Assembly: GCA_009760855.2 (NCBI GenBank)
Contig: WPIO01000040.1
Span: forward strand, 237,501-301,500
Direction: 5' to 3'
Length of the DNA: 64,000 nt
DNA from: Cristatella mucedo
Lineage: Eukaryota; Bryozoa; Phylactolaemata; Cristatellidae
Shown here piece after piece: positions 1-64,000 of the stretch (position 1 is its first letter; every line of letters starts with the position of its first letter). The position numbers and the translations under genes were made by a program. Below the pieces are notes generated by a model. The model was not told the origin of the DNA. It saw nothing but the letters and a program-made list of their open reading frames with translations, and searched no databases.

Positions 1-596
1 CAGCGATTAGGTCGCACTTTTAGTCCGGTGGTTGTGCTTTGGCATACGATTTCTGAGAGCTACCATGCCGCCGCGAGGTCGCCGGCGGCAGCAGCGTGCA
101 TGAAGCGGCCTGGCAGGTCAGGAGCTGGCTAAACGAGGAATCAATTAAAAGATAAGATCTTGCGCCTTTTTGTGCGACCCGTGGAATCCTTTCATCGTAG
201 GCCAGATTTTTCTGGCTTGCTGTAACTAATTGAACGGAGCGTTTATAGCTTGGCTCTTCACGCAACTCCGTCCCAACAGCCGTTCGGCATTCGGCAGGAT
301 GAAAGACCTCGTGGACTTTGTGTGCATGCGGGTGAGGCAGGAATTAAACAGCCTGTAGATTGCTGCCGCTTGCGGCATTGTGTCGCATTCAGCAGCTGAA
401 GCTCGTGTCGGTCAGCCGGGAAGCTGGCCCTGCCCTTTATTCTTCTGCTTTTGCTTGCTCGGCCCGATGCGAATAATCGTCCGCATTTCAGTAAACCGCA
501 TTTCAGTAAACCGCAATTGCACTCTACTGGTCGTGTCAGTAGTGCCGAGTATGCATGCATCAGGATACCGGGTCGCCTCATGCCTAGTATTTTGTG

Positions 597-606
597 CGCG
601 CACACG

Positions 607-658
<52 letters not shown>
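597..658. repeat. (CA)n microsatellite
   Basis: Alternating CA, with a few CG interruptions at the left end. Open frames through it on both strands (poly-Cys-Val, poly-His-Thr) are artefacts. Confidence 0.95.
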
Positions 659-660
<2 letters not shown>

Positions 661-664
661 GAGT

Positions 665-840
665 GTTGGTGATAAAAGCCTTTGCTCTTAAACTGTGGAA
701 CTCACTTCCACGATTCTTACAAAACGACATCTACTCCTGCTGTCGACTGTGGCATACCTTTTCCAGACGCCGCGAGCTTCTGCTTGCACTCTGCTACTCA
801 CTACCACCCCAGCCGCCCTCCCTGACTCAGCTCTGCTTCT
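665..840 (+). mobile_element. LINE-B 3' coding fragment
   Basis: One frame reads a short form of the L2/CR1 reverse-transcriptase C-terminus (LWNSLPRFLQND), followed by sequence matching the same part of the copies at 44597-44870 and 47575-48110. It is truncated at both ends and is a dead retrotransposon fragment. Confidence 0.6.
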
Positions 841-1039
841 CATTTTCTCTTGTTTTGCATGAGATGACGACGTCTGTCGGCTTCCAAATGCGTACCCGAA
901 AGCCGCCGCCCGGGCTTTGAGTGTGCTATAGAAAACCCTCATGTGTAGCACCCATATAGTCTTTGTAGTTTAATGACATCACACATGGAGATGCATTGCA
1001 TTTCACGTGCACGCACACGCACGAACACGCTCCCCTCTC

Positions 1040-1915
1040 TCTATCAGACCGAGGTGGCGGCTCGCATTTCGTTTTGCTGCTCTGCGGGCGGTTCGTGCTG
1101 TGTGCTGTGGTTGGCTGGCTGCTGCCCTCGGCCTGTAGCAGATGCGAGGCTCGTCGGCGCAGAGGGAGAAGTTGAGATTAGGAGCCAATTATTCGACATC
1201 CTTCGATAGCACGGGCTTGTCGACAAGAGGCCACCGGTCCTGCATCCTTCGTCATCGACAGATCGGGACAGACAGGTTCGCGCCGGCCGGTCGGACGAGG
1301 GTGTTGAATGGCCCGCGTCCTTGAAAGATTGCCTGCATTTTTCATAAAAAAAAACAGGTCCGTCGAGCGTCGCCGAAGGAATCTGATCGCCCTGCGTAGT
1401 CACAGGGCGATCGATGCGAACCGTGCGTGCTCCGCTTGTGGCCGCTGTTTTTCGCCTTTCACTTTTCCTTGCGTTCACTGGCCTCGAGCTGTGGTGCTCT
1501 GAGCTTCACCAAGGCGTGGCAAGCAGTCCATAAGATTTCTTTCCTTCTTTCTGCTGACGTCTCGACTTTCTCGGCGCTCGTTTAAAAGGAGCGTCGTCCC
1601 TGTGAACTGAGAGGGCTGCTCATTCCCCCCCCCCGCCCGAGCTTCGTAGTTAAATCGGCGATCCGAGGCGCAGCTCGAGCGTTCACGGCTCGAAAGCCCG
1701 TTATTCTTGGAAGGAGGGAAAGCCCGTTATTCTGGGAAGGCTGGATGTAGCGGATCGCTTGGGCGAGTCCTAGCCTCAGATGTGTGACCTTGGCCTTCAG
1801 CCTTGGCAAGCCACGCTTTCTTAGATAGCCACGGCCAGGCCGGTCGTGCCGTCAGCGTGGCAGAGCGACTGTAGTGCAGTGAGAATACGGCAAGCTGCAG
1901 TCTAGCATAGCTGCT
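1040..1915. other. GC-rich stretch, no recognised gene
   Basis: Short open frames occur on both strands, but none has a recognisable domain or matching splice signals. A C-run lies near 1626 and a short direct repeat (AAAGCCCGTTATTCT) at about 1691-1735. It may be regulatory or intronic; nothing firmer can be said. Confidence 0.3.
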
Positions 1916-1964
1916 AGGAAACAGCCCCAGTCAGGGAATAGGCGCGATCTGCTGGGTCTTTTAA

Positions 1965-2157
1965 AATAAATAAATAAATAATAAACCCTAGCTGATTGAA
2001 CAGCCTCTTTTTGTTTTGCGACAGAAGAGCTTTTACGGCTATCACCACTGCTTGCAGTGGTGATAAAGAATCGCCCACCGCAGGAATCGAACCCACGACC
2101 TCGGGGCTGAGGTCATGAAAGCAACCGCCTTACCTAGTGTGCCATCACGGCTCACCT
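1965..2157 (-). mobile_element. SINE-A copy
   Basis: Read on the minus strand, the tRNA-like head (GGCACACTAGGTAAGGCGG) is followed by a near-perfect Pol III B box (GGTTCGATTCC). Then come the family's hairpin around CACTGCAAGC, the CAAAAAGAGGCTGTT segment and an ATTTATTT-type tail. The same layout recurs at 6139, 13363, 23185 and 27468. Confidence 0.85.
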
Positions 2158-2184
2158 GCGTAGAGCCTGATTGAATGTGTCGTA

Positions 2185-2745
2185 TACTTGCTCGTTTCTA
2201 TCGAAATAAGACTTCAATAGACTTCAAGGCTTTGCCGCTCACTTTCTGGTCCCGTCATTCTTTGACTCCAGCCTACCTATCAGATCTACTGCCCCACCAG
2301 GCTAAGCATCGTACCGCCCGCGTTTCGGAATCTAGCTGTTTATCTAAACCTCGTGCGAACCTCAAATTCTTTGGACACCGTGTCTTTAGTTCATACGCTC
2401 CCGACGCCTGGAACTCACTCCCGACTTTCGTCACGACATCCCCTGACGTGACCACACTTAAAAGAACTTAAAAACACATTTGGGCAGCATTTAGTGGGGC
2501 ACTGTGATTCGTTCTTCATGTGCTTATGCGTGCTGACACTGTGCATGCTGCCACTAACCACATTTGCATGCTGTCCCTGTGTATGTCACCCCTAACCATG
2601 TTATTATTGTCGTTTATTGAGCACGCTACCACTAACCATGCAATCGTTTCTTTTGTTTCTTTTGCAGCAATTGTAAAGCCACTAGAAAGAGATTGAGTTC
2701 TGTGAGGGCGCTTTATCATGTGTGCTATTATTATTGTTATAGTTG
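2185..2745 (+). mobile_element. LINE-A 3' end
   Basis: An open frame holds the C-terminal tail of an L2/CR1-like reverse transcriptase (IDFKALPLTF, PAYLSDLLPHQAKHRT, AWNSLPTF). It is followed by a 3' UTR with repeated GTGCTGACAC / CCACTAACCA motifs, the GAGTTCTGTGAGGGCGCTTT box and an ATT-rich tail. It is heavily 5' truncated. Confidence 0.85.
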
Positions 2746-3889
2746 AACTGATCACTTGCAAAGCTAGATGTTTAGGTATCGCACTAAATCACTGTTTAGC
2801 GCTTGTTCTGTAGTTCGTATGTACGTATGTATGTATATATTGTATGCCGGCTCCTGACTTGTGACCGTAAGGTCAAGGGAGCGTGTAGTTTGTATGTATG
2901 TATTGTATGTCTGATAAGCCACTGGTGAGCTGTTAGAAGCACCGCCGAGAGGGGCTGGTGCACAGCTGTGGTCCGCCTGTGATGTGGTATGGACACAGGC
3001 CGGTAACCAGCTGGTGGCCAGATGGCGGATTCACCATCAGGGTCGGCCGGTGCAACGTTGTGGTCGATGAGTCATCAGAGTCAACCAGGGGAGGGGAGTC
3101 GTGTGAGAGCAGGGGCCGAGGGAAGCCGTTCGCTCTTCGGCTCCGTGCGTTAGTAATAAACTGTCCGTGTTGGGAATCGGCTGTCTCTCTGCTGTGTGAC
3201 CAAACTACATGTTCTAAAGTTAGCAGTGAGAAGTCTGCCCCCACAGCGTTCGTCAACCGAGGAAGGGATCACTGGTCGCTATGAAGATCTACCGATTACC
3301 GATGTGGTGGTGTCAGCGGCAGTGAGGGATCGTTCGTGAGCCGTCGCTAGGCATTCTATGTTTAGCTAATCGCGGGCAAGAGTTGGATGGATTCAAAGTA
3401 GCTGAGAGTGATTTATCGAGCTCTATCTTATACCTAGAGGCAGAGGAGCTGTCCAAACCCTGCGAGCGTACCCATAGCAACCTTATGTATGAGCGATAGA
3501 GGTCTGAGTTTCTTAGATATTCATTAGTACATACATTACGCCGATTATGGAACTGCATAGCAAAAGACAATTAGTGCATCTCTCGCTCTTGGAAACCCTA
3601 AGCGAGGGTTGTGCTGCTTCTCCTAGTAGCTATGGTTGCAAGAGAGAACGTGCCTCGTTCTGCGAGGGTTCGCTGCGGCTACGTAAAGCAAGTGTTTGTC
3701 TAATATTCGCCTGCATCTCGGCTCGCAATGTCTCCAGCAATTAGAAAAAACTGCTTTTAGTAGGTCTGATCTGTTTTTAATAGTCTGCCAGCTCCCGTCG
3801 TTCACCCAAGTTCCGCTTACCATCAGCTTACGCCCGCGTACCGTAATCCTCGAGTCAACCGACCGACGCAAAGCTTAAATAAATAAACA

Positions 3890-3890
<1 letters not shown>
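2746..3890. other. Intergenic, no gene seen
   Basis: This stretch has TATG-rich runs near 2815-2910 and short chance open frames on both strands. I recognise no coding, RNA or repeat family. Confidence 0.3.
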
Positions 3891-3994
<104 letters not shown>

Positions 3995-4054
3995 GAATAT
4001 GTATACTAGAGCTCACTGCCTGTGGACTCGCTTCGCTGAGTCATAGAAGAGAAT

Positions 4055-4165
4055 TACACGTCTATATCGTATGCAGCAGAGGTCGAGCCCTCGACCTCAG
4101 TGGTGGTCAAAGGCGAGCACCTTACCCGTAGGCCAAAGCAGAGCGGCTTGAGATAGAATCTCCTT
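4055..4165 (-). mobile_element. SINE-B copy, degenerate
   Basis: On the minus strand it reads a tRNA-like head (TTGGCCTACGGGTAAGGTGC) and a B-box-like GGTCGAGGGCTCGACC. The LINE-like tail is poorly preserved. Confidence 0.55.
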
Positions 4166-4546
4166 ACTCCGTGGATATCATAGGCTGGCATGGACATACT
4201 TGCGGAGCACGTGCCGCTCGTGATGCACCTCGATACCAGCCCCGCAGGTGTTCGGCAGGAAAGGCCTACAGGAATGAATATGGGTACAATATATGTGCGA
4301 ACGTGTATTGTGGCCATATTAGTTTATTATTTGCACGGCCCCTAACAATACGAGTATTCCCCAGAGGGGAACTGAGTGCACGCACGCATACATGCAAGTG
4401 TCGTCGTGCATAGACTTATCTGCATCGAGTATGTCTATGTCTTTCGGAGGTAGTTAGAGCCGGGACTGCACGTAGCGTCGAAGGCTGCCCTGCCCAATCA
4501 GGCGGCGAATCCCGAGCAGTGCTAAGCGAAGTCATTTCCGTTCCAG

Positions 4547-4947
4547 GTGTCGTGGAGGCACGTTGACTTGGAAAACTCTTTGCCGGGTGCTCCGAAGGTG
4601 CGAACGACGCGTACAACCGACGCTGAATATCTTATGCTTGGGAGATCAGGCAAAGCTTCAGCCATTGAATCGAAAACCAATCTAGCGCCCGAGGCGCAAG
4701 GCGTTTACGGTGGAAAAGAAAATGGCGGCTCGGCGACTACTGAAGCAGATACCGCTGGGAGCCTCACGCCCCTACGACACACGGCGTCATCATTGAATGC
4801 CGCCGCAGACGCCAGGCGAATGGACAATCGAAAAAGCACCGCGAAAAAGGCTGGTGATTCAGCTACAGGGGCTGCTAGGCCAGTCCTGGCAGCTCGGATG
4901 AGTAAGACGGCGGTACCGGAGATGAATGTCACAGTCTTCAATGACAA
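4547..4947 (+). CDS. GT92 glycosyltransferase gene 1, stem exon
   Basis: This is the penultimate coding exon of the glycosyltransferase that ends at 7635. It opens after a pyrimidine-rich acceptor (CATTTCCGTTCCAG) with the frame starting in phase 0 at GTG. It ends ...FND plus two bases, directly before a GTGAGTG donor, so it is phase 2. About 133 residues are low in hydrophobics and rich in Ala, Ser, Thr, Lys and Glu, as expected of the flexible luminal stem between membrane anchor and catalytic domain. Gene 2 has the same exon at 30139-30521, with matching phases and a matching end (NVTVFNDK against NTLAFSDK) but otherwise little similarity. No initiator ATG or membrane segment lies in this exon, so at least one exon upstream is missing from this annotation. 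An ATG inside it (near 4634) is an alternative start, but that would leave no anchor. Confidence 0.7.
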
Positions 4948-4959
4948 GTGAGTGCGTGG

Positions 4960-5046
4960 CTAGGCTAGGCAAGGCAAGGCAAGGCAAGGCAAGGCAAGGC
5001 TAGGCAAGGCTAGGCAAGGCAAGGCAAGGCAAGGCAAGGCAAGGCA
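4960..5046. repeat. (AAGGC)n tandem repeat
   Basis: A pentamer array with occasional TAGGC variants lies just inside the intron of GT92 gene 1. Confidence 0.95.
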
Positions 5047-5327
5047 GCCGAGTCCTATTTCTACCAGACTTAAGCGTACCTTAGAGATATGCAAGACTGA
5101 CGAAGCACAAACTATTTTTTACCTGCCCCCAAATATGTTCTGAATCTGGGACAATCCACGTAAAATCGCAATTACGCGGGTATTCGCACATTTGCAAATA
5201 TAGGGGTACATATTTTTATTTATGCAAATGTATATACACACATAGGTATGTACTTTGGCCAGAAAAGTTATGCATAACACCCAGCACACCCAGATTTCAT
5301 GCTTCTTGCGAATATGAAAAAAAAACG

Positions 5328-5485
5328 CTGGTTTGGCCCAGCGGTTAAGGTGCTTGCCTCGGTCCAAGGTCAATGTGAATGCATTTAATGGTCAAGGTCG
5401 TGAGCTTGAACCCCGTGGCATAAGTGAAGCGTCTGAATAGAAGTTAAGTTGTCTTAGGACGCTATACAAATTTTATATAAAAAAG
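5328..5485 (+). mobile_element. SINE-B copy in GT92 gene 1 intron
   Basis: It has a tRNA-like head GCTGGTTTGGCCCAGCGGTT with a clear A box, then a decayed B box (GTGAGCTTGAACCCC). The LINE-like tail follows (AAGTTGTCTTAGGACGCTAT then AT-rich). Confidence 0.85.
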
Positions 5486-6138
5486 ACAGCTTCTTTGACG
5501 TTCTAATGGCTATCTAGAACTAAGTGCAATGCCGAAGCAACAAAAGCGATCCGGCGGATGTGACGTGTCAGGCGAAGAAACTACACTACACGAGAAAACC
5601 CACCGACACAAAAAGCCTCAAAAAAATGAGCTCGCCGTGCTAAAAACTGGTGACTGAAATTTTCACACTGCGGGGTATCGATTGCGTCGGTGGGCACTGT
5701 ATACTTAAGAACGCTTTATGAGCTACACGCTTTCCGAAGTAGCTGCGCGACTGTTATGGAATAGCTCAAGCGGGTCTGCATCCACATCCGGAGTGTCTTC
5801 TCTAAATTGGCTCGTCCTCAGCTGACAAAAGGCTTTTTCAAAAGAAATGAGGCACGTCGCAGCCCGAGCACAAAATAACGTCAGTACTGCGATATGACTT
5901 GTCCCAGAGATTGGACATAGTGGAATTGGCGACCGCGCCATTGAGCAACGCCGTAGCGTTCCGCTTTCACCTTTTACAGCAATTTTTGTTGAAACTACAA
6001 GGTCTTGGCGGGGGCGGGGGAGGTGGTGGTGGTTAAGGTGCTTGCTCTTCGCGATTCCGGTCCCGTATTCGTCTCTTGCGAGTGGGAGATCCTACTGCAA
6101 GCGGTGGCGATAGCCGCCGAGGCTCTGCGGAAGCCACG

Positions 6139-6325
6139 GTGAGCCGCGATGGCACACCAGGTAAGGTGGTTGCTTTTCACGACCTCGGAACCGAGGTTGT
6201 GGGTTCGAATCCGGCGGTGGGCGATCCTTTATCGGCACTGCAAGCGGTGATGGTAGCCTGGTAAAGGCTCTTCTGTCGCTACACAAAAAGAGTCTGTTAA
6301 ATCAGATAGTATTTATTTATCCTTT
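6139..6325 (+). mobile_element. SINE-A copy in GT92 gene 1 intron
   Basis: The head is GAGCCGCGATGGCACACCAG, the B box is GGGTTCGAATCC, and the ACTGCAAGCGGTGATGG hairpin and CTCTTCTGTCGCTACACAAA segment follow. The tail is TATTTATTTATCC. It lies about 170 bp upstream of the catalytic-exon acceptor. Confidence 0.9.
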
Positions 6326-6494
6326 ATTTTTATGAACAAGGCTACTGAATGAGCCTTGACCTTTCTCATCAGATTCAGGGTACGGGTGCCAAGTGCGCTT
6401 TTTCTCGCGAGCGCCCGCCATGCTCAAGCTCAAGACGCACTTTGCATGCCGCGCGTGCGCCTGCCTAGGCCGGACGTTTTGAGTTCGCTTGCAG

Positions 6495-7635
6495 GCTGTT
6501 CTTGATCAGCGCCTACGCCGACCGCCGAAAGGGTTCGCCGAGCGTTAAGATCATCGTGTTCGCACACAAGAGTTTCGACGCCGACCTGCACTGCTCGATA
6601 GACGGTCGACGCCACAAAGCGCTCTTGACGTGGATCAACTTCCCGTCCGAGGAGCTCGCCGTTTGGCGGGCCGGCTATCTGGAGTGTCACGTGACCGGCC
6701 TCTCGGCGCATCCGAGCGCGTTCGAATTGTTTGACGGCGTCGGTGGCGAAAGCGTCCGGATGCCGCTCGGCGAGACTCTGCAAGAGTCCAAGGAGCCGCG
6801 GCGAACGTTCGGCCTGTGCGTGAAGAGCGGCTACGGAGCGCCGAGCGCTCTGCGCTTCATCGAGTGGATGGAGCTGCAGTCGCTGCTCGGCGTCGAGCTC
6901 GTCGCGCTGTACGACCAGAACCTGCGAGGACCCGTCTCGAAGGCCATGCGGCACTACGAGGACAGCGGGCGGCTTGTCGTCGTTAAGGACAACAGCAGGC
7001 GGCTGATCGAGCGAGCGCAGCCGCGCTTCGTCGACCTGTTCTCAACCTACGAAGCGACGCGGGCCACGGGCGACGAGCCGTACTCGCAGCTCGAGCTGCT
7101 GTCCATCCAGGACTGCTTTCATCGATTCCGAGGTCTGTTCGAGTACATCGTCGTCGCCGACATCGACGAGGCCATCGTGCCCGCCGACGGCGGCACGCTG
7201 CACGACCTGCTGAGAGCGCTGCGGCGCAGAGCGCCGGCCGCCACGTCCTTCGCGCACCAGTCGGCCGCCTACCTGCCGCACTTCGCCGCCTCGAACTCGA
7301 GCGGCCGCACGTACATGCTCGCGCACACGCGCCGCACCGAGATCACGTGGGACGGCTCCAAGGCGTTCCACAGCACGGCCGACACGGAGAGCCTCAACTG
7401 GCACCGACGCATCGATCCCGGTAGTAACGTGGCGTACGTCGAGCCGTCGGAGGCGTGGCTGCACCACTACCGCGGCTCGTGCAAGGGCTTCTCGTGCGAC
7501 AGCAACGTCAAGGTCATTGATGACGGAATGTCTGTCCTGGGCAAATTCGCGGCCGCCCTGTCGTCGAGGGTCGCCGAGGTCTCGGATAAGCTTTACGACG
7601 ACGGCCAAGCGGCGGTGGTGTATGCGGGAATTTAA
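6495..7635 (+). CDS. GT92 glycosyltransferase gene 1, catalytic exon
   Basis: This terminal exon encodes the whole catalytic domain of a family-92 glycosyltransferase. In animals, characterised members such as nematode GALT-1 add beta-galactose to core fucose in the Golgi; the substrate here is unknown. Splicing to 4947 restores ...FNDKLFLISAY. The exon adds 379 residues before TAA, giving about 513 residues with the stem exon. Family marks in order: FLISAY at the start, FGLCVKSGYG and ALRFIEWMELQSLLGV (the family's Cys-Val-x-P and Glu-Trp region), LYDQNL, DCFHRFRGLFEYIVVADIDE with the acidic DIDE, then WHRRI, HHYRG and KGFSCDSN near the end. The coding region is strongly GC-rich with GC-ending codons. 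The acceptor is GCTTGCAG. No frameshift or stop is visible, so this copy looks functional. Two stretches are nearly identical to gene 2, the rest is diverged. Confidence 0.88.
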
Positions 7636-8010
7636 ATGGCAATCGTGAGAGACACGTGTGCCGCCGGACCACTAACTGGATCGAGCTTTCGGGCGGCTTC
7701 GCCTCTCAGCTCTCTGTCTTGTGGTATGGCTCGCTGTGGCGGGCGAAGAAGTATTTATTGCCTACGCTGCGTCAAGCTTCTTGCGCTTGATTGGCTGCCA
7801 TAGCTCATCAAGGTATCATGGGAAGGTTAGCTTCCGGTGCGGCGGTCTATTGAATTCAGTCATCCCACATGCGGCTTTCATAAAGCGAGTTGGGCGAGCG
7901 ATGCTTGAAGGCGTATTACTAATAGCCAGCTACGACGTGCCGCGCTTTTATGTAGTATGGGCATGTTAGCGTCAGTTTAAGCTAGTAAGCTTTCACACGG
8001 CACGACTGAT
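7636..8010 (+). other. 3' flank of GT92 gene 1
   Basis: This region should contain the 3' UTR. I see no unambiguous AATAAA signal and no further gene, only one short chance frame (7721-7969) with no recognisable domain. Confidence 0.3.
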
Positions 8011-8019
8011 GTGACTCTC

Positions 8020-8088
8020 GCACAAACACACACACACACACACGCACGCACGCACGCACACACACACACACACATATATATATTCTTA
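8020..8088. repeat. (CA)n microsatellite
   Basis: CA repeats interrupted by CACG units, ending in a short TA run. Confidence 0.95.
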
Positions 8089-8619
8089 TTCTCTGGCAAT
8101 CGTGAATATGTCAGCGTTTCGAGGACCTGGAATGCTTGCTGCCTTTCTCAAGTGAAGCTGTGCATGCGTTTCGGAGCACAGCACTGTTGGATGAAATGAC
8201 GTCAGTTCGACCAAGTCTCGCGACGAACGAAGTGTAGAGTGTGGCAAACAGAAAGGCGTCGGAAATTTAAAGCTGGATTTGCGGGAGGGGCCAACTGAGA
8301 GCAACAAGAGCGCCTAGCAAATGGTCGATCGTAGCTCTTAGCCGATGGATATTCGAAAACGTCTCAAGCTTTTTAAAAGATGAAAAGAATTTGAAAGCAT
8401 GCATTCATTGGCTGGGGATGCATGCATTTCAAATCTAGAAAAATATTCCAAACTAATTGCGACTGCACTTCATTAGTCAAACACACATGTTCAGATCCAT
8501 TTTACATGATAGTCAAAGCTATGATCCCGATCTTCAGCACTACTAGACATAAAAGGGAAATCACACTGTTTCGGGAGCTTTCATTTCTAATATTTTACCT
8601 ACTCTATTCATGTAACTGT

Positions 8620-9560
8620 TTAGGAGATTAGGAAATTGACATTCGTTTTTCCAGCTCCACTAATAACTTTAAATCCAACTGGAATTCTAGTTAACGCGGC
8701 TTGATATCTTCAACCTCCATTAACATTAACTAACCCAATGTCGTCTGCTGGTAGCGTAATATTCACATTTTGAGACAAATTTACAAATTTATTGCCTCCA
8801 ACTATATGTACAAGAAACGATTGTTATAGGACTTTTGTCAACGGTTGTCCAGGTATAGCTGATAGAGAAAGGTATTTCATCTTGCAACATAGTTCCAGCT
8901 AATGATAGCACTACTACGTCGCTAACTCTTCTAGCACTAGCTGTGTCAGCATAGGATTTGTTAACATAGTCTGTTGGCTTGGTGGAATTGGTTATGCTAC
9001 TATTTCTAGTGTCTAGGGAACTACAGGAACTAATTTAGAAAACATCTCGTTTCATATCTCCATAGGTAACGCAGAAGTTATCACCTAGAGTGGAAGGATT
9101 AGTAGAAGTGGTGTTCCAATACGTAGATGTTATAGCGAATCATTCCATATTAAAATATCCAGTCATCGTATCGCCAGATTTGTTAAATTTAATCCAGTTG
9201 ACTTTTAACAACAAAATCGCTAGAATTAATAGCAGCGCCAGCGTTAGTCAATATTTTACGTAAACAATTAATTGTGGATGCGGTAACTTTACCTGAAGCG
9301 ATATAATTTTAATGTTTAACAACGCAATTTAAACAAGGAATGCAGATTTTGAATTAACAGAATTACCATTCTTCAATTTCGAATGAATTTAAGCCTAGCA
9401 AGTATTGCGCTTCATATCGCAGAATGATCTTATCTTCAATCGAGCGTCTAGACCATAGGCATTTTATTTCTGCAAGTTTCTTTAGACTTTCTATCGTCAT
9501 TCATACCATCGTGACTACAACGATAACATTCATCTTAAGAGAAGCCATTAGCATTAGTTA
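8620..9560 (-). pseudogene. Viral fibre-like protein, decayed
   Basis: On the minus strand several frames hold the repeating module typical of viral and phage fibres: a K-x-GDTMTG-x-x-x-M turn, then a proline-containing stretch, then D-x-V-x-K-x-Y-x-D. Visible pieces are NKSGDTMTGYFNM near 9160-9205, KPTDYVNKSYAD near 8955-8990, and a beta-rich head with NITLPADDIGLVNVNG near 8730-8775. It ends PVGFKVISGAGKTNVNF before a stop at 8620. Further upstream EDKIILRYEAQYLLGL suggests the N-terminal shaft. Stops and frame changes break it throughout. In such viruses the fibre is a spike or attachment protein; that role is inferred from the module only. A second fibre-like fragment lies at 20650. Confidence 0.6.
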
Positions 9561-9869
9561 GGATACTTTTAAATTTAATTTCAGGTAACTTTGCGACTAT
9601 CGGTTCAAACACTTTTCCGAAAAGTAATGGTGCTCTTAATTCTATAGATTTATTGCTTATGTATTTTTAAACTTTATTACATACCATTTCTTGAATAATG
9701 TTTTCGTCAGCTTTTACATTTCCAAAGACTACATCGGTGCCCAGTATCGAATATACTTCAGATCCATCGATGTTTAATCTCATAAACTCTAACCACTCAT
9801 TGCTATCTCGCTCTATTTATATAAAATGCAAAGTAGTTTAAATTAATAAAAAAGAACTTGAACCGCGCG

Positions 9870-11343
9870 TGGTTTCGATGCTCTCAAAGCAGCTCCATTG
9901 CCATTAACGATGAGATCGAATTCCGTTTAAGAAATAATCATAACGCTGTAAACTTAGCAGTTGGGTTGGTCTTATACTTGATAGTGACATCTAGAATTTT
10001 AGCATTCCTGAGAGATTGCTCGTTAAATCTAAGATTGGTGGCGTGGAAAGGATACAGAGCAACGTAATCAGGAAGACCGATTCTAGTTGCAGCTACGTTT
10101 TTGCTAACACCTGGGAACTGTTTCCTAAACTTGGTGAAATCCATGTAAGCCATCGAGCATTGAGCTTTAGGGAAGCTGTTTATGCGCATCAATGCTGGGT
10201 ACTGGCTTCCACATCAAGATCACTTTAGATCTGTCATGCTTTCTACGTTAGCCTGATTGAATACTGCGTTATTAGCAGCGCAGCTATTCTACTTATTCGT
10301 ATTCTGAAATGCATCTATGAGCTACCTAACTTTTTAATCTTGCGCGCGAACGTTAAGTCTATACGTTTGATGAAAACCATCCGCTATACGTGAAACTGCT
10401 TGCCTTCCGTTTCTGTAAGTGAGCTTAATTCTACCAGTCGACTCTCGCGTTTTATCGATTAGAGATCTCTGTATCGAGATGCTAGGCTTAACTGTATGTA
10501 TAGTTAGGCGAAGTTGTCGATGCCTACTCGAGCACCGCTGGTTGCGTTAGCTGCATGAGTAGCGGGAACAGCAAAATGCAATGCATTCTCAGTCTCCAAA
10601 CGCTCCTCCCTTTAGATCGAGTTGAATGTTTGTGTTATAAATGATGCATGTCTGCGAAGAATCCAGAGATCCTATCCAAAGGTTCCACTGAAGAATTAAT
10701 TCGGCTGAGTTTGAGATAATAGTGCTAGTTCCTCATTGTTTGCCCAAAAGTTTGTTGCACCAGCATCGGCGCATGCATGCAGGATTAGTATAAGAGGCTA
10801 CTGAAACTCAATTACCTCATACCGTTGGAAGATGATAATTTGCGTCCGCAGAACCTTCATCCTTTCTCCAAAACGATGTTAGCCCTTCACCCCTATTATA
10901 ATTATTAGGATACAACATTGTGCCCAGAACTTTCGAAGTTATAGTCATTCAATAGTCAGTATCATAAGATTCAACTTCATCTCTTCCAATTCGCAATCGC
11001 ATTCGATCGAAAGCAGCATGCAGCTCCATCATCGACGGGTGTGACGTCAACTCAGCAGGTGCTTGATAACAAGTACCTGCTCACAGGAGTACCAGCCGTC
11101 TGAGCTGTAGCACTCTTCCAAAGTTTTACACTTCCTTCAACCAACAAGTAAGCACCAGACAGCACAAAGTAATCCCTGTTCCGAGCTACTACAAAGAACC
11201 TTAAAACTCCTCAAGGAATAATTTATGCTTCCAGAGTTCCATCAGCTGGAGGAAAGTTATGTTACTGAATGTCATAGATAGGTGCCGGAGGCAGTTCCCA
11301 ATACTTCATGTGAAACATCTTGCCCAGATCCAAATCCATTATC
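9870..11343 (-). pseudogene. Viral capsid-like structural protein, decayed
   Basis: On the minus strand the N-terminal part, after MDLDLGKMFHM, reads LPPAPIYDIQ and then RDYFVLSGAYLLVEGSVK. This resembles the D-Y-x-x-L-S-x-x-Y-L motif seen near the start of Polinton/adintovirus capsid-associated proteins. At the C-terminal end an intact stretch of 84 residues (9938-10192) reads LYPFHATNLRFNEQSLRNAK and then ILDVTIKYKTNP, the kind of beta-strand ending seen in the same proteins. The centre (10200-10900) is full of stops. Which capsid component it is (major, penton or minor) is not decidable by eye. The order ATPase, structural genes, fibre on one strand supports a virion role. Confidence 0.45.
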
Positions 11344-11350
11344 CCTGTAC

Positions 11351-12074
11351 CCAGGCTAGCTTCGGTTGGCTGGAAGCCGGCGGCTATAATGAGGGTGGGG
11401 TCACCGGCTAGGCCGGGGTGGGACCCTACGGCATGTGCGATGACGTGAGGTCACCGGGCTCATGGGTAGGAGAAGTTGGCCAAGTAAGTCGTGGTGTTGA
11501 AGGCTTCCGGTCTCGCCGAGTTATGCACCTGGATTCGTGCAGGCGTGCTCCGGCGATGCTGCCACGCACACAAGGGAACGAGTACCCAAGGCCCGAGCGG
11601 AGCTGGATAGCTCGCTCGTTGTTGAGACTTGTATATTCTGCGTTCCCCGCGTAGCGTGTTCGTGGCCCCCCCGTGTGTTGGCGTCTTTCGGTGGAAGCTC
11701 ACGACTGTGGTAGTTGTCGACTCGGACTAGTCAAGCAGTTACTCAGCCAGCCGGGTCTTGCACGGCGTACGCTCGTACTGTTGGATTCGAAGTTGGTACA
11801 ACGACAGGTCTGCGGAAGCCGACTGACCCCAACTAACACGTCTGCTCGCGCTTGCTGCGTCGTCTTGCGCCCCTATAGTGTGCTTTGTTTAGGACCCTCC
11901 CTGAAGACTCTTTTAGTTCTCCTGTTGTTGTTGGCGCATGCGTTATTATAAAGAGGTTTAACCTGACTGCCGCTCGTCTTACCCTAGCTCAGCGGCATGG
12001 CGAGCGGCAGCGTGGCCGGAGTATGGCGGGATTTGGCGGGAAATAGCCTCTGACCCCCGGGACTCGGCTACATT
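11351..12074. mobile_element. GC-rich insertion flanked by 7-bp direct repeats
   Basis: A 724-bp GC-rich segment interrupts the AT-rich viral sequence. CCTGTAC stands on both sides (11344-11350 and 12075-12081), as a target-site duplication would. On the minus strand the viral reading appears to continue across it if the insert is disregarded. No transposase, tRNA head or clear terminal inverted repeat is visible. A solo LTR or a non-autonomous DNA element are both possible; the 7-bp repeat could also be chance. Confidence 0.5.
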
Positions 12075-12329
12075 CCTGTACTTAAAAATATTTATCCTCT
12101 TTTTTAATCTACAAGCCTCCACCCATTCCACTTGTGGATGCACGGCCCTTCTGCATGACTTGCGAAGAAGTCTCATGTGGAGGAGGTTCGATTACCCTAC
12201 TGTCTGTCTGTTTCTTTCAGCATCGTTTCTGGTTCTTTCTTAGCCTTAGCGCGTCATCAATCTGTCAAACTCTTTACAAATTACACGATCGCTATTTCTC
12301 AGTCGACGCTCACAATCCGCTTCCTCAAA

Positions 12330-12800
12330 CTGTTTTCCCACTGCTTCCTCTTTCTATTCGCTCTTTCTCTTCATCTTCATCCTTATCTTCGCGCTGAATC
12401 TTTTCTTTTACTTTTAATCTTCATATGCCTTTCGCCCATCATCTTTTGACTTTGCTTCTCTTGATCTTCCTTACATTTTGTGGCCTCCAACCTTTTTTGA
12501 ATGTCTTTTGCTACTTTAGCACCTTTATACTCATAAACTTTATTTGCAATTGCAATACGAGCGTCAACTGCTGTTTTTGCTCCGCTAACAGCTGTAGAGA
12601 CATGTTCTTTACCAAAATCAACTACTTTTTGTTTACTTGCACTAATGTGCCAACTGCTCCTGGTCCAACGATCATTTTTTCATTAAATCCACGTGCTTTG
12701 TTTAGTAAAGCCCATCTTGCTCTCTATATGAATTCTTATTTAATTTCAACGGTGGCTACGGTTTTGCCTATAGTAGCAACCTTTTTTTTATTCTGATTAA
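12330..12800 (-). pseudogene. Viral unknown protein, Ala/Lys-rich, decayed
   Basis: Minus-strand frames carry helical, charged sequence such as KEHVSTAVSGAKTAVDARIA and YKGAKVAKDIQKRLEATK, with Lys/Glu-rich sequence after it. Stops lie on either side. This composition fits a core, scaffold or DNA-binding protein, but I do not recognise a family. Confidence 0.3.
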
Positions 12801-13069
12801 ACTAAATCTGTGACTTGTTGCTTCTTCTAGTGCACCAAAAGTAAGATCTAGAAATGAAAGATTACCAATATGCGCGTCTACTTTCCTCCGTGGAAAATCT
12901 ATCTGCCAAATCTATGATTAATAACGCTTCACAAGGCTTCTAGTTATAATAATTCTTGCTCACATCTATCAAATTTAAATTGAATCCAATCGATGATCCG
13001 ATCGACTAAAATTTAAATTAACTCCAACTTCATTCACATCTTCGTTAGATGGTTTTTGCATAATATATA

Positions 13070-13203
13070 GTTCACTTGTATAGCGCCCCAAGAGAACTTA
13101 ATCTCTATTCAGGCGTTTCACATATGCCTCCGGGCTCGAGCCCACGACCTCAGCCAGACTATGGTCGGGGGCGAGCACCTTAACCGCTGGACCACGCTAC
13201 ATA
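13070..13203 (-). mobile_element. SINE-B copy inserted in viral block
   Basis: Read on the minus strand: GTAGCGTGGTCCAGCGGTTA head, GTGGGCTCGAGCCCGG B-box region, then AGAGATTAAGTTCTCTTGGG and GCGCTATACAAG. It splits viral remnants. Confidence 0.8.
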
Positions 13204-13362
13204 CGTTCCAGAGAAATAAATCGCTTCCTCAATCTCTTTGTAAAGAGTGCCACCTACCATGGCAGGATCAAAATATCTTTGCAAGTTGGATGCGAAACCT
13301 AGAGTATCGCCTGTAGATGTAGTTCAACCAGCCAACGCTTTCGATCCTAGAAATACTATATG

Positions 13363-13540
13363 TTAATGGCCCAATAGCTAAGGTGAATGCTTTTCACGAC
13401 GTCAATCCCGAAGTCATGGGTTCGAATCCTGTAGTGGGCAATTCTTTATCGCCACTGCAAGCGTTAGTGATAGCCTTAAAGGCTCTTCTGTCGCTAAACA
13501 AAAGTGGCTGTTAAATCAGCTAGTATCTTTTATAAGTCGC
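13363..13540 (+). mobile_element. SINE-A copy inserted in viral block
   Basis: Head GGCCCAATAGCTAAGGTGAA, B box GGGTTCGAATCC, then ACTGCAAGCGTTAGTGATAG, CTCTTCTGTCGCTAAACAAA, and tail AGTATCTTTTAT. It lies about 160 bp from the SINE-B copy. Confidence 0.85.
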
Positions 13541-13827
13541 CCTTCACTTGCATGATAAACTTGCCATCACCACCCAACCTGAAATTGATATTATCTCCAA
13601 CACCTGCTGTGGCTAAAGCTTTTTTCAATACCATAGATAATAAACCACTATCGTAAAACCAGGTATAACTGTTACATAACTATAGTTATCATTGTCACTT
13701 TTAGGCTTGCAATAAAAAGCGTTCATTTTTTAAGCGATATTTGATACTGTTGCATTCACATACGTAAACTCTATTCTTTTAAGAACATTTTCTTTATATT
13801 GTTTACTGCATACCTTTGGATTTAGAG

Positions 13828-14520
13828 TTACGCTCCATTCAGATTATCGCTACTACTACTGACAAGTTTAATAACTTCCATTCTATATAAAGTCTCTAAT
13901 ATTTCAATGTCTTCGACAATTTCTTCTTCGGTAAAGGCTAAAGGCAATCCACTTTGATCCGTAAACCCTACTCTAATAAAGCTAAAGGTATTTTTGGACA
14001 AAGTGGGATATTTAAAAAAGCTAGGTTCACAAGCCATCAATTAACCTTGGTCGAAATTAAAGGAAAACTTTCCCAATATTTAAGTTCCGTTGCTGTAACT
14101 CGTAGATTGTTTTATTTTATCGCGATACGCCACGATCGTGCTATTAGAACCTACGGATAAGTTTTTTCAGAATACGTTTTATTATTCGCTGTGCACGTAA
14201 CGAAATTCTTGATTTATGGATATGTGGTAGCAAAATTGGGATCAGTCGTATGTGCATCAGCAGTAAATCCTAAAACTGGATTAATCTAGTATTTACTAGG
14301 TAGATAAATGCTTCCAGGTGAAAGAGTGATCCGCCCTGTCAACGTTGCGGTATCAGCACCGATTTGCAATTTGTCAGTGCTTCTACTTCGCACGATACTG
14401 TTACTGATAGTGTCTACAACTCCAGTTGACCATCCTTTATATGTGAACGCTGAATAGTTACCAGGTCTCAACGCTATAAATTGCTCAGATCAACTTGACA
14501 ATACACACGCAAAAGTTTTG
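13828..14520 (-). pseudogene. Viral structural-like protein, decayed
   Basis: The minus strand reads LRPGNYSAFTYKGW and then LQIGADTATLTGRITLSPGS, and after stops LGFTADAHTTDPNFATTYP. A final 70-residue open piece (13828-14040) contains FSFIRVGFTDQSGLPLAFT. The T-D-Q-S-G-x-P-L-x-F ending resembles the C-terminus of small capsid/penton-like proteins of Polinton-type viruses, where a strand of this form precedes G-E-x-I. Here it is followed by EEEIVEDIEILETLYRM. Several stops separate the pieces. The assignment is by resemblance only. Confidence 0.35.
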
Positions 14521-14880
14521 TTAACTTCATTAATATTTTTAAGATAATTGTGCCATGAGAATTTTTTCAGGGCAATCTTAACCGATCTACTTATCTTAAT
14601 GGCCGGAATACAAGTTTTGGAAATGCTTGATCCTTTACCCATTAATGATATCATGAATCATCTGGTCACCGTATTCAAATTCCCGAGAATGTATACATGT
14701 ATGTATCTCCGTCTGTAACTCCAAAAAGCCATAAAGACTATATGAGTGTTACGCAGGAGAGTTCTGTATAGCGCACTCGCAGCCTAAGCGGCTTTCGGTA
14801 CGCATTCGGTAGCCAACAGATTTCGTCTCACGCAACAAAGAGAAAGTGGAAGAAAATGAGAATATCACTGCAAGTTTTTT

Positions 14881-15105
14881 TTATCGCGCTCTCAGTATTT
14901 GCAATATCTCCAACAGTCTTCTATCTATATCCGCTATAATTTTCTTTGGAATCTTGTCGACCGTACCCAAGTAGTATACCGCAGAAAAAATGGAATTGAC
15001 GATGCCAGTGCTATCGGCAGCGAGCTTTTTCATCCATAAAATGAGTTTACTTTCTACATCTTTATGGTCTTTCAAAAACACGGCACGGTATTTACACCTT
15101 TCCAT
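14881..15105 (-). pseudogene. Viral unknown protein fragment
   Basis: An open frame of 74 residues starts at an ATG and is helical and Lys/Asp/Leu-rich (ILWMKKLAADSTGIV, IPKKIIADIDRRLLEIL). No family was recognised. It is co-oriented with the ATPase and structural genes. Confidence 0.3.
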
Positions 15106-15363
15106 CTTCTCTTAGGCGTGGATTTTGCTTGTTCTTAGTAGATTGTATCATCACCGGATTAAGAGCTAATGATGAAAGCAATTCTATTGGCAAGCTCTTT
15201 ATTCTTATCGTCTTAAGCATTACTAAAAAGTTAATAAGCTTTTTCCATGCAGGAATCAGTACTTCCGTTCGTTTTTACTGAATACCTTACTTCGCTTTAC
15301 AGTTTTTTCCAAGAGGCAAATGATCCATCAATCCAAGAAGTTCTTTGACGGTTGCGGTAGACT

Positions 15364-15798
15364 TTACTTTAGCTGAGCCTGTGCTAGGATTGACTCCGTG
15401 AATTTGAGCAATGTTTTTGCTAAACTCAAATAACACATTTCTCGTTTCTTCGTTAGGTGCATTTGCTTTAGAGCGTTAATGAGATTTTTAGCCACATCCC
15501 CCTTCTTCACTTTCCAAGTAACTTTAATCAACGTTCTGAGTCTGCGCCAAGAGTCTGCGCCAAGAGCTGCAGTCTTGGGAGTTCTAGCTGAAGCTGCTAG
15601 CGAAGGTTTGATCGCAGCCAATCTCCGCAACTCTGCATTTGATAAATCGCTGATATCGCGGAAGTGCGGGAATTTGTAGCCATCTCTACAGCTTGTCTGT
15701 CTAAAGATGCTTCTGCCAAGTTTCTTTGTTCGATTTTGTCTCAAAATTTGAATCTTCAGTTCATCATCATACGTTTTCGCGTTATTAATTCTCTCCAT
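15364..15798 (-). pseudogene. Viral unknown protein downstream of the ATPase
   Basis: An ATG-initiated frame of 144 residues starts about 105 bp after the ATPase stop. It is Lys/Arg/Leu-rich and predicted mostly helical, with a basic central part (LGADSWRRLRTLIKVTWKVK). No domain was recognised. It may be intact or only lightly damaged, as its frame is among the longest in the left half of the viral block. A core or DNA-binding role is possible but unproven. Confidence 0.35.
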
Positions 15799-15903
15799 AT
15801 TTTGAAAATATTCTTCTTATTCAGCAAATTACTTTCTGTTTTGACTCATCTTCTATGCAAAGAGATTCCAAAACAATGAATAATAACTACCAGGGTCTAC
15901 GCT

Positions 15904-16560
15904 CTAGAACTTACCGTTAGAATCCCTTTTCGCGAGAACGATAAGGCAGTAGCCGCTTCTGTTGGCCGTGCTATTGTTAACCCAATTTCTAAACTTTCTG
16001 CTTTTTACGTTACCTGCATATGTATCGCGTATGTATCCCATATCCTTTTTTAAGCTTAAACATGACGATGAGGGTTGCATTAATATACATTTTTTATCTG
16101 GGTATTCCGGTAAATTGTTGAGACAGGTAAAAAGTGTTTGACTTTTTATGTCTATCTCTTGTAAAGCATTCCAAAAAAGGCATTTGATCTTCAGTCATCA
16201 AATCATCCAAGATGACGACGCACTTATCAAATGCAGGGAAGCTGTCTACTCTGGGCAAGATTTTGATTCCATCAATCCACTTGAATCTGCCGTTGGCTTT
16301 CTAATCCGTCGTTTGCTCGATTGTTTTGCACGAATCCCGATCTAGACTGCCAGCGCAAATGTGAAATTGATCGCGCAATTTAGTGGACGCTTTTCATCTT
16401 TGCCCGGAAGAAATATCCAGCTGCGTAGGACTTGCGTTTTGCCGCGCCCAAGGTGCCTATAGCAAGACTGCGCATTGGAACGCTAGGTAGAGGATCCAAG
16501 TGCCCCATTTTTAGAATCTCCCGTCCTAAATTGATGGGTCCAACTTTTGCAGTCATGCTC
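15904..16560 (-). pseudogene. Viral genome-packaging ATPase, decayed
   Basis: The minus strand holds the parts of an FtsK/A32-type DNA-packaging ATPase, which drives viral DNA into the capsid. The N-terminal frame reads MTAKVGPINLG..., and a Walker A-like GTLGA/GKT stretch lies near 16420-16460, split between two frames. Then an in-frame stop lies near 16300. The best piece (about 16100-16300) reads FDKCVVILDDLM, a Walker B with two acidic residues. It is followed by CFTRDRHKKSNTFYLSQQFT, matching the family's F-T-x-x-x-H-x-x-x-S-x-x-x-x-S/T-Q sensor region. The C-terminus ends SGYCLIVLAKRDSNGKF with a stop at 15904. At least three frame changes or stops mean no functional protein. This is the strongest single evidence for viral origin of the block. 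Confidence 0.65.
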
Positions 16561-16574
16561 TACCTACATTTAGC

Positions 16575-16902
16575 AAATTATATGGGAGAGTGTGCATTGC
16601 GCGCCAAGTGCCAGCAGCAGGCGGGAATGGTAGGTGAACGTTACGAAGAGAATGCAACTCCAAGAGGTGCGCGTGGAATGCTCACGGGTAAATGCATTAC
16701 GTGCGGATCGAAGAAACTTCAATTTACAAGTCTCAGAAGTGGCGGCGCAGGTTTCGTTTATGAAGCAAACTATAATGTGAGTACGGAAAGAGCAGGGGAA
16801 ATTGCGAGAAGAACTAGAAAAGGTGAATCAGAGAATGGTACAGGTGTGAGAAAGATGAAAGATATGATGAACAGAATTAGTAATAGGAAATCTATAAAAT
16901 GA
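16575..16902 (+). pseudogene. Viral zinc-ribbon (DUF5679-like) small protein
   Basis: A plus-strand open frame contains an ECALRAKC pair, then TPRGARGMLTGKCITCGSKK with a second C-x-x-C-G pair, then FTSLRSGGAGF and a basic, Arg-rich tail. Spacing and the x-L-x-G-K-C-x-x-C-G-x-K-K core match the small zinc-binding proteins common in adintoviruses and related dsDNA viruses, which may bind DNA or act as virion core proteins. The first Cys pair is spaced C-x5-C instead of C-x-x-C, which may reflect decay. The stop is at 16902. The true start is unclear because the frame is open to 16432 across the opposite-strand ATPase. Confidence 0.5.
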
Positions 16903-17370
16903 TGCAGCTTGGAATCATAGAAAGTGAGCTGAATCAGGTTGGAGTTACGATAAAAGAGCTGGAGATGGGCTTAAAGAGTTTGACAAATTTATCACAGCTT
17001 TTAAAAACGGTCTAAAAAAACTGAATTATAGACTTTTAACTGATGTGAATACCGTGCGTTACATTAAAGATCAGGAAATACAAAACTTGAGAGGCGTGCT
17101 TGCTAGAGATGTTGATAAGAATGAGAACTAAACGCAACGAATGCTGGATCTGTAATATAGGTGATTCAAGCAATATCACTGGATCTCGATTAAAGCATAT
17201 CCTAAAGATTACGTTCATTTCAATTTATTCGAAGCATTTACTCTACCCGAAGCATAAAAACATTTTGGTAGAATTCCGAAATTATCCACGTGTATTTTAC
17301 CATAGTACGATGAAATCGATTGCGGCAGACGTTTTTGGAGTTCCCGACACTCATGCAAACGTTTAATGAT
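16903..17370 (+). pseudogene. Viral unknown protein(s), frameshifted
   Basis: An ATG at 16903 opens MMQLGIIESELNQVGVTIKE. The reading then changes frame to FITAFKNGLKKLNYRLL and KDQEIQNLRGVLARDVDKN, and later to YPKDYVHFNLFEAF. The sequence is coiled-coil-like, Leu/Lys/Glu-rich. It is in line with the zinc-ribbon frame and transcribed the same way. No family was recognised. Confidence 0.3.
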
Positions 17371-17519
17371 GACTTTGGGTTAGTCATGGGTAGTCGTTTT
17401 GATGATTAATTTTCACATTTCTATTAAAGAAATGTATTTACATGATATAGGAAAACGTTTTTATAAAATATTTCAAGCATAACGTGTGAAATCAAGTAAG
17501 TCACAATTTCTTAGGGAAG

Positions 17520-17961
17520 ATTTTTGATTAATAAAGAATCTCCTCTAAAGGTTAGGTTGCAACTCAGAGAAACTGCCGATGGCAAACACTACATAAGCTC
17601 GTTTTCATGCCTAAATTCTAATGAAATCATTAAAAGCAAGATCGTTTTACATGCTAATGAAACGTCCAAGAAACTAAGCATACGTTAGGTAAGTTTGTTG
17701 GCGTTAGCGTATCGTTCATTAAAGGATACGAGACGTTATTTTACACATCGGTGATGGAAAAATTGAACTGAAATTAAAAACGTGGAAACAGTCGTTGAGA
17801 AACTCTTACATGAATTTATGATTGTGGGATTGATCGATGGATTGCACGCTTCGAAGAATACTTACAGAGTAGAATAGAAAGCCAATTACATTATAAAGTT
17901 GGATCAGGTGAAAGTGTATCGTTGCCAAGAAAAATAAGTGTAGAGATACGTAGAGATATGA
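17520..17961 (+). pseudogene. Viral unknown protein, frameshifted
   Basis: Plus-strand frames carry KESPLKVRLQLRETADGKHY and SSFSCLNSNEIIKSKIVLHA, and after a stop VGVSVSFIKGYETLFY. The C-terminus QLHYKVGSGESVSLPRKI is followed by EIRRDMIDISEF with a stop at 17961. The pieces look like one beta-rich protein of about 140 residues broken by at least two frame changes. The function is unknown. Confidence 0.35.
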
Positions 17962-18186
17962 TTGACATCAGCGAATTTTAACTTATTTTATTTTTTTAAG
18001 TCAAAATCTTAACCAATACAATTTCATTTTAAGGACAGATAATAATTTTGTATAATAAAAATGCCATACATTCCTCAGCAGTGTGTTTTGACATATGCGA
18101 GAATGACAGAACGTTTTGAAATGCATCCTTGAAATGAATCCATAGTCAGTAAAGTTACGCGAAAGAGTGTCAAAGCTTGAAGTAAA

Positions 18187-18640
18187 GTGGATTTTATTCA
18201 TCTTACTGAAGGTGCTTACGTTAGATTCGATTGTAAATCCTATCACAAATCTCACTTAATTTGGTTCTTCGTGACTGGTAACTGCCATAATATGGAGGTT
18301 GACCACATAAATAACATCAGGCATGATGGTAGATATGAAAACCTTGGACTAGCGAATGTTTCAAAACAATAAAGGAGCTAGAAAAATAAAAAATGATTGG
18401 ATGTTAAAGGTGTTTGGCTTACTTCTTATAATAAGTATTGCACTAATTTCTGTAAGACCATTGATGGAGTTAAGAAAAGGTGACTTTGGAGCTTTCGTGA
18501 CACGACAGAAGAAGCTGAAAAAACTTATACTCGTTTTGCGACTGAGAATGCGCTGGAGATTTTTCTCAGTATTTTTCTTAGTAGATCTTACTGTCTTTTC
18601 TTTTGTTAGCCCAAGTCCTAACCACGCTTTTTTGTCATAA
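18187..18640 (+). pseudogene. HNH endonuclease (HNH_3-like), frameshifted
   Basis: The plus strand reads YHKSHLIWFFVTGNCHNMEV followed by DHINNIRHDGRYENLGLANV. This is the phage/viral HNH pattern H-x-L-I-W-x-x-x-T-G, then V-D-H-I-N-x-x-x-x-D-x-R-x-x-N-L. The His of DHIN and the Asn of ENL, expected for metal binding and catalysis, are present. After SKQ the frame hits a stop at 18372. A different frame continues with GVWLTSYNKYCTNF and RDTTEEAEKTYTRFA, as the C-terminal DNA-binding repeat of these enzymes would, itself broken by a stop. Such enzymes are usually homing or free-standing nucleases in viral genomes. An unrelated 94-residue frame with a hydrophobic stretch overlaps here (18356-18640) and is probably a shadow. 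Confidence 0.6.
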
Positions 18641-18646
18641 TTTCAT

Positions 18647-19010
18647 CTACTTTTTAGCGTCTTTGCAAACACAATCAACCTGATCAGAATCAGCATCAAT
18701 TTTAGAAGCAGCTTCTGTAAACCTTAGATCAGATAGATTTCTGAATTCTGTACGCTTCGGTTCCTCTAGATCAAAAGTATCGGTGTCATCAATATCATGG
18801 GACTTACATGCTTTGTCTAAATCGTTGACACCCTTATAATCCTCTGCAACGCGTTCCTTAGCTGTTGACCATAGGCCACAAAAACTCTTCTTCCATGTAT
18901 TATTCCCCAGGATTCTATTTAGATAGAGGCATGTTTCTATTCTTACCGCCAATTAGTTGCTTGACAACTTTATCCATGAATCCAGAACCAAGTTTCTACG
19001 AGTACGTATT
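18647..19010 (-). pseudogene. PLA2-like (parvoviral VP1-type) viral protein, decayed
   Basis: The minus strand reads RVAEDYKGVNDLDKACKSHD, the phospholipase A2 helix with the catalytic His-Asp pair, as found in parvovirus VP1 unique regions and in adintovirus-type proteins. An upstream frame reads GSGFMDKVVKQLIGGKN, the usual lead-in. The calcium-loop Gly region between them is lost to a frame change. The Tyr normally following at H-D-x-x-Y is Asp here (HDIDD). The C-terminal half (DLEEPKRTEFRNLSDLRFTE) is acidic. In live viruses this domain breaches endosomal membranes; this copy is broken. Confidence 0.55.
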
Positions 19011-19444
19011 GCGATTTACTTGAAGATGCGTTTATGTTAACATATTCTTTACGCCTACTCCTTTCTCTACACTCTATTTTATGCTTTTTTGCTTGATTTA
19101 CAGTAACCATCTACGAATCTGCTGGACTAGGATAATACATAGCTTTGAATGTTAAGTTGATGGTTAGCGGAGAAGCTACACTGGGCTAAGCAACGACGGG
19201 TTTTCGATATTTTGCGAGCATCACTTTCACTTCTACGTGCATCTTCTATACTAAATCATTTTTTATTTGGTTTCTTATTACATATTCCTTATTCTATTTT
19301 AGCCTTTGTTTTAACCTATTACTTACTTTTAGATTTAGATCTACATAACATCCTAAAGATAATGCCCCATGTCTCTTCTTAATATTGGCTATCGCTCCAG
19401 TTTGATTTTCGCTTCGTTTTTAGAGAGCACTTAGACGTTCTACG

Positions 19445-19785
19445 CGAGTTCTCAGAGGCGGTGCTTCGAGCGTGTACACGACATCCCTGACTTGACCACA
19501 TTTAAAACGAAATTATAAACGCACCTATTTATGACAGAATTTAGTTTGTCCCTGTGATTCGTTCTTCATGTGCTTATGCGTGCTGACACTGCATGCTGCC
19601 ACTAACCGCACTTGCATGCTGATCCTGTGCATGTCACCCCTAACCGTGGTATTCATGTTGTTTATCAAGCATGATATTACTCACCATTCAATCGTGTTTC
19701 CTTTCCAGCCAATGTAAAGCGCCTAGAGAGAAATCGAGTTCTCTGAGGGCACTTTATCAAGTATGTTGTTATAATTATATATCGT
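19445..19785 (+). mobile_element. LINE-A 3' end inserted in viral block
   Basis: The end of the reverse-transcriptase frame (TSLT/DLTTFK-like) is followed by the 3' UTR with GTGCTTATGCGTGCTGACAC and CCACTAACCG, then CGAGTTCTCTGAGGGCACTT and an ATT/ATA tail. It closely matches the copy at 2185-2745. Confidence 0.85.
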
Positions 19786-19829
19786 TTCGTCTACAATCTT
19801 CTATATAAAAGTAGCAACTGCGATTACAG

Positions 19830-20520
19830 CTCCCTTAGTTATTCCAGCAGTACCTAGAGCAAAGGAAATTGATGCTACGATTTCTGGAATTTCAGGTAAG
19901 AAACGTCCAAGCTTTACCGGTACGAAACTCATTGACCAATATTTTGAACTGAGTTGACTAGTATCCCAACCAACATCTTTTCGAGTATTTTTGGAAGAAA
20001 CGCACCAGTAAATGGAAACCAGTCTACATTATATTTTCCAGCCAAATACAATGTCGTTGATGTATAAACCCAATTCTAAACTGGCAATCAATCATTTTCT
20101 CTAGATCACTCCTCTTCGCTTCCTTCGTTTTCCAACTGACGCCTCCATGTTTACCAGCAGCGATGTCATCAACGATTCCCTCAATGAAAAAACCTTGGTT
20201 CAGTATTCCAGGGATTCCTCATAAAAATCAACCAGCCAAGCTTTCTGCCTTCCATATCACGCTCAGATCTGTAAGAGCTTTTTGGAACTATGGTTGCAAT
20301 CTTTCTCGAAGCACTTAAGATTTATTTAGCTGCCAGTCTTGGAGCAAACGTTACGATGCCTTTAGCAGCTGCTTCACTTTCTCTACTTACAGCATCCACA
20401 GCAGTTCTTGCTTTTCCAACACCCTGTTTTGCTTCTTGCAAATCACCGCTAATGATTAGATTTATTATCTTAATCGTTGTATCAACTCCATATTGCACAG
20501 CATTATAATTCTTGTTAACG
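19830..20520 (-). pseudogene. Viral unknown protein, frameshifted
   Basis: Minus-strand pieces read AVQYGVDTTIKIINLIISGD then LQEAKQGVGKARTAVDAVSR. Further on they read GIVDDIAAGKHGGVSW, LYLAGKYNVDWFPFTGAFLP, and at the end SFALGTAGITKGAVIAVATF. The final Ala/Gly-rich hydrophobic stretch could be a membrane segment. The pieces suggest one protein of about 200 residues broken several times. No family was recognised. Confidence 0.3.
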
Positions 20521-20649
20521 CTAGCTTATTTTGTTTTATAGGAAAGCCTCTATTTATATGCTCATACTTCGATCGTATAGGTTGACCCGATAGCAGCTTG
20601 TTCTTCTGCGAGTCAGTCAAGTTGAGAATCATTTCCATTCTATATAGAT

Positions 20650-20945
20650 ATGTTGCAAACAAAGATTAATCCTACGTCGTTGATGGATTTAGATATGGGT
20701 ACCAATACGTTACCTAACATAGGCAATCCCACAATAAGTAGTAATGCCATCAATCTAAGATATTTTGGATTGGAAGATTTCAAGGGCAGACAAATAGTAA
20801 ACTTTTAAGATGGAATGTCCAATAACGATGCTGTGACTAAATCGCAACTAGACTATAAATTTGGTAAGATTCAACGGTACCGCCGTGAAAGAGAATGCTT
20901 TAACTGAAAAAGAAGCTGTAAAAAAGGTTGTATAGTAACTGAGCG
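20650..20945 (+). pseudogene. Second viral fibre-like fragment
   Basis: An ATG at 20650 opens MLQTKINPTSLMDLDMGTNT, followed by LPNIGNPT and then, past a stop, NNDAVTKSQLDYKFG. D-M-G-x-N-x-L-x-N-I-x-N-P-T and D-A-V-x-K-x-x-L-D are the same fibre module seen on the other strand at 8620-9560. It is short and ends in stops; probably the N-terminal part of a second fibre gene. Confidence 0.5.
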
Positions 20946-21378
20946 TTAACTCTAAATCCCTCCGCACCCATTCTTAGGTAGTCAGTTCCCTAGCATTAAC
21001 TAGAATGAGTGAACGAACACCATCGTGTATTTTAGTGGCTAGCATTATCAGCCAATCTGCTTTGAGCGTAAGCCGCCGCACTAAGCACATCGTGTTCACA
21101 TTTTTAATTTAAGATTGTTAAGGATCTCTGCAAAGATGCTGCCATCTCTAGTCTTTAAGAAATGCCTGCCATGTAAGAATCCGATGGTGTCTTTCGCAAA
21201 GCGTAATATTTCAGCATCGCCTTAGCGATTCCAACAGCGAATACCGAAGCTTCACAGTCTTACTCATTCCAATCGCGTAGATAGGAATGTTGGATGGCTG
21301 CAGCATGACGGCTTTTTGAGTTAGCATCTACGGGTCACGTGAGAACTGGAAAAGGAGGCAAGTGACTCATTCTCTATA

Positions 21379-22071
21379 TTATAGTAAAATCTTATAAATC
21401 GGAAGAGTCCCAACCGACACAGATAAGGAAAGGGGTGCTGTAAGAAGTGATACTGGATTAACAGATGCAAGTGCTGCTGGAGTCGTCTCTCCTGGAATGA
21501 TTGGTACTTGCCCTACCTCGTTGTTTGTTGACATTGTCGTCAGACGCGAGCTCATACCCGTAAAGGTGCTCGGCAAAACTGCGTAGAACTTATCCTTAAC
21601 GATGGGTTCGATATCAGGCTTGAAACCGCTAACTCTGCTAATGAGTGGAGACACCGAAAGAATCTGATCTGCATCCCAAGTGGTGTAATTGCTAATCTCG
21701 CTAGGCTCATCTAACCTATTGTCAATCTGAATCCTAACGTTAGCATCCAAATAAGCCGTAACTTGAGAGTTGTCAGCATTGATGACATTCTGAGCTTCGG
21801 TCTCACACTGGGCGATGTAAAACTTTCTCACGTTCGTATCGGTAAACACAGAGATGTCTGAATCAAGTGTTTGAGCATTGTAATGAAAAAGTGATAAGTT
21901 AACTTGGTAATCGTACTGCTTCAGTTTCTGAGATGCGGTAGCATCGCTGGCAGTTGTTACATCCGTTGTGGTGATAGTAGTAGTAGTGCTAGTAGCAGCT
22001 GGCGTAGATATTTTCTTTCCTATGCTAATGTAAAACATCAGGCACTCGAGTGAATGACCATAACTGACCAC
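21379..22071 (-). pseudogene. Viral unknown protein, longest open frame in block
   Basis: This is a 230-residue open frame on the minus strand. It contains a Thr-rich run (STTTTITTTDVTTA), then a likely globular part (DYQVNLSLFHYNAQTLDSDI, YLDANVRIQIDNRLDEPSEI, KFYAVLPSTFTGMSSRL) and a Ser/Val-rich C-terminus. Frames just upstream (22080-22330) continue in similar style (EGFTIAGLFKGKVLTLLD, SNYCAFAATNSGFSF). The intact gene therefore probably began near 22.3 kb or joined the next frame. The Thr run and beta-rich look suggest a surface or structural protein, but I do not recognise a family. Confidence 0.4.
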
Positions 22072-22318
22072 CTCATCTGATCACGAAAGCTTGGATCGAT
22101 AGGTGTTACTGCAAAGGTAGTAGAATCGAGGAGAGTTAAAACCTTGCCTTTAAATAGTCCCGCGATAGTAAAACCTTCACTATTTGGAACTGTATTCCAT
22201 TATTTAATAAGTAAGACTGCCATCAGATTGTAGAAAACTAAATCCACTATTGGTTGCTGCAAATGCACAATAATTAGAATTTCCAGAGTAAATATTACAT
22301 TTACCATCCGCCTTACTT

Positions 22319-22726
22319 TCAATCTAACCCATGATAACCACCTATATTTAAGTTTTTATCGATGACTGCATAAGTATTAGCAAATGCTAGCACACCGATA
22401 GTAGTGTTGCTTTCTAGCCTATACAGAAACGCAAGATTAAATTCTATAGTGGCAGATGTGTCTGGCATGATGGTTGAAGCTGAAGAGATCAAGTTTTGTA
22501 ATGCAGTTTCAGCGCTACTATTAACGGTATAAGTACGTACCAAGTGCAATAAATGACCGATATACTTACGAGGTAACCTAACAAGACAGCAAAACCTAGG
22601 ATCTCCATGATCTAAACATTCAACGCTAGCGAACCTCAATTTAGTGGTTGAAGCTAGCATTTTATTTAGGATCTCCCTGGCGTTATCTTTTCTCATAATC
22701 TTGTAAATCTTTAAAGACTGGTCCAT
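22319..22726 (-). pseudogene. Viral unknown protein (135 residues)
   Basis: An ATG-started frame reads MDQSLKIYKIMRKDNAREIL, with RLPRKYIGHLLHLVRTYTVN in the middle and ATIEFNLAFLYRLESNT near the end. It closes with a stop at 22319, directly before sequence leading into the 230-residue frame. It could be the N-terminal part of the same protein. The preceding 88-residue frame ends 36 bp upstream. No domain was recognised. Confidence 0.4.
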
Positions 22727-22762
22727 TCCTATAAAAACATTAAAAAATTAAAACTTAAAATA

Positions 22763-23029
22763 TTAGCTGATTTCATCTACTGAATCAAAATTTGCATCTC
22801 GATCAGATTTTGCGAATAACTCGATACCTTTTTGCCCTTTGTCTGAGTTAGCTTCATTTAAAATATCGTACTGCTTATTGCAAACTGAGTGCAACTCAGA
22901 AATGGCTGCCAAGCGATTTATGTTTTCCACTAGTATTTCAGCGAGGCTTCTCTTTTCCAGCAATATTTCTAGAATGTAAGTGTTGTTGTGATCTGCCATA
23001 ATGTTACAAATCTTATATGCTAGCTCCAA
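22763..23029 (-). pseudogene. Viral unknown small protein (88 residues)
   Basis: The frame MELAYKICNIMADHNNTYIL is followed by LLEKRSLAEILVENINRLAA. It is helical and Leu/Glu/Asn-rich, and ends SDRDANFDSVDEIS. An internal Met at MADHNN is a likely alternative start. It is open end to end and lies head-to-tail with the 135-residue frame, so these may be two consecutive viral genes. Confidence 0.4.
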
Positions 23030-23184
23030 CTATCTTCATACTGACATAAAAATTGTTTAAACCAAACATATTTAATTAGTGAAAGGAAATTATGTATTAC
23101 AAATGGCCCATCTACCTGGACTCTCACCATTTATCTTGTAATGACCGTAAGTGCAACTGTGTAAGCCGCTCTTGATTGATTGTG

Positions 23185-23366
23185 TAATGGCTCACTAGGT
23201 AAGGCGGTTGCTTTTCACGACCTCGGCCCCGAAGTCATGGGTTCGAATCCTGCGGTGGGCGATCCTTTATCACCACTGCAAGCGGTGGTGATAGCCGAAA
23301 AGGTTCTTCTGTCGCTATACAAAAAGAGGATGTTGAATCAGCTAGTATTTATTTATTTATATATCA
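23185..23366 (+). mobile_element. SINE-A copy near right viral edge
   Basis: Head AATGGCTCACTAGGTAAGGC, B box GGGTTCGAATCC, hairpin CACCACTGCAAGCGGTGGTG, then CAAAAAGAGGATGTT, and tail TATTTATTTATTTAT. It is one of the best-preserved copies. Confidence 0.9.
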
Positions 23367-23441
23367 CATGATTGGAACTTTGAAACCTAACCTGATTTCG
23401 TGTAATGCTTTTCTTAGTAGAAAGACACTTAGTAAAGTCAT

Positions 23442-23601
23442 AATGAGAAATATTATTCTTAACCACGCACTTTCTTTAACACCTTTAGCTTCAGAAGACT
23501 GCCCATCAATCATTATTGAACACATCTTTGGCTTTAAGAATATTGTCTCATTTGCTAAAAGTGTTAAAAAAAGTGTATGGTGAAGAATAATATTTCTCAT
23601 T
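23442..23601. repeat. Hairpin with 48-bp arms
   Basis: Left arm 23442-23489 and right arm 23554-23601 are inverted copies (about five mismatches by eye) around a 64-bp spacer. It sits where the AT-rich viral block gives way to the C-rich minisatellite. A minus-strand frame of about 107 residues (23364-23687) runs through it, with a hydrophobic end, and may be a shadow. Confidence 0.8.
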
Positions 23602-23696
23602 CTGAGGTTCCGCCATCGGAAGGTAATATATGCGTTTTTCAGCACGTCCCAGGTGGCGGCGGTCCAATGCCCGTGCACGAAGAACAAGCTTCACGC

Positions 23697-23940
23697 GTGC
23701 TTCCCCTCGCTCTCCCCCTCGCTCTCCCCCTCGCTCTCCCCCTCGCTCTCCCCCTCGCTCTCCCCCTCGCTCTCCCCCTCGCTCTCCCCCTCGCTCTCTC
23801 CCCTCCCCCTCGCTCTCCCCCTCTCCCCCTCGCTCTCCCCCTCGCTCTCCCCCTCGCTCCCCCCCCCCCCCCCCCCTTTCCCCTCTCGCTCTCCCCCTCG
23901 CTCTCCCCCTCGCTCTCCCCCCCCCTCCCCCCCCCCCCCT

Positions 23941-23972
<32 letters not shown>

Positions 23973-24800
23973 CCCCCCCTCCCCCCCTCGCTCTCCCCCT
24001 CGCTCTCCCCCTCGCTCTCCCCCTCGCTCTCCCCCTCGCTCTCCCCCTCGCTCTCCCCCTCGCTCTCCCCCTCGCTCTCCCCCTCGCTCTCCCCCTCGCT
24101 CTCCCCCTCGCTCTCCCCCCTCGCTCTCGCTCCCCCTCGCTCTCCTCGCCCCCTCGCTCTCCCCCCTCGCTCCTCCCCCTCGCTCTCCCCCTCGCTCTCC
24201 CCCTCGCTCTCCCCCTCGCTCTCCCCCTCGCTCTCCCCCTCGCTCTCCCCCTCGCTCTCCCCCTCGCTCCCCCCCCCCCCCCCCCCCCCCCCTCCTCTCT
24301 CCCCCCTCGCTCTCCCCCCCCTCTCTCTCCCCCTCGCTCCCCTCCTCTCCCCCCCTCCCTCTCCCCCCTCGCTCTCCCCCTCGCTCTCCCCCTCGCTCTC
24401 CCCCTCGCTCTCCCCTCGCTCTCCCCCTCGCTCTCCCCCTCGCTCTCCCCCTCGCTCTCCCCCTCGCTCTCCCCCCTCGCACTCCCCCTCGCTCTCCCCC
24501 GCGCCTCCCCCTCGCCCTCCCCCTCGCTCTCCCCCTCGCTCTCCCCCTCGCTCTCCCCCTCGCTCTCCCCCTCGCTCTCCCCCCCCCTCTCTCCCCCCTC
24601 TCTCTCCCCCTCCTCTCCCCTCGCTCTCCCCTCGCGCTCTCCCCCTCGCTCTCCCCCCCCTCCCCCTCGCTCTCCCCCCCTCGCTCCCCCCCCCTCTCCC
24701 CCTCTCTCCCCTCGCTCTCCCCCTCGCTCCCCCTTCGCTTCCCCCTCGCTCTCCCCCTCGCTCTCCCCCTCGCTCCCCCTTCGCTTCCCCCTCGCTCTCA
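23697..24800. repeat. C-rich 12-bp minisatellite (CCCCCTCGCTCT)n
   Basis: About 1.1 kb of CCCCCTCGCTCT units is interspersed with pure C runs and degenerate units. The last 100 bp use a CTTCGCTTCCCC variant. Long open frames on both strands and in several phases (up to 561 residues of Ser-Pro-Arg or Gly-Glu-Arg) are consequences of the repeat and not genes. Confidence 0.97.
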
Positions 24801-25082
24801 CGCTGCCTGCGCGGACGGCGCATTTCGTCGCTACCAACATTCGTAGCAGCTGACCGTTCTCGTTTGCAGCCGCAGGAATCCGCCGGGGCGAAGCGTTTGA
24901 AGCGTGGCGATGGAAGTACGGAAAGATGGAGGATAGAAAACTTAAGCTTGGGAGGTTCGACGAGACGTGTGATGCGAGTGCATGCTGCTCAGCTCGGACT
25001 CGAAGCCGCTGCTGTACGATGTTTTTTCCAGTGCCGGCCGGCCGGCCGGCCGCAGGGCCAGTGGAGTCGATCGCGATTAAAG

Positions 25083-25245
25083 CCTGGTTTGGCCCAGCGG
25101 TCGAGGTGTACGCCCTGACCAAGGTCAAGGTCGAGCGGCCGAGCTCCCTCGTGGCGTATGCGAAGCGCCTGAAACCTAGTTCTCTTAGGGCACTACGCCA
25201 CAAATGAACTATGTACTTTGTAATATAAGGCATTCCTCAAAGAAG
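25083..25245 (+). mobile_element. SINE-B copy
   Basis: Head GCCTGGTTTGGCCCAGCGGT, then TAGTTCTCTTAGGGCACTAC as the LINE-like tail. The B box is eroded. Confidence 0.8.
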
Positions 25246-25284
25246 CTCGCCGGATGCACCGTACGTACGTAAGTGTTTCCCGCT

Positions 25285-25395
25285 CAGGCTATTATTATTA
25301 TATTTATTATTATATTATGTATTATATATATATATATATTATTTATTATTATTATATTTATTATATTATACATATATATATATATATTATTAGGC
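25285..25395. repeat. AT-rich simple repeat (TTA/TATA)
   Basis: Alternating TTATTA and TATATA runs form two similar halves. Confidence 0.9.
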
Positions 25396-25487
25396 TATTC
25401 TGGTACCATTCGTGAACGCGCTACCGTGCGTCTGCCCGTCGGCGATTGATTCCGTAAAGCCACGACTATCTTTGCAATCGTTGCATT

Positions 25488-25582
25488 CACTTTCACTTCC
25501 ACTTTCACTTCCACTTTCACTTCCACTTTCACTTCCACTTTCACTTCCACTTTCACTTCCACTTTCACTTCCACTTTCACTG
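25488..25582. repeat. 12-bp tandem repeat (CACTTTCACTTC)n
   Basis: About eight near-perfect units, giving Lys-Val-Glu-Val on one strand. Confidence 0.95.
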
Positions 25583-25639
25583 CCGGCTCGCTAGTAGTCG
25601 GCATCCCTGTGCCGGATATGAAGCGGGAGCGCAGAAAAG

Positions 25640-26880
25640 ATAGAAAAGTGCGACCACTCGGCTTCGAGCGAGTCAATCCCTGACGTTGCGGCGCGGCGCG
25701 GCAGTATGACGCCGCCGCGGCTAGCGAGGGCGCATCAGGCGCGTGGAAATGTTTGGCATTAAGGAATGCTCCTAGCCGCTCGCTCGCTCGGTCGTGACAA
25801 GCGTTCACTTGAGTAGCTCACTGCCGCAGCTGCTCGGTACACTTCTCAGGTTCCGCGAAAAAAAGAGCGCCACCCCCTCGGAGGAGAAGGCGGCGCAGCC
25901 GCGCGCATGACTGCCGCGCCGCCGCTGTCGCCGGCGCTCGAGCGTCAGCTGCGTCAGCGTGACCCGCGAAGCCGCAGCGGCGGCGGCCGCCGCCGCCGGC
26001 ACTCTCGCCGATGCCAAATGGCTGACGGAGCTGATGCGAGTCACGCCGTCCATTCGAGTGTCACGGGCATCTGGATCGGTCAACATCCCGAAGTCGTAAC
26101 GAGCTTCGCGCTTGGCTGAGTGGCCACCGCTGAGTCGGCCCCGATCTCCGAAGGTCGATGCGGTCGGCTGCGCGTAGCAGGAGGAGCTCACGTAGAAAGG
26201 TGGACACGACGTTCGTCGAGCGACAGCCGGCTGCCCGCGAGCATCGGCCGACATGTGTTGTCGACAGCGCCTCTTATTGGTGACGTTGTACGCTGTCGCT
26301 GGCTCGATGACGGTACGCCGCCGCCGCTACTTCCGCCAGTGCAGCTTCTTTGCCTCTCGGCGCTGGATTCTTGCGGAGAGGCAAAGGCAGGCCTCGGCCT
26401 TCGGTCGACCGGGCCCAGCCCACTGGCCTGACCCTGGCCCTGCCCGGCACTCGCTCAGCACTTTGCCGTCTCGCGCGCGCTCTCTCTTCGCGCCTCCGCA
26501 CCGCTCGAGTTCGAGCGGCGTTTCGTCTCGCGATTGACGAAGAGTCGTCGGAGGCGGCGACGCGCTTACCAGTTAACTGACGTCGTCGCTTCAGTGCCTG
26601 CCGCTGAGCGCTAAAGGCGCTGGCCGCCGCCACAGCCGCCGCGCCCAGCGCGGCGCGGCGGCTGTGGCTGACGCGCGGCAGCGGACTCAATCCACGGAGC
26701 GACCGAAGCTCGTGTGTCAGTCGAGCGCGTACGCGAATGGACGCGCTCGTCGCCGTATACGTGTCCGCCGCATATGTGTCCACCACGATTGGCATTAGAC
26801 CGCTGACTGCCAATTGCGACGATCTAGCCCGCCTTCTAGAGGACTGCAGGAGGTCAACGTGGCTTCAAGCCTGGCTTGTG
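25640..26880. other. CpG-rich region, no defined gene
   Basis: It is GC- and CpG-rich, with GCC/GGC runs (25975-26005) and a hairpin around CAGCCGCCGCGCCC near 26630-26665. Open frames occur on both strands, none recognisable. It could be a promoter/CpG island of an unresolved gene. Confidence 0.3.
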
Positions 26881-26962
26881 GCACGAAGCCTTCGGTCAAA
26901 CGCATGATTTCCCGAAAAATTAGAAACGGAGAAGGAGGGAGAGATAAATAGTTAGATTCACG

Positions 26963-26985
26963 AATCGATAGAGAGAGCGAGCTGT

Positions 26986-27036
<51 letters not shown>

Positions 27037-27112
27037 ATGAGAGGGGAGGTAAGAGAGAGAGAGAGGGAGAGAGGGAATGAGAGGGGAGGTAAGAGAGAGA
27101 GGGAGAAAGGAG
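26963..27112. repeat. (GA)n-rich microsatellite
   Basis: GAGA runs are broken by a duplicated segment containing AATGAGAGGGGAGGTAAGAG (two copies about 40 bp apart). Confidence 0.9.
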
Positions 27113-27467
27113 AGCGCGCCCGTATCTTAGGATGGCGAGTCCACTTCCGTTGCGCAGAGAAGTCTGCCAGAGGGCTGCAGGCGTCGAGAGCCGGTCGCAA
27201 GCCAGCGGCGCAGCGCGGATGCTTCCATGCCACGCCCAGGGCAGCGCACCGCTCAACTTCCGGCAGCGCTACAGCCTCGCGCGTCCGTCCGGCCTCTGGC
27301 TCTGCGAGCGATGTGGCTCAACTGTCTGCGCCTCTCGCACGGCTCACGCTTGTACACCACCTCGAAATGGACAACCGGTTCCTAATCGCCATAATTCAGA
27401 AGCCGCGAGTAATATTTCGGCAGTAATAATCTGGCTGCTCGTGCACGCCGCCGCTTCTCCAGAGCAG

Positions 27468-27655
27468 TAATGGCTCATTAGGTAAGGCGGTTGCTTTTCA
27501 CGACCTCGGCCACGAGGTCGTAGGTTCGAATCCTGCTGTGGGCGATCCTTTATCGCCACCCGCAAGCGGTGGTGCTAGCCGTAAAGATTCTTCTGTCGCT
27601 ATACAAAAAGAGGCTGCTAAATCAGCTAGTATTTATTAATTTTATTTATTAGGAG
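27468..27655 (+). mobile_element. SINE-A copy
   Basis: Head TAATGGCTCATTAGGTAAGG, B box AGGTTCGAATCC, hairpin region CCGCAAGCGGTGG, then CAAAAAGAGGCTGCT, and an ATTTATTA tail. Confidence 0.9.
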
Positions 27656-28404
27656 CACCACCGGGAGCAGGGGGAGATAATAATTAATTAGGAGCTCATT
27701 GCAAAAGCTGCTGCGGTGCAGCGGAAGCGCTTCACTTCCGGGCCTGTCGATTTTCAAAATCTTCCTGCACCGTCCGTTCGAGGCCTCGCTCCGACCACTG
27801 CACGATAGTAAGGTGCACTCGGTGCGCTTGGGTGCTGGACGCGAGACAGGTTCCACTAAAGCTGCAGACGTTCCTTCTGAATCGGCACCGATTTTAAACC
27901 GATTTCCCACAGATTTGGGCTACGCTACGCTAACTATGCCACCATTTTTTACCACGTTGGGGGAGGAGCCGAGTCTGCAGACTCTCATGAAGGAGAATTC
28001 GTTCCAAAGTTTTGGCTCCTTGTTGGTCCAGGCGACCAATCAAACCCTGGGGTTCGTCTCACACACCCCTCTGCCAAAATAGAAATGGCTGGCGTTTGTA
28101 GGCCCGAGTTATACTGAGGCGTTACGAGCAAGTCCTTGAATACAGGATGCTTATGCATTGTAACCAATGCTTCAGCTTTTTCTACATAGAATACCCCGTG
28201 CTTCTGTTGATCAAATCCACCAACGAACCCGTAACGGCGCGAATTACCTAACAATATACATCCGAGCACTTGTAATGGCGTGCATTACTTAATACCGCTC
28301 ACTTTCCCGAAAAACTTTTTTAATGCTTATATTTCTGTTATTTACATTCTTCTCATACTACTTATAATCTTAATCTTTCGGCCTATGCAATCAGGCGCTT
28401 ACAT

Positions 28405-29035
28405 TAAGAGCAAAAATTTGCACCTAGGCTTGTCTGTCGTGAGAGTCACAGCTGCCGCACCACATCACTTCTCGCCGAGCTGCACTGGCTCTCAACCAAG
28501 CAGCGGATCGACTTCAAGATTCTGTCACTTACTTTTAGGTTCCTCCATTATCTGGCTCCAGCCTACCTATCAGAACTATTCCCTCACCAGGCTGAGCATC
28601 GTAACACCTGCTCTTCGAAATCAAATCGTTTGGCTATACCTTGTACGAACCTCAAATCCTTTTGAGATCGTGCCTTTAGTTTGTGTGCTCCCAAAGCCTG
28701 GAACGACTGACGTCATGAAAAATTCTGAATTGACGACGTTTGAATTGAAGGTAAAAACGAACCTGTTCCTCACAGCATTTGCTACACCCATGTGATCCGT
28801 CGTGCCGAGCTGGTTTGGCCCAGCGGTTAAAGTGCTCGCCCTGACCAAGGTCTGACTGAGGTCGTGGGCTCGAGCCCCGAGGCACATGTGAAGCGCCTGA
28901 ATAGGGATTAAGTTCTCTTGGGGCGCTGTGCAAATACATTGTATTTTTTCCCTTTGCTTACGCGTGCTGACAGTGTGCAGGCTGACACCAACCATACGAC
29001 CATGCTTCCTTCGCAGAATATGTAAAGTAAGGTTA
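28405..29035 (+). mobile_element. LINE-A 3' fragment split by a SINE
   Basis: The reverse-transcriptase C-terminus is spread over two frames (KSKNLHLGLSVVRV and LAPAYLSELF-type sequence). It is followed by a SINE-B at 28808-28950, after which the LINE 3' UTR resumes (GCTTACGCGTGCTGACAGTG, CCAACCATACG, TTCGCAGAATATGTAAAG). Confidence 0.7.
28808..28950 (+). mobile_element. SINE-B copy nested in LINE-A
   Basis: A well-preserved copy: GAGCTGGTTTGGCCCAGCGG head, GTGGGCTCGAGCCCCG B box, and AAGTTCTCTTGGGGCGCTGT tail. Confidence 0.92.
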
Positions 29036-29195
29036 CGGTGCTCGCCCTTAAAGACTGAAGTCAACGTGTGAATTTATTAGATGACCGAGGTCGTGGGCTC
29101 GAGCCTCGTGAGCATATGATAAGCGCCCGAATAGAGATCAAGTTCCCTTAGGGCGCTATACAAATGAATTATATATATATATATATATATATACG
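29036..29195 (+). mobile_element. SINE-B copy, second nested insertion
   Basis: The head is truncated at GGTGCTCGCCC. The B-box region GTGGGCTCGAGCC and tail AAGTTCCCTTAGGGCGCTAT are clear, ending in a (TA)n run at 29165-29193. Confidence 0.85.
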
Positions 29196-29346
29196 GAGAT
29201 CCAGTTACACATTATTATCATTATTATTATTTGAAAAATTGAAGGGGGCTGTCAGCGAAGAGGCTCCATCCCGTTCAGCCTGCTGGCAACAAGCGCGGAA
29301 GGCCGTGCGCTGACAGACTTTGCGACAAATGCTCGACGGCGCTGCA

Positions 29347-29403
29347 CTGTGCGAGACTGTGCGAGACTTTACGAGACTTTACGAGACTGTGCGAGACTGT
29401 ACG
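29347..29403. repeat. 10-bp tandem repeat (GAGACTKTRC)n
   Basis: About five to six decamer units alternating GTGC and TTAC. Confidence 0.85.
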
Positions 29404-30138
29404 ACATCGGAGCTCCAAGTTTCACTGGGAGCTCAGTTACCGGACCCGGGATCCGCTTTCATGTGCTCATCGTGTCATCCAATCGTCGATCGTTGGATCG
29501 GTTGGACTCGGCGGCTCCGACTTTGGATCTTTCCAGTTCGATTCTCGGGCTGCGTTGTTGTTCAGTTGGTGCTTTCTCGTAGCTCGCGCCTACGCGCTCG
29601 CCCGCCGCCTCCACCTCCACAGCGACGGCTAGGCTCGCTTCTGGAACCTGCACTGGGATTGTCGCTAAGCAATAACCAGCCAATAACCAGCTAACAACCA
29701 GCCAAGCTATCTGCGGTCTGTTACGCCGGAATTAGTGTGAGCCACTGTCGTCTTGTGGCAAAGCCGCACTGAGATACCCCCAAATGTCACCGAATGACCG
29801 TCTGTCCGGCAGCCGGAAGTGGCAGTCGCTCACGTGCGCGCGCCGCCACGAGCGCGTCGCGCGCGGCCGCTGCAGCTTCTCGCGCCTGGCTTTGAGGCGG
29901 CCCAAGGGCTGCGGAAAGGAACTAGCGAGAAGGGAATCGCTGTTTGCTATAGAGCTAAAGAGTCCGCTCGCCAGGACCTCCTGTCGGGAGACCGACGTGG
30001 CATTGACGACGTCTCAGATCGTGCCGGCTGATCTCCAGAGCTGGAGGCGAGAAGCGCGCCGCCCGCGCTCTTGTACAGCGTCGTTGCCGCAATCCCACCA
30101 GCGACGTCGATCGCCTTCAAGTCCTTTTGTCTGTGCAG
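29404..30138 (+). promoter_or_regulatory. GC-rich upstream region of GT92 gene 2
   Basis: This is CpG-rich sequence ahead of the gene 2 stem exon. A plus-strand frame is open from an ATG at 29784 through the acceptor at 30138, but it is in a different phase from the stem exon and has no membrane segment. It is unlikely to be the missing first exon. The region plausibly holds the promoter and 5' UTR; neither can be pinned. Confidence 0.3.
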
Positions 30139-30521
30139 GTGCTCTTCAGCAGCAGCCCAAGAAGCGTCTCCAAAGTGCGTGCAGACACGAGCCGCCATGC
30201 CGCAGTCACGTCGTTCAGCCTGGACGCGTCGCGGCAATCTCCTCCCCCTCCTGCTCCTCGCGAACAGCAACAGCTCGACGACCGACGGGAGACTACTTCT
30301 GCTGCCAAGTCTCCTTCATTGGCTGGCTACGACTCGAGCAAGCACTCATTCTCCTCCGTCGATCCGTCGGAGGCACAGCGACCTGCGGTGTCGACATCGC
30401 CCGCCGCCACCGCGACGCTCGCTGCCACGATCGGCGTGCCGCCGCCGCACCGGCGACTCGCGGCGGCTGCGGAAGAAGCGACGTCACAACCAGCCATGAA
30501 TACGCTGGCCTTCAGCGACAA
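30139..30521 (+). CDS. GT92 glycosyltransferase gene 2, stem exon
   Basis: This is the counterpart of 4547-4947. It opens after a strong acceptor (CCTTTTGTCTGTGCAG) in phase 0 at GTG and ends ...FSD plus two bases before a GTGAGTA donor, phase 2. The 127 or so residues are Ser/Ala/Pro-rich with a PPPPAP run, fitting a luminal stem. It shares with gene 1 a K-V-R near the start and the N-T-L-A-F-S-D-K end. Splicing to 32734 gives FSDKLFLISPYSD. The exon itself is open, but damage in the following exon makes the gene suspect. The anchor-coding exon upstream was not found. Confidence 0.65.
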
Positions 30522-31292
30522 GTGAGTACTGCCGCGGCGGCGGGCACGATACTCACGTCCGCACGACCGGCTACTCGGCCCGGAAATTAGCCAGGGGAAG
30601 GAGAGCCCCCATCCTGACCCTTACCTTGGTTGCGATCAAAATCCCTTCAAGGCTGCTTTGCGACTTCGAGCTTTCAGGCAGTACTGTCGAAAATCGTGCT
30701 GACCGTAAACTGTTTGCGGACGGTAGAAATTCAGCGGCAACTATCACTGGAAGCAAGCGACTGTTGTTGCGATATCAATGCTGACATCTGAACGCGTCCG
30801 TAAGCGCTTTCGGTGGAGTGCACGCGGAAAATCGCGATCTCACCTGCAAAGCTTGACACTACTTGCGAGAGTGATGTTCAAGAAACGAGAATGCTTGCAG
30901 ACGCGCGCGATATCCCGTTCCAAAAATAATTACTCTTACCTTGCAGATCTCCGTGTTTATACTCACAGGAATCTTAATTGAAGGGTGGTGCAAAACTCGG
31001 CAACCAACCTGTTTGCAAGGAGCGTCAACAATTTCCAAACTTTCCTCTCATATGCTTTGCTCACTCATCAATTAGCGAATAGAAATCAAGGTCGTGTCTC
31101 TCGGGTTTAGGTCTAAAATTCTTTAGCTTCTACTTGGACCTTTCATTGCACCACCCACTCGCTTGTCTGACTCGTTTCTTACAACTGAGCCTCTAACTAG
31201 TCTCAAACTCTTTAGAGACATGCCTTCAATTCATATTCACCCAAAGCTTAGAATTTCCTGTCAAAAAATATCGCAATATCTAATTTCCAAAA

Positions 31293-31297
31293 ATGCT

Positions 31298-31329
<32 letters not shown>
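31293..31329. repeat. (TA)n microsatellite
   Basis: Alternating TA in gene 2's intron, directly beside the inverted repeat. Confidence 0.95.
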
Positions 31330-31645
31330 CTAATCGATAATTAACTATTTATTAATTACTTAATTATTAAGCATTAATCAAGAATTACCCCTCGCTGCAT
31401 AGTCAGCACCGCGTAATGAGTCAGCCGCCCGCTTAGTATGAAGTTGCCAGACGAAAGAACGAACTAAAAGAGAAAGATTGCTGGCTGCCTTGCTTCAAGG
31501 GGGCGTTTTTCAGGTTCAACATGCTCTATATTCGTAATGAACAGTGAGTAGACAAATTTGACAGAAGAGCTAATGTGCGAATATGCAGCGAGGGGTAATT
31601 CGTGATTAATGCCTAATAACTAATTAGTTAATAAATAATTAATTC
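31326..31645. repeat. Inverted repeat (foldback) in gene 2 intron
   Basis: Arms at about 31326-31400 and 31582-31645 share AATTACCCCTCGCTGCAT and its complement, plus AT-rich ATTAATTA extensions. Confidence 0.75.
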
Positions 31646-31949
31646 TTGATCATTGCTTGATTAATGTCTTATTTAGTTTCTCTGAATGACGTGAAATTTT
31701 ATTTATTCAGAGCACGCATATGCTTTTCATTAATTAAACAATTGAAAGTCAAAGTCATCCAAGTGCGAACGTCAGCAGTTCAAGGTGCATGGGGAAGAAG
31801 GGGGATTCCAATCCAGTAAAAGGCATTACAGGAGTGACGAGCTGAGCACTGTGTCATCTGCATTAAAATGAGAGCAATGCTGGTGTTGCTCTAGGACAGC
31901 GGCATGATTTACAGCGTTGATACAAAAAGTACTGGGAGCTCAGAACATC

Positions 31950-31987
<38 letters not shown>

Positions 31988-32367
31988 TGAATACATTTAT
32001 TATAGCACCCTCAGATACCTCAGTCTTTTTTTTTTAGCCACCATACATTTGCTGCGAAGAAAGCACGGGCAGCCTAGACCCTACAAAGGATCAATCACCT
32101 GACCGGTGACACCTGACATCTAAACGCTGACCTCTCCTACTTAATCTCCCAATTAATTGTGTCTCTAGATGGTGGTAGTTGTAGCATGTTTGCACGTCGG
32201 AAAATGCGTTTTTGCGAATTCGGGTGGATTTGCTTGTGAGCTTCGCCGCCCCGCCCGCCCCGCCTGCCCGCTTGAAGCAAGGCAGCCAGCAATCTTTCTC
32301 TTTTAGTTCGTTCTTTCGTCTTGCCACTTCATACTAAGCGGGTGGCTGACTCAATACACGGTGCTGC
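31403..32367. repeat. Larger inverted repeat, ~95-bp arms
   Basis: The sequence at about 31403-31499 returns inverted at 32271-32367 (GACTCATTACGCGGTGCTGA, TTTCTCTTTTAGTTCGTTCT on one strand). The unit is about 0.96 kb and could be a non-autonomous DNA element, or two opposite copies of one repeat. Confidence 0.7.
31950..32075 (-). mobile_element. LINE-A 3' tail fragment
   Basis: An (AAT)n run is followed by TATAGCACCCTCAGATACCT and later CATTTGCTGCGAAGAAAG, the reverse of the LINE-A end (CTTTGCAGCAAATG ... GAGGGCGCTTTATTATT). Confidence 0.65.
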
Positions 32368-32733
32368 CTAAACTAAAAAAACGACCCCGCGTGTGCGCAC
32401 CTTTCACTTAGAAAATCGACCGCTTGGGCACCGCGTGACTAGAAGCCCATTTGGTTCTCAAGGCGGCGCAGCGAAAATCCGGGTAATTTGGGAGCAGCGG
32501 AAAGAGGCTCCCAGAAACGGACGCTCAGTTGTCCGAAATAGTGCCACCGCCCTTTGGACAGCAACTGCACCGCTTCTAACGCGATGCAAGGGCAGGCCAG
32601 CGGTCGCTCGTGCAGACGCTCTGCCGAGCGGAAGGAGCCGCTCCACCGCTCGGTCGCGGCAGCTCCGGAGCGTGCGCTCCGGAGCACGCACGCAGTTCCG
32701 GAGCGAGTCGCTCGTCACCCTTTTTCTTTGTAG

Positions 32734-33038
32734 GCTCTTCTTGATATCGCCTTACAGCGATTTCAGAAAAAACCCGCCCACGATCAAGATAATCATATAT
32801 GCAGCTTTGACGAGAGAGTGTACTGCGTGCGCCGCGCGGGTGGCGCGGCGGCGGCGGCGGCTCACCCGGCGACTCTCTCGTGGATAAATTACCCGTCCGA
32901 GGAGCTGGCGCTATGGCGAGCGGGCTATCTGCAGTGCCAGCTGCCCGATCTGACGGCGCAGGAGACGAGCGTCGAGCTGCGCCGCGGCGGCGGCGGCGAC
33001 TCGGTCCGCATGCCGCTGGGCAATGCGCCGCCAGCAGC

Positions 33039-33104
<66 letters not shown>

Positions 33105-33928
33105 TCCGAGCGCGTTCGGCCTGTGCGTGAAGAGCGGCTACGGAGCGCCGAGCGCTCTGCGCTTCATCGAGTGGATGGAGCTGCAGTCGCTGCTCGGCGT
33201 CGCTCACGTCTTCCTGTACGACCTGGACCTGCGAGGACCGATACGGTCGGCCATGCAGTACTACGTCGACAGCGGTCTGCTCACTGTAGTCAAGGACAAC
33301 AGCAGGCGGCTAATCGAGCAGGCGCAGCCGCGCTTCGTCAACCTGTTCGCCGGCTTCGACGCGACGCGGGCCACGGGCGACGAGCCGTACTCGCAGCTCG
33401 AGCTGCTGTCCATCCAGGACTGCTTTCATCGATTCCGCGGTCTGTTCGAGTACATCGTCGTCGCCGACATCGACGAGGCCATCGTGCCCGCCGACGGCGG
33501 CACGCTGCACGACCTGCTGAGAGCGCTGCGGCGCAGAGCGCCGGCCGCCACGTCCTTCGCGCATCAGTCGGCCGCCTACCTGCCGCACTTCGCCGCCGCG
33601 AACGCGAGCGGCCGCACGTACATGCTCGCGCACACGCGCCGCACCGAGATCACGTGGGACGGCTCAAAGGCGTTCCACAGCACGGCCGACACGGAGAGCC
33701 TCAACTGGCACCGACGCATCGATGCCGGTAGTAACGTGGCGTACGTCGAGCCGTCGGAGGCGTGGCTGCACCACTACCGCGGCTCGTGCAAGGGCTTCTC
33801 GTGCGACAGCAACGTCAAGGTCATTGACGACGGCGCGTCCGTCCTGGGCAAACTCGCGACCGCCCTGACCTCGCGGGTCGCCGCGGTCGCGGAGAAGCTG
33901 CCGCCGCGCGGCGGCGGAGGCGATTTAG
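32734..33928 (+). pseudogene. GT92 glycosyltransferase gene 2, catalytic exon (damaged)
   Basis: This is a paralogue of 6495-7635, with acceptor TTTTTCTTTGTAG. It starts LFLISPYSDFRKNPP, matching gene 1, then loses frame near 32800: the expected SFDERVYCVR continues in another frame from 32818. From there the domain is open: WINYPSEELALWRAGYLQC, MPLGNAPP, a poly-Ala tract of about 22 residues, FGLCVKSGYG, FLYDLDLRGP, the DIDE region and HHYRG. At the end a second one-base shift puts the ancestral-looking stop (ATT TAG at 33923, aligning with gene 1 ATT TAA) out of frame. The open frame therefore runs on to 34365 through about 145 unrelated Arg/Ala-rich residues. Relative to gene 1 the first break is a 7-base gap. 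It is either a recent pseudogene or carries sequencing errors in GC-rich repeats. Confidence 0.75.
33037..33106. repeat. (GCC)n triplet repeat in coding sequence
   Basis: An almost pure GCC run encodes the poly-Ala tract of gene 2. Gene 1 has a charged stretch (QESKEPRRT) at this position. Confidence 0.95.
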
Positions 33929-34095
33929 CTCGCGCAGCGCGGACGCGCGATCCTGTGTCCGCGCGGCTCTTGCGTTCATCCGCGCTCGTCTCTGATCGCG
34001 AGCCCCCATTAGAAAGTCTCGCACGGCGGGTTCGCGCCGCGCCGGCGTTTGAGCTCATCGTTGCCAAGGGTAGCTGCCCACGGCGTGGCAAGCTC

Positions 34096-34126
<31 letters not shown>

Positions 34127-34870
34127 TGTGGTCTGGTTTGCGGCGTGAATTCTTAGCTCGACGTTACTCGTCGACGACGGCCGCCGCATCCAACGCCCTG
34201 CGTTGCCCCGCCCGGCCCGCCCCGCCCGCGCAGAGCGTGCTTTCTCGCTCGCCGGCTGTCGCGGCCTTGTCCGACCGACCGCTCCTTGCACTCTTGCGCC
34301 GCGGCGAAGAGGCCAGCCTCGATCGTCGTCAGCGGTCCGGCGGGGTGAGCGAGCGACAGAGATGAAACGGTTTGAATGCAGGCGGTTGGACTTCATTCGC
34401 GTCGGCTGCTTAGACGAGCGCTGGTCGCTCCCGATGGATGCGCGCTCCTCCGCGCGCCGCCGCGATCGGCTCGCGCTGCTGCGCACGCGTCTCGCAGCGT
34501 GCTCGAAGCGAAGGCAGGGCATCGCAAGACGTTGCCGATGTGGTCCGTCTGACGGCGGAGAGGCGGCGTCGCGTGCGGCGATCCATTTCGCAGCGGCTAG
34601 CGATCTAATCCGCCACGAGCGAATCGGTCCGCACTAACCAGTGAGCTCCTGCGGAGCGCGACCTCGTGATACGCTAGTTCTAACAAAGAAAATCTCATTT
34701 TGGTTGGCCGTGGTACGCTTTGGTAGGCCACGGTGCGTTTCGATAGGCGATGGTACAAATGAATGCGTCATCGAGTAAGCCGCAGGAAGCTGAATTTTCG
34801 CAGTTTAAATTCTAGCGAGATGATAGGCAACCGAACTAGTCCAAGTACATTGTGTCACAAAAACGTTTCC
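33929..34870 (+). other. GC-rich 3' region of GT92 gene 2
   Basis: This has no similarity to gene 1 past the stop. It contains a GGC run (34098-34127) and GC-box-like CCCGCCCCGCCC sequence near 34210-34235. Overlapping chance frames occur on both strands. It is probably 3' UTR plus flank. Confidence 0.35.
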
Positions 34871-34879
34871 CAAGCATAT

Positions 34880-34968
34880 AATAATAATAATAATAACAAT
34901 AATAATACATTTTCACAGCCCTGTCAGAGAACTTAACATCTCGCTAGGCATTTTACATAAATTGCTAG
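34880..34968 (-). mobile_element. LINE-A 3' tail fragment
   Basis: (AAT)n then CAGCCCTGTCAGAGAACTTA and CTAGGCATTTTACAT, the reverse complement of the LINE-A terminal box. Confidence 0.65.
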
Positions 34969-36900
34969 CTCGGAAGCGTGATTAATTAGGCAAACGCAGC
35001 TAAGAGATAGCAGAACTAGCAGCCGGAGAATCAGCTTTCGTCTAGTCGTTTCACTTCAGAATCTGCTAGGATGCGCTCGCTGTATCGACTGAAAACACGT
35101 TACCTCAAAACTAATTTTTATCTTAATTGTTTACTTTAACTGCTATGCTAGATTAGCGTGTACACGTTTTTTAAGATGGTCGGAAGCTTCGAGCTGGCAG
35201 TAACAAGATTGTGACTATCGAAAAGAAGTTTGTGCCAGCTCCATTTTGAGAGTCTGGAGCCGCCCGCTAACGCGCCAAGCGCTGCCGGCCTTTTCAGGCA
35301 TGCATAGGCAGAGTTACCTCATTATGACCTTTAGAAACGTGATCGCCGTCTTGCAAAGTTAGACGACACTACTCAGTGATAAGTAAAAGTAAGGCGACAG
35401 TCCTCAATCTGCGGCCGCGCCGAGCGTGCAGGCCGCAGGTACCGACAGCTCCGGCTGCCTTAGTGACCCCGCGGATCCAGCAACCGTTGCGACCCCGCAT
35501 AAACAAGAGGGATAACTTGCTTTCGGAGACACGCCTCGATGCTGCCAACCGGAGTCGCGCGGCGCGCGCCTCCGTCTGCCGTCTCTCCGAGTCGGCAGAC
35601 GGACGCGCGTGCGCGCGCAGAGCGTTCGGGTCGAAGCGGCGGCGGCTGCGGCAGCAGCAGGCTCTGCGGGTCTAGCCATCTGCGCCTGCTATAGCCATCT
35701 GCGCCGTTAGTTAGGACTCGTCGCGTTCTAGATCGGGAGCGTATCGTTCTAGATCGGGATCGTCCTAGATCGATAGGGATCGATCGATTGGGAGCCTCGA
35801 TGGGTGAGACGATGCAGCGGCCGAATGCCGGCGTCTTTGGCTGACTTGCTGCGGTCAGAAAACCACGCGATTGTTGCTGCTCTGACTGAAGCTGCCGGAG
35901 ATGATTCAAAGCGACGAGTCCTTGGTCGGATTTTCTTTACGATACCTTTACCAGGTAATCTTACGCACTCACATCGAGGAACCTCCTTCAAACTTGAGCT
36001 CTGGCGCGCCGGCCAAGACTGAGCGTCAATCGTGGGGCTTGGCAGGTATGGGGCAAGGCGCCGGATTTAAATGGCGCCTTTTAACGTTCCAGCGTAAAGC
36101 CCAATGCCCCGTGGCCTCGTAGGTCATGGTTAATAACTTCCCCTTTGATGATGACACTCGCTATCTTAAGTAATGCCTTGTAGCTCAAAGGGGTTCAGTG
36201 CTAAGATCGACAATCTCACAAACATGCAGCATCGCGACTTTCTTTCCACACACGTAGCGTGCCCTAGAAGGAGATTTAGTTTTCCTAAGGTGCTATACAG
36301 CGTCTTATTATCGTTTTAATTATTGGCTCACAGTCCGCCACAGAAGGATCTCTAAACCCATCGCGGGACATAGTGAGTTTGATCTCCTAATTGGAGTCGC
36401 TGTCTGGAGGGTACTATCGTGAGCACCGGTAATTTTATAAATTGCCACAATTTTTATGCCTTCTAGAATTTGCTTCCATTTCTGCCGACTCGGTTGCGTC
36501 CTATTTAGCTGTCCTGCTGTGCAGCTATTTCCAGGCTACTATATCCTTTTCGACTGTCCTTCCTATTCTGCTTTTTCTTTTCTCTGTGCGCGTCAGAAAA
36601 CGTTTGATGGGCAGTCTGTGCGCACCGAAAGACGCACGGACCGTGCATGCAAACCGGGTGGACGCTCACGACGGTAAGACTGACTTAAGTCTATGGAGCT
36701 TTATCTAGTTGCAAATATACGTACTTACCGAGATTTTTATTAGAAGGAAATTCTAGCATAAGGCGTGGCTCGCATGAAAACCGCAAAGTAATGGCGTTTG
36801 AAGACCAGGGTGTGACCTAGAACGCGAGCCTAATAGCGGTGCCCCAGCGAGGCACTTGGAGAGCCATTACGCAGTAGTGAGTAAGGTGGCGCTGCTGACA
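34969..36900. other. No gene recognised
   Basis: It includes a GC-rich patch (35400-35690) with a hairpin around GTCTGCCGTCTCTCCGAG and tandem GATCG-rich sequence at 35725-35790. A weak SINE-B-like tail lies near 36245-36315 (GGAGATTTAGTTTTCCTAAG then GTGCTATACA). Short open frames lack domains. Confidence 0.3.
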
Positions 36901-36935
36901 AAAGTCTATGAGCGTCTGCCAGCCGATCTACGTCT

Positions 36936-37520
36936 ATGACTGGCTGCCTCCTAGCCGTTTCCATTGGCAGCCGTATGCTAGCAATTCCATTAGCATCCGG
37001 TAGGCGCACACTTTCGGTGTCCGCGGCGGCGGAAGTACGCCGATTCCGGCTACAGCTCATGCCCATGTCAGAAGGCGTGCATGGCCGCCTAATGGCCGCC
37101 AGCGGAGGGTGTACCGCGGCGGCAGCATTTCGCGAGCAACAGACGGGCTCACGCCTCGGTGTCTTGCTTGCGCTAGCGACGCTGCTGTCCGCCGCAATCT
37201 GCTGGATGCCGGTGCAGTCGTCGGCGTCGTGTTTTTTTTTAAACGCGGCCACTGGCCAGGCCTTGGCGCGAAAGGAGGAGAGGGGTGAGAGGCTACCGAG
37301 CGGCTTCGCGACGGTGGCGGCGGCGTCCGCCTCCGCCGTCGTCGCGAACCCGGCGCCTTTGTACCCGACACGCAGAGGATTTCCGGCTAGCCCTAGAGAA
37401 CGAGCCCAAAGCCAACTGCCAGCGGCATGGCCGCCGCAGGTATCTTCTACGCCGTCTTTCACAGTCGTATTGTTTAAGGCTCCGCAGGGGCAACGAGAGG
37501 GAAAAGATCACGAGGCCTAA
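36936..37520 (+). CDS. Possible type II membrane-anchor exon
   Basis: This plus-strand frame of 194 residues includes LGVLLALATLLSAAICWMPV, a good membrane helix. It is preceded by a short polar segment with FREQQTGSR and followed by an Ala/Ser/Pro-rich stretch ending SFTVVLFK. That architecture (short cytosolic tail, anchor, stem) is what a Golgi glycosyltransferase needs. However, the opposite strand is equally open (36830-37462), GC-rich DNA gives long chance frames, and no catalytic exon follows. No splice sites were confirmed. Treat as a candidate only. Confidence 0.2.
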   Translation: MTGCLLAVSIGSRMLAIPLASGRRTLSVSAAAEVRRFRLQLMPMSEGVHGRLMAASGGCTAAAAFREQQTGSRLGVLLALATLLSAAICWMPVQSSASCFFLNAATGQALARKEERGERLPSGFATVAAASASAVVANPAPLYPTRRGFPASPRERAQSQLPAAWPPQVSSTPSFTVVLFKAPQGQREGKDHEA

Positions 37521-37815
37521 TAATAATAATGCACTTGATAAAGCGCCCTCAGAGAACTCAATCTCTCTCTCTCTCTCTCTAGGCGCTACATTTACATTTT
37601 ACATTTACATTTGCTGCAAAGGGAAATGCAATTCAATGATGAGTAATATCGTGCTTGATAAACAAACAAAATGAATAACATGGTTAGGGGTGACATGCAC
37701 AGGGTCAGCATGCAAATGTGGTTAGTGGCAGCATGCACAGTGTCAGCGCGCATGCACGTAAGCACATGAAGGACGAATCACAGGGACCCACTAAATGCTG
37801 CCCTACATAGATGCG
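37518..37815 (-). mobile_element. LINE-A 3' UTR
   Basis: TAATAATAATAATGCACTTG is followed by ATAAAGCGCCCTCAGAGAAC, a short (CT)n, ATTTGCTGCAAAGGG, GGTTAGGGGTGACATGCACA and CACAGGGACCCACTAAATGC: a complete 3' UTR in reverse. Confidence 0.88.
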
Positions 37816-38224
37816 TTTATATCATCGCTAAGCGGCCGCCGCCGCGGCTCCATTTACCTACATCACGCAGCTGCTCGCCTTCGTCTCGGCGCGTTTCCTG
37901 CTTCCGGCCGGGGCAGCGTCGTCGGGCCGCACGATTTTTCGTGCGCCGGGAAGCGGTATCCTGTGTCACCCGCAAAGACAGCAGGACTCCGTGAAGTCAC
38001 AATGTCCAGACGGGGATTCAAGGAGCAGGACTCAGACAGTGGCCCAGTGGGAGCGCACTAAGCCGCTCGATGTAAATAAACGTACGGAGCTCAATAATTT
38101 GCAGCAAACTCAACCGACTCGCTTCCTTCCCTCTAAGGGCGTGGCACACTTGCAGCGCTTGCTGTCGCGCTCCAAGTAAGCGCCGAGCCTAGGGTCCGGA
38201 AAAAGCACCGACTGCTTGCGCTCA

Positions 38225-38675
38225 ACACGTGTCAGCATTCGCGCGCACGCGCTTGAACGCAATCACGTATGTACTAAATGCCGCAGTGAAAGGTCGGAGT
38301 AGTATGCGCCGAGTAAACGATCTACGACGCCCGGGCGCATCGTACGTTGGCAGTAAGCGGTGCACTTTGGCATGCTGGCTGGTGCGTAGTGCTCGTCCCA
38401 GCACGAGACGTCGTTAAGTGTGTCGCTAGGCTACGCACAGTTATTGATTCTCTTTCCGCATGAGAGAGTTGAGAAGCGTCTGGATGGAGATTGAGCTCTC
38501 GCTGGTAGCTGTATAAACGACCAATTAGTCGTGCTGACTCGCTCTGATTCACCCTCGCTATTTACATTGACCAGCGCCGACATCCCTGGATGCTGGGACG
38601 ATGCAGTCCTAAAAGCGTCGAGTGCGATGGTCACGCGACCATCACCACTTCTTTAACGGTGAATGTCCGATAGAC
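38225..38675 (-). repeat. Module X, copy 1
   Basis: On the minus strand it matches 52965-53370 in order: CATCCCTGGATGCTGGGACG region, TAAATAGCGAGGGTGAATCA, GTCGTTTATACAGCT, then AATAACTG..AGCCTAGCGACA and a 3' part. The 3' part can encode MRPGVVDRLLGAYYSDLSLR before a GTGATT. The paired copy has GTGAGT there. Confidence 0.7.
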
Positions 38676-39044
38676 GAGCATCGATACCGTCGGTAATGGG
38701 ACTCGAATCCTCGTACGAATTCGCCGCGCGCCATCCCACGTGACCGCGATCGCTAGCCCAAGTCTGGCACTGATGCAGATCGCTGCAGACGATCAACGGT
38801 CTGCGGCGCTCCGCTTCGCGCCGCGGGATTCTGGCAGAGATTCAAACTCGGCGACTGGCAGCGAGCTGCCAGTCGTCTATCGGACATTCACCGTTAAAGA
38901 AGTGGGCATGGTCACGTGACCATCGCACTCGACGCTTTTAGGACTGCATCGTCCCAGCATCCAGGGATGTCGGCGCTGGTCAATATAAATAGCGAGGGTG
39001 AATCAGAGCGAGTCAGCACGACTAATTGGTCGTTTATACAGCTT
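38508..39044. repeat. Large palindrome made of two X modules
   Basis: Arms 38508-38675 and 38873-39044 are inverted copies of about 170 bp around a 197-bp unique spacer. The right arm contains TATAAATAG at 38984-38992, while the left arm has TGTAAATAG. Confidence 0.85.
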
Positions 39045-39713
39045 AATCCGCGGTGCAAAATAGTGCAAATGGTGCAAAATAGTTTAACATGCAGTCTCCT
39101 TTGTACTCGGCCAACAAAGCGGACGTCTGGCTCTGCAATCACCGCTCGCGTCTGCAGATCGCGCGCAGGCCCGCGGAGACAAGAGTCTCCGCGGGCCAGC
39201 GCGCTCGTTCGTCTCGCCGCTAGGTCATCGTGTGTGCACCCATCTCTGGATTCTCCGCCTTTTAAAGCACGCACAAGCCCCGCAAGCTGCGTCGACGCTT
39301 TCGCGCGAGCTCGCGCTCCTGCAAAGCTCGCGGCTGCGGCATCTCGGAGCGAGAACGGCTTCGGAGGAGAGGCGCTGCGCGGCTCTCGCTCCGACTCGCG
39401 AAGTCAAGCGGCGCCGCGCGAGAGTTCGCCGCCGCCACGAGGTGGCGCTCCTCGCGAGACGCGGTCCGCGAGCCGCGGCGGCACGCAGGCAGCGGGCAAA
39501 TTAAAATGCTGCGACAGTTCGGGAGCTCGTGTGCCTGTTCCTCCATCCGGGCATTACTGGCGTGCAATGACTCCCCATTCTCTGCAGCGCCCCTCCCGCC
39601 TGCTGCTTCGCTCAAACGAGAACAGCGAGCGCTACTTTCATTGGTCGCTCTGCATTTCGAGTGAACTCGAAAGAAAAACCTGCGTTCGCACAGCGCGCGT
39701 GAGCCAGGGGAGA
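39045..39713. other. GC-rich stretch, no recognised gene
   Basis: It contains a short inverted repeat around GCCCGCGGAGAC / GTCTCCGCGGGC (39170-39200) and a tandem TGCAAAATAG pair near 39053-39085. Long frames here are extensions of the microsatellite frames. Confidence 0.3.
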
Positions 39714-40063
<350 letters not shown>

Positions 40064-40079
40064 GCAGCAGCAGCACGAG

Positions 40080-41115
40080 AGTCCAAGCGAGGCCGAGAAT
40101 TGGATTCGGCGAGCGGCGCCAGAATCACGGGATCGCTTCTCGAGCGGCTGGGGTCACGCCAATTCACCTGGGGGCGGCTCCTGAATTGAAGTGCTGGCAC
40201 GAAGGTCACTCCCAGGTCGCGTGCGGATCCATCCAGACGAAGGCCACGCCAGCGCAGGCTGCCGCTTGCGTAACGGCGCGCAGAGCCACAGAGAGCACAC
40301 GACAGTCGTCCGGCCGGCGGTCGCCGTCAGTCGCCGCAGTCGGCCGGGTCGCCCGCTCGGTCTGCAGTCGCTGCTCCCAGACCACAGCAACGGCAGTGGC
40401 TGCCGGGGCTCTGCCGCAAATTTGGAATCTTGGAGCTTCGCGTACTTTTTTCGCGAGAGGAACTTTCGCTCGAGCGTTGGGAACGTCATGGCGGATGCCG
40501 GTGGGCGCGGCTGCAGCTGCCGCAGTGGCGAGGTACGTCTCTGTCTGAGTCTGGCGTCGCGCGTCCTGCGATCGAACCTGCGAACAGGAGACAATCGGCT
40601 ACCGCTTGTGCGATGGCCGTCGCGCGGGAGCGCAGCGGCACCCGTTCACGTTGGGCGCGATTTGCTCGGCGTCGCAGCAGCCGATTTTGGCCACACACTC
40701 GATTGCGAAGCCAAATGCGTGCTTCCAACTTGTTCTAGCACGTGCGTCGGTTCGTCGTCCGACCGCCACACGGCCATACACCCAGATCGGGCCGCTAACG
40801 GAGGAAAGTTAGCAAGCAGAGAGACACCGGGTCCCGCACGAGAGTGTGTCCGCACCACACCATGTGACTCCGACTGGGGACGTACGAGCGCCGGCCTCTC
40901 CGGCCGAGCTCGCCCGATCGCGACTTGACGAGCTCTGAACCTCTGCAGGCCCCGAGCATCCGAATGTCCTATACTAGGCATCGCATACAGATCTGGTAGC
41001 AGTTCACTTGCCTTGGCTCTACGACATGGCACTAGAGGCCTTGCTGAATGGTAAGTCACTGGCGCTGATCGCGTCTCTGGCACAGACGTATGGCAAACAC
41101 TTCTAGCCGCTGTTC
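40080..41115 (+). other. CpG-rich region, possible short first exon
   Basis: An ATG at 40489 gives MADAGGRGCSCRSGE directly before GTACGTCTCT, a fair donor. That would be a small first exon of an unknown gene. Nothing downstream confirms it. Frames on all strands are open because of base composition. Confidence 0.2.
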
Positions 41116-41116
41116 G

Positions 41117-41350
41117 CTGGGTTTCGCGCAGTGATTAAGTGCTCACCTCGAACCAGGGTCAAGGTGAAAGCATTCGACGACTGGGATCGCGGCTCGAGCT
41201 CTGCGGCGCATGCAAAGCGTCTGAATAAAAATTTTGTTCTCTTAGGGCGCTATGCAAATGAATCGTGTATCTTTTTTACAGCAAATATAAATTATCTACG
41301 AAATCTAAGTTCTCTTAGGGCGCCATACAAATGAATTATTGTTCTCATCA
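41117..41350 (+). mobile_element. SINE-B copy with duplicated tail
   Basis: A degenerate head (GGGTTTCGCGCAGTGATTAA) is followed by a GTTCTCTTAGGGCGCTATGC tail and, after 40 bp, a second AAGTTCTCTTAGGGCGCCAT tail ending in ATTATTGTT. The tails recur inverted at 52545-52670. Confidence 0.75.
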
Positions 41351-41354
41351 TTAT

Positions 41355-42415
<1,061 letters not shown>

Positions 42416-43200
42416 CCGTTGACTAAATAGCAGATTGCAAGCTGCCGTACAGTAAGCGGACGTGCGCAGACACGCTCGCCTTTGAGCGCCCAAGAGCGAA
42501 CCGACACGATCGGCAATGATTACGCTTTCCGTCAGGATTAGCAGCACTTCTCCGTTTGCATATCCCGCTGACTGGTGCTCAATTAATTTGCTGACAAACT
42601 AGATAATCGCTTGCTGAAAAGTCACAGAGGAACTTGAGCTAGGCATTCAGTTTTTCGCAGCCGCACTGTGTCACTGGTGCATCGAGCTCATTTAATGGAC
42701 GGGCATCCATCAAGAGTATGTAAAGAAGGCTCGACGCATTATCAGGACATCCGGCGGCATCCGTAAGTATGGCGGAATCCGTTAAAATGGCGGAAAACGT
42801 CTCGTGCGCTCCCCGCGGATGTCGTCTCTTTGGAATTTTAGCGCCAACCCCGAGCTTAAAGACTGAACTTTTTTGACTAAGCTTTTTACTCTGACTTATG
42901 ACTGCTCATACCTTGGAAAAATCGCACTTTTAGGAGGCCATTTGCTGCCATATTCCGTGAGAGTGAGTACTTTGATATTTAGCTACACTTTTACTGGAAG
43001 CCTTATGGCTGCAACGTGCACATAGTACCAGCCGGAAGACCCCGTTTAAAAACGGAAGTATTATAATTGTTATTATTGTTACTGAGAGTGAGGGCAAGGT
43101 GCCCTGGCCGACCCAAAAGTACCGATACTATGCGGTGTGCTGAGGTGCGCCGGAAATTTTATCTCGTATCTTGCCTTCTTATTTCATACCCTGCCTTCTT
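42416..43200. other. No gene recognised
   Basis: Moderately AT-rich sequence with no long open frame. A repeated motif ATGGCGGAA occurs around 42768-42800. Confidence 0.3.
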
Positions 43201-43201
43201 A

Positions 43202-43310
43202 ATGATAATAATAATAATGATATATTTGTATTGCGCCTTCAGAGATCTGAATTACTTTCTAGGCACTTTGCAGATGCTGTGTAGAAAGCATTACTAAATG
43301 ATTGGTGTTA
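43202..43310 (-). mobile_element. LINE-A 3' tail fragment, degenerate
   Basis: (AAT)n, then TTGCGCCTTCAGAGATCTGA and TTTCTAGGCACTTTGCAGAT. Confidence 0.6.
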
Positions 43311-43711
43311 ATAACCGCCATCAGCAGGCATAGTGCGAGCAGGTACATGCATGCGAAGAACGAATTCCAAAGACCTACAAAATACTGCAATAAACAGGTG
43401 ATTTTTTTAAATGTTGTCTTGTCAGGGAATAGCCAGCTTCAGGACTCAAACCTACGATAAGGAACGTACAGCCGGGCAATCATAATAATAATAAAGATGA
43501 TATAATAATATAATAGTGATAGCAACAACAGTGACGTTTAGAAGGCTTAAATAATAACGGGGCAGAGTCTGGCCACGCAGTCAGGCTACCAAAATGGCTG
43601 CCAGTGCCGAGCACACTCTCCCGGGGGAATGTACCACCGTGGCGCCAGCTAGGCGAACAATTGCTTGAACGATGGCAAGCAAAATGCAGGAAAACTGTTG
43701 CACGCTGACAG

Positions 43712-43787
43712 TGCATCAGCAGCAGCAGCGGCAGCGGCGGCGGCGGCGGTGGCGGCGGTGGCGGCAGCAGCAGCAGCAGATGCTCAT
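43712..43787. repeat. (AGC)n/(GGC)n triplet repeat
   Basis: CAG and GGC triplets in blocks; poly-Ala on one strand. Confidence 0.92.
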
Positions 43788-43848
43788 CAGGCTCGTACGT
43801 CGCAGCTGACGTTGCATTTCCGCTACGCGCGTGCATTACGCGCTTAGC

Positions 43849-43967
43849 ATGGATCCAACGTACTCGTTGCTCGCGTGGTTCGTCTTTTGTGTTTTAGAGC
43901 CTGTGACTCTTGAACGGTCGTGTCGACGCCTAGACAACGAGCGTACTGCGTGCGTATCGCCGATAAG
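43849..43967 (+). CDS. Possible first coding exon with signal anchor
   Basis: An ATG at 43849 opens MDPTYSLLAWFVFCVLEPVT, a short hydrophobic start, then ERSCRRLDNERTACVSPI. It stops exactly at a consensus donor (ATAAG before GTAAGTTG). The exon would be 119 bp and end in phase 2. The downstream candidate exon at 44160 would need phase 0, so the two do not join simply. This is tentative; a secreted or membrane protein start is the inference. Confidence 0.3.
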
Positions 43968-44159
43968 GTAAGTTGCCTCTCGAATCTGGCGTTCGCGGAG
44001 ATGGCGCCTCGCTCGCGCTGCGTTCAAGTGGATGACAATTTTAAATTCTAATAATTCTAATTACAACAGCTGGTAAGAAGCAGCGCGCCGCACGGCAAAC
44101 GTTGTGCGCACATTTACTGTTATAGACTGAGGCTGCAGCCTCCGTCCGGTCGTCTGCAG

Positions 44160-44441
44160 GTGCAGCGGTGGCTCAACAGCACACTTTGGATTCAGCCTGG
44201 CACGTCTTTCGCGAGAGAATTTCGCCGCGTGCACCACACGGAGATATGCGTAGACGCACGTATGGATGTGCCGCGGCCGAAAGCTGGCCAAATGCAGCGG
44301 TCGCTGCAAAAAAAGGACGCACCGGCGAGAATGCCCGAGGCGACGCACAGCCGCGTGAAAGAGCCGTGCGTCGACAAATGCAGCGTCTCTCGCGCCAAGA
44401 ATTTCCACTTGCACAGCCGCGACGCGAACCATTCGCAATCA
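44160..44441 (+). CDS. Possible GT92-type stem exon, orphan
   Basis: This is bounded by an acceptor (CCGGTCGTCTGCAG) and a GTGAGTG donor. The frame opens with GTG in phase 0 just as the stem exons of GT92 genes 1 and 2 do. The sequence is polar and Arg/Ala-rich, with an A-run near 44308 where frames change. No catalytic exon follows within the window. The similarity is in exon layout, not in residues, so this may be coincidence. Confidence 0.22.
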
Positions 44442-44596
44442 CGTGAGTGTATCTCCGTCTGTGGGTCCACAAACCCACAAGGAAAAGGTGCTACTCGGGA
44501 AAGTTACGTGCAGCGCACTCAAAGCCTGACTGCAGCTTTCAGCAAGAATTCGGTTGCCAGCAGACTTTATCTCGCGCAAGAAAGAGAAGTTGAGAG

Positions 44597-44870
44597 GCGT
44601 AGCTCAGTCAGGAGAGCAGTTGAGGCGGCGAGTAGCTTGGAAGCGGCAGTCTAGGACGGCTGGATTGGATTGGCCATAGTCGGCAGCATTAGAGTCAGTG
44701 TCGGTGCGTTTGAACTGTGGAAGCGAGTTCCGCAATCTAGGACCTGCAGAGCGAAAGCTTCCGTCGCCAGCTCAGTCTTTAAGCGGTCTTCAACCAACCG
44801 AGGAATTACGAGGCACTCGCCAAAGGCTAGGCTTCGCGGACCAAGCCTAAGAGGGTAGCGACTCAGACTT
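44597..44870 (-). mobile_element. LINE-B 3' fragment
   Basis: It matches 47583-47775 (CAGGAGAGCAGTTGAGG, GCCATAGTCGGCAG, GTGGAAGCGAGTTCC). On the minus strand it reads LWNSL-type reverse-transcriptase tail. Confidence 0.75.
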
Positions 44871-45632
44871 CCGTCGTTCTACTCTCGCCACTCGGCGGTT
44901 ACAAGTTCTTACGCTCGCGGCCTGCTCGCCCCGCCCCCGCCGCTGCTGCCGCTTCATCAGATCAGCCCATCGCCAGCGGCGCCAGCGGCGTCAGCGTCGG
45001 CGCGTCGCGGCTAACACGCGGGCTGACGTTGTCGCCGACGGACTTTCGCTAAGTAGCTGGCGTCTAGCTGGGTCGCTCTCAGCTTCTAGAGGCCTGTTTG
45101 TGGGACGCCGTTATCTGTTCTTGCCATGGCGTTCGGTGCCTTCCAATGTGCTACGAAATCCAAGCGCTCCGTGCAGCAACAAAGTTGGAGAGGAAAACTG
45201 CTACGGACCATAGATGCGGAAATCTGCCCACTGTGCTGTCTGGGATTATTGTTCCTTACTAACTTCAGCTTTATCTGTTGTACTTTCAAGAGAATCCTAT
45301 TTAATTAGATCTCAAATCAGTGGCATTCCTAGGACAATGTGCACCCGGACGTGAACTACACAGATGGCCCCCCAGTATTAGGCGGCCATTCTGGCACCCT
45401 CTCCCTCCCCCCCATCCAGTGCCCTTGATCCAGTGACCCAGGACGTATGCCTCATGCCCCCTTCGTTACGCCACTGGCCCAAATCAGTTGAATCCTAAAG
45501 AAGCGTGGATACTGTATGATAAATTTGAGCACTAGCTGGATATCTGATTTACCAATCAATTTAAAATTCAGCCATTACACGATATTAAAAATGAACCGGT
45601 TGTGTTACCATTAGTCTGGTAGCCGCTGCATT
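44871..45632. other. GC-rich then unique sequence, no firm gene
   Basis: A 60-residue frame at 45126-45308 has a hydrophobic stretch (CPLCCLGLLFLTNFSFICC) after a basic start, which could be a membrane anchor, but there is no donor or homologue to support it. Confidence 0.25.
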
Positions 45633-45735
45633 GGATAATAATAATAATAAATATTTATAGCGCTCAAACAGAGCTTAATCTCTCTCTAGGCACTTAGCAC
45701 GTGCTCTAAAAGAAGCACGAATGAAAAGAAAGCAG
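45633..45735 (-). mobile_element. LINE-A-like 3' tail fragment
   Basis: AATAATAATAATAA, then TATAGCGCTCAAACAGAGCT and CTCTCTAGGCACTTAGCAC. Confidence 0.65.
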
Positions 45736-45739
45736 AATA

Positions 45740-47570
45740 GACGCAAGGGTCAAGCATAATCAAAGGTCAAGCGTAATCAATTGCTTAGTGCGAACGTTTC
45801 GCAACGTCAGCAAGCATAGCGCCGTGGTTGACACGCCTTCAGCAGATTGCGACCTCCAAATGTCGACCCAAAGACGCAAGGGATTCAGAGACCCAACCCG
45901 CTTCGCTAGCTTCGCTCCCCTGTCGCGTGCTTTTAGAGGCTTACTCGTGCTGCCTTGCAAGGTGTCAATGCAGCACGCAGATCACTCCCTCTCGCGGCCG
46001 ATCCTTCTGCTGCTGCCACTGCCATGTATGCAGCCAAGATTAAGCCGTGCATGGGATCGATGCCTGCAATGGGGGACCGCACAATAATAGAATAACACAC
46101 TGAGAATAAGATATTAAGACGACAGATATAAGATAAGAATACTCACATATGTTTCATCCTTTTGAATCACGTTCAATCAACATCCTCTGGCCATGCGCGT
46201 GAGCACCTGCGAATGCACGATCGAAGTAGCGTTTAGGCAGACGGCTGCAGTGCCCACCGTGATGTGATAGCATGTATTTCGTGTAGACTGTGCATCTCCC
46301 TGATGCTCAAAGTAATGGCACCAAGCGTAATGAGAAGCAAGTTTCTGTCATTTCATTTCGTTAATTGGTGTGCTAATATGACGTCGGGCGCATTTATTTG
46401 CAACGGCGTGCATGTCGGACTCGGCCGAGTGTAGTCAATCAGCAGGCGTAACTTATCGCTTATCATTACTCCAAGCTCCTCGCGGGTGTGCAGGAGGGCT
46501 TCCACAATAGCGCTAACTAACTTAGGTCGAAGCTGTTGGTCCACATCGTATGCTATACATGTGCCTGAGCTTAAGGTCGGGTACTGCATCAGACGAGCCA
46601 TCGTCTGCTTCCGGAATGCCGTAACCGAACCCTGTTATCAGCGACAGCTTACCTTACCTAACTGGTATTAATGCGTGATATATTTACTCACTTTGTAGTC
46701 CGCTACTTGGCATCCACGCGTTAAGGATTAATTTTTGGATATGGTCTTATATGCATGGTTTTTCTTGATACCAGGTAGGTGGCACAGCGTTCGGCATTCA
46801 TTACTGTTGAAGCAGTAGCGCACCGTCGTAGTTTTGGTCGAAATTTAGCCACAACCTGTATGGAATTTAGGTTAATAGCTTTTATTGGGTCGTCAACTCA
46901 CACCATAGTTTCACTCACAGTTTTAAAACACTGCCAGTCTGCTTTTTGTTGAACGTCGGGCTTACGCTAATGTCCTGGGTATTGACGCAGCCGGGAATAG
47001 GCATATTTCTAATGCCACTGTGGCTAGAAGCTGCCCCGGGGATGAGAGCTAGGGGCACCTAAACAAGTGCTCCCCACTCTCCGTCGTCCAGTTGGAAGGC
47101 TAGCTTGACGCAGCTCTGCCCGGCATTGCACTGCGCAAGTAGCCACTCCAGGAATGACAGGTAGCCTACAGAGTCGGTCGTCTACAGACAGATCGTCTCC
47201 TGGCTAGGCAAGCAAACCAGTAGCCCGGCAGAGCTAACAACAGGCAGAAGTGGGCTAAACGATGCGCGAACTGGATGATTGGCGGCAGGCGCCGGTCTGT
47301 CTGTTGGACTAACAAGAGAGTGAACTCCTGCTCTTTGAGAGTAAGAAATGCGGCCCCTTTGTTGGCCGAAGAAGGTGCAAGCGGCGACAAAAAAGTTGCC
47401 CCGAGATAGATAGGCAGATTTGGATTCGGCTTTGCCTTCGGCTGTCTTGGTCATCCCATAGATGATCTATATCGACATAGAGGATAGATATACCCATAGA
47501 TGATAGTCGGGGGGGGGCTCCAGCCGATCAACCAAGTTGGTCAATTTATGACCGCAGCCGACGAATTTTA
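45740..47570. other. No gene recognised
   Basis: Mixed composition with short frames on both strands and no domain. A GATAGAT-type imperfect repeat lies near 47459-47505, followed by a G run. Confidence 0.3.
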
Positions 47571-47574
47571 AGAA

Positions 47575-48110
47575 GAATGTTTACTGAGTCAGGAGAGCAG
47601 TTGAGGTAGTGAGTAGCATGGAAGTAGCAGCTCAGGACCGCTGAAAAGGATGTGCCATAGTCGGCAGTAGGAGAGTAGTTATTGTTGCGTAAGAATTGTG
47701 GAAGCGAGTTCCACAGTCTAGAGCCTGCAGAGCTAAAGCTCGTGTCGCCAACGGTCTTTAAGCGGGAGCATGGAACAGCTAATTTATTGCCCACACAGGA
47801 CCTGATGGCGCGAACAGGCTGAAACTGATGCAACAGTTCATCCAGGTCAAAGTAACCAAGCTGTGGCGGGCCTTGTAGGTCAGCCTAAGAACTTTTCTCA
47901 GTATCCGTTGCTCAACCGGCATCAATTCTAGCTCTTTTAGCAAAGGAGACACGTGCTCAAACCTCTGGGACTTGAAAACTAGCCGTGCAGCCATATTCAT
48001 AGTCAGCTGCCGTGGCCTAGTTGCTTTCTTTAGTAGCCCAGCCAAAAGGGAATTACAATAATCAAGCCGAGACAGAACCAAGGAGCTAAGAAGAGTAAGA
48101 GTACTTGTAC
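47575..48110 (-). mobile_element. LINE-B reverse-transcriptase C-terminal fragment
   Basis: Two minus-strand frames read SRLDYCNSLLAGLLKKATRP, RFEHVSPLLKELELMPVEQR and then SRLWNSLPQFLRNN. This is the standard tail of L2/CR1-clade LINE proteins, and it is broken between frames near 47800. Confidence 0.85.
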
Positions 48111-48419
48111 CTTAAACGAATATTGAAGTCAATGTTATTCCGCAGCAAGAGGAAAGTCTATAGCCATATTTCATTGACATGGCAGCAGCTACTCTTTCGT
48201 TGCTGTTATAACGGTTAAAAGTCATTGATATTTTTAACGTTTTTTTTAGAAACTTTCTATCTTATTTAGATATGGTTACTCAGTCACATAGTTTGACGCG
48301 TTGTTTTCTCGCTAGCCGGATCGTGGGCGTGCGTTTATGTGCGTACGCACATTCATTTATCGTACGACATCTTGCAGGTTGCTATCTAGTCTAGACCAAG
48401 AGAACTTGAGCAACTTCCG
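48111..48419. other. Spacer between LINE fragments
   Basis: No feature seen. Confidence 0.3.
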
Positions 48420-49512
48420 CCCAGTCTCCCTTCCACCGTTACAATAAAAAAACACTGGAGCGATTTTTGCCAGACCGGCTGAACTCATATATTGAAACTT
48501 TAAACCTTGCTAGTAAGTTCCAGTCTGGTTTTAGGGCTAATCACTCCACAGAGTCAGCATTGCTTCGGGTGTATAACGACCTGCTTAGGAATGCAGACTT
48601 ACGCAGAGTGTCTCTGCTTGTTTTGCTCGATCTTTCGGCAGCTTTTGATACTATCGATCACCAAGTTCTCTTAGAGTGCCTCTCATTTCGCCTGGGCATC
48701 TTTGGCACTGCAGTGCAACGGTTCAGGTGCTATCTCATTGGGAGACTCCAGAGTTTTGATGTGAATGGACAAGGACCATCAGAAGATCCTCTGAATTATG
48801 AGTTACCTCAGGGCTCCGCGTTTGGTCTCGTTCTTTTCACGGTTTATGCTCTCCCTCTAGCTGATGTGACTCCCAAGCTCAATGTAGGCTTTTACTTCTA
48901 TGCAGAGGACAGTTGTGACTTTTTTTTTATCCCTCCCAGCTCTCCAACACGTCGAATTCTCTTAACATCCTTACTGCATGTATTGTTGACATCTGCACAT
49001 GGATGGCAGCAAAATTTCTGAATTGAATGACGACGAAGCTAAAATGGCAACCAAATTTCTTAAATTGAATGAGGATAAAAACAACTTACTCGTTATGGGC
49101 AAACAAAGTGTAATTCAGAAATTGGAAAAGGTAACTCTCAAAATCGGCTTTGCGAGCATATCTCTTATTGAATCAGCACGAAATCCAAGTGTCACGTTCC
49201 GAAGTGACCTTTCATAAGACAACCACATCAGCTCCACAATCAAGTCTGCCTACTTTCAACTACATAACATTGTTAAAGTTCGGGGTTGTTTAGACAGGGA
49301 TACCACATCTAAGTTGGCCCATGCATTTGGGACATCCCGTCTTGACTTCTGTAACTCACTGCTCGCTGGGCTACCGGCCTGTGCACTAAGGTGCTTACAG
49401 CTGGTGCAAAACTCTGCAGCTAGGCTTCTCTGTCGTGAGCGTCGATGTTGCCACATTACACCACTTCTCGCCGACCTGCATTTGCTTCCATTAAAGCAAC
49501 TCATCGAGTTTA
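48420..49512 (+). mobile_element. LINE-A reverse transcriptase, broken
   Basis: The frames contain reverse-transcriptase blocks in order: LSNFRPVSLPP, SGFRANHSTESALLRVYNDL, VLLDLSAAFDTIDHQVLLE, LPQGSAFGLVLFTVYALPL and FYAEDS. The last stands where the catalytic Y-A-D-D should be, so one Asp has become Glu. Then come FLKLNEDKNNLLVMG and the C-terminal SRLDFCNSLLAGLP. Stops and frame changes occur near 48447, 49021 and 49217. It is 5' truncated, and its 3' end is cut at an (AAT)n junction with the opposite copy. Confidence 0.88.
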
Positions 49513-51010
49513 ATAATAATAATAATAATAATTCACTTGATAAAGCGCCCTCAGAGAACTTAATCTCTCTCTAGGCGCTTTACATTTGCTGTAAAGTGAA
49601 ATGCAATTGAATGGTATGTAAAATCATGCTTGAAAAACAAACGAAATGAATAATATGGTTAGGGGTGACATGCACGCAAATGTGCAAATGTGGTTAGTGG
49701 CAGCGTGCACAGTGTCAGCCCGCATAAGCACATCAAGGACGAAATCACAGGGACCCACTAAATTCTCTCCTAAATAGGTGTGTTTTTAGGTTCCTTTTAA
49801 ATGTGGTCAGGTCAGGGGATGTTCTGACGCAGGTCGGGAGGGAGTTCCAGGCTTTGGAAGCATATGAACTAAATGCACGGTCTCCAAAGGATTTAAGGTT
49901 TGTATGAGGTATTTCAAGACTGTTGGATTCCGAAAAACGGGTGGTACGATGCTTGGCCTGATGGGGTAGTATATCTGACAGATAGGCTGGAGCCATAGAA
50001 TGAAGAGACCTAAAAGTGAGCGACAAAACCTTGAAGTCAATCCGTTGCTTGACTGGTAGCCAGTGCAGGTCGGCGAGAAGTGGAGTAATGTGGCAACTGT
50101 GACGCTCACGACAGACAAGCCTAGCTGCAGAGTTTTGCACCAGCTGCAATCGCCTGATCGCACATGCTGGTAGGCCAGTAAGCAGTGAGTTGCAGAAGTC
50201 GAGACGGGATGTCACGAATGCATGGACCAACTTGGACGTGGTATCTTTATCTAAACAAGCCCGAATTTTAGCAATGTTATGAAGCTAAAAATAGGCGGAT
50301 TTGACTGTGGAGCTGATATGGTCGTCTAACGAGAGGTCGCTTTGGAATATGACACATAGATTTCGAGTTGATTCAACTGGAGAATGCTGGCAGAGCCAAT
50401 TTTGAGCGTCAGCCTTTCCAATCTCTGGATCACAGTGGGCTTGCCCATAACTAGTAGGTTAGTTTTATCATCGTTAAGTTTTAGAAAATTTGCTGCCATC
50501 CATGTGCAGATGTCATCAATGCATGCAGCTAGTGAGCTTAGAGAATTTGAGGTGCTCGAAGGCTGGGAGGGATCAAAGCAAAGGTACAACTGAGTGTCAT
50601 CGCATAGAAGTGAAAGCCTAGATTGTGCTTGGCAATCACATCAGCAAGAGGCAGAGTATAAACCGTGAAAAGAACCGGACCTAGCACTAAGCCCCGAGGT
50701 ACTCCATATTTCAGAGGTACTTCAGATGATCTTTGTCCATTCACGTCAATACTCTGGAGTCTCCCACTGAGATAGGACCTGAACCACTGCAGAGCAGTGC
50801 CAGTGATGCCCAGGCGAGATGAGAGGCGCTCTAGAAGAACTTTGTGATGGATGGTATCAAAAGCTGCCAATCAAACAAAACAAGCAGAGACACTCTACCC
50901 ATGTCTGCATTCCTAAGTAGGTCGTTGTATACCCGAAGCAACATTGACTCTGTGGAGTGATGAGCTCTAAAGCCAGAGTGGAACTTACTAGCAAGGTGTG
51001 AGGTTTCGGT
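49513..51010 (-). mobile_element. LINE-A copy, minus strand, broken
   Basis: Reading leftwards: AFDTIHHKVLLERLSSRLG, YGVPRGLVLGPVLFTVYTLP, then a frame loss at the Y-A-D-D position. Next FLKLNDDKTNLLVMGKPTVI, and a clean 161-residue C-terminal frame (49745-50230: TSRLDFCNSLLTGLPACAIR, WNSLPTCVRTSPDL). A full 3' UTR ends in (ATT)n at 49513. Its 5' end is truncated near 51 kb. Confidence 0.9.
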
Positions 51011-51034
51011 TCCATTATTCTTGGGCTCTAGCCT

Positions 51035-51520
51035 AAATATAAGATCTACTATCTACTCCACCGTCAGACTAAGCATCGTACCACCCGCTTTTCGGAATAG
51101 AACTGCTTAACCATACTTCGTACAAACCTCAAATACTTTGGAGACCGTGCCTTTTTATTCGTACGCTCCCAAAAGCCTGGAACTCACCCCGGACCTGCGT
51201 CATGACATCTCCTGACTTGTCCACATTTAAAAAAACAACTAAAACGCATCTATTTATGACATCATTAAGTGGGTGCCTGGGATTCGTCCTTCATGTGCTT
51301 ATGGGTTCTGACACTGTTGCATGCTGCTACTAACCAGACTCGCATGCTGACTCTGTGCACGTCACCCCGAATCAATCATGTTATTCTTGTTACTTATCGA
51401 GCATGGTGCCACTAACCTTTCGACCGAGCTTTCTTTGCAGCAAATGTAACGGGCATAGAAAAAGATTGAGTACTCTGAGGGGCTTTATCATATTTACTAT
51501 TATTATTATCATTGTAGCCT
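51035..51520 (+). mobile_element. LINE-A 3' end
   Basis: A decayed reverse-transcriptase tail and a complete 3' UTR (CTTCATGTGCTTATGGGTTC, AAAAAGATTGAGTACTCTGA, then ATTATTATTATC). Confidence 0.85.
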
Positions 51521-51529
51521 ACGAGCAGC

Positions 51530-52530
<1,001 letters not shown>

Positions 52531-52544
52531 GAAAAGAACTAATA

Positions 52545-52670
52545 CTAATAATAACAATAATTCATTTGTATGGCGCAATTAGAGAACTTAAATTGCGTAG
52601 GGAATTTACATATGCTGTAAAAAAAATTTACACAATTCATTTGCATGGCGCTTTAAGAGAACAAAATTTT
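52545..52670 (-). mobile_element. Duplicated SINE-B tails
   Basis: Two tails in reverse (AATTCATTTGTATGGCGCAA and AATTCATTTGCATGGCGCTT), separated by TTTACATATGCTGTAAAAAA. They match 41220-41350 inverted, so they were present before the segment duplicated. Confidence 0.75.
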
Positions 52671-53092
52671 TAAAGTAGCTGGGAATGGTCACGTGACTAA
52701 CAGTCGCACTCAATGAGCGTACGACAGTACGACGGCCAGCGATACCACTCGATGCCACTTGTATCTGCTCACTTGTCGTCCATCGCGAGCGCGAGTACTG
52801 CTGGGATACTTGGCGATTGGCATAAACTGGCCGGAGTACTTGTTGAGTACCGAGGCGAGTTTCTGCCTTTTGTCGGGCGCCGTAATGTAAGACACTAACT
52901 CGTTCAGCATTTTGCAGCGAGATTTTCTTTTTCGCTGTGGATGCCCCTGGATCGCCACACCACGTCCCAGCATCCCGGGATGTCGGCGCTGATCCCTGTA
53001 AATAGCGAGAACGAATCACGATGAGTTAGCGTGATTAATAGGTCGTTTGTACAGCTTCCATTGAGACCTCAATCTTTATCGTGACGCTTCAC

Positions 53093-53150
<58 letters not shown>

Positions 53151-53370
53151 CGGTAAGAGAATTAATAACTGAGCCTAGCCTAGCGACGCGCTTAACGACG
53201 TCTCGTGCAGAGACGAGCACTACGTTCCGCCCAGCATGCGAAAGTGCACCACTTACAGTCAATGTGCGACAAGGTGCGATGCGCCCAGGCATCGTAGATC
53301 ATGCATTCGACACATACCGCTCCGACCTTTCACTGCGGCACTTAGTATGTACGTGAGTAAATTCGCGTGC
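52671..53370 (+). repeat. Module X, copy 2
   Basis: It pairs with 38225-38675. CATGGTCACG-like start, then an extra 270 bp, GTCCCAGCATCCCGGGATGT, TGTAAATAGCGAGAACGAAT, a (CT)n tract (53094-53147) where copy 1 has only a few CTs, and AGCCTAGCGACGCGCTTAAC. The 3' part can encode MRPGIVDHAFDTYRSDLSLR directly before a GTGAGT donor-like site at about 53357. It may be a coding exon of a duplicated gene or a repeat. Confidence 0.65.
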
Positions 53371-54105
53371 ACTCAGAACGGGCCTTCTAAAAGTGAGGCC
53401 GTGCGATAGGCGATAGCCTGCGAGCGCTAGCTTGGAAGCTTCGATTGTCACGAGCTTTGGCATTGGCCAATTGGAATTTCGAAAGCGGGTAGCGGCGGCT
53501 CAGCTAGAGGAGTGCGTGCTAAGCTGTTTTCTTAGTGTTCAGGCGAAGGAGAAACGTTGCGGTAAACTACTACAGAAAGCGTTTAAACACAGCTCATTGG
53601 CAGCTGCCAGCTGCGTAGCTAGATGAAAATCGCACGCGATCGTCTGGCTTCTTCTCAACGGGCACTGCTAGCAAATTGCTTGCTTTCAAATGTTTTGGAT
53701 TTGAATGGCAGGACTTTGGTTTTCAAGTGAACATTAGCTATTCTAAGCTTCCGGATGTAGACTCGGAAGAAGTCCTCGACATTCGGCCTATATCGTCGTT
53801 CGACCCGGACTTCTTAAAGTCGCGTTCAAGCCAGTGCTTAACACTGGCATCTTTTAAAGTTTTTTTTTGTAGATTAAAAGGCATGTCTGCGAATTTGTAC
53901 ACGGACCAAATGTTTGGGAGCCGGCTCGTCGAGGGCGCTAGTGCGAAAGTACGGGCTCGCAGCGAGCCAACGCAGCGAGCCCTTGGGCTGCGTTGGCTGC
54001 GATCATTTGAGTGCATCGCTGGCTCGCATGCTGCAGCTGACGCTGAACTTCCGCTATGAGCTCACGAGCTTATGAGCTTATGCGCGCTTAGCGTCCATAG
54101 AGAAT
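53371..54105 (+). other. Unique sequence, no recognised gene
   Basis: Open frames at 53432-53626 and 53676-54059 lack known domains. The second is matched by an equally open frame on the other strand. The end (54036-54095) resembles 43804-43850 (CAGCTGACG, CTTCCGCTA, GCGCGCTTAGC), suggesting a short shared repeat or promoter piece. Confidence 0.3.
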
Positions 54106-54107
54106 CT

Positions 54108-54560
54108 GAGGGCAATAGGAGGCTGAAAGTGATGCAGCAGTTCAGCTAGGTATGAAGGAGCGAAGCCGTGGCGGGCCCTGTAGGTCAGTGTAAGAACTTT
54201 ACTCTGCATCCGTCGATCAACTGGCAACCGCTCAAGCTAGTTCAGCAAAAGAGACACCTGGTCTAACCTCTGGGATTTGTTAATTCACCTGTCAACCATA
54301 TTTATGACCAGCTGCAGTGACCCAACAAGTTTTTTCGGTAGCCCAGCCAAAAGGAAGCTGCAATAATCTAGCCAAGGCAAAACCAGGAGCCTAGTTAAAA
54401 ATTTTACAAGCCACAGGGTAAGACAGTCCCTAATCTGAAACGGGGATCGTACGTTATGGCTAGCTGTGGAGGCAGTCTTTTAACGAAGCTTTCAAAGTTT
54501 AGGTAGCTGTCAAAGACGAAACGCAAACTCAGAGCTCGCGGTGACAGTCGCATCCAACTA
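54108..54560 (-). mobile_element. LINE-B fragment
   Basis: It matches 47815-48090 (TGGCGGGCCCTGTAGGTCAG, GTAGCCCAGCCAAAAGG). The minus-strand reverse-transcriptase tail is heavily broken. Confidence 0.75.
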
Positions 54561-54639
54561 GAGGTGATGCGAACAAGCCAAAAGCCTCAGAACAAAACAG
54601 CAATATATATTAATTGTCCATAGAAGACCTCAGGGAGGG

Positions 54640-54800
54640 AAGCGGCTAAAAATAGTGCAAGGGCTCAGTGAGGAAAAGAGGAGTAAAGCCGTCGCTGGCC
54701 TTAAATGTCAGTGTAAGCATTTTGCTCTACATCCGTTGATTGACCTTGACCCATGAAAGATTTCCTTCAGCAAAAATACGTCTACCTCTGGGATACACAT
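54640..54800 (-). mobile_element. LINE-B fragment, degenerate
   Basis: Sequence like CTGGCCTTAAATGTCAGTGT and TCCGTTGATTGACC repeats the previous fragment at lower similarity. Confidence 0.6.
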
Positions 54801-55544
54801 TTATTTCTTGTTTTTATTTTATTTTATTTTTTTATTTTATTTATTTTATGACTTGTCAAGCACTTATTGCATATACGAGATTTCAGTGTCATCTGAGCGT
54901 CAGTAGTGAAGTAAGCAGTGTTATTTCGCCGAAGTGCAGTGCCGGAAGTCTGTGCAGCAAAAAGAACTATGAGTTCATGCTAGCTAACAAAACTGTTTTC
55001 GACTCTATATTCAGCGGAAAAAAACATGATCTCGGAAGATCTGCTTTAATTAAAATGCTGTCTTTCCAGATCATTCGTTCTGTCATTTTTTCTCTCAGAA
55101 GCATCACGTGCTTTTCTCCAGATTAAAATAGGGTCGAGCCTTTTATCGTTAGACACCTGTTTAATCTGCCAGCGAGTAATAAACGTAAATGATCAACTTA
55201 ATCAGAAAACCAACATCCTTACATAGGACCACCGCCTTCACAAATATTTCAAAGCATATCTGTGCACACATGGCTCACAAAACAGCTCCACGAAGGGTTG
55301 TTCCTAGTTTCTGAGGAGTCTACCGGAGGCGATAGCAAATGAAGAAGGCTGTTGATCGCAATCGTGTGAAATATTCGTCCTAAAGCAATTCCACGGTGGC
55401 CTAGCTGTGCAATTAAAATCTGAACCTTGGATTATAAACACAAATACTCATGCCGTGTAGGATTTTATGTTAACGATACTAATCTTTGATTAGAAAAGTT
55501 GATTTCTTACAATTCCATTTAATTAATTCCTGCGATTCTAATCA
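54801..55544. other. No gene recognised
   Basis: A T-rich run (54810-54850) lies inside a 128-residue frame (54740-55126) that starts in LINE debris and has no domain. Confidence 0.3.
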
Positions 55545-55635
55545 ATGTCTCCTTGCAGAAAATGTTAAGCGCCTAGGAAGAGATTCAGTTCTCTGAGGGC
55601 GCTTTATCAAGTGCATTATTATTATTATTATTATG
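55545..55635 (+). mobile_element. LINE-A 3' tail
   Basis: TTAAGCGCCTAGGAAGAGAT, then TCAGTTCTCTGAGGGCGCTT and (ATT)n. Confidence 0.85.
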
Positions 55636-56200
55636 TGTCGAAAAAGTAGGAAAATTAATATATGTTACACAACGAACTGAAATTCCCCCGGTTAATCAAC
55701 CACTTCCGATTAAGATGACTATCAATTAACGTTATCTTGACTGCATAGTGTCATTGTAAGATTTTTGTGTTTGCTGCACCGTGTCTTCTAATAAAAGTAT
55801 AACTTCCTTTCTAGCGAGCACCCAGTGAGTTGTAACTAGTCCTATGGGTAGACAGTTAAAAAAGCGTCCCCGAAACTTTTGAAAAACAAAGCGTATTTAC
55901 GTAACCGTTGTGGCAGAACAAGTATATTAAACAGTATACTCTTCACTTCTTAAAGTCTAAGCATAACACAGCAACCTTTCGCAACTTGGCCGTAATCAAG
56001 GTCACCGTCCCGGACAGAGGTCACTGCCGAGTGACTCAAGGTCGAGGTCAATACCCACTGATTCCCACGTGTTTTCCCCGAGGCTCGGACAAAACGTAGA
56101 GGCCATCTCAATACGAAGTATATGTAGCAACAGTCATGGTGACTTTCAAGACGTCAATTCTGCGTGGCCATTAGAAAATTGTTACTGCTAACAATGCCGA
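55636..56200. other. No gene recognised
   Basis: AT-rich, no domain-bearing frame. Confidence 0.3.
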
Positions 56201-56348
56201 GCTGGTTTGGTCTAGCGGTTAAGGTGCTCGCCCCTACCATGGTCTGACTGAGGTCGTGGGCTCGAGCCCCGAGGCACATGTGAAGCGCCTGAATAGAGAT
56301 TAAGTTCTCTTGGGGCGCTATATAAATGAATTATATATTTTTTATATA
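56201..56348 (+). mobile_element. SINE-B copy, well preserved
   Basis: GCTGGTTTGGTCTAGCGGTT head, GTGGGCTCGAGCCCCG B-box region, AAGTTCTCTTGGGGCGCTAT tail and an AT-rich end. Confidence 0.92.
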
Positions 56349-58760
56349 ACACGCCGTTCATGGCGTGCTTATGCCTGGCCTACGTGTTGAATTAATTTCG
56401 CTCTTTCATAGACTTATTGCAACTCCCTATGTGATTTCGCTCAGGTTATGCAACGTTATCTACAACGTATCTATTCGCTTCCTTGCAGATTGTTGGTAAC
56501 TCGGCAACTATTCACTCAATGACGGCGTGAGGCTTACTGAGCAGCGCTAGAAGCATTCACAATCCTAACGGGCCGATAACGGTACGACTGACGAAGATTT
56601 AGATATGAAAGGGCCCGTAACTATTCAATGTCGACCTCTTTATTTTGTGCATGATGACCAACACCCATCTTGGTCACTCTTGAGGAATCTCACCTTTGAC
56701 CCGTCGAATGAACTCATTTTCCAGGGCAACTATGGACAACTTAGCAGACGATACGATCGTGATATGCTGCAGTTGATATCGCGGCAGCAGCTTTGCTGCT
56801 ATAAAGAAACGGGATAAAGCTGCAACTGACAGAGCGACGCATGCGCTCGTGCACCTGTCGTGTCTAGCACGCGGTATAGTGATGCCTCTAATCGGCTTCT
56901 AGTGTTAAGCTAGGAGCCGCCGAGGCCTCCGGGGCTGCAGAGCGGGCTCGCCTGGCAACCGCCAGCTTGGCAACCGCCAGTACGCTGGTTGACAACGGAA
57001 TGCAGTTAGCCTGCAGGACAGATGACACTGACAGAAGATTACCCACCCATGTCAATCTGTCGCTGCTTCCGAGAATCCATTCGAATGAAAAAGTGGCAGT
57101 CCATCTAGCTGCTGCTGCTGCTGCTGCTGCTGCTGGGCAGCAGTTGAGCCGGCGCAGACTGTTGCTCGGACTTTGATTTACCTCGCGACTCACGAGGATC
57201 GCTGCTGCTCAGCACTGCTGCACCTCTCCCCCCGCCCCGCTTCCTTTCCGCCTGCGCATTTGCAAAGCTGCGCAGGCGGATAAGAAGCGTTAGCCGCTGG
57301 AGATGCGTTCGCCGCAGATCCGGATCAAAAGCGTGCGTAGCGGCGGCGCCAGACCTCGTTGCAGCCACCACGAGACCGGGGAACGGTGACACTTTCGCCT
57401 CGAAGCGTGGCCATTTCGTTGAGGTTGCACGAAGGTAAGCTGACGACAGCAGAGTGAAATAGCAATAAATGTTGCCACTAATGCTGCCACGACGGCAGTA
57501 AACGTATGCCAACAATGCGATCTTGATGCGATCTCGCTCTATCTGCGCATACCTTGACGTGGCACGGCCGAAACGGCGGCCCCAGACGGAAATAGGAAGT
57601 CAGCTGAGCTACCATTGAAGTAGCGATACTTTGAACTACCGTAGGCTATGCTATATGTGATTGAATTGATCGCCATAATTTATGAGTGTCAAATATATGC
57701 AGCCAAAATCGGTTGGAGATTAATACTTGCCTGCGTTTCAATACTATTCTTTGTAACAACGCATTAACACGCCCATGCGCATGTGTTCCCTGCCCACTAT
57801 TATTCTAGAGTCGCGAGAGCGAAATGCAAGCGCCTTCAATTCAGCATGACAAGCTAGACCACTTCCCTGGTGGTGCGAGTGGTGAAAACTCGCCTCGCTG
57901 TTGGTCTCGGCAATGCAGCAGTTGTCCCGGAAGACGACGGCTTCAGGGATGTGTCCTGGAAAGGCCTTAAGATCCAGTGAAGTTATCCAAGTTATACCAT
58001 TTTAAAAGGTCCACCACTGCTTCGCTGCTCGGTCTATTGGGATTTTTTAGTTCTACATACCCCCTGCATCGCGCTTTGCATATAGCTGCCTTGGTACAGG
58101 TTGGATGCTGTCAGCGATTAGTGGCTAAGTTATCTAAGCAGGCTCACTTGCCCGCAACGCTTAGGCACACCTAACATTTTCAGTAAACTGAATCGGTCGT
58201 TTGTTGGCCCGATTCGCAAAAAATTAAATACTCTAGGCTAAAGGCTATATGCATCAATTGCTTTGGACGACATATACGAGGTCCTCAGTCTTACCGACGA
58301 ATTATGAAGGTTAATTAGACCTGGGAATCCCTTCTTTGCAATGTTGCAAGCACCATTCTTTGCGATACGCTGTTCAGAATTTGCATGGTGTGACCTTTAT
58401 TCGTTTTATCTTCTGGCTACTGTTGGCAGCTCAGAGCAGCAGTATCGATCTACCTTGGATCGTCAGTAGGGTAGCTTGAAGCTCGCGGCGAGCTTTCCTG
58501 AGCGAAAGGGAAAATAAAATCCCTCTCGTCTTAGGTGAAACATGAGCCGCTGAGGTTAAAAGTTTAATTTAGAGCTCCGCCTGCATAATTGCGAACCAGC
58601 TCGTCAAAGCGGCGGCGAGAATGCTGTGAGCGTAAACGTCGATCGCCGCTCCATTCCACGGAAGTGCCGACGCCCTACACGGCCGCGTTTGCTGCCGGAG
58701 GCCTGATGCCCTTTTCACCTCCGGTCGGCGAGTGGTAAGTCTGTTGGTGGATTCCACTTC
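56349..58760. other. No firm gene; GC-rich patch in the middle
   Basis: A GC-rich patch (56880-57560) carries a (CTG)n run at 57108-57134 and an inverted repeat CCGCCTGCGCATTTGCAAAG / GCGCAGGCGG (57249-57281). It also holds the possible donor CACGAAG before GTAAGCTG (57434). Chance frames on both strands lack domains. Flanks are AT-richer and empty. Confidence 0.3.
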
Positions 58761-58761
58761 G

Positions 58762-58850
58762 GTTTCCTTTGCAGCAAATGTAAAGCGCCTAGAAAGAGAT
58801 TGAGTTCTCTGAGGGCGCTTTATCAAGTCCATTATTAGTATTATTAATCG
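58762..58850 (+). mobile_element. LINE-A 3' tail
   Basis: TTTGCAGCAAATGTAAAGCG, then AGATTGAGTTCTCTGAGGGC and an ATTATTAGTATTATT end. Confidence 0.85.
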
Positions 58851-60094
58851 GTCTGACATTGTGCAAGACGCATCAGCAGCTACACCAACACGAATACATT
58901 TGCATGCGTAGGCATGCAGGCAAGCAGCGCTGGGGGTGCATTTTTAGGTGCAAGGGCGATCGACATATTGTTTTCGAAATGTCACGTGATGCGCGGGTCG
59001 TAGCCCTTGCGGCTTACAGTGGTAGGCACTCAACAATGGCAGCTTGCTAAGTGCAGTGGTCCACGCCGGCCGCCATTAAATACTGAGCTGTGAGCCAATC
59101 TTGATAAGTCCGTACAGGTGCATCTTGCAAGCAGAGTCTATTTGGAGTTACGCCATTATTCGACGTCCGAGCCGCGTGTGAGCTCCAAGTGAAACTAGAA
59201 ATTCTGAGACACTCATCGTTACGCTATCAGTTGTTGGCTGCATCAGTCTGACAGGAAGGGTTTCCGTGATCAGCAGCTGATTTCATTCATTCTTTCGGGT
59301 ATCACTTGACATGATCAGCTACTTATTGCATGATGCTGACGCACCTGTTACTGAGAGCCGTTAGCTAGATGCTTCGAATGCACCGACCTAGCCAGCAGAA
59401 CCGTTAAGCTGTATCGACCTAGCTGGAACGACCGCACATGGATCGACCTCACTGGATTAACTGCCGAACTGCCGAAGAGCAAGCGATCGGTTAGTTCAGC
59501 TTGCTCGCCTGGTAGCGTTGGCGCACTCGTCGAAATAAGGCGCGGCAGAAAGCGTGAGTTGAGAGCAACTCGGTTGCTAAAATGTGAATAGGACGGGCTT
59601 CGCCAACGCGTCTTCACGCTCCTCTGATTGGCGATGCCGTAATTCGATAGCGGTCTCCGTTTTCTAACAGTGCCATCTTTGACGGCTGCTTGGAAGCCAA
59701 AAGCTTCCTTTAAGAAGGCCGCTTAGACAGGTAGTTAAAATCCGTGTCCCAAGTTTCGGACTACCGACCGCGGTAGCAGGCTAAACATCTTACCGTTTAC
59801 GGTGGTGCCTTCTAGACTGGACTGGCATAGTCTAGTTTTGGCAGTGCTGCTGAAAAAATTCTTCAAGCCATTACAGCTGGTGATACGACTGATGCAAACA
59901 GGCAGGCAAACAGATCCAAGAAATATAGCCACTACTATCTTTTGCTAAAAGAGCTTCTTCAATGGCTCCTGGTTGATAGATGCTGTGCTATACTCTCACT
60001 CGGACCTTCCTGGACAGTCATGGTTCACCTTCTCGGTACCTATTTCAACTTACAGCTGCCAGCCTTCTCGTGCCCTCGGATTCTCTGTGAACGG
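58851..60094. other. No gene recognised
   Basis: Short frames on both strands; no domain or repeat family recognised. Confidence 0.3.
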
Positions 60095-60745
60095 GAAATA
60101 ATATTAATAATAATGCACTTGATAAAGCGCCCTCTGATAACTTAATCTCTTTCTAGGCGCTTTACATTTACTGCAAAGGGACATGCAACTGAATGGTAAG
60201 TAAAATCATGCTTGATAAACAAACAAAATGAATAACATGATTAGGGGTGATATGCACAGGGTCAGCATGCAAATGTGGTTAGTGGCAGCATGCACAGTGT
60301 CAGCACGCATAACCACATCAAGGACGAATCACAGGGACCCACTAAATGCTGCACTAAATAGGTGTGTTTTTAAGTTCCTTTTAAATGTGGTCAGGTCAGG
60401 GGATGTTCTGACGCAGGTCGGGAGGGAGTTCCAGGCTTTGGGAGCATACGAACTAAATGCACGATCTCCAAAGGATTTGAGGTTTGTACAAAGTGTTTGT
60501 AGACAGTTGGATTCCGAAAAGCGGGTGGTACGATGCTTGGCCTGGTGGAGGAGTAGATCTGACAGACTGGCTGGAGCCAAATAATGAAGTGACCTAAAAG
60601 TTAGCGACAAAACTTTGAAGTCGATCCGTTGCTTGACTGGTAGCCAGTGCAGGTCGGCGAGAAGTGGTGTGATGTGGCAACTGCGACGTTCACGACAGAC
60701 AAGCCTTGCTGCAGAGTTTTGCACCATCTGTAATCGCTTTAAGTA
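60095..60745 (-). mobile_element. LINE-A 3' end
   Basis: A clean 132-residue reverse-transcriptase C-terminus (MVQNSAARLVCRERRSCHIT, LLADLHWLPVKQRIDFKVLS, WNSLPTCVRTSPDL) and a complete 3' UTR ending in an (ATT)-type tail. It is among the least decayed copies. Confidence 0.92.
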
Positions 60746-60787
60746 TGTTTGCTAACTGCTTCTGCATGCAGTTAGGTATTTGACCAG

Positions 60788-60915
60788 AGCCCAGCCCAGG
60801 GGTTAAAGTGCTCATTTTTAATGACCAAGGTCGTTGGCTCGAGCCCTGCATTATGCTTCAAGCGCCTGGATAGAGATTAAGTTATCTTAGGGCACTATAC
60901 AAATAAAATATGTGT
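60788..60915 (+). mobile_element. SINE-B copy
   Basis: AGCCCAGGGGTTAAAGTGCT head, TTGGCTCGAGCCC, then AAGTTATCTTAGGGCACTAT tail. Confidence 0.8.
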
Positions 60916-60997
60916 TTATATATGCATATACATGTCTCACCCTGTGTAGCCTGTAAACAGCTTTAGTACGTGCTCTACTGATGTCGTAAATAATTGA

Positions 60998-61090
60998 TGC
61001 TAGTAATAATAATAATTATACACTTAATTAAGTACCCTCAGAGAACTCAATCTCTTTCTAGGCGCTTTACATTGCCTGTGAAGGAAGTTT
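60998..61090 (-). mobile_element. LINE-A 3' tail
   Basis: AATAATAATAATTATACACT, then TACCCTCAGAGAACTCAATC and TTCTAGGCGCTTTACATTG. Confidence 0.8.
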
Positions 61091-61570
61091 TTTGAGATTT
61101 AGGTTCTGCTCCATTAGTGGACAATATATCTTTACTAAATTATAAATTTCTTTATACAATTATATTTTTAATATCACTTAGAAGTTATCTATGAACCAAA
61201 ACTAAAGGAGTTTTCAGCTGATTTGAAAATATTTTTTTAATGGCAGAGGAATAGTCCTGCATGTGATCAGCCCCAATACAAGACGTCAGATCGTGGAAGT
61301 GTAATCACCTTATCTCTGGACAAAGACACCTATGGGTCAATGGATGGGTGTAACTTTTGTAAAATAGTTTGGTGTTATTTTGGCGCCATATAATCACCAT
61401 CGCGATATGAATATACAGCCATCTTTAATTGAGTCTTAAAATTGAATTGTATATCGCATGCTCTATTTGTTAGCGCACGCAATCTCGACCAGTTCTCACG
61501 CAATTGTAGCTTCGGTTCGAGGCATGACACGATTTCTCCAAGACTGCTGGGCTTCGCTTAGTGACAACTG
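61091..61570. other. No gene recognised
   Basis: AT-rich, nothing identifiable. Confidence 0.3.
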
Positions 61571-61572
61571 CA

Positions 61573-61657
61573 ATGTGTATGTGTGTGTGTGTGCGTGCGT
61601 GTGTGCGTGCGTCCGTGTGTGTGTGTGGGTGTGTGTGTGTGTGTGCGTGTGTGTGAG
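61573..61657. repeat. (TG)n microsatellite
   Basis: TG repeats with CG interruptions; poly-Cys-Val frame is spurious. Confidence 0.93.
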
Positions 61658-64000
61658 GCTCAGGTAAATTGTTGTACAGAAATAGCTTCTGTTTTTAGAG
61701 TAGACCCCATGTTCTAAGCTTTCTTTTACAGTTCTTTAAAAAAAATGTGTAATCGCGTCTTGGTTGCTTGAAACCGAGAATCCAACATTTCAATACAGCG
61801 ATCGATTCTTCGGTATGGTCAAATTCACTTTCAAGCCATCAAGTTCAAATTTTTAAATCCTGCACCTTCCGATGTATTCATGCGCGTTTATATGCTTGCT
61901 TGTTTTTCTTCCATGTTTACGTTGGTTTACGTTGGTTTACGTGCGTATGTGCACGCATGCCCGCAAGCGTCTGCGTGTGTGAGTTTATGTAACGCGCGTG
62001 ATCAAAACGCGGAAAGTTGTATATAAGCGTGTGACTCCGTTACCCACCGTGAATTATCGTGCACGCGCAGCGTTTGTATATCGGAATGTAAACTTGCATG
62101 CGAGATTTGCGGTAGACGCTTACAAATGCATGTTTTGTCGCTTAGGTGTGAGTGCGTGCGTACCTGTATTAGTAGTCGCAAGGGAATAATTGATATCATA
62201 CCACAAGCCATCAGACAAAAAATTAAGAGATCGCATTGGTTTCACGCTCGAGCCGTAGAAGCAGAACTTCTAATTCTAGTAGAGGCATCCGAGTTTTGGG
62301 GTGTCAAACAAATAATACTTGCATAACTTACTGCTCATTACTGTTGCCTCTAATTATCTGCTGAAAAGTTAACAATTAATGAGTGAACGTAATATATGTT
62401 ATGGTGCAAATTTACCATTGCAGGATAAGTACCAATCCAAGCCGGCAGGGGCATGCAAGTAAGTATCCAGTAATGCTGAAAAATCTCTAAAGGCTCTGTT
62501 GGGGAATATTTCAGTGGCAAGTTTTTAATAGACAATAATCACTCCTTATTGCTTCTCAAGCAATGATGAAAACCAAAAGCCAGGGACGGCTATTTTTGAT
62601 TCTAGCAGTAGAGATATTGGCTAAAGAAATTGGGCCAGACTTACACTCGCCTCTCCTCCTTAACCCTAAACCCTCACGAAACGTCCTTCGATTAACGCCG
62701 TAATCAAGGGTTTCACCCAGTTAATAGATATAGCCTTCTCCCCGATCGATGACTAAGAAATATTTATAGAATCAGTGTGGTTACCTAATGCAATATCTTG
62801 CAGTCATAATAAACTTAAGCTTAAGCCCAGGAAAGAAACGTTCAATGCTACCACTGCTATTAGCTATCATTAGTATTTTATATTAGAAACGTTTATATGT
62901 TATACAGCTATTTGACATTCTGTTAATAACAAGAGATTTTTTAAATGCAGATCATGCGTGGTCAACAGAATGAATGCAGACCCTCGAATATGCTATTGTG
63001 TTCTCAATTATGGTCAGTCAAAGTTTTAGTAGCTAGTGCTTTACTTATATAATATGCCGCCATCCGAAATAAGGTTGCTAAGATGGAAATATCAAGTTTG
63101 CTGAATATACGAGCATTATTTAACTTGCAAAATGTCAAGGATTTCTTCTGTTTTTAATATTTTACCTAAGCTCATTAATAAACTCTAAGAGCTACAATAA
63201 TAACATCAATAATAAAATAATAACAAATCATTTGAATAACGAGCATCCTAAGAGAGAACTAATATATAATATAGGGCACTCTACGAATGCATGGAGGGAG
63301 GCATAGAAGTTGACAGAAAATGCGGCACCCAATGCGGCCATTAGTTTCAGACACTGATGCATGCCTGCCATTGGCTATTAGCGACTCCTCGTCATAGCCC
63401 CTCAGACAGTCGTGCCGGTCTGAAAAAATCCTCTGCTCTGATCAGGCGATCTTATCTGATGATCTGAGCGCAGATCTGATCATATCTCACACTCCTTGGA
63501 TCAGGGGATGAGGATCTGAAACACGTGACTTTGGTGACACTTTTTGACATGCAATACAGACTAGGCCTGTTAGACTCGACTCAACTCGCGCGCTTTTCTC
63601 CGCCATCTTTGAAATTATTACTTCCTGAAAATACTCGTTAGAAGTATTCCAGAGGCTTGCCAGAGAGTAAATGTGACGCTTCGTGTTTAATTTGCACTGA
63701 TAATTGACCAGCGAGCGCAACTGTTCGTTGGACGTGAGTTCGCTGAGAGAACAAGGTACTAAATATTAACAGCAGCCAAAGCAGCCAAGAAACGTACAAA
63801 TGAAACCGTCTAGCTATCGATGATTGGTGACATAGCTGTCGATAAAAGTTCTGGCCAATATTATTTATTGCTCCTCATGCAGTGAGCTGAAAAGCACACG
63901 GTGAAAACATTTGTTTTTTTAGGGCCCGAAAAATGCATGAAATAAAGTTAGTAACATGCAAAAAAATGGTATTATAATCTTACCTCAAAAAAGGTATTGA
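61658..64000. other. No gene recognised
   Basis: AT-rich sequence with an isolated GTTGGTTTAC tandem near 61920-61940 and imperfect GATCTGATC-type repeats near 63440-63510. No domain-bearing frame and no further SINE or LINE copy that I could recognise. Confidence 0.3.

What the first reader, a model, noticed from the sequence alone, without database searches (positions are those of the whole stretch)
8345..23630. Endogenised Polinton/adintovirus-like virus of unusual gene content
An AT-rich 15-kb block carries remnants of a packaging ATPase, capsid-like protein, PLA2-like protein, zinc ribbon, HNH nuclease and two fibre-like proteins. I see no polymerase or integrase and at least six proteins of no known family. 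The mix does not match a standard Maverick/Polinton, so it may represent an undescribed lineage of integrated small dsDNA virus.
Basis: partly seen in the sequence, partly recalled or inferred. Interest (0 to 1): 0.88.

Follow-up and report, generated by a model that had tools for sequence, protein, structure and literature searches.

The report
Decayed Polinton-like DNA virus fossil
A 15,000-letter AT-rich stretch of what looks like an animal genome is most likely the decayed remains of a small DNA virus related to Polintons; it is too broken, and too poorly matched in the databases I could search, to show that it is a new kind of virus.

Summary
The AT-rich block is real: GC change-points fall at 8345 and 23640, and it holds more open frame than chance gives. 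One domain is statistically solid, an HNH_3 nuclease at 18181-18369. A packaging-ATPase-like motif set (15907-16559, minus) and a parvovirus-type PLA2 motif (18650-18952, minus) were not produced by Markov resampling, but no database match supports them beyond chance. The zinc ribbon is half intact. Capsid and fibre claims are not supported: the 233-aa frame finds no homologue and its model is uninformative. No polymerase, integrase or terminal inverted repeat was found. Five dispersed repeats lie inside, so the block is old and partly not viral. Best reading: a decayed, possibly truncated, Polinton/meldvirus-class provirus, family undetermined. PLA2, HNH, fibre-like genes and PolB/integrase-less members have precedents in that assemblage, so the mix alone does not make a new lineage. 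The decisive test, other copies in the same genome, could not be run: the genome search was unreachable in 17 of 17 attempts.

The parts
8345..23640 (.). AT-rich block, the probable decayed provirus including later insertions
   Evidence: GC change-points 8345 and 23640; GC 0.395 for 8345-23000 vs 0.547 for 5000-8345
16097..16300 (-). packaging-ATPase-like piece (hydrophobic-DD Walker B-like stretch, RxRH, YLSQ)
   Evidence: motif set once in the block, 0 in the rest of the window, 0 of 1000 and 0 of 600 resamples; Pfam 0 families, best PHROG E=0.061; the family motif is recalled
15907..16194 (-). probable C-terminal part of the same ATPase gene in another frame
   Evidence: adjacent frame on the same strand; assigned by position and eye only; best Pfam hit E=0.032 to an unrelated family
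16345..16559 (-). probable N-terminal part of the ATPase gene (two overlapping frames); no intact Walker A in any single frame
   Evidence: Walker A pattern count 0 in the block; 0 Pfam families for 16345-16482 and 16383-16559
16429..16899 (+). 157-aa frame with a half zinc ribbon (KCxxCGxKK) in its middle; its first part overlaps the ATPase N-terminus antisense
   Evidence: KCxxCGxKK 0 of 600 resamples, full C2C2 in 86 of 600; composition above the maximum of all 200 resamples; best Pfam E=0.11; no homologue
18181..18369 (+). HNH_3 homing-type endonuclease piece
   Evidence: Pfam HNH_3 6.9e-7; PHROG_99 6.2e-10; matches in 195 phage records at E<=0.01, first-listed 45.5% identity
18650..18952 (-). 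parvovirus-type PLA2-like piece (CG loop, then LDxAC..HD)
   Evidence: PF08398 E=0.063; strict motif 0 of 600 resamples; composition above all 200 resamples
   Evidence: no homologue; mean pLDDT 35; longer than all of 200 resamples, equalled in 1 of 500
19804..20665 (-). run of protein-like pieces, possible minor virion or core protein (guess)
   Evidence: 20325-20525 above all 200 resamples in composition, 20027-20218 reached in 8 of 200, 19804-20028 in 171 of 200; no family
12386..12679 (-). lysine/alanine-rich piece, unknown protein
   Evidence: composition above all 200 resamples; best PHROG E=0.0053, unknown function
15367..15816 (-). 150-aa open frame just downstream of the ATPase-like pieces, unknown
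   Evidence: Pfam none at E<=1, best PHROG 0.18, best NCBIfam 0.057
22322..22747 (-). 142-aa open frame, unknown
   Evidence: best Pfam 0.2, no PHROG at E<=1; one search gave two 13-residue matches, taken as chance
8792..9034 (-). possible fibre-like piece
   Evidence: PHROG_11393 tail fibre E=0.0092, not significant over 128 pieces
19477..19786 (.). dispersed repeat inserted in the block; copies overlap frames 49748-50284 and 60332-60751 that I take for LINE tails
   Evidence: 76.6-82.7% identity to five other window loci over 304-320 columns, plus shorter matches
13364..13533 (+). tRNA-type SINE copy inside the block
   Evidence: 80.8-84.3% to four other copies;
23184..23358 (+). tRNA-type SINE copy near the right edge
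   Evidence: 84.3-90.9% to four other copies
13060..13194 (.). dispersed repeat inside the block
   Evidence: 91.7% to 56208-56339, among others
14701..14852 (.). dispersed repeat inside the block
   Evidence: 73-74% to 836-996 and 44448-44588

Best explanation
The block is the decayed relic of one insertion of a small dsDNA virus of the Polinton/meldvirus assemblage into an animal-like genome. Shown: foreign composition, excess of broken frames, one HNH homing-type nuclease, dispersed repeats inserted later. Inferred: when alive, an A32/FtsK-HerA-class ATPase packed the genome into a capsid, a parvovirus-type PLA2 helped the particle through a membrane, and the HNH nuclease was a selfish or packaging-linked passenger. 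Inferred: no gene is functional now; the recognisable genes are broken by stops and frame changes, and the element may have lost its ends, which may be why no polymerase, integrase or terminal inverted repeats are seen.
For: GC change-points at 8345 and 23640. Open-frame excess, 0 of 500 resamples. HNH_3. ATPase motif set 0 of 1000 resamples and absent from the other 48.7 kb. PLA2 strict motif 0 of 600. PLA2-bearing Mavericks are in print in an insect, with weak profile scores for ATPase and PLA2 there too (PMC5803895). HNH_3 and phage-like fibres are in print for PLVs (PMC12220804). Size in the range of intact vertebrate Mavericks, 12.7-24.6 kb (PMC8097293).
Against: No profile hit to a viral ATPase, capsid, protease, polymerase or integrase family at E<=0.1 in 128 pieces; 19 Pfam and 23 PHROG families reached E<=0.1 where about 13 are expected from 128 pieces, so apart from the HNH piece the hits are near chance. 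No homologue for three queries among 5.8 billion proteins. 8 of 8 IMG/VR scans gave no credible relative. PolB and integrase score strongly in the insect Mavericks (4e-12 to 6e-17), so their absence here counts against a complete standard Polinton. No TIR: score 23 against null median 25 of 100 shuffles. Motif patterns were written after seeing the sequence. Of the six pieces above all 200 resamples in composition, one lies in the GC-rich island and one is antisense to the 233-aa frame.
Confidence: 0.68

Rival explanations
1. Fragment of a larger DNA virus (nucleocytoplasmic large DNA virus or similar) rather than a Polinton-class element; ATPase, PLA2 and HNH were carried by that virus.
For: [quoted passage not shown] the A32-class ATPase is named after a poxvirus gene; no element ends found.
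Against: Composition block of about 15 kb, the size of a Polinton-class genome; none of the 19 Pfam families at E<=0.1 is one I know as typical of large viruses (judged from names).
Confidence: 0.12
2. Polinton/adintovirus-class virus that truly lacks polymerase and integrase: a separate lineage replicating with another system and integrated by host repair.
For: No PolB or integrase hit although these domains score strongly in the insect Mavericks described; virus genomes with adenovirus-class virion proteins and no recognisable PolB/integrase are reported (PMC11071296).
Against: Decay, five later insertions and no detectable ends, so loss or truncation explains the same; no replication gene of another kind was found either. 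The HNH piece could itself be the remnant of a homing-endonuclease insert in a polymerase or helicase gene, which are known in polintons and PLVs (PMC11071308 passage). Only 10 of 179 flank frames were scanned, so genes displaced into the flanks are not excluded.
Confidence: 0.12
3. Not one virus: ordinary AT-rich intergenic DNA with dispersed repeats and one horizontally acquired HNH gene; the ATPase and PLA2 motifs are chance or over-read.
For: Only HNH passes library-wide significance; first-order Markov resampling is a simple null and the motifs were post hoc.
Against: Rare motifs and an HNH domain within 3 kb, frame excess 0 of 500 after removing repeats, sharp composition edges.
Confidence: 0.08

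Closest known systems
Insect Mavericks with a PLA2-bearing CAP protein (Spodoptera frugiperda; PMC5803895, passages seen)
   Same: A32-like ATPase and a parvovirus-VP1-like PLA2 domain in one integrated element
   Different: Those carry PolB and integrase with strong scores; here neither was found, and the present element is decayed
Vertebrate Mavericks (PMC8097293; one section and passages seen)
   Same: Integrated element of similar size with a packaging ATPase and genes on both strands
   Different: Those have PolB, integrase, capsid and protease genes in two modules and TIRs averaging 402 bp; none of these was detected here
Adintoviruses and meldviruses (PMC11071296; abstract and passages seen)
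   Same: Midsize linear DNA viruses of animals; genomes without recognisable PolB/integrase are reported
   Different: Adintoviruses are defined there by PolB with an OTU-like domain, BLASTp-recognisable hexon and an integrase with chromodomain; no PolB or integrase found here, hexon not testable
Polinton-like viruses of protists (PMC12220804; passages seen)
   Same: HNH_3 endonucleases (in one PLV immediately upstream of the packaging ATPase gene) and phage-like fibre proteins
   Different: Protist hosts; no sequence relation shown here, and the fibre claim here is not supported

Membership tests
Maverick/Polinton | protein-primed PolB | tested here: not met
   no PolB family among 128 pieces of the block at E<=0.1; caveat: decayed, possibly truncated element; flanks mostly not scanned
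Maverick/Polinton | retroviral-type (rve) integrase | tested here: not met
   no integrase family among 128 pieces of the block at E<=0.1; same caveat
Maverick/Polinton | FtsK-HerA/A32-class packaging ATPase | tested here: inconclusive
   motif set present but no profile hit; A32 scores are weak or missing in the insect Mavericks too
Maverick/Polinton | major and minor jelly-roll capsid proteins | tested here: inconclusive
   233-aa frame: no homologue, model at pLDDT 35 is uninformative
Maverick/Polinton | adenovirus-type protease | tested here: inconclusive
   no hit, but CDD scores are weak in the insect Mavericks too (6.1 and 0.58)
Maverick/Polinton | terminal inverted repeats | tested here: not met
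   best inverted alignment between 8100-9400 and 22000-23690 scores 23, null median 25, 95% 29 of 100 shuffles
Adintovirus | hexon recognisable by BLASTp to adintovirus hexons | not testable with these tools
   I found no adintovirus sequence in the collections searched; definition from PMC11071296
Adintovirus | PolB with OTU-like domain and integrase with chromodomain | tested here: not met
   no PolB, OTU, integrase or chromodomain family among 128 pieces at E<=0.1; same caveat
PLA2-bearing virion protein (parvovirus VP1 type) | Ca-binding CG loop and catalytic HD motif (pattern recalled) | tested here: inconclusive
   both present in order at 18650-18952; PF08398 E=0.063 is at chance level for 128 pieces
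HNH_3 homing-type endonuclease | HNH_3 core | tested here: met
   E=6.9e-7, 29.2 bits against cutoff 24.8

The most novel reading that the evidence does not exclude
The block is a fossil of an animal-infecting small dsDNA virus lineage that combined an A32-class packaging ATPase, a parvovirus-type PLA2 protein and a phage-type HNH homing endonuclease, and that never had PolB or integrase, so replicating and integrating by other means.
Probability: 0.12. Interest if true: 0.65.

Novelty: new member of a known kind. Interest (0 to 1): 0.36.

Why it matters
If it is a distinct lineage, it would extend the host and gene range of small dsDNA viruses preserved in animal genomes and add to the case that virion and replication modules are swapped freely. 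As it stands, it is an unplaced fossil whose main use is as a query for less decayed copies in the same and related genomes.

Tried and rejected
Profile scans of all 128 stop-to-stop pieces of at least 45 aa in 8345-23630 against Pfam and PHROGs: only HNH is beyond chance. The second-best Pfam entry (RecA_dep_nuc, E=0.0035) and two PHROGs of unknown function (0.0053, which is piece 12386-12679, and 0.0079) lie at about the level expected from 128 pieces; I did not trace which pieces gave RecA_dep_nuc and the 0.0079 PHROG. NCBIfam on 10 pieces: three hits of 0.043-0.064, nothing better. Protein-database searches for the 233-aa frame, the ATPase-like piece and the zinc-ribbon frame: no hit at E<=1. 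IMG/VR scans with five pieces and three degenerate ATPase-motif patterns: the two loci, L001 and L002, match 13 residues only and were set aside as chance. PDB sequence searches with the PLA2 (one hit, 0.12), ATPase (seven hits, 0.59 and above) and HNH (none at 0.1) pieces. Structure of the 233-aa frame without relatives: mean pLDDT 35, not used for a fold search. tblastn of the ATPase and PLA2 pieces in the phage collection: E of 5 and above. Rfam on the window: 0 matches. ARAGORN: 0 tRNA genes. Edge-to-edge repeats: inverted none; a gapped direct match between 8778-8805 and 23000-23033 scores 32, which 10 of 300 shuffles reach, so borderline and not used. Pfam on 10 of 179 flank frames. Host identity could not be fixed: GT92 genes and a reverse-transcriptase remnant suggest an animal; that is inference.
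Full report
What was checked.

The block. On the right it lies beside a 12-bp minisatellite at 23703-24799. Inside there is more open frame than in Markov resamples: longest frame 233 aa (maximum 195 in 200 resamples), 28 frames of 80 aa or more (mean 10.9, maximum 21). The dispersed repeats and the GC-rich stretch at about 11-12 kb could inflate this, so I cut them out: 19 frames against a mean of 7.8, reached in 0 of 500 resamples; the longest frame was equalled in 1 of 500. Of the 19, 12 are on the minus and 7 on the plus strand.

Later insertions. Five stretches, 942 bp together (13060-13194, 13364-13533, 14701-14852, 19477-19786, 23184-23358), recur elsewhere in the window; two are copies of a tRNA-type SINE, five copies of which are 81-91% identical (the tRNA-type label comes from the B-box-like sequence seen and is my reading, ARAGORN found no tRNA gene). 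So the block is older than these insertions. No second copy of a virus-like part was seen in the window: apart from these repeats and an inverted repeat within 23438-23605, no stretch of the block matched elsewhere at E<=0.01, with simple repeats and the minisatellite filtered out.

Domains. Of 128 stop-to-stop pieces (all of at least 45 aa in 8345-23630) scanned against Pfam and PHROGs, one is clearly significant: 18181-18369 plus, HNH_3 (E=6.9e-7 Pfam; 6.2e-10 PHROG_99), with matches in 195 phage records at E<=0.01, all below 60% identity. 19 Pfam and 23 PHROG families reached E<=0.1, where about 13 are expected from 128 pieces, and several of these belong to the HNH piece, so the rest is near chance. 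The PLA2 hit (PF08398, E=0.063) is inside that noise by itself; the motif, a CG loop followed by an LDxACxxHD core, occurs once in the block, nowhere else in the window, and in 0 of 600 resamples, the shorter core in 1 of 600. The ATPase motif set at 16097-16300 minus (hydrophobic strand with DD, RxRH, then an SQ) also occurs once in the window, with 0 of 1000 and 0 of 600 resamples; neighbouring frames 15907-16194 and 16345-16559 on the same strand look like its two ends, but there is no intact Walker A in one frame and no profile hit. These motif patterns are recalled and were written after seeing the sequence, so the counts show rarity, not proof. The zinc ribbon (within 16429-16899 plus) keeps one CxxC pair; a full C2C2 pattern occurs in 86 of 600 resamples and three times in the right flank, the KCxxCGxKK half in 0 of 600.

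Not supported. The capsid claim: the 233-aa frame at 21382-22080 minus had 849 word-sharing candidates and none with E<=1 among 5.8 billion proteins, no relative in IMG/VR, and a single-sequence model with mean pLDDT 35, which says nothing either way. The fibre claim: 8792-9034 gives a tail-fibre PHROG at E=0.0092, about one expected by chance over 128 pieces; 14289-14489 gives none.

Composition test. Six pieces exceed the maximum of every one of 200 resamples in protein-likeness of amino-acid composition: 16429-16899, 12386-12679, 18650-18952, 20325-20525, 11265-11450 and 21398-21583. The fifth lies in the GC-rich island and the sixth is antisense to the 233-aa frame, so the test is not specific; the 233-aa frame itself was reached in 4 of 200, a SINE frame in 5 of 200.

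What it most likely is. The combination fits a decayed Polinton/meldvirus-class insertion. Insect Mavericks with an A32-like ATPase and a parvovirus-like PLA2 protein are in print; there the ATPase, protease and PLA2 score weakly while PolB and integrase score between 4e-12 and 6e-17 (PMC5803895, passages). That makes the lack of ATPase or protease profile hits here uninformative and the lack of PolB or integrase hits meaningful, though those were whole proteins against another library, and truncation and decay remain. PLVs carry HNH_3 nucleases, in one case immediately upstream of the packaging ATPase gene (PMC12220804, passages), and phage-like fibres. Homing endonucleases also sit inside polinton polymerases and PLV-type helicases (PMC11071308, passage), so the HNH piece could be a trace of a lost replication gene. 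Genomes with adenovirus-class virion proteins and no recognisable PolB or integrase are reported (PMC11071296, passages). Intact vertebrate Mavericks run from 12.7 to 24.6 kb and have TIRs (PMC8097293, one section); no TIR was found here (score 23, null median 25), and a direct edge match is borderline (10 of 300 shuffles).

Function. Inferred for the living virus: the ATPase packs DNA, the PLA2 opens a membrane during entry, and the HNH nuclease spreads itself or trims DNA for packaging. Inferred now: none works; the locus is a fossil.

Literature. A search for papers holding both 'adintovirus' and 'PLA2' found 0; a search for Polinton, zinc ribbon, PLA2 and HNH (at least two terms) listed 12 of 81 papers, none of which by title describes this combination in an animal; Polinton with phospholipase A2, minor capsid and vertebrate (at least three terms) listed 20 of 42. 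Searches were broader listings. These searches cover open-licence papers only; the adintovirus founding paper was not held.

Limits. I therefore file it as a Polinton-like relic of undetermined family, not as a member of Maverick/Polinton or adintoviruses, whose polymerase and integrase criteria were tested and not met. 'New member of a known kind' refers to the broad assemblage of small dsDNA proviruses.

Noticed in passing
6469-7632 + and 32734-34362 +: Two paralogous glycosyltransferase family 92 genes (PF01697, E 1.7e-24 and 4.7e-24), the second with long Ala- and Arg-rich runs.
   Followed up: partly
23703-24799: 93-copy 12-bp CCCCTCGCTCTC minisatellite beside the right edge of the AT-rich block.
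   Followed up: no
13364-13533, 23184-23358, 27467-27642, 1970-2148, 6149-6320: Five copies of a tRNA-type SINE in one window, 81-91% identical.
   Followed up: partly
23438-23605: Imperfect inverted repeat (52-nt arms, 88% complementary, 64-nt spacer) at the right edge, MITE-like.
   Followed up: no
48410-49018 +: Reverse transcriptase remnant (RVT_1 E=3e-12); the LINE-like tail frames at 49748-50284 and 60332-60751 gave no Pfam family.
   Followed up: partly
11000-12000: GC-rich island (0.50-0.57) inside the AT-rich block, probably a non-viral insertion.
   Followed up: no
8778-8805 and 23000-23033: Short gapped direct match between the two edges of the block, reached in 10 of 300 shuffles.
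   Followed up: partly
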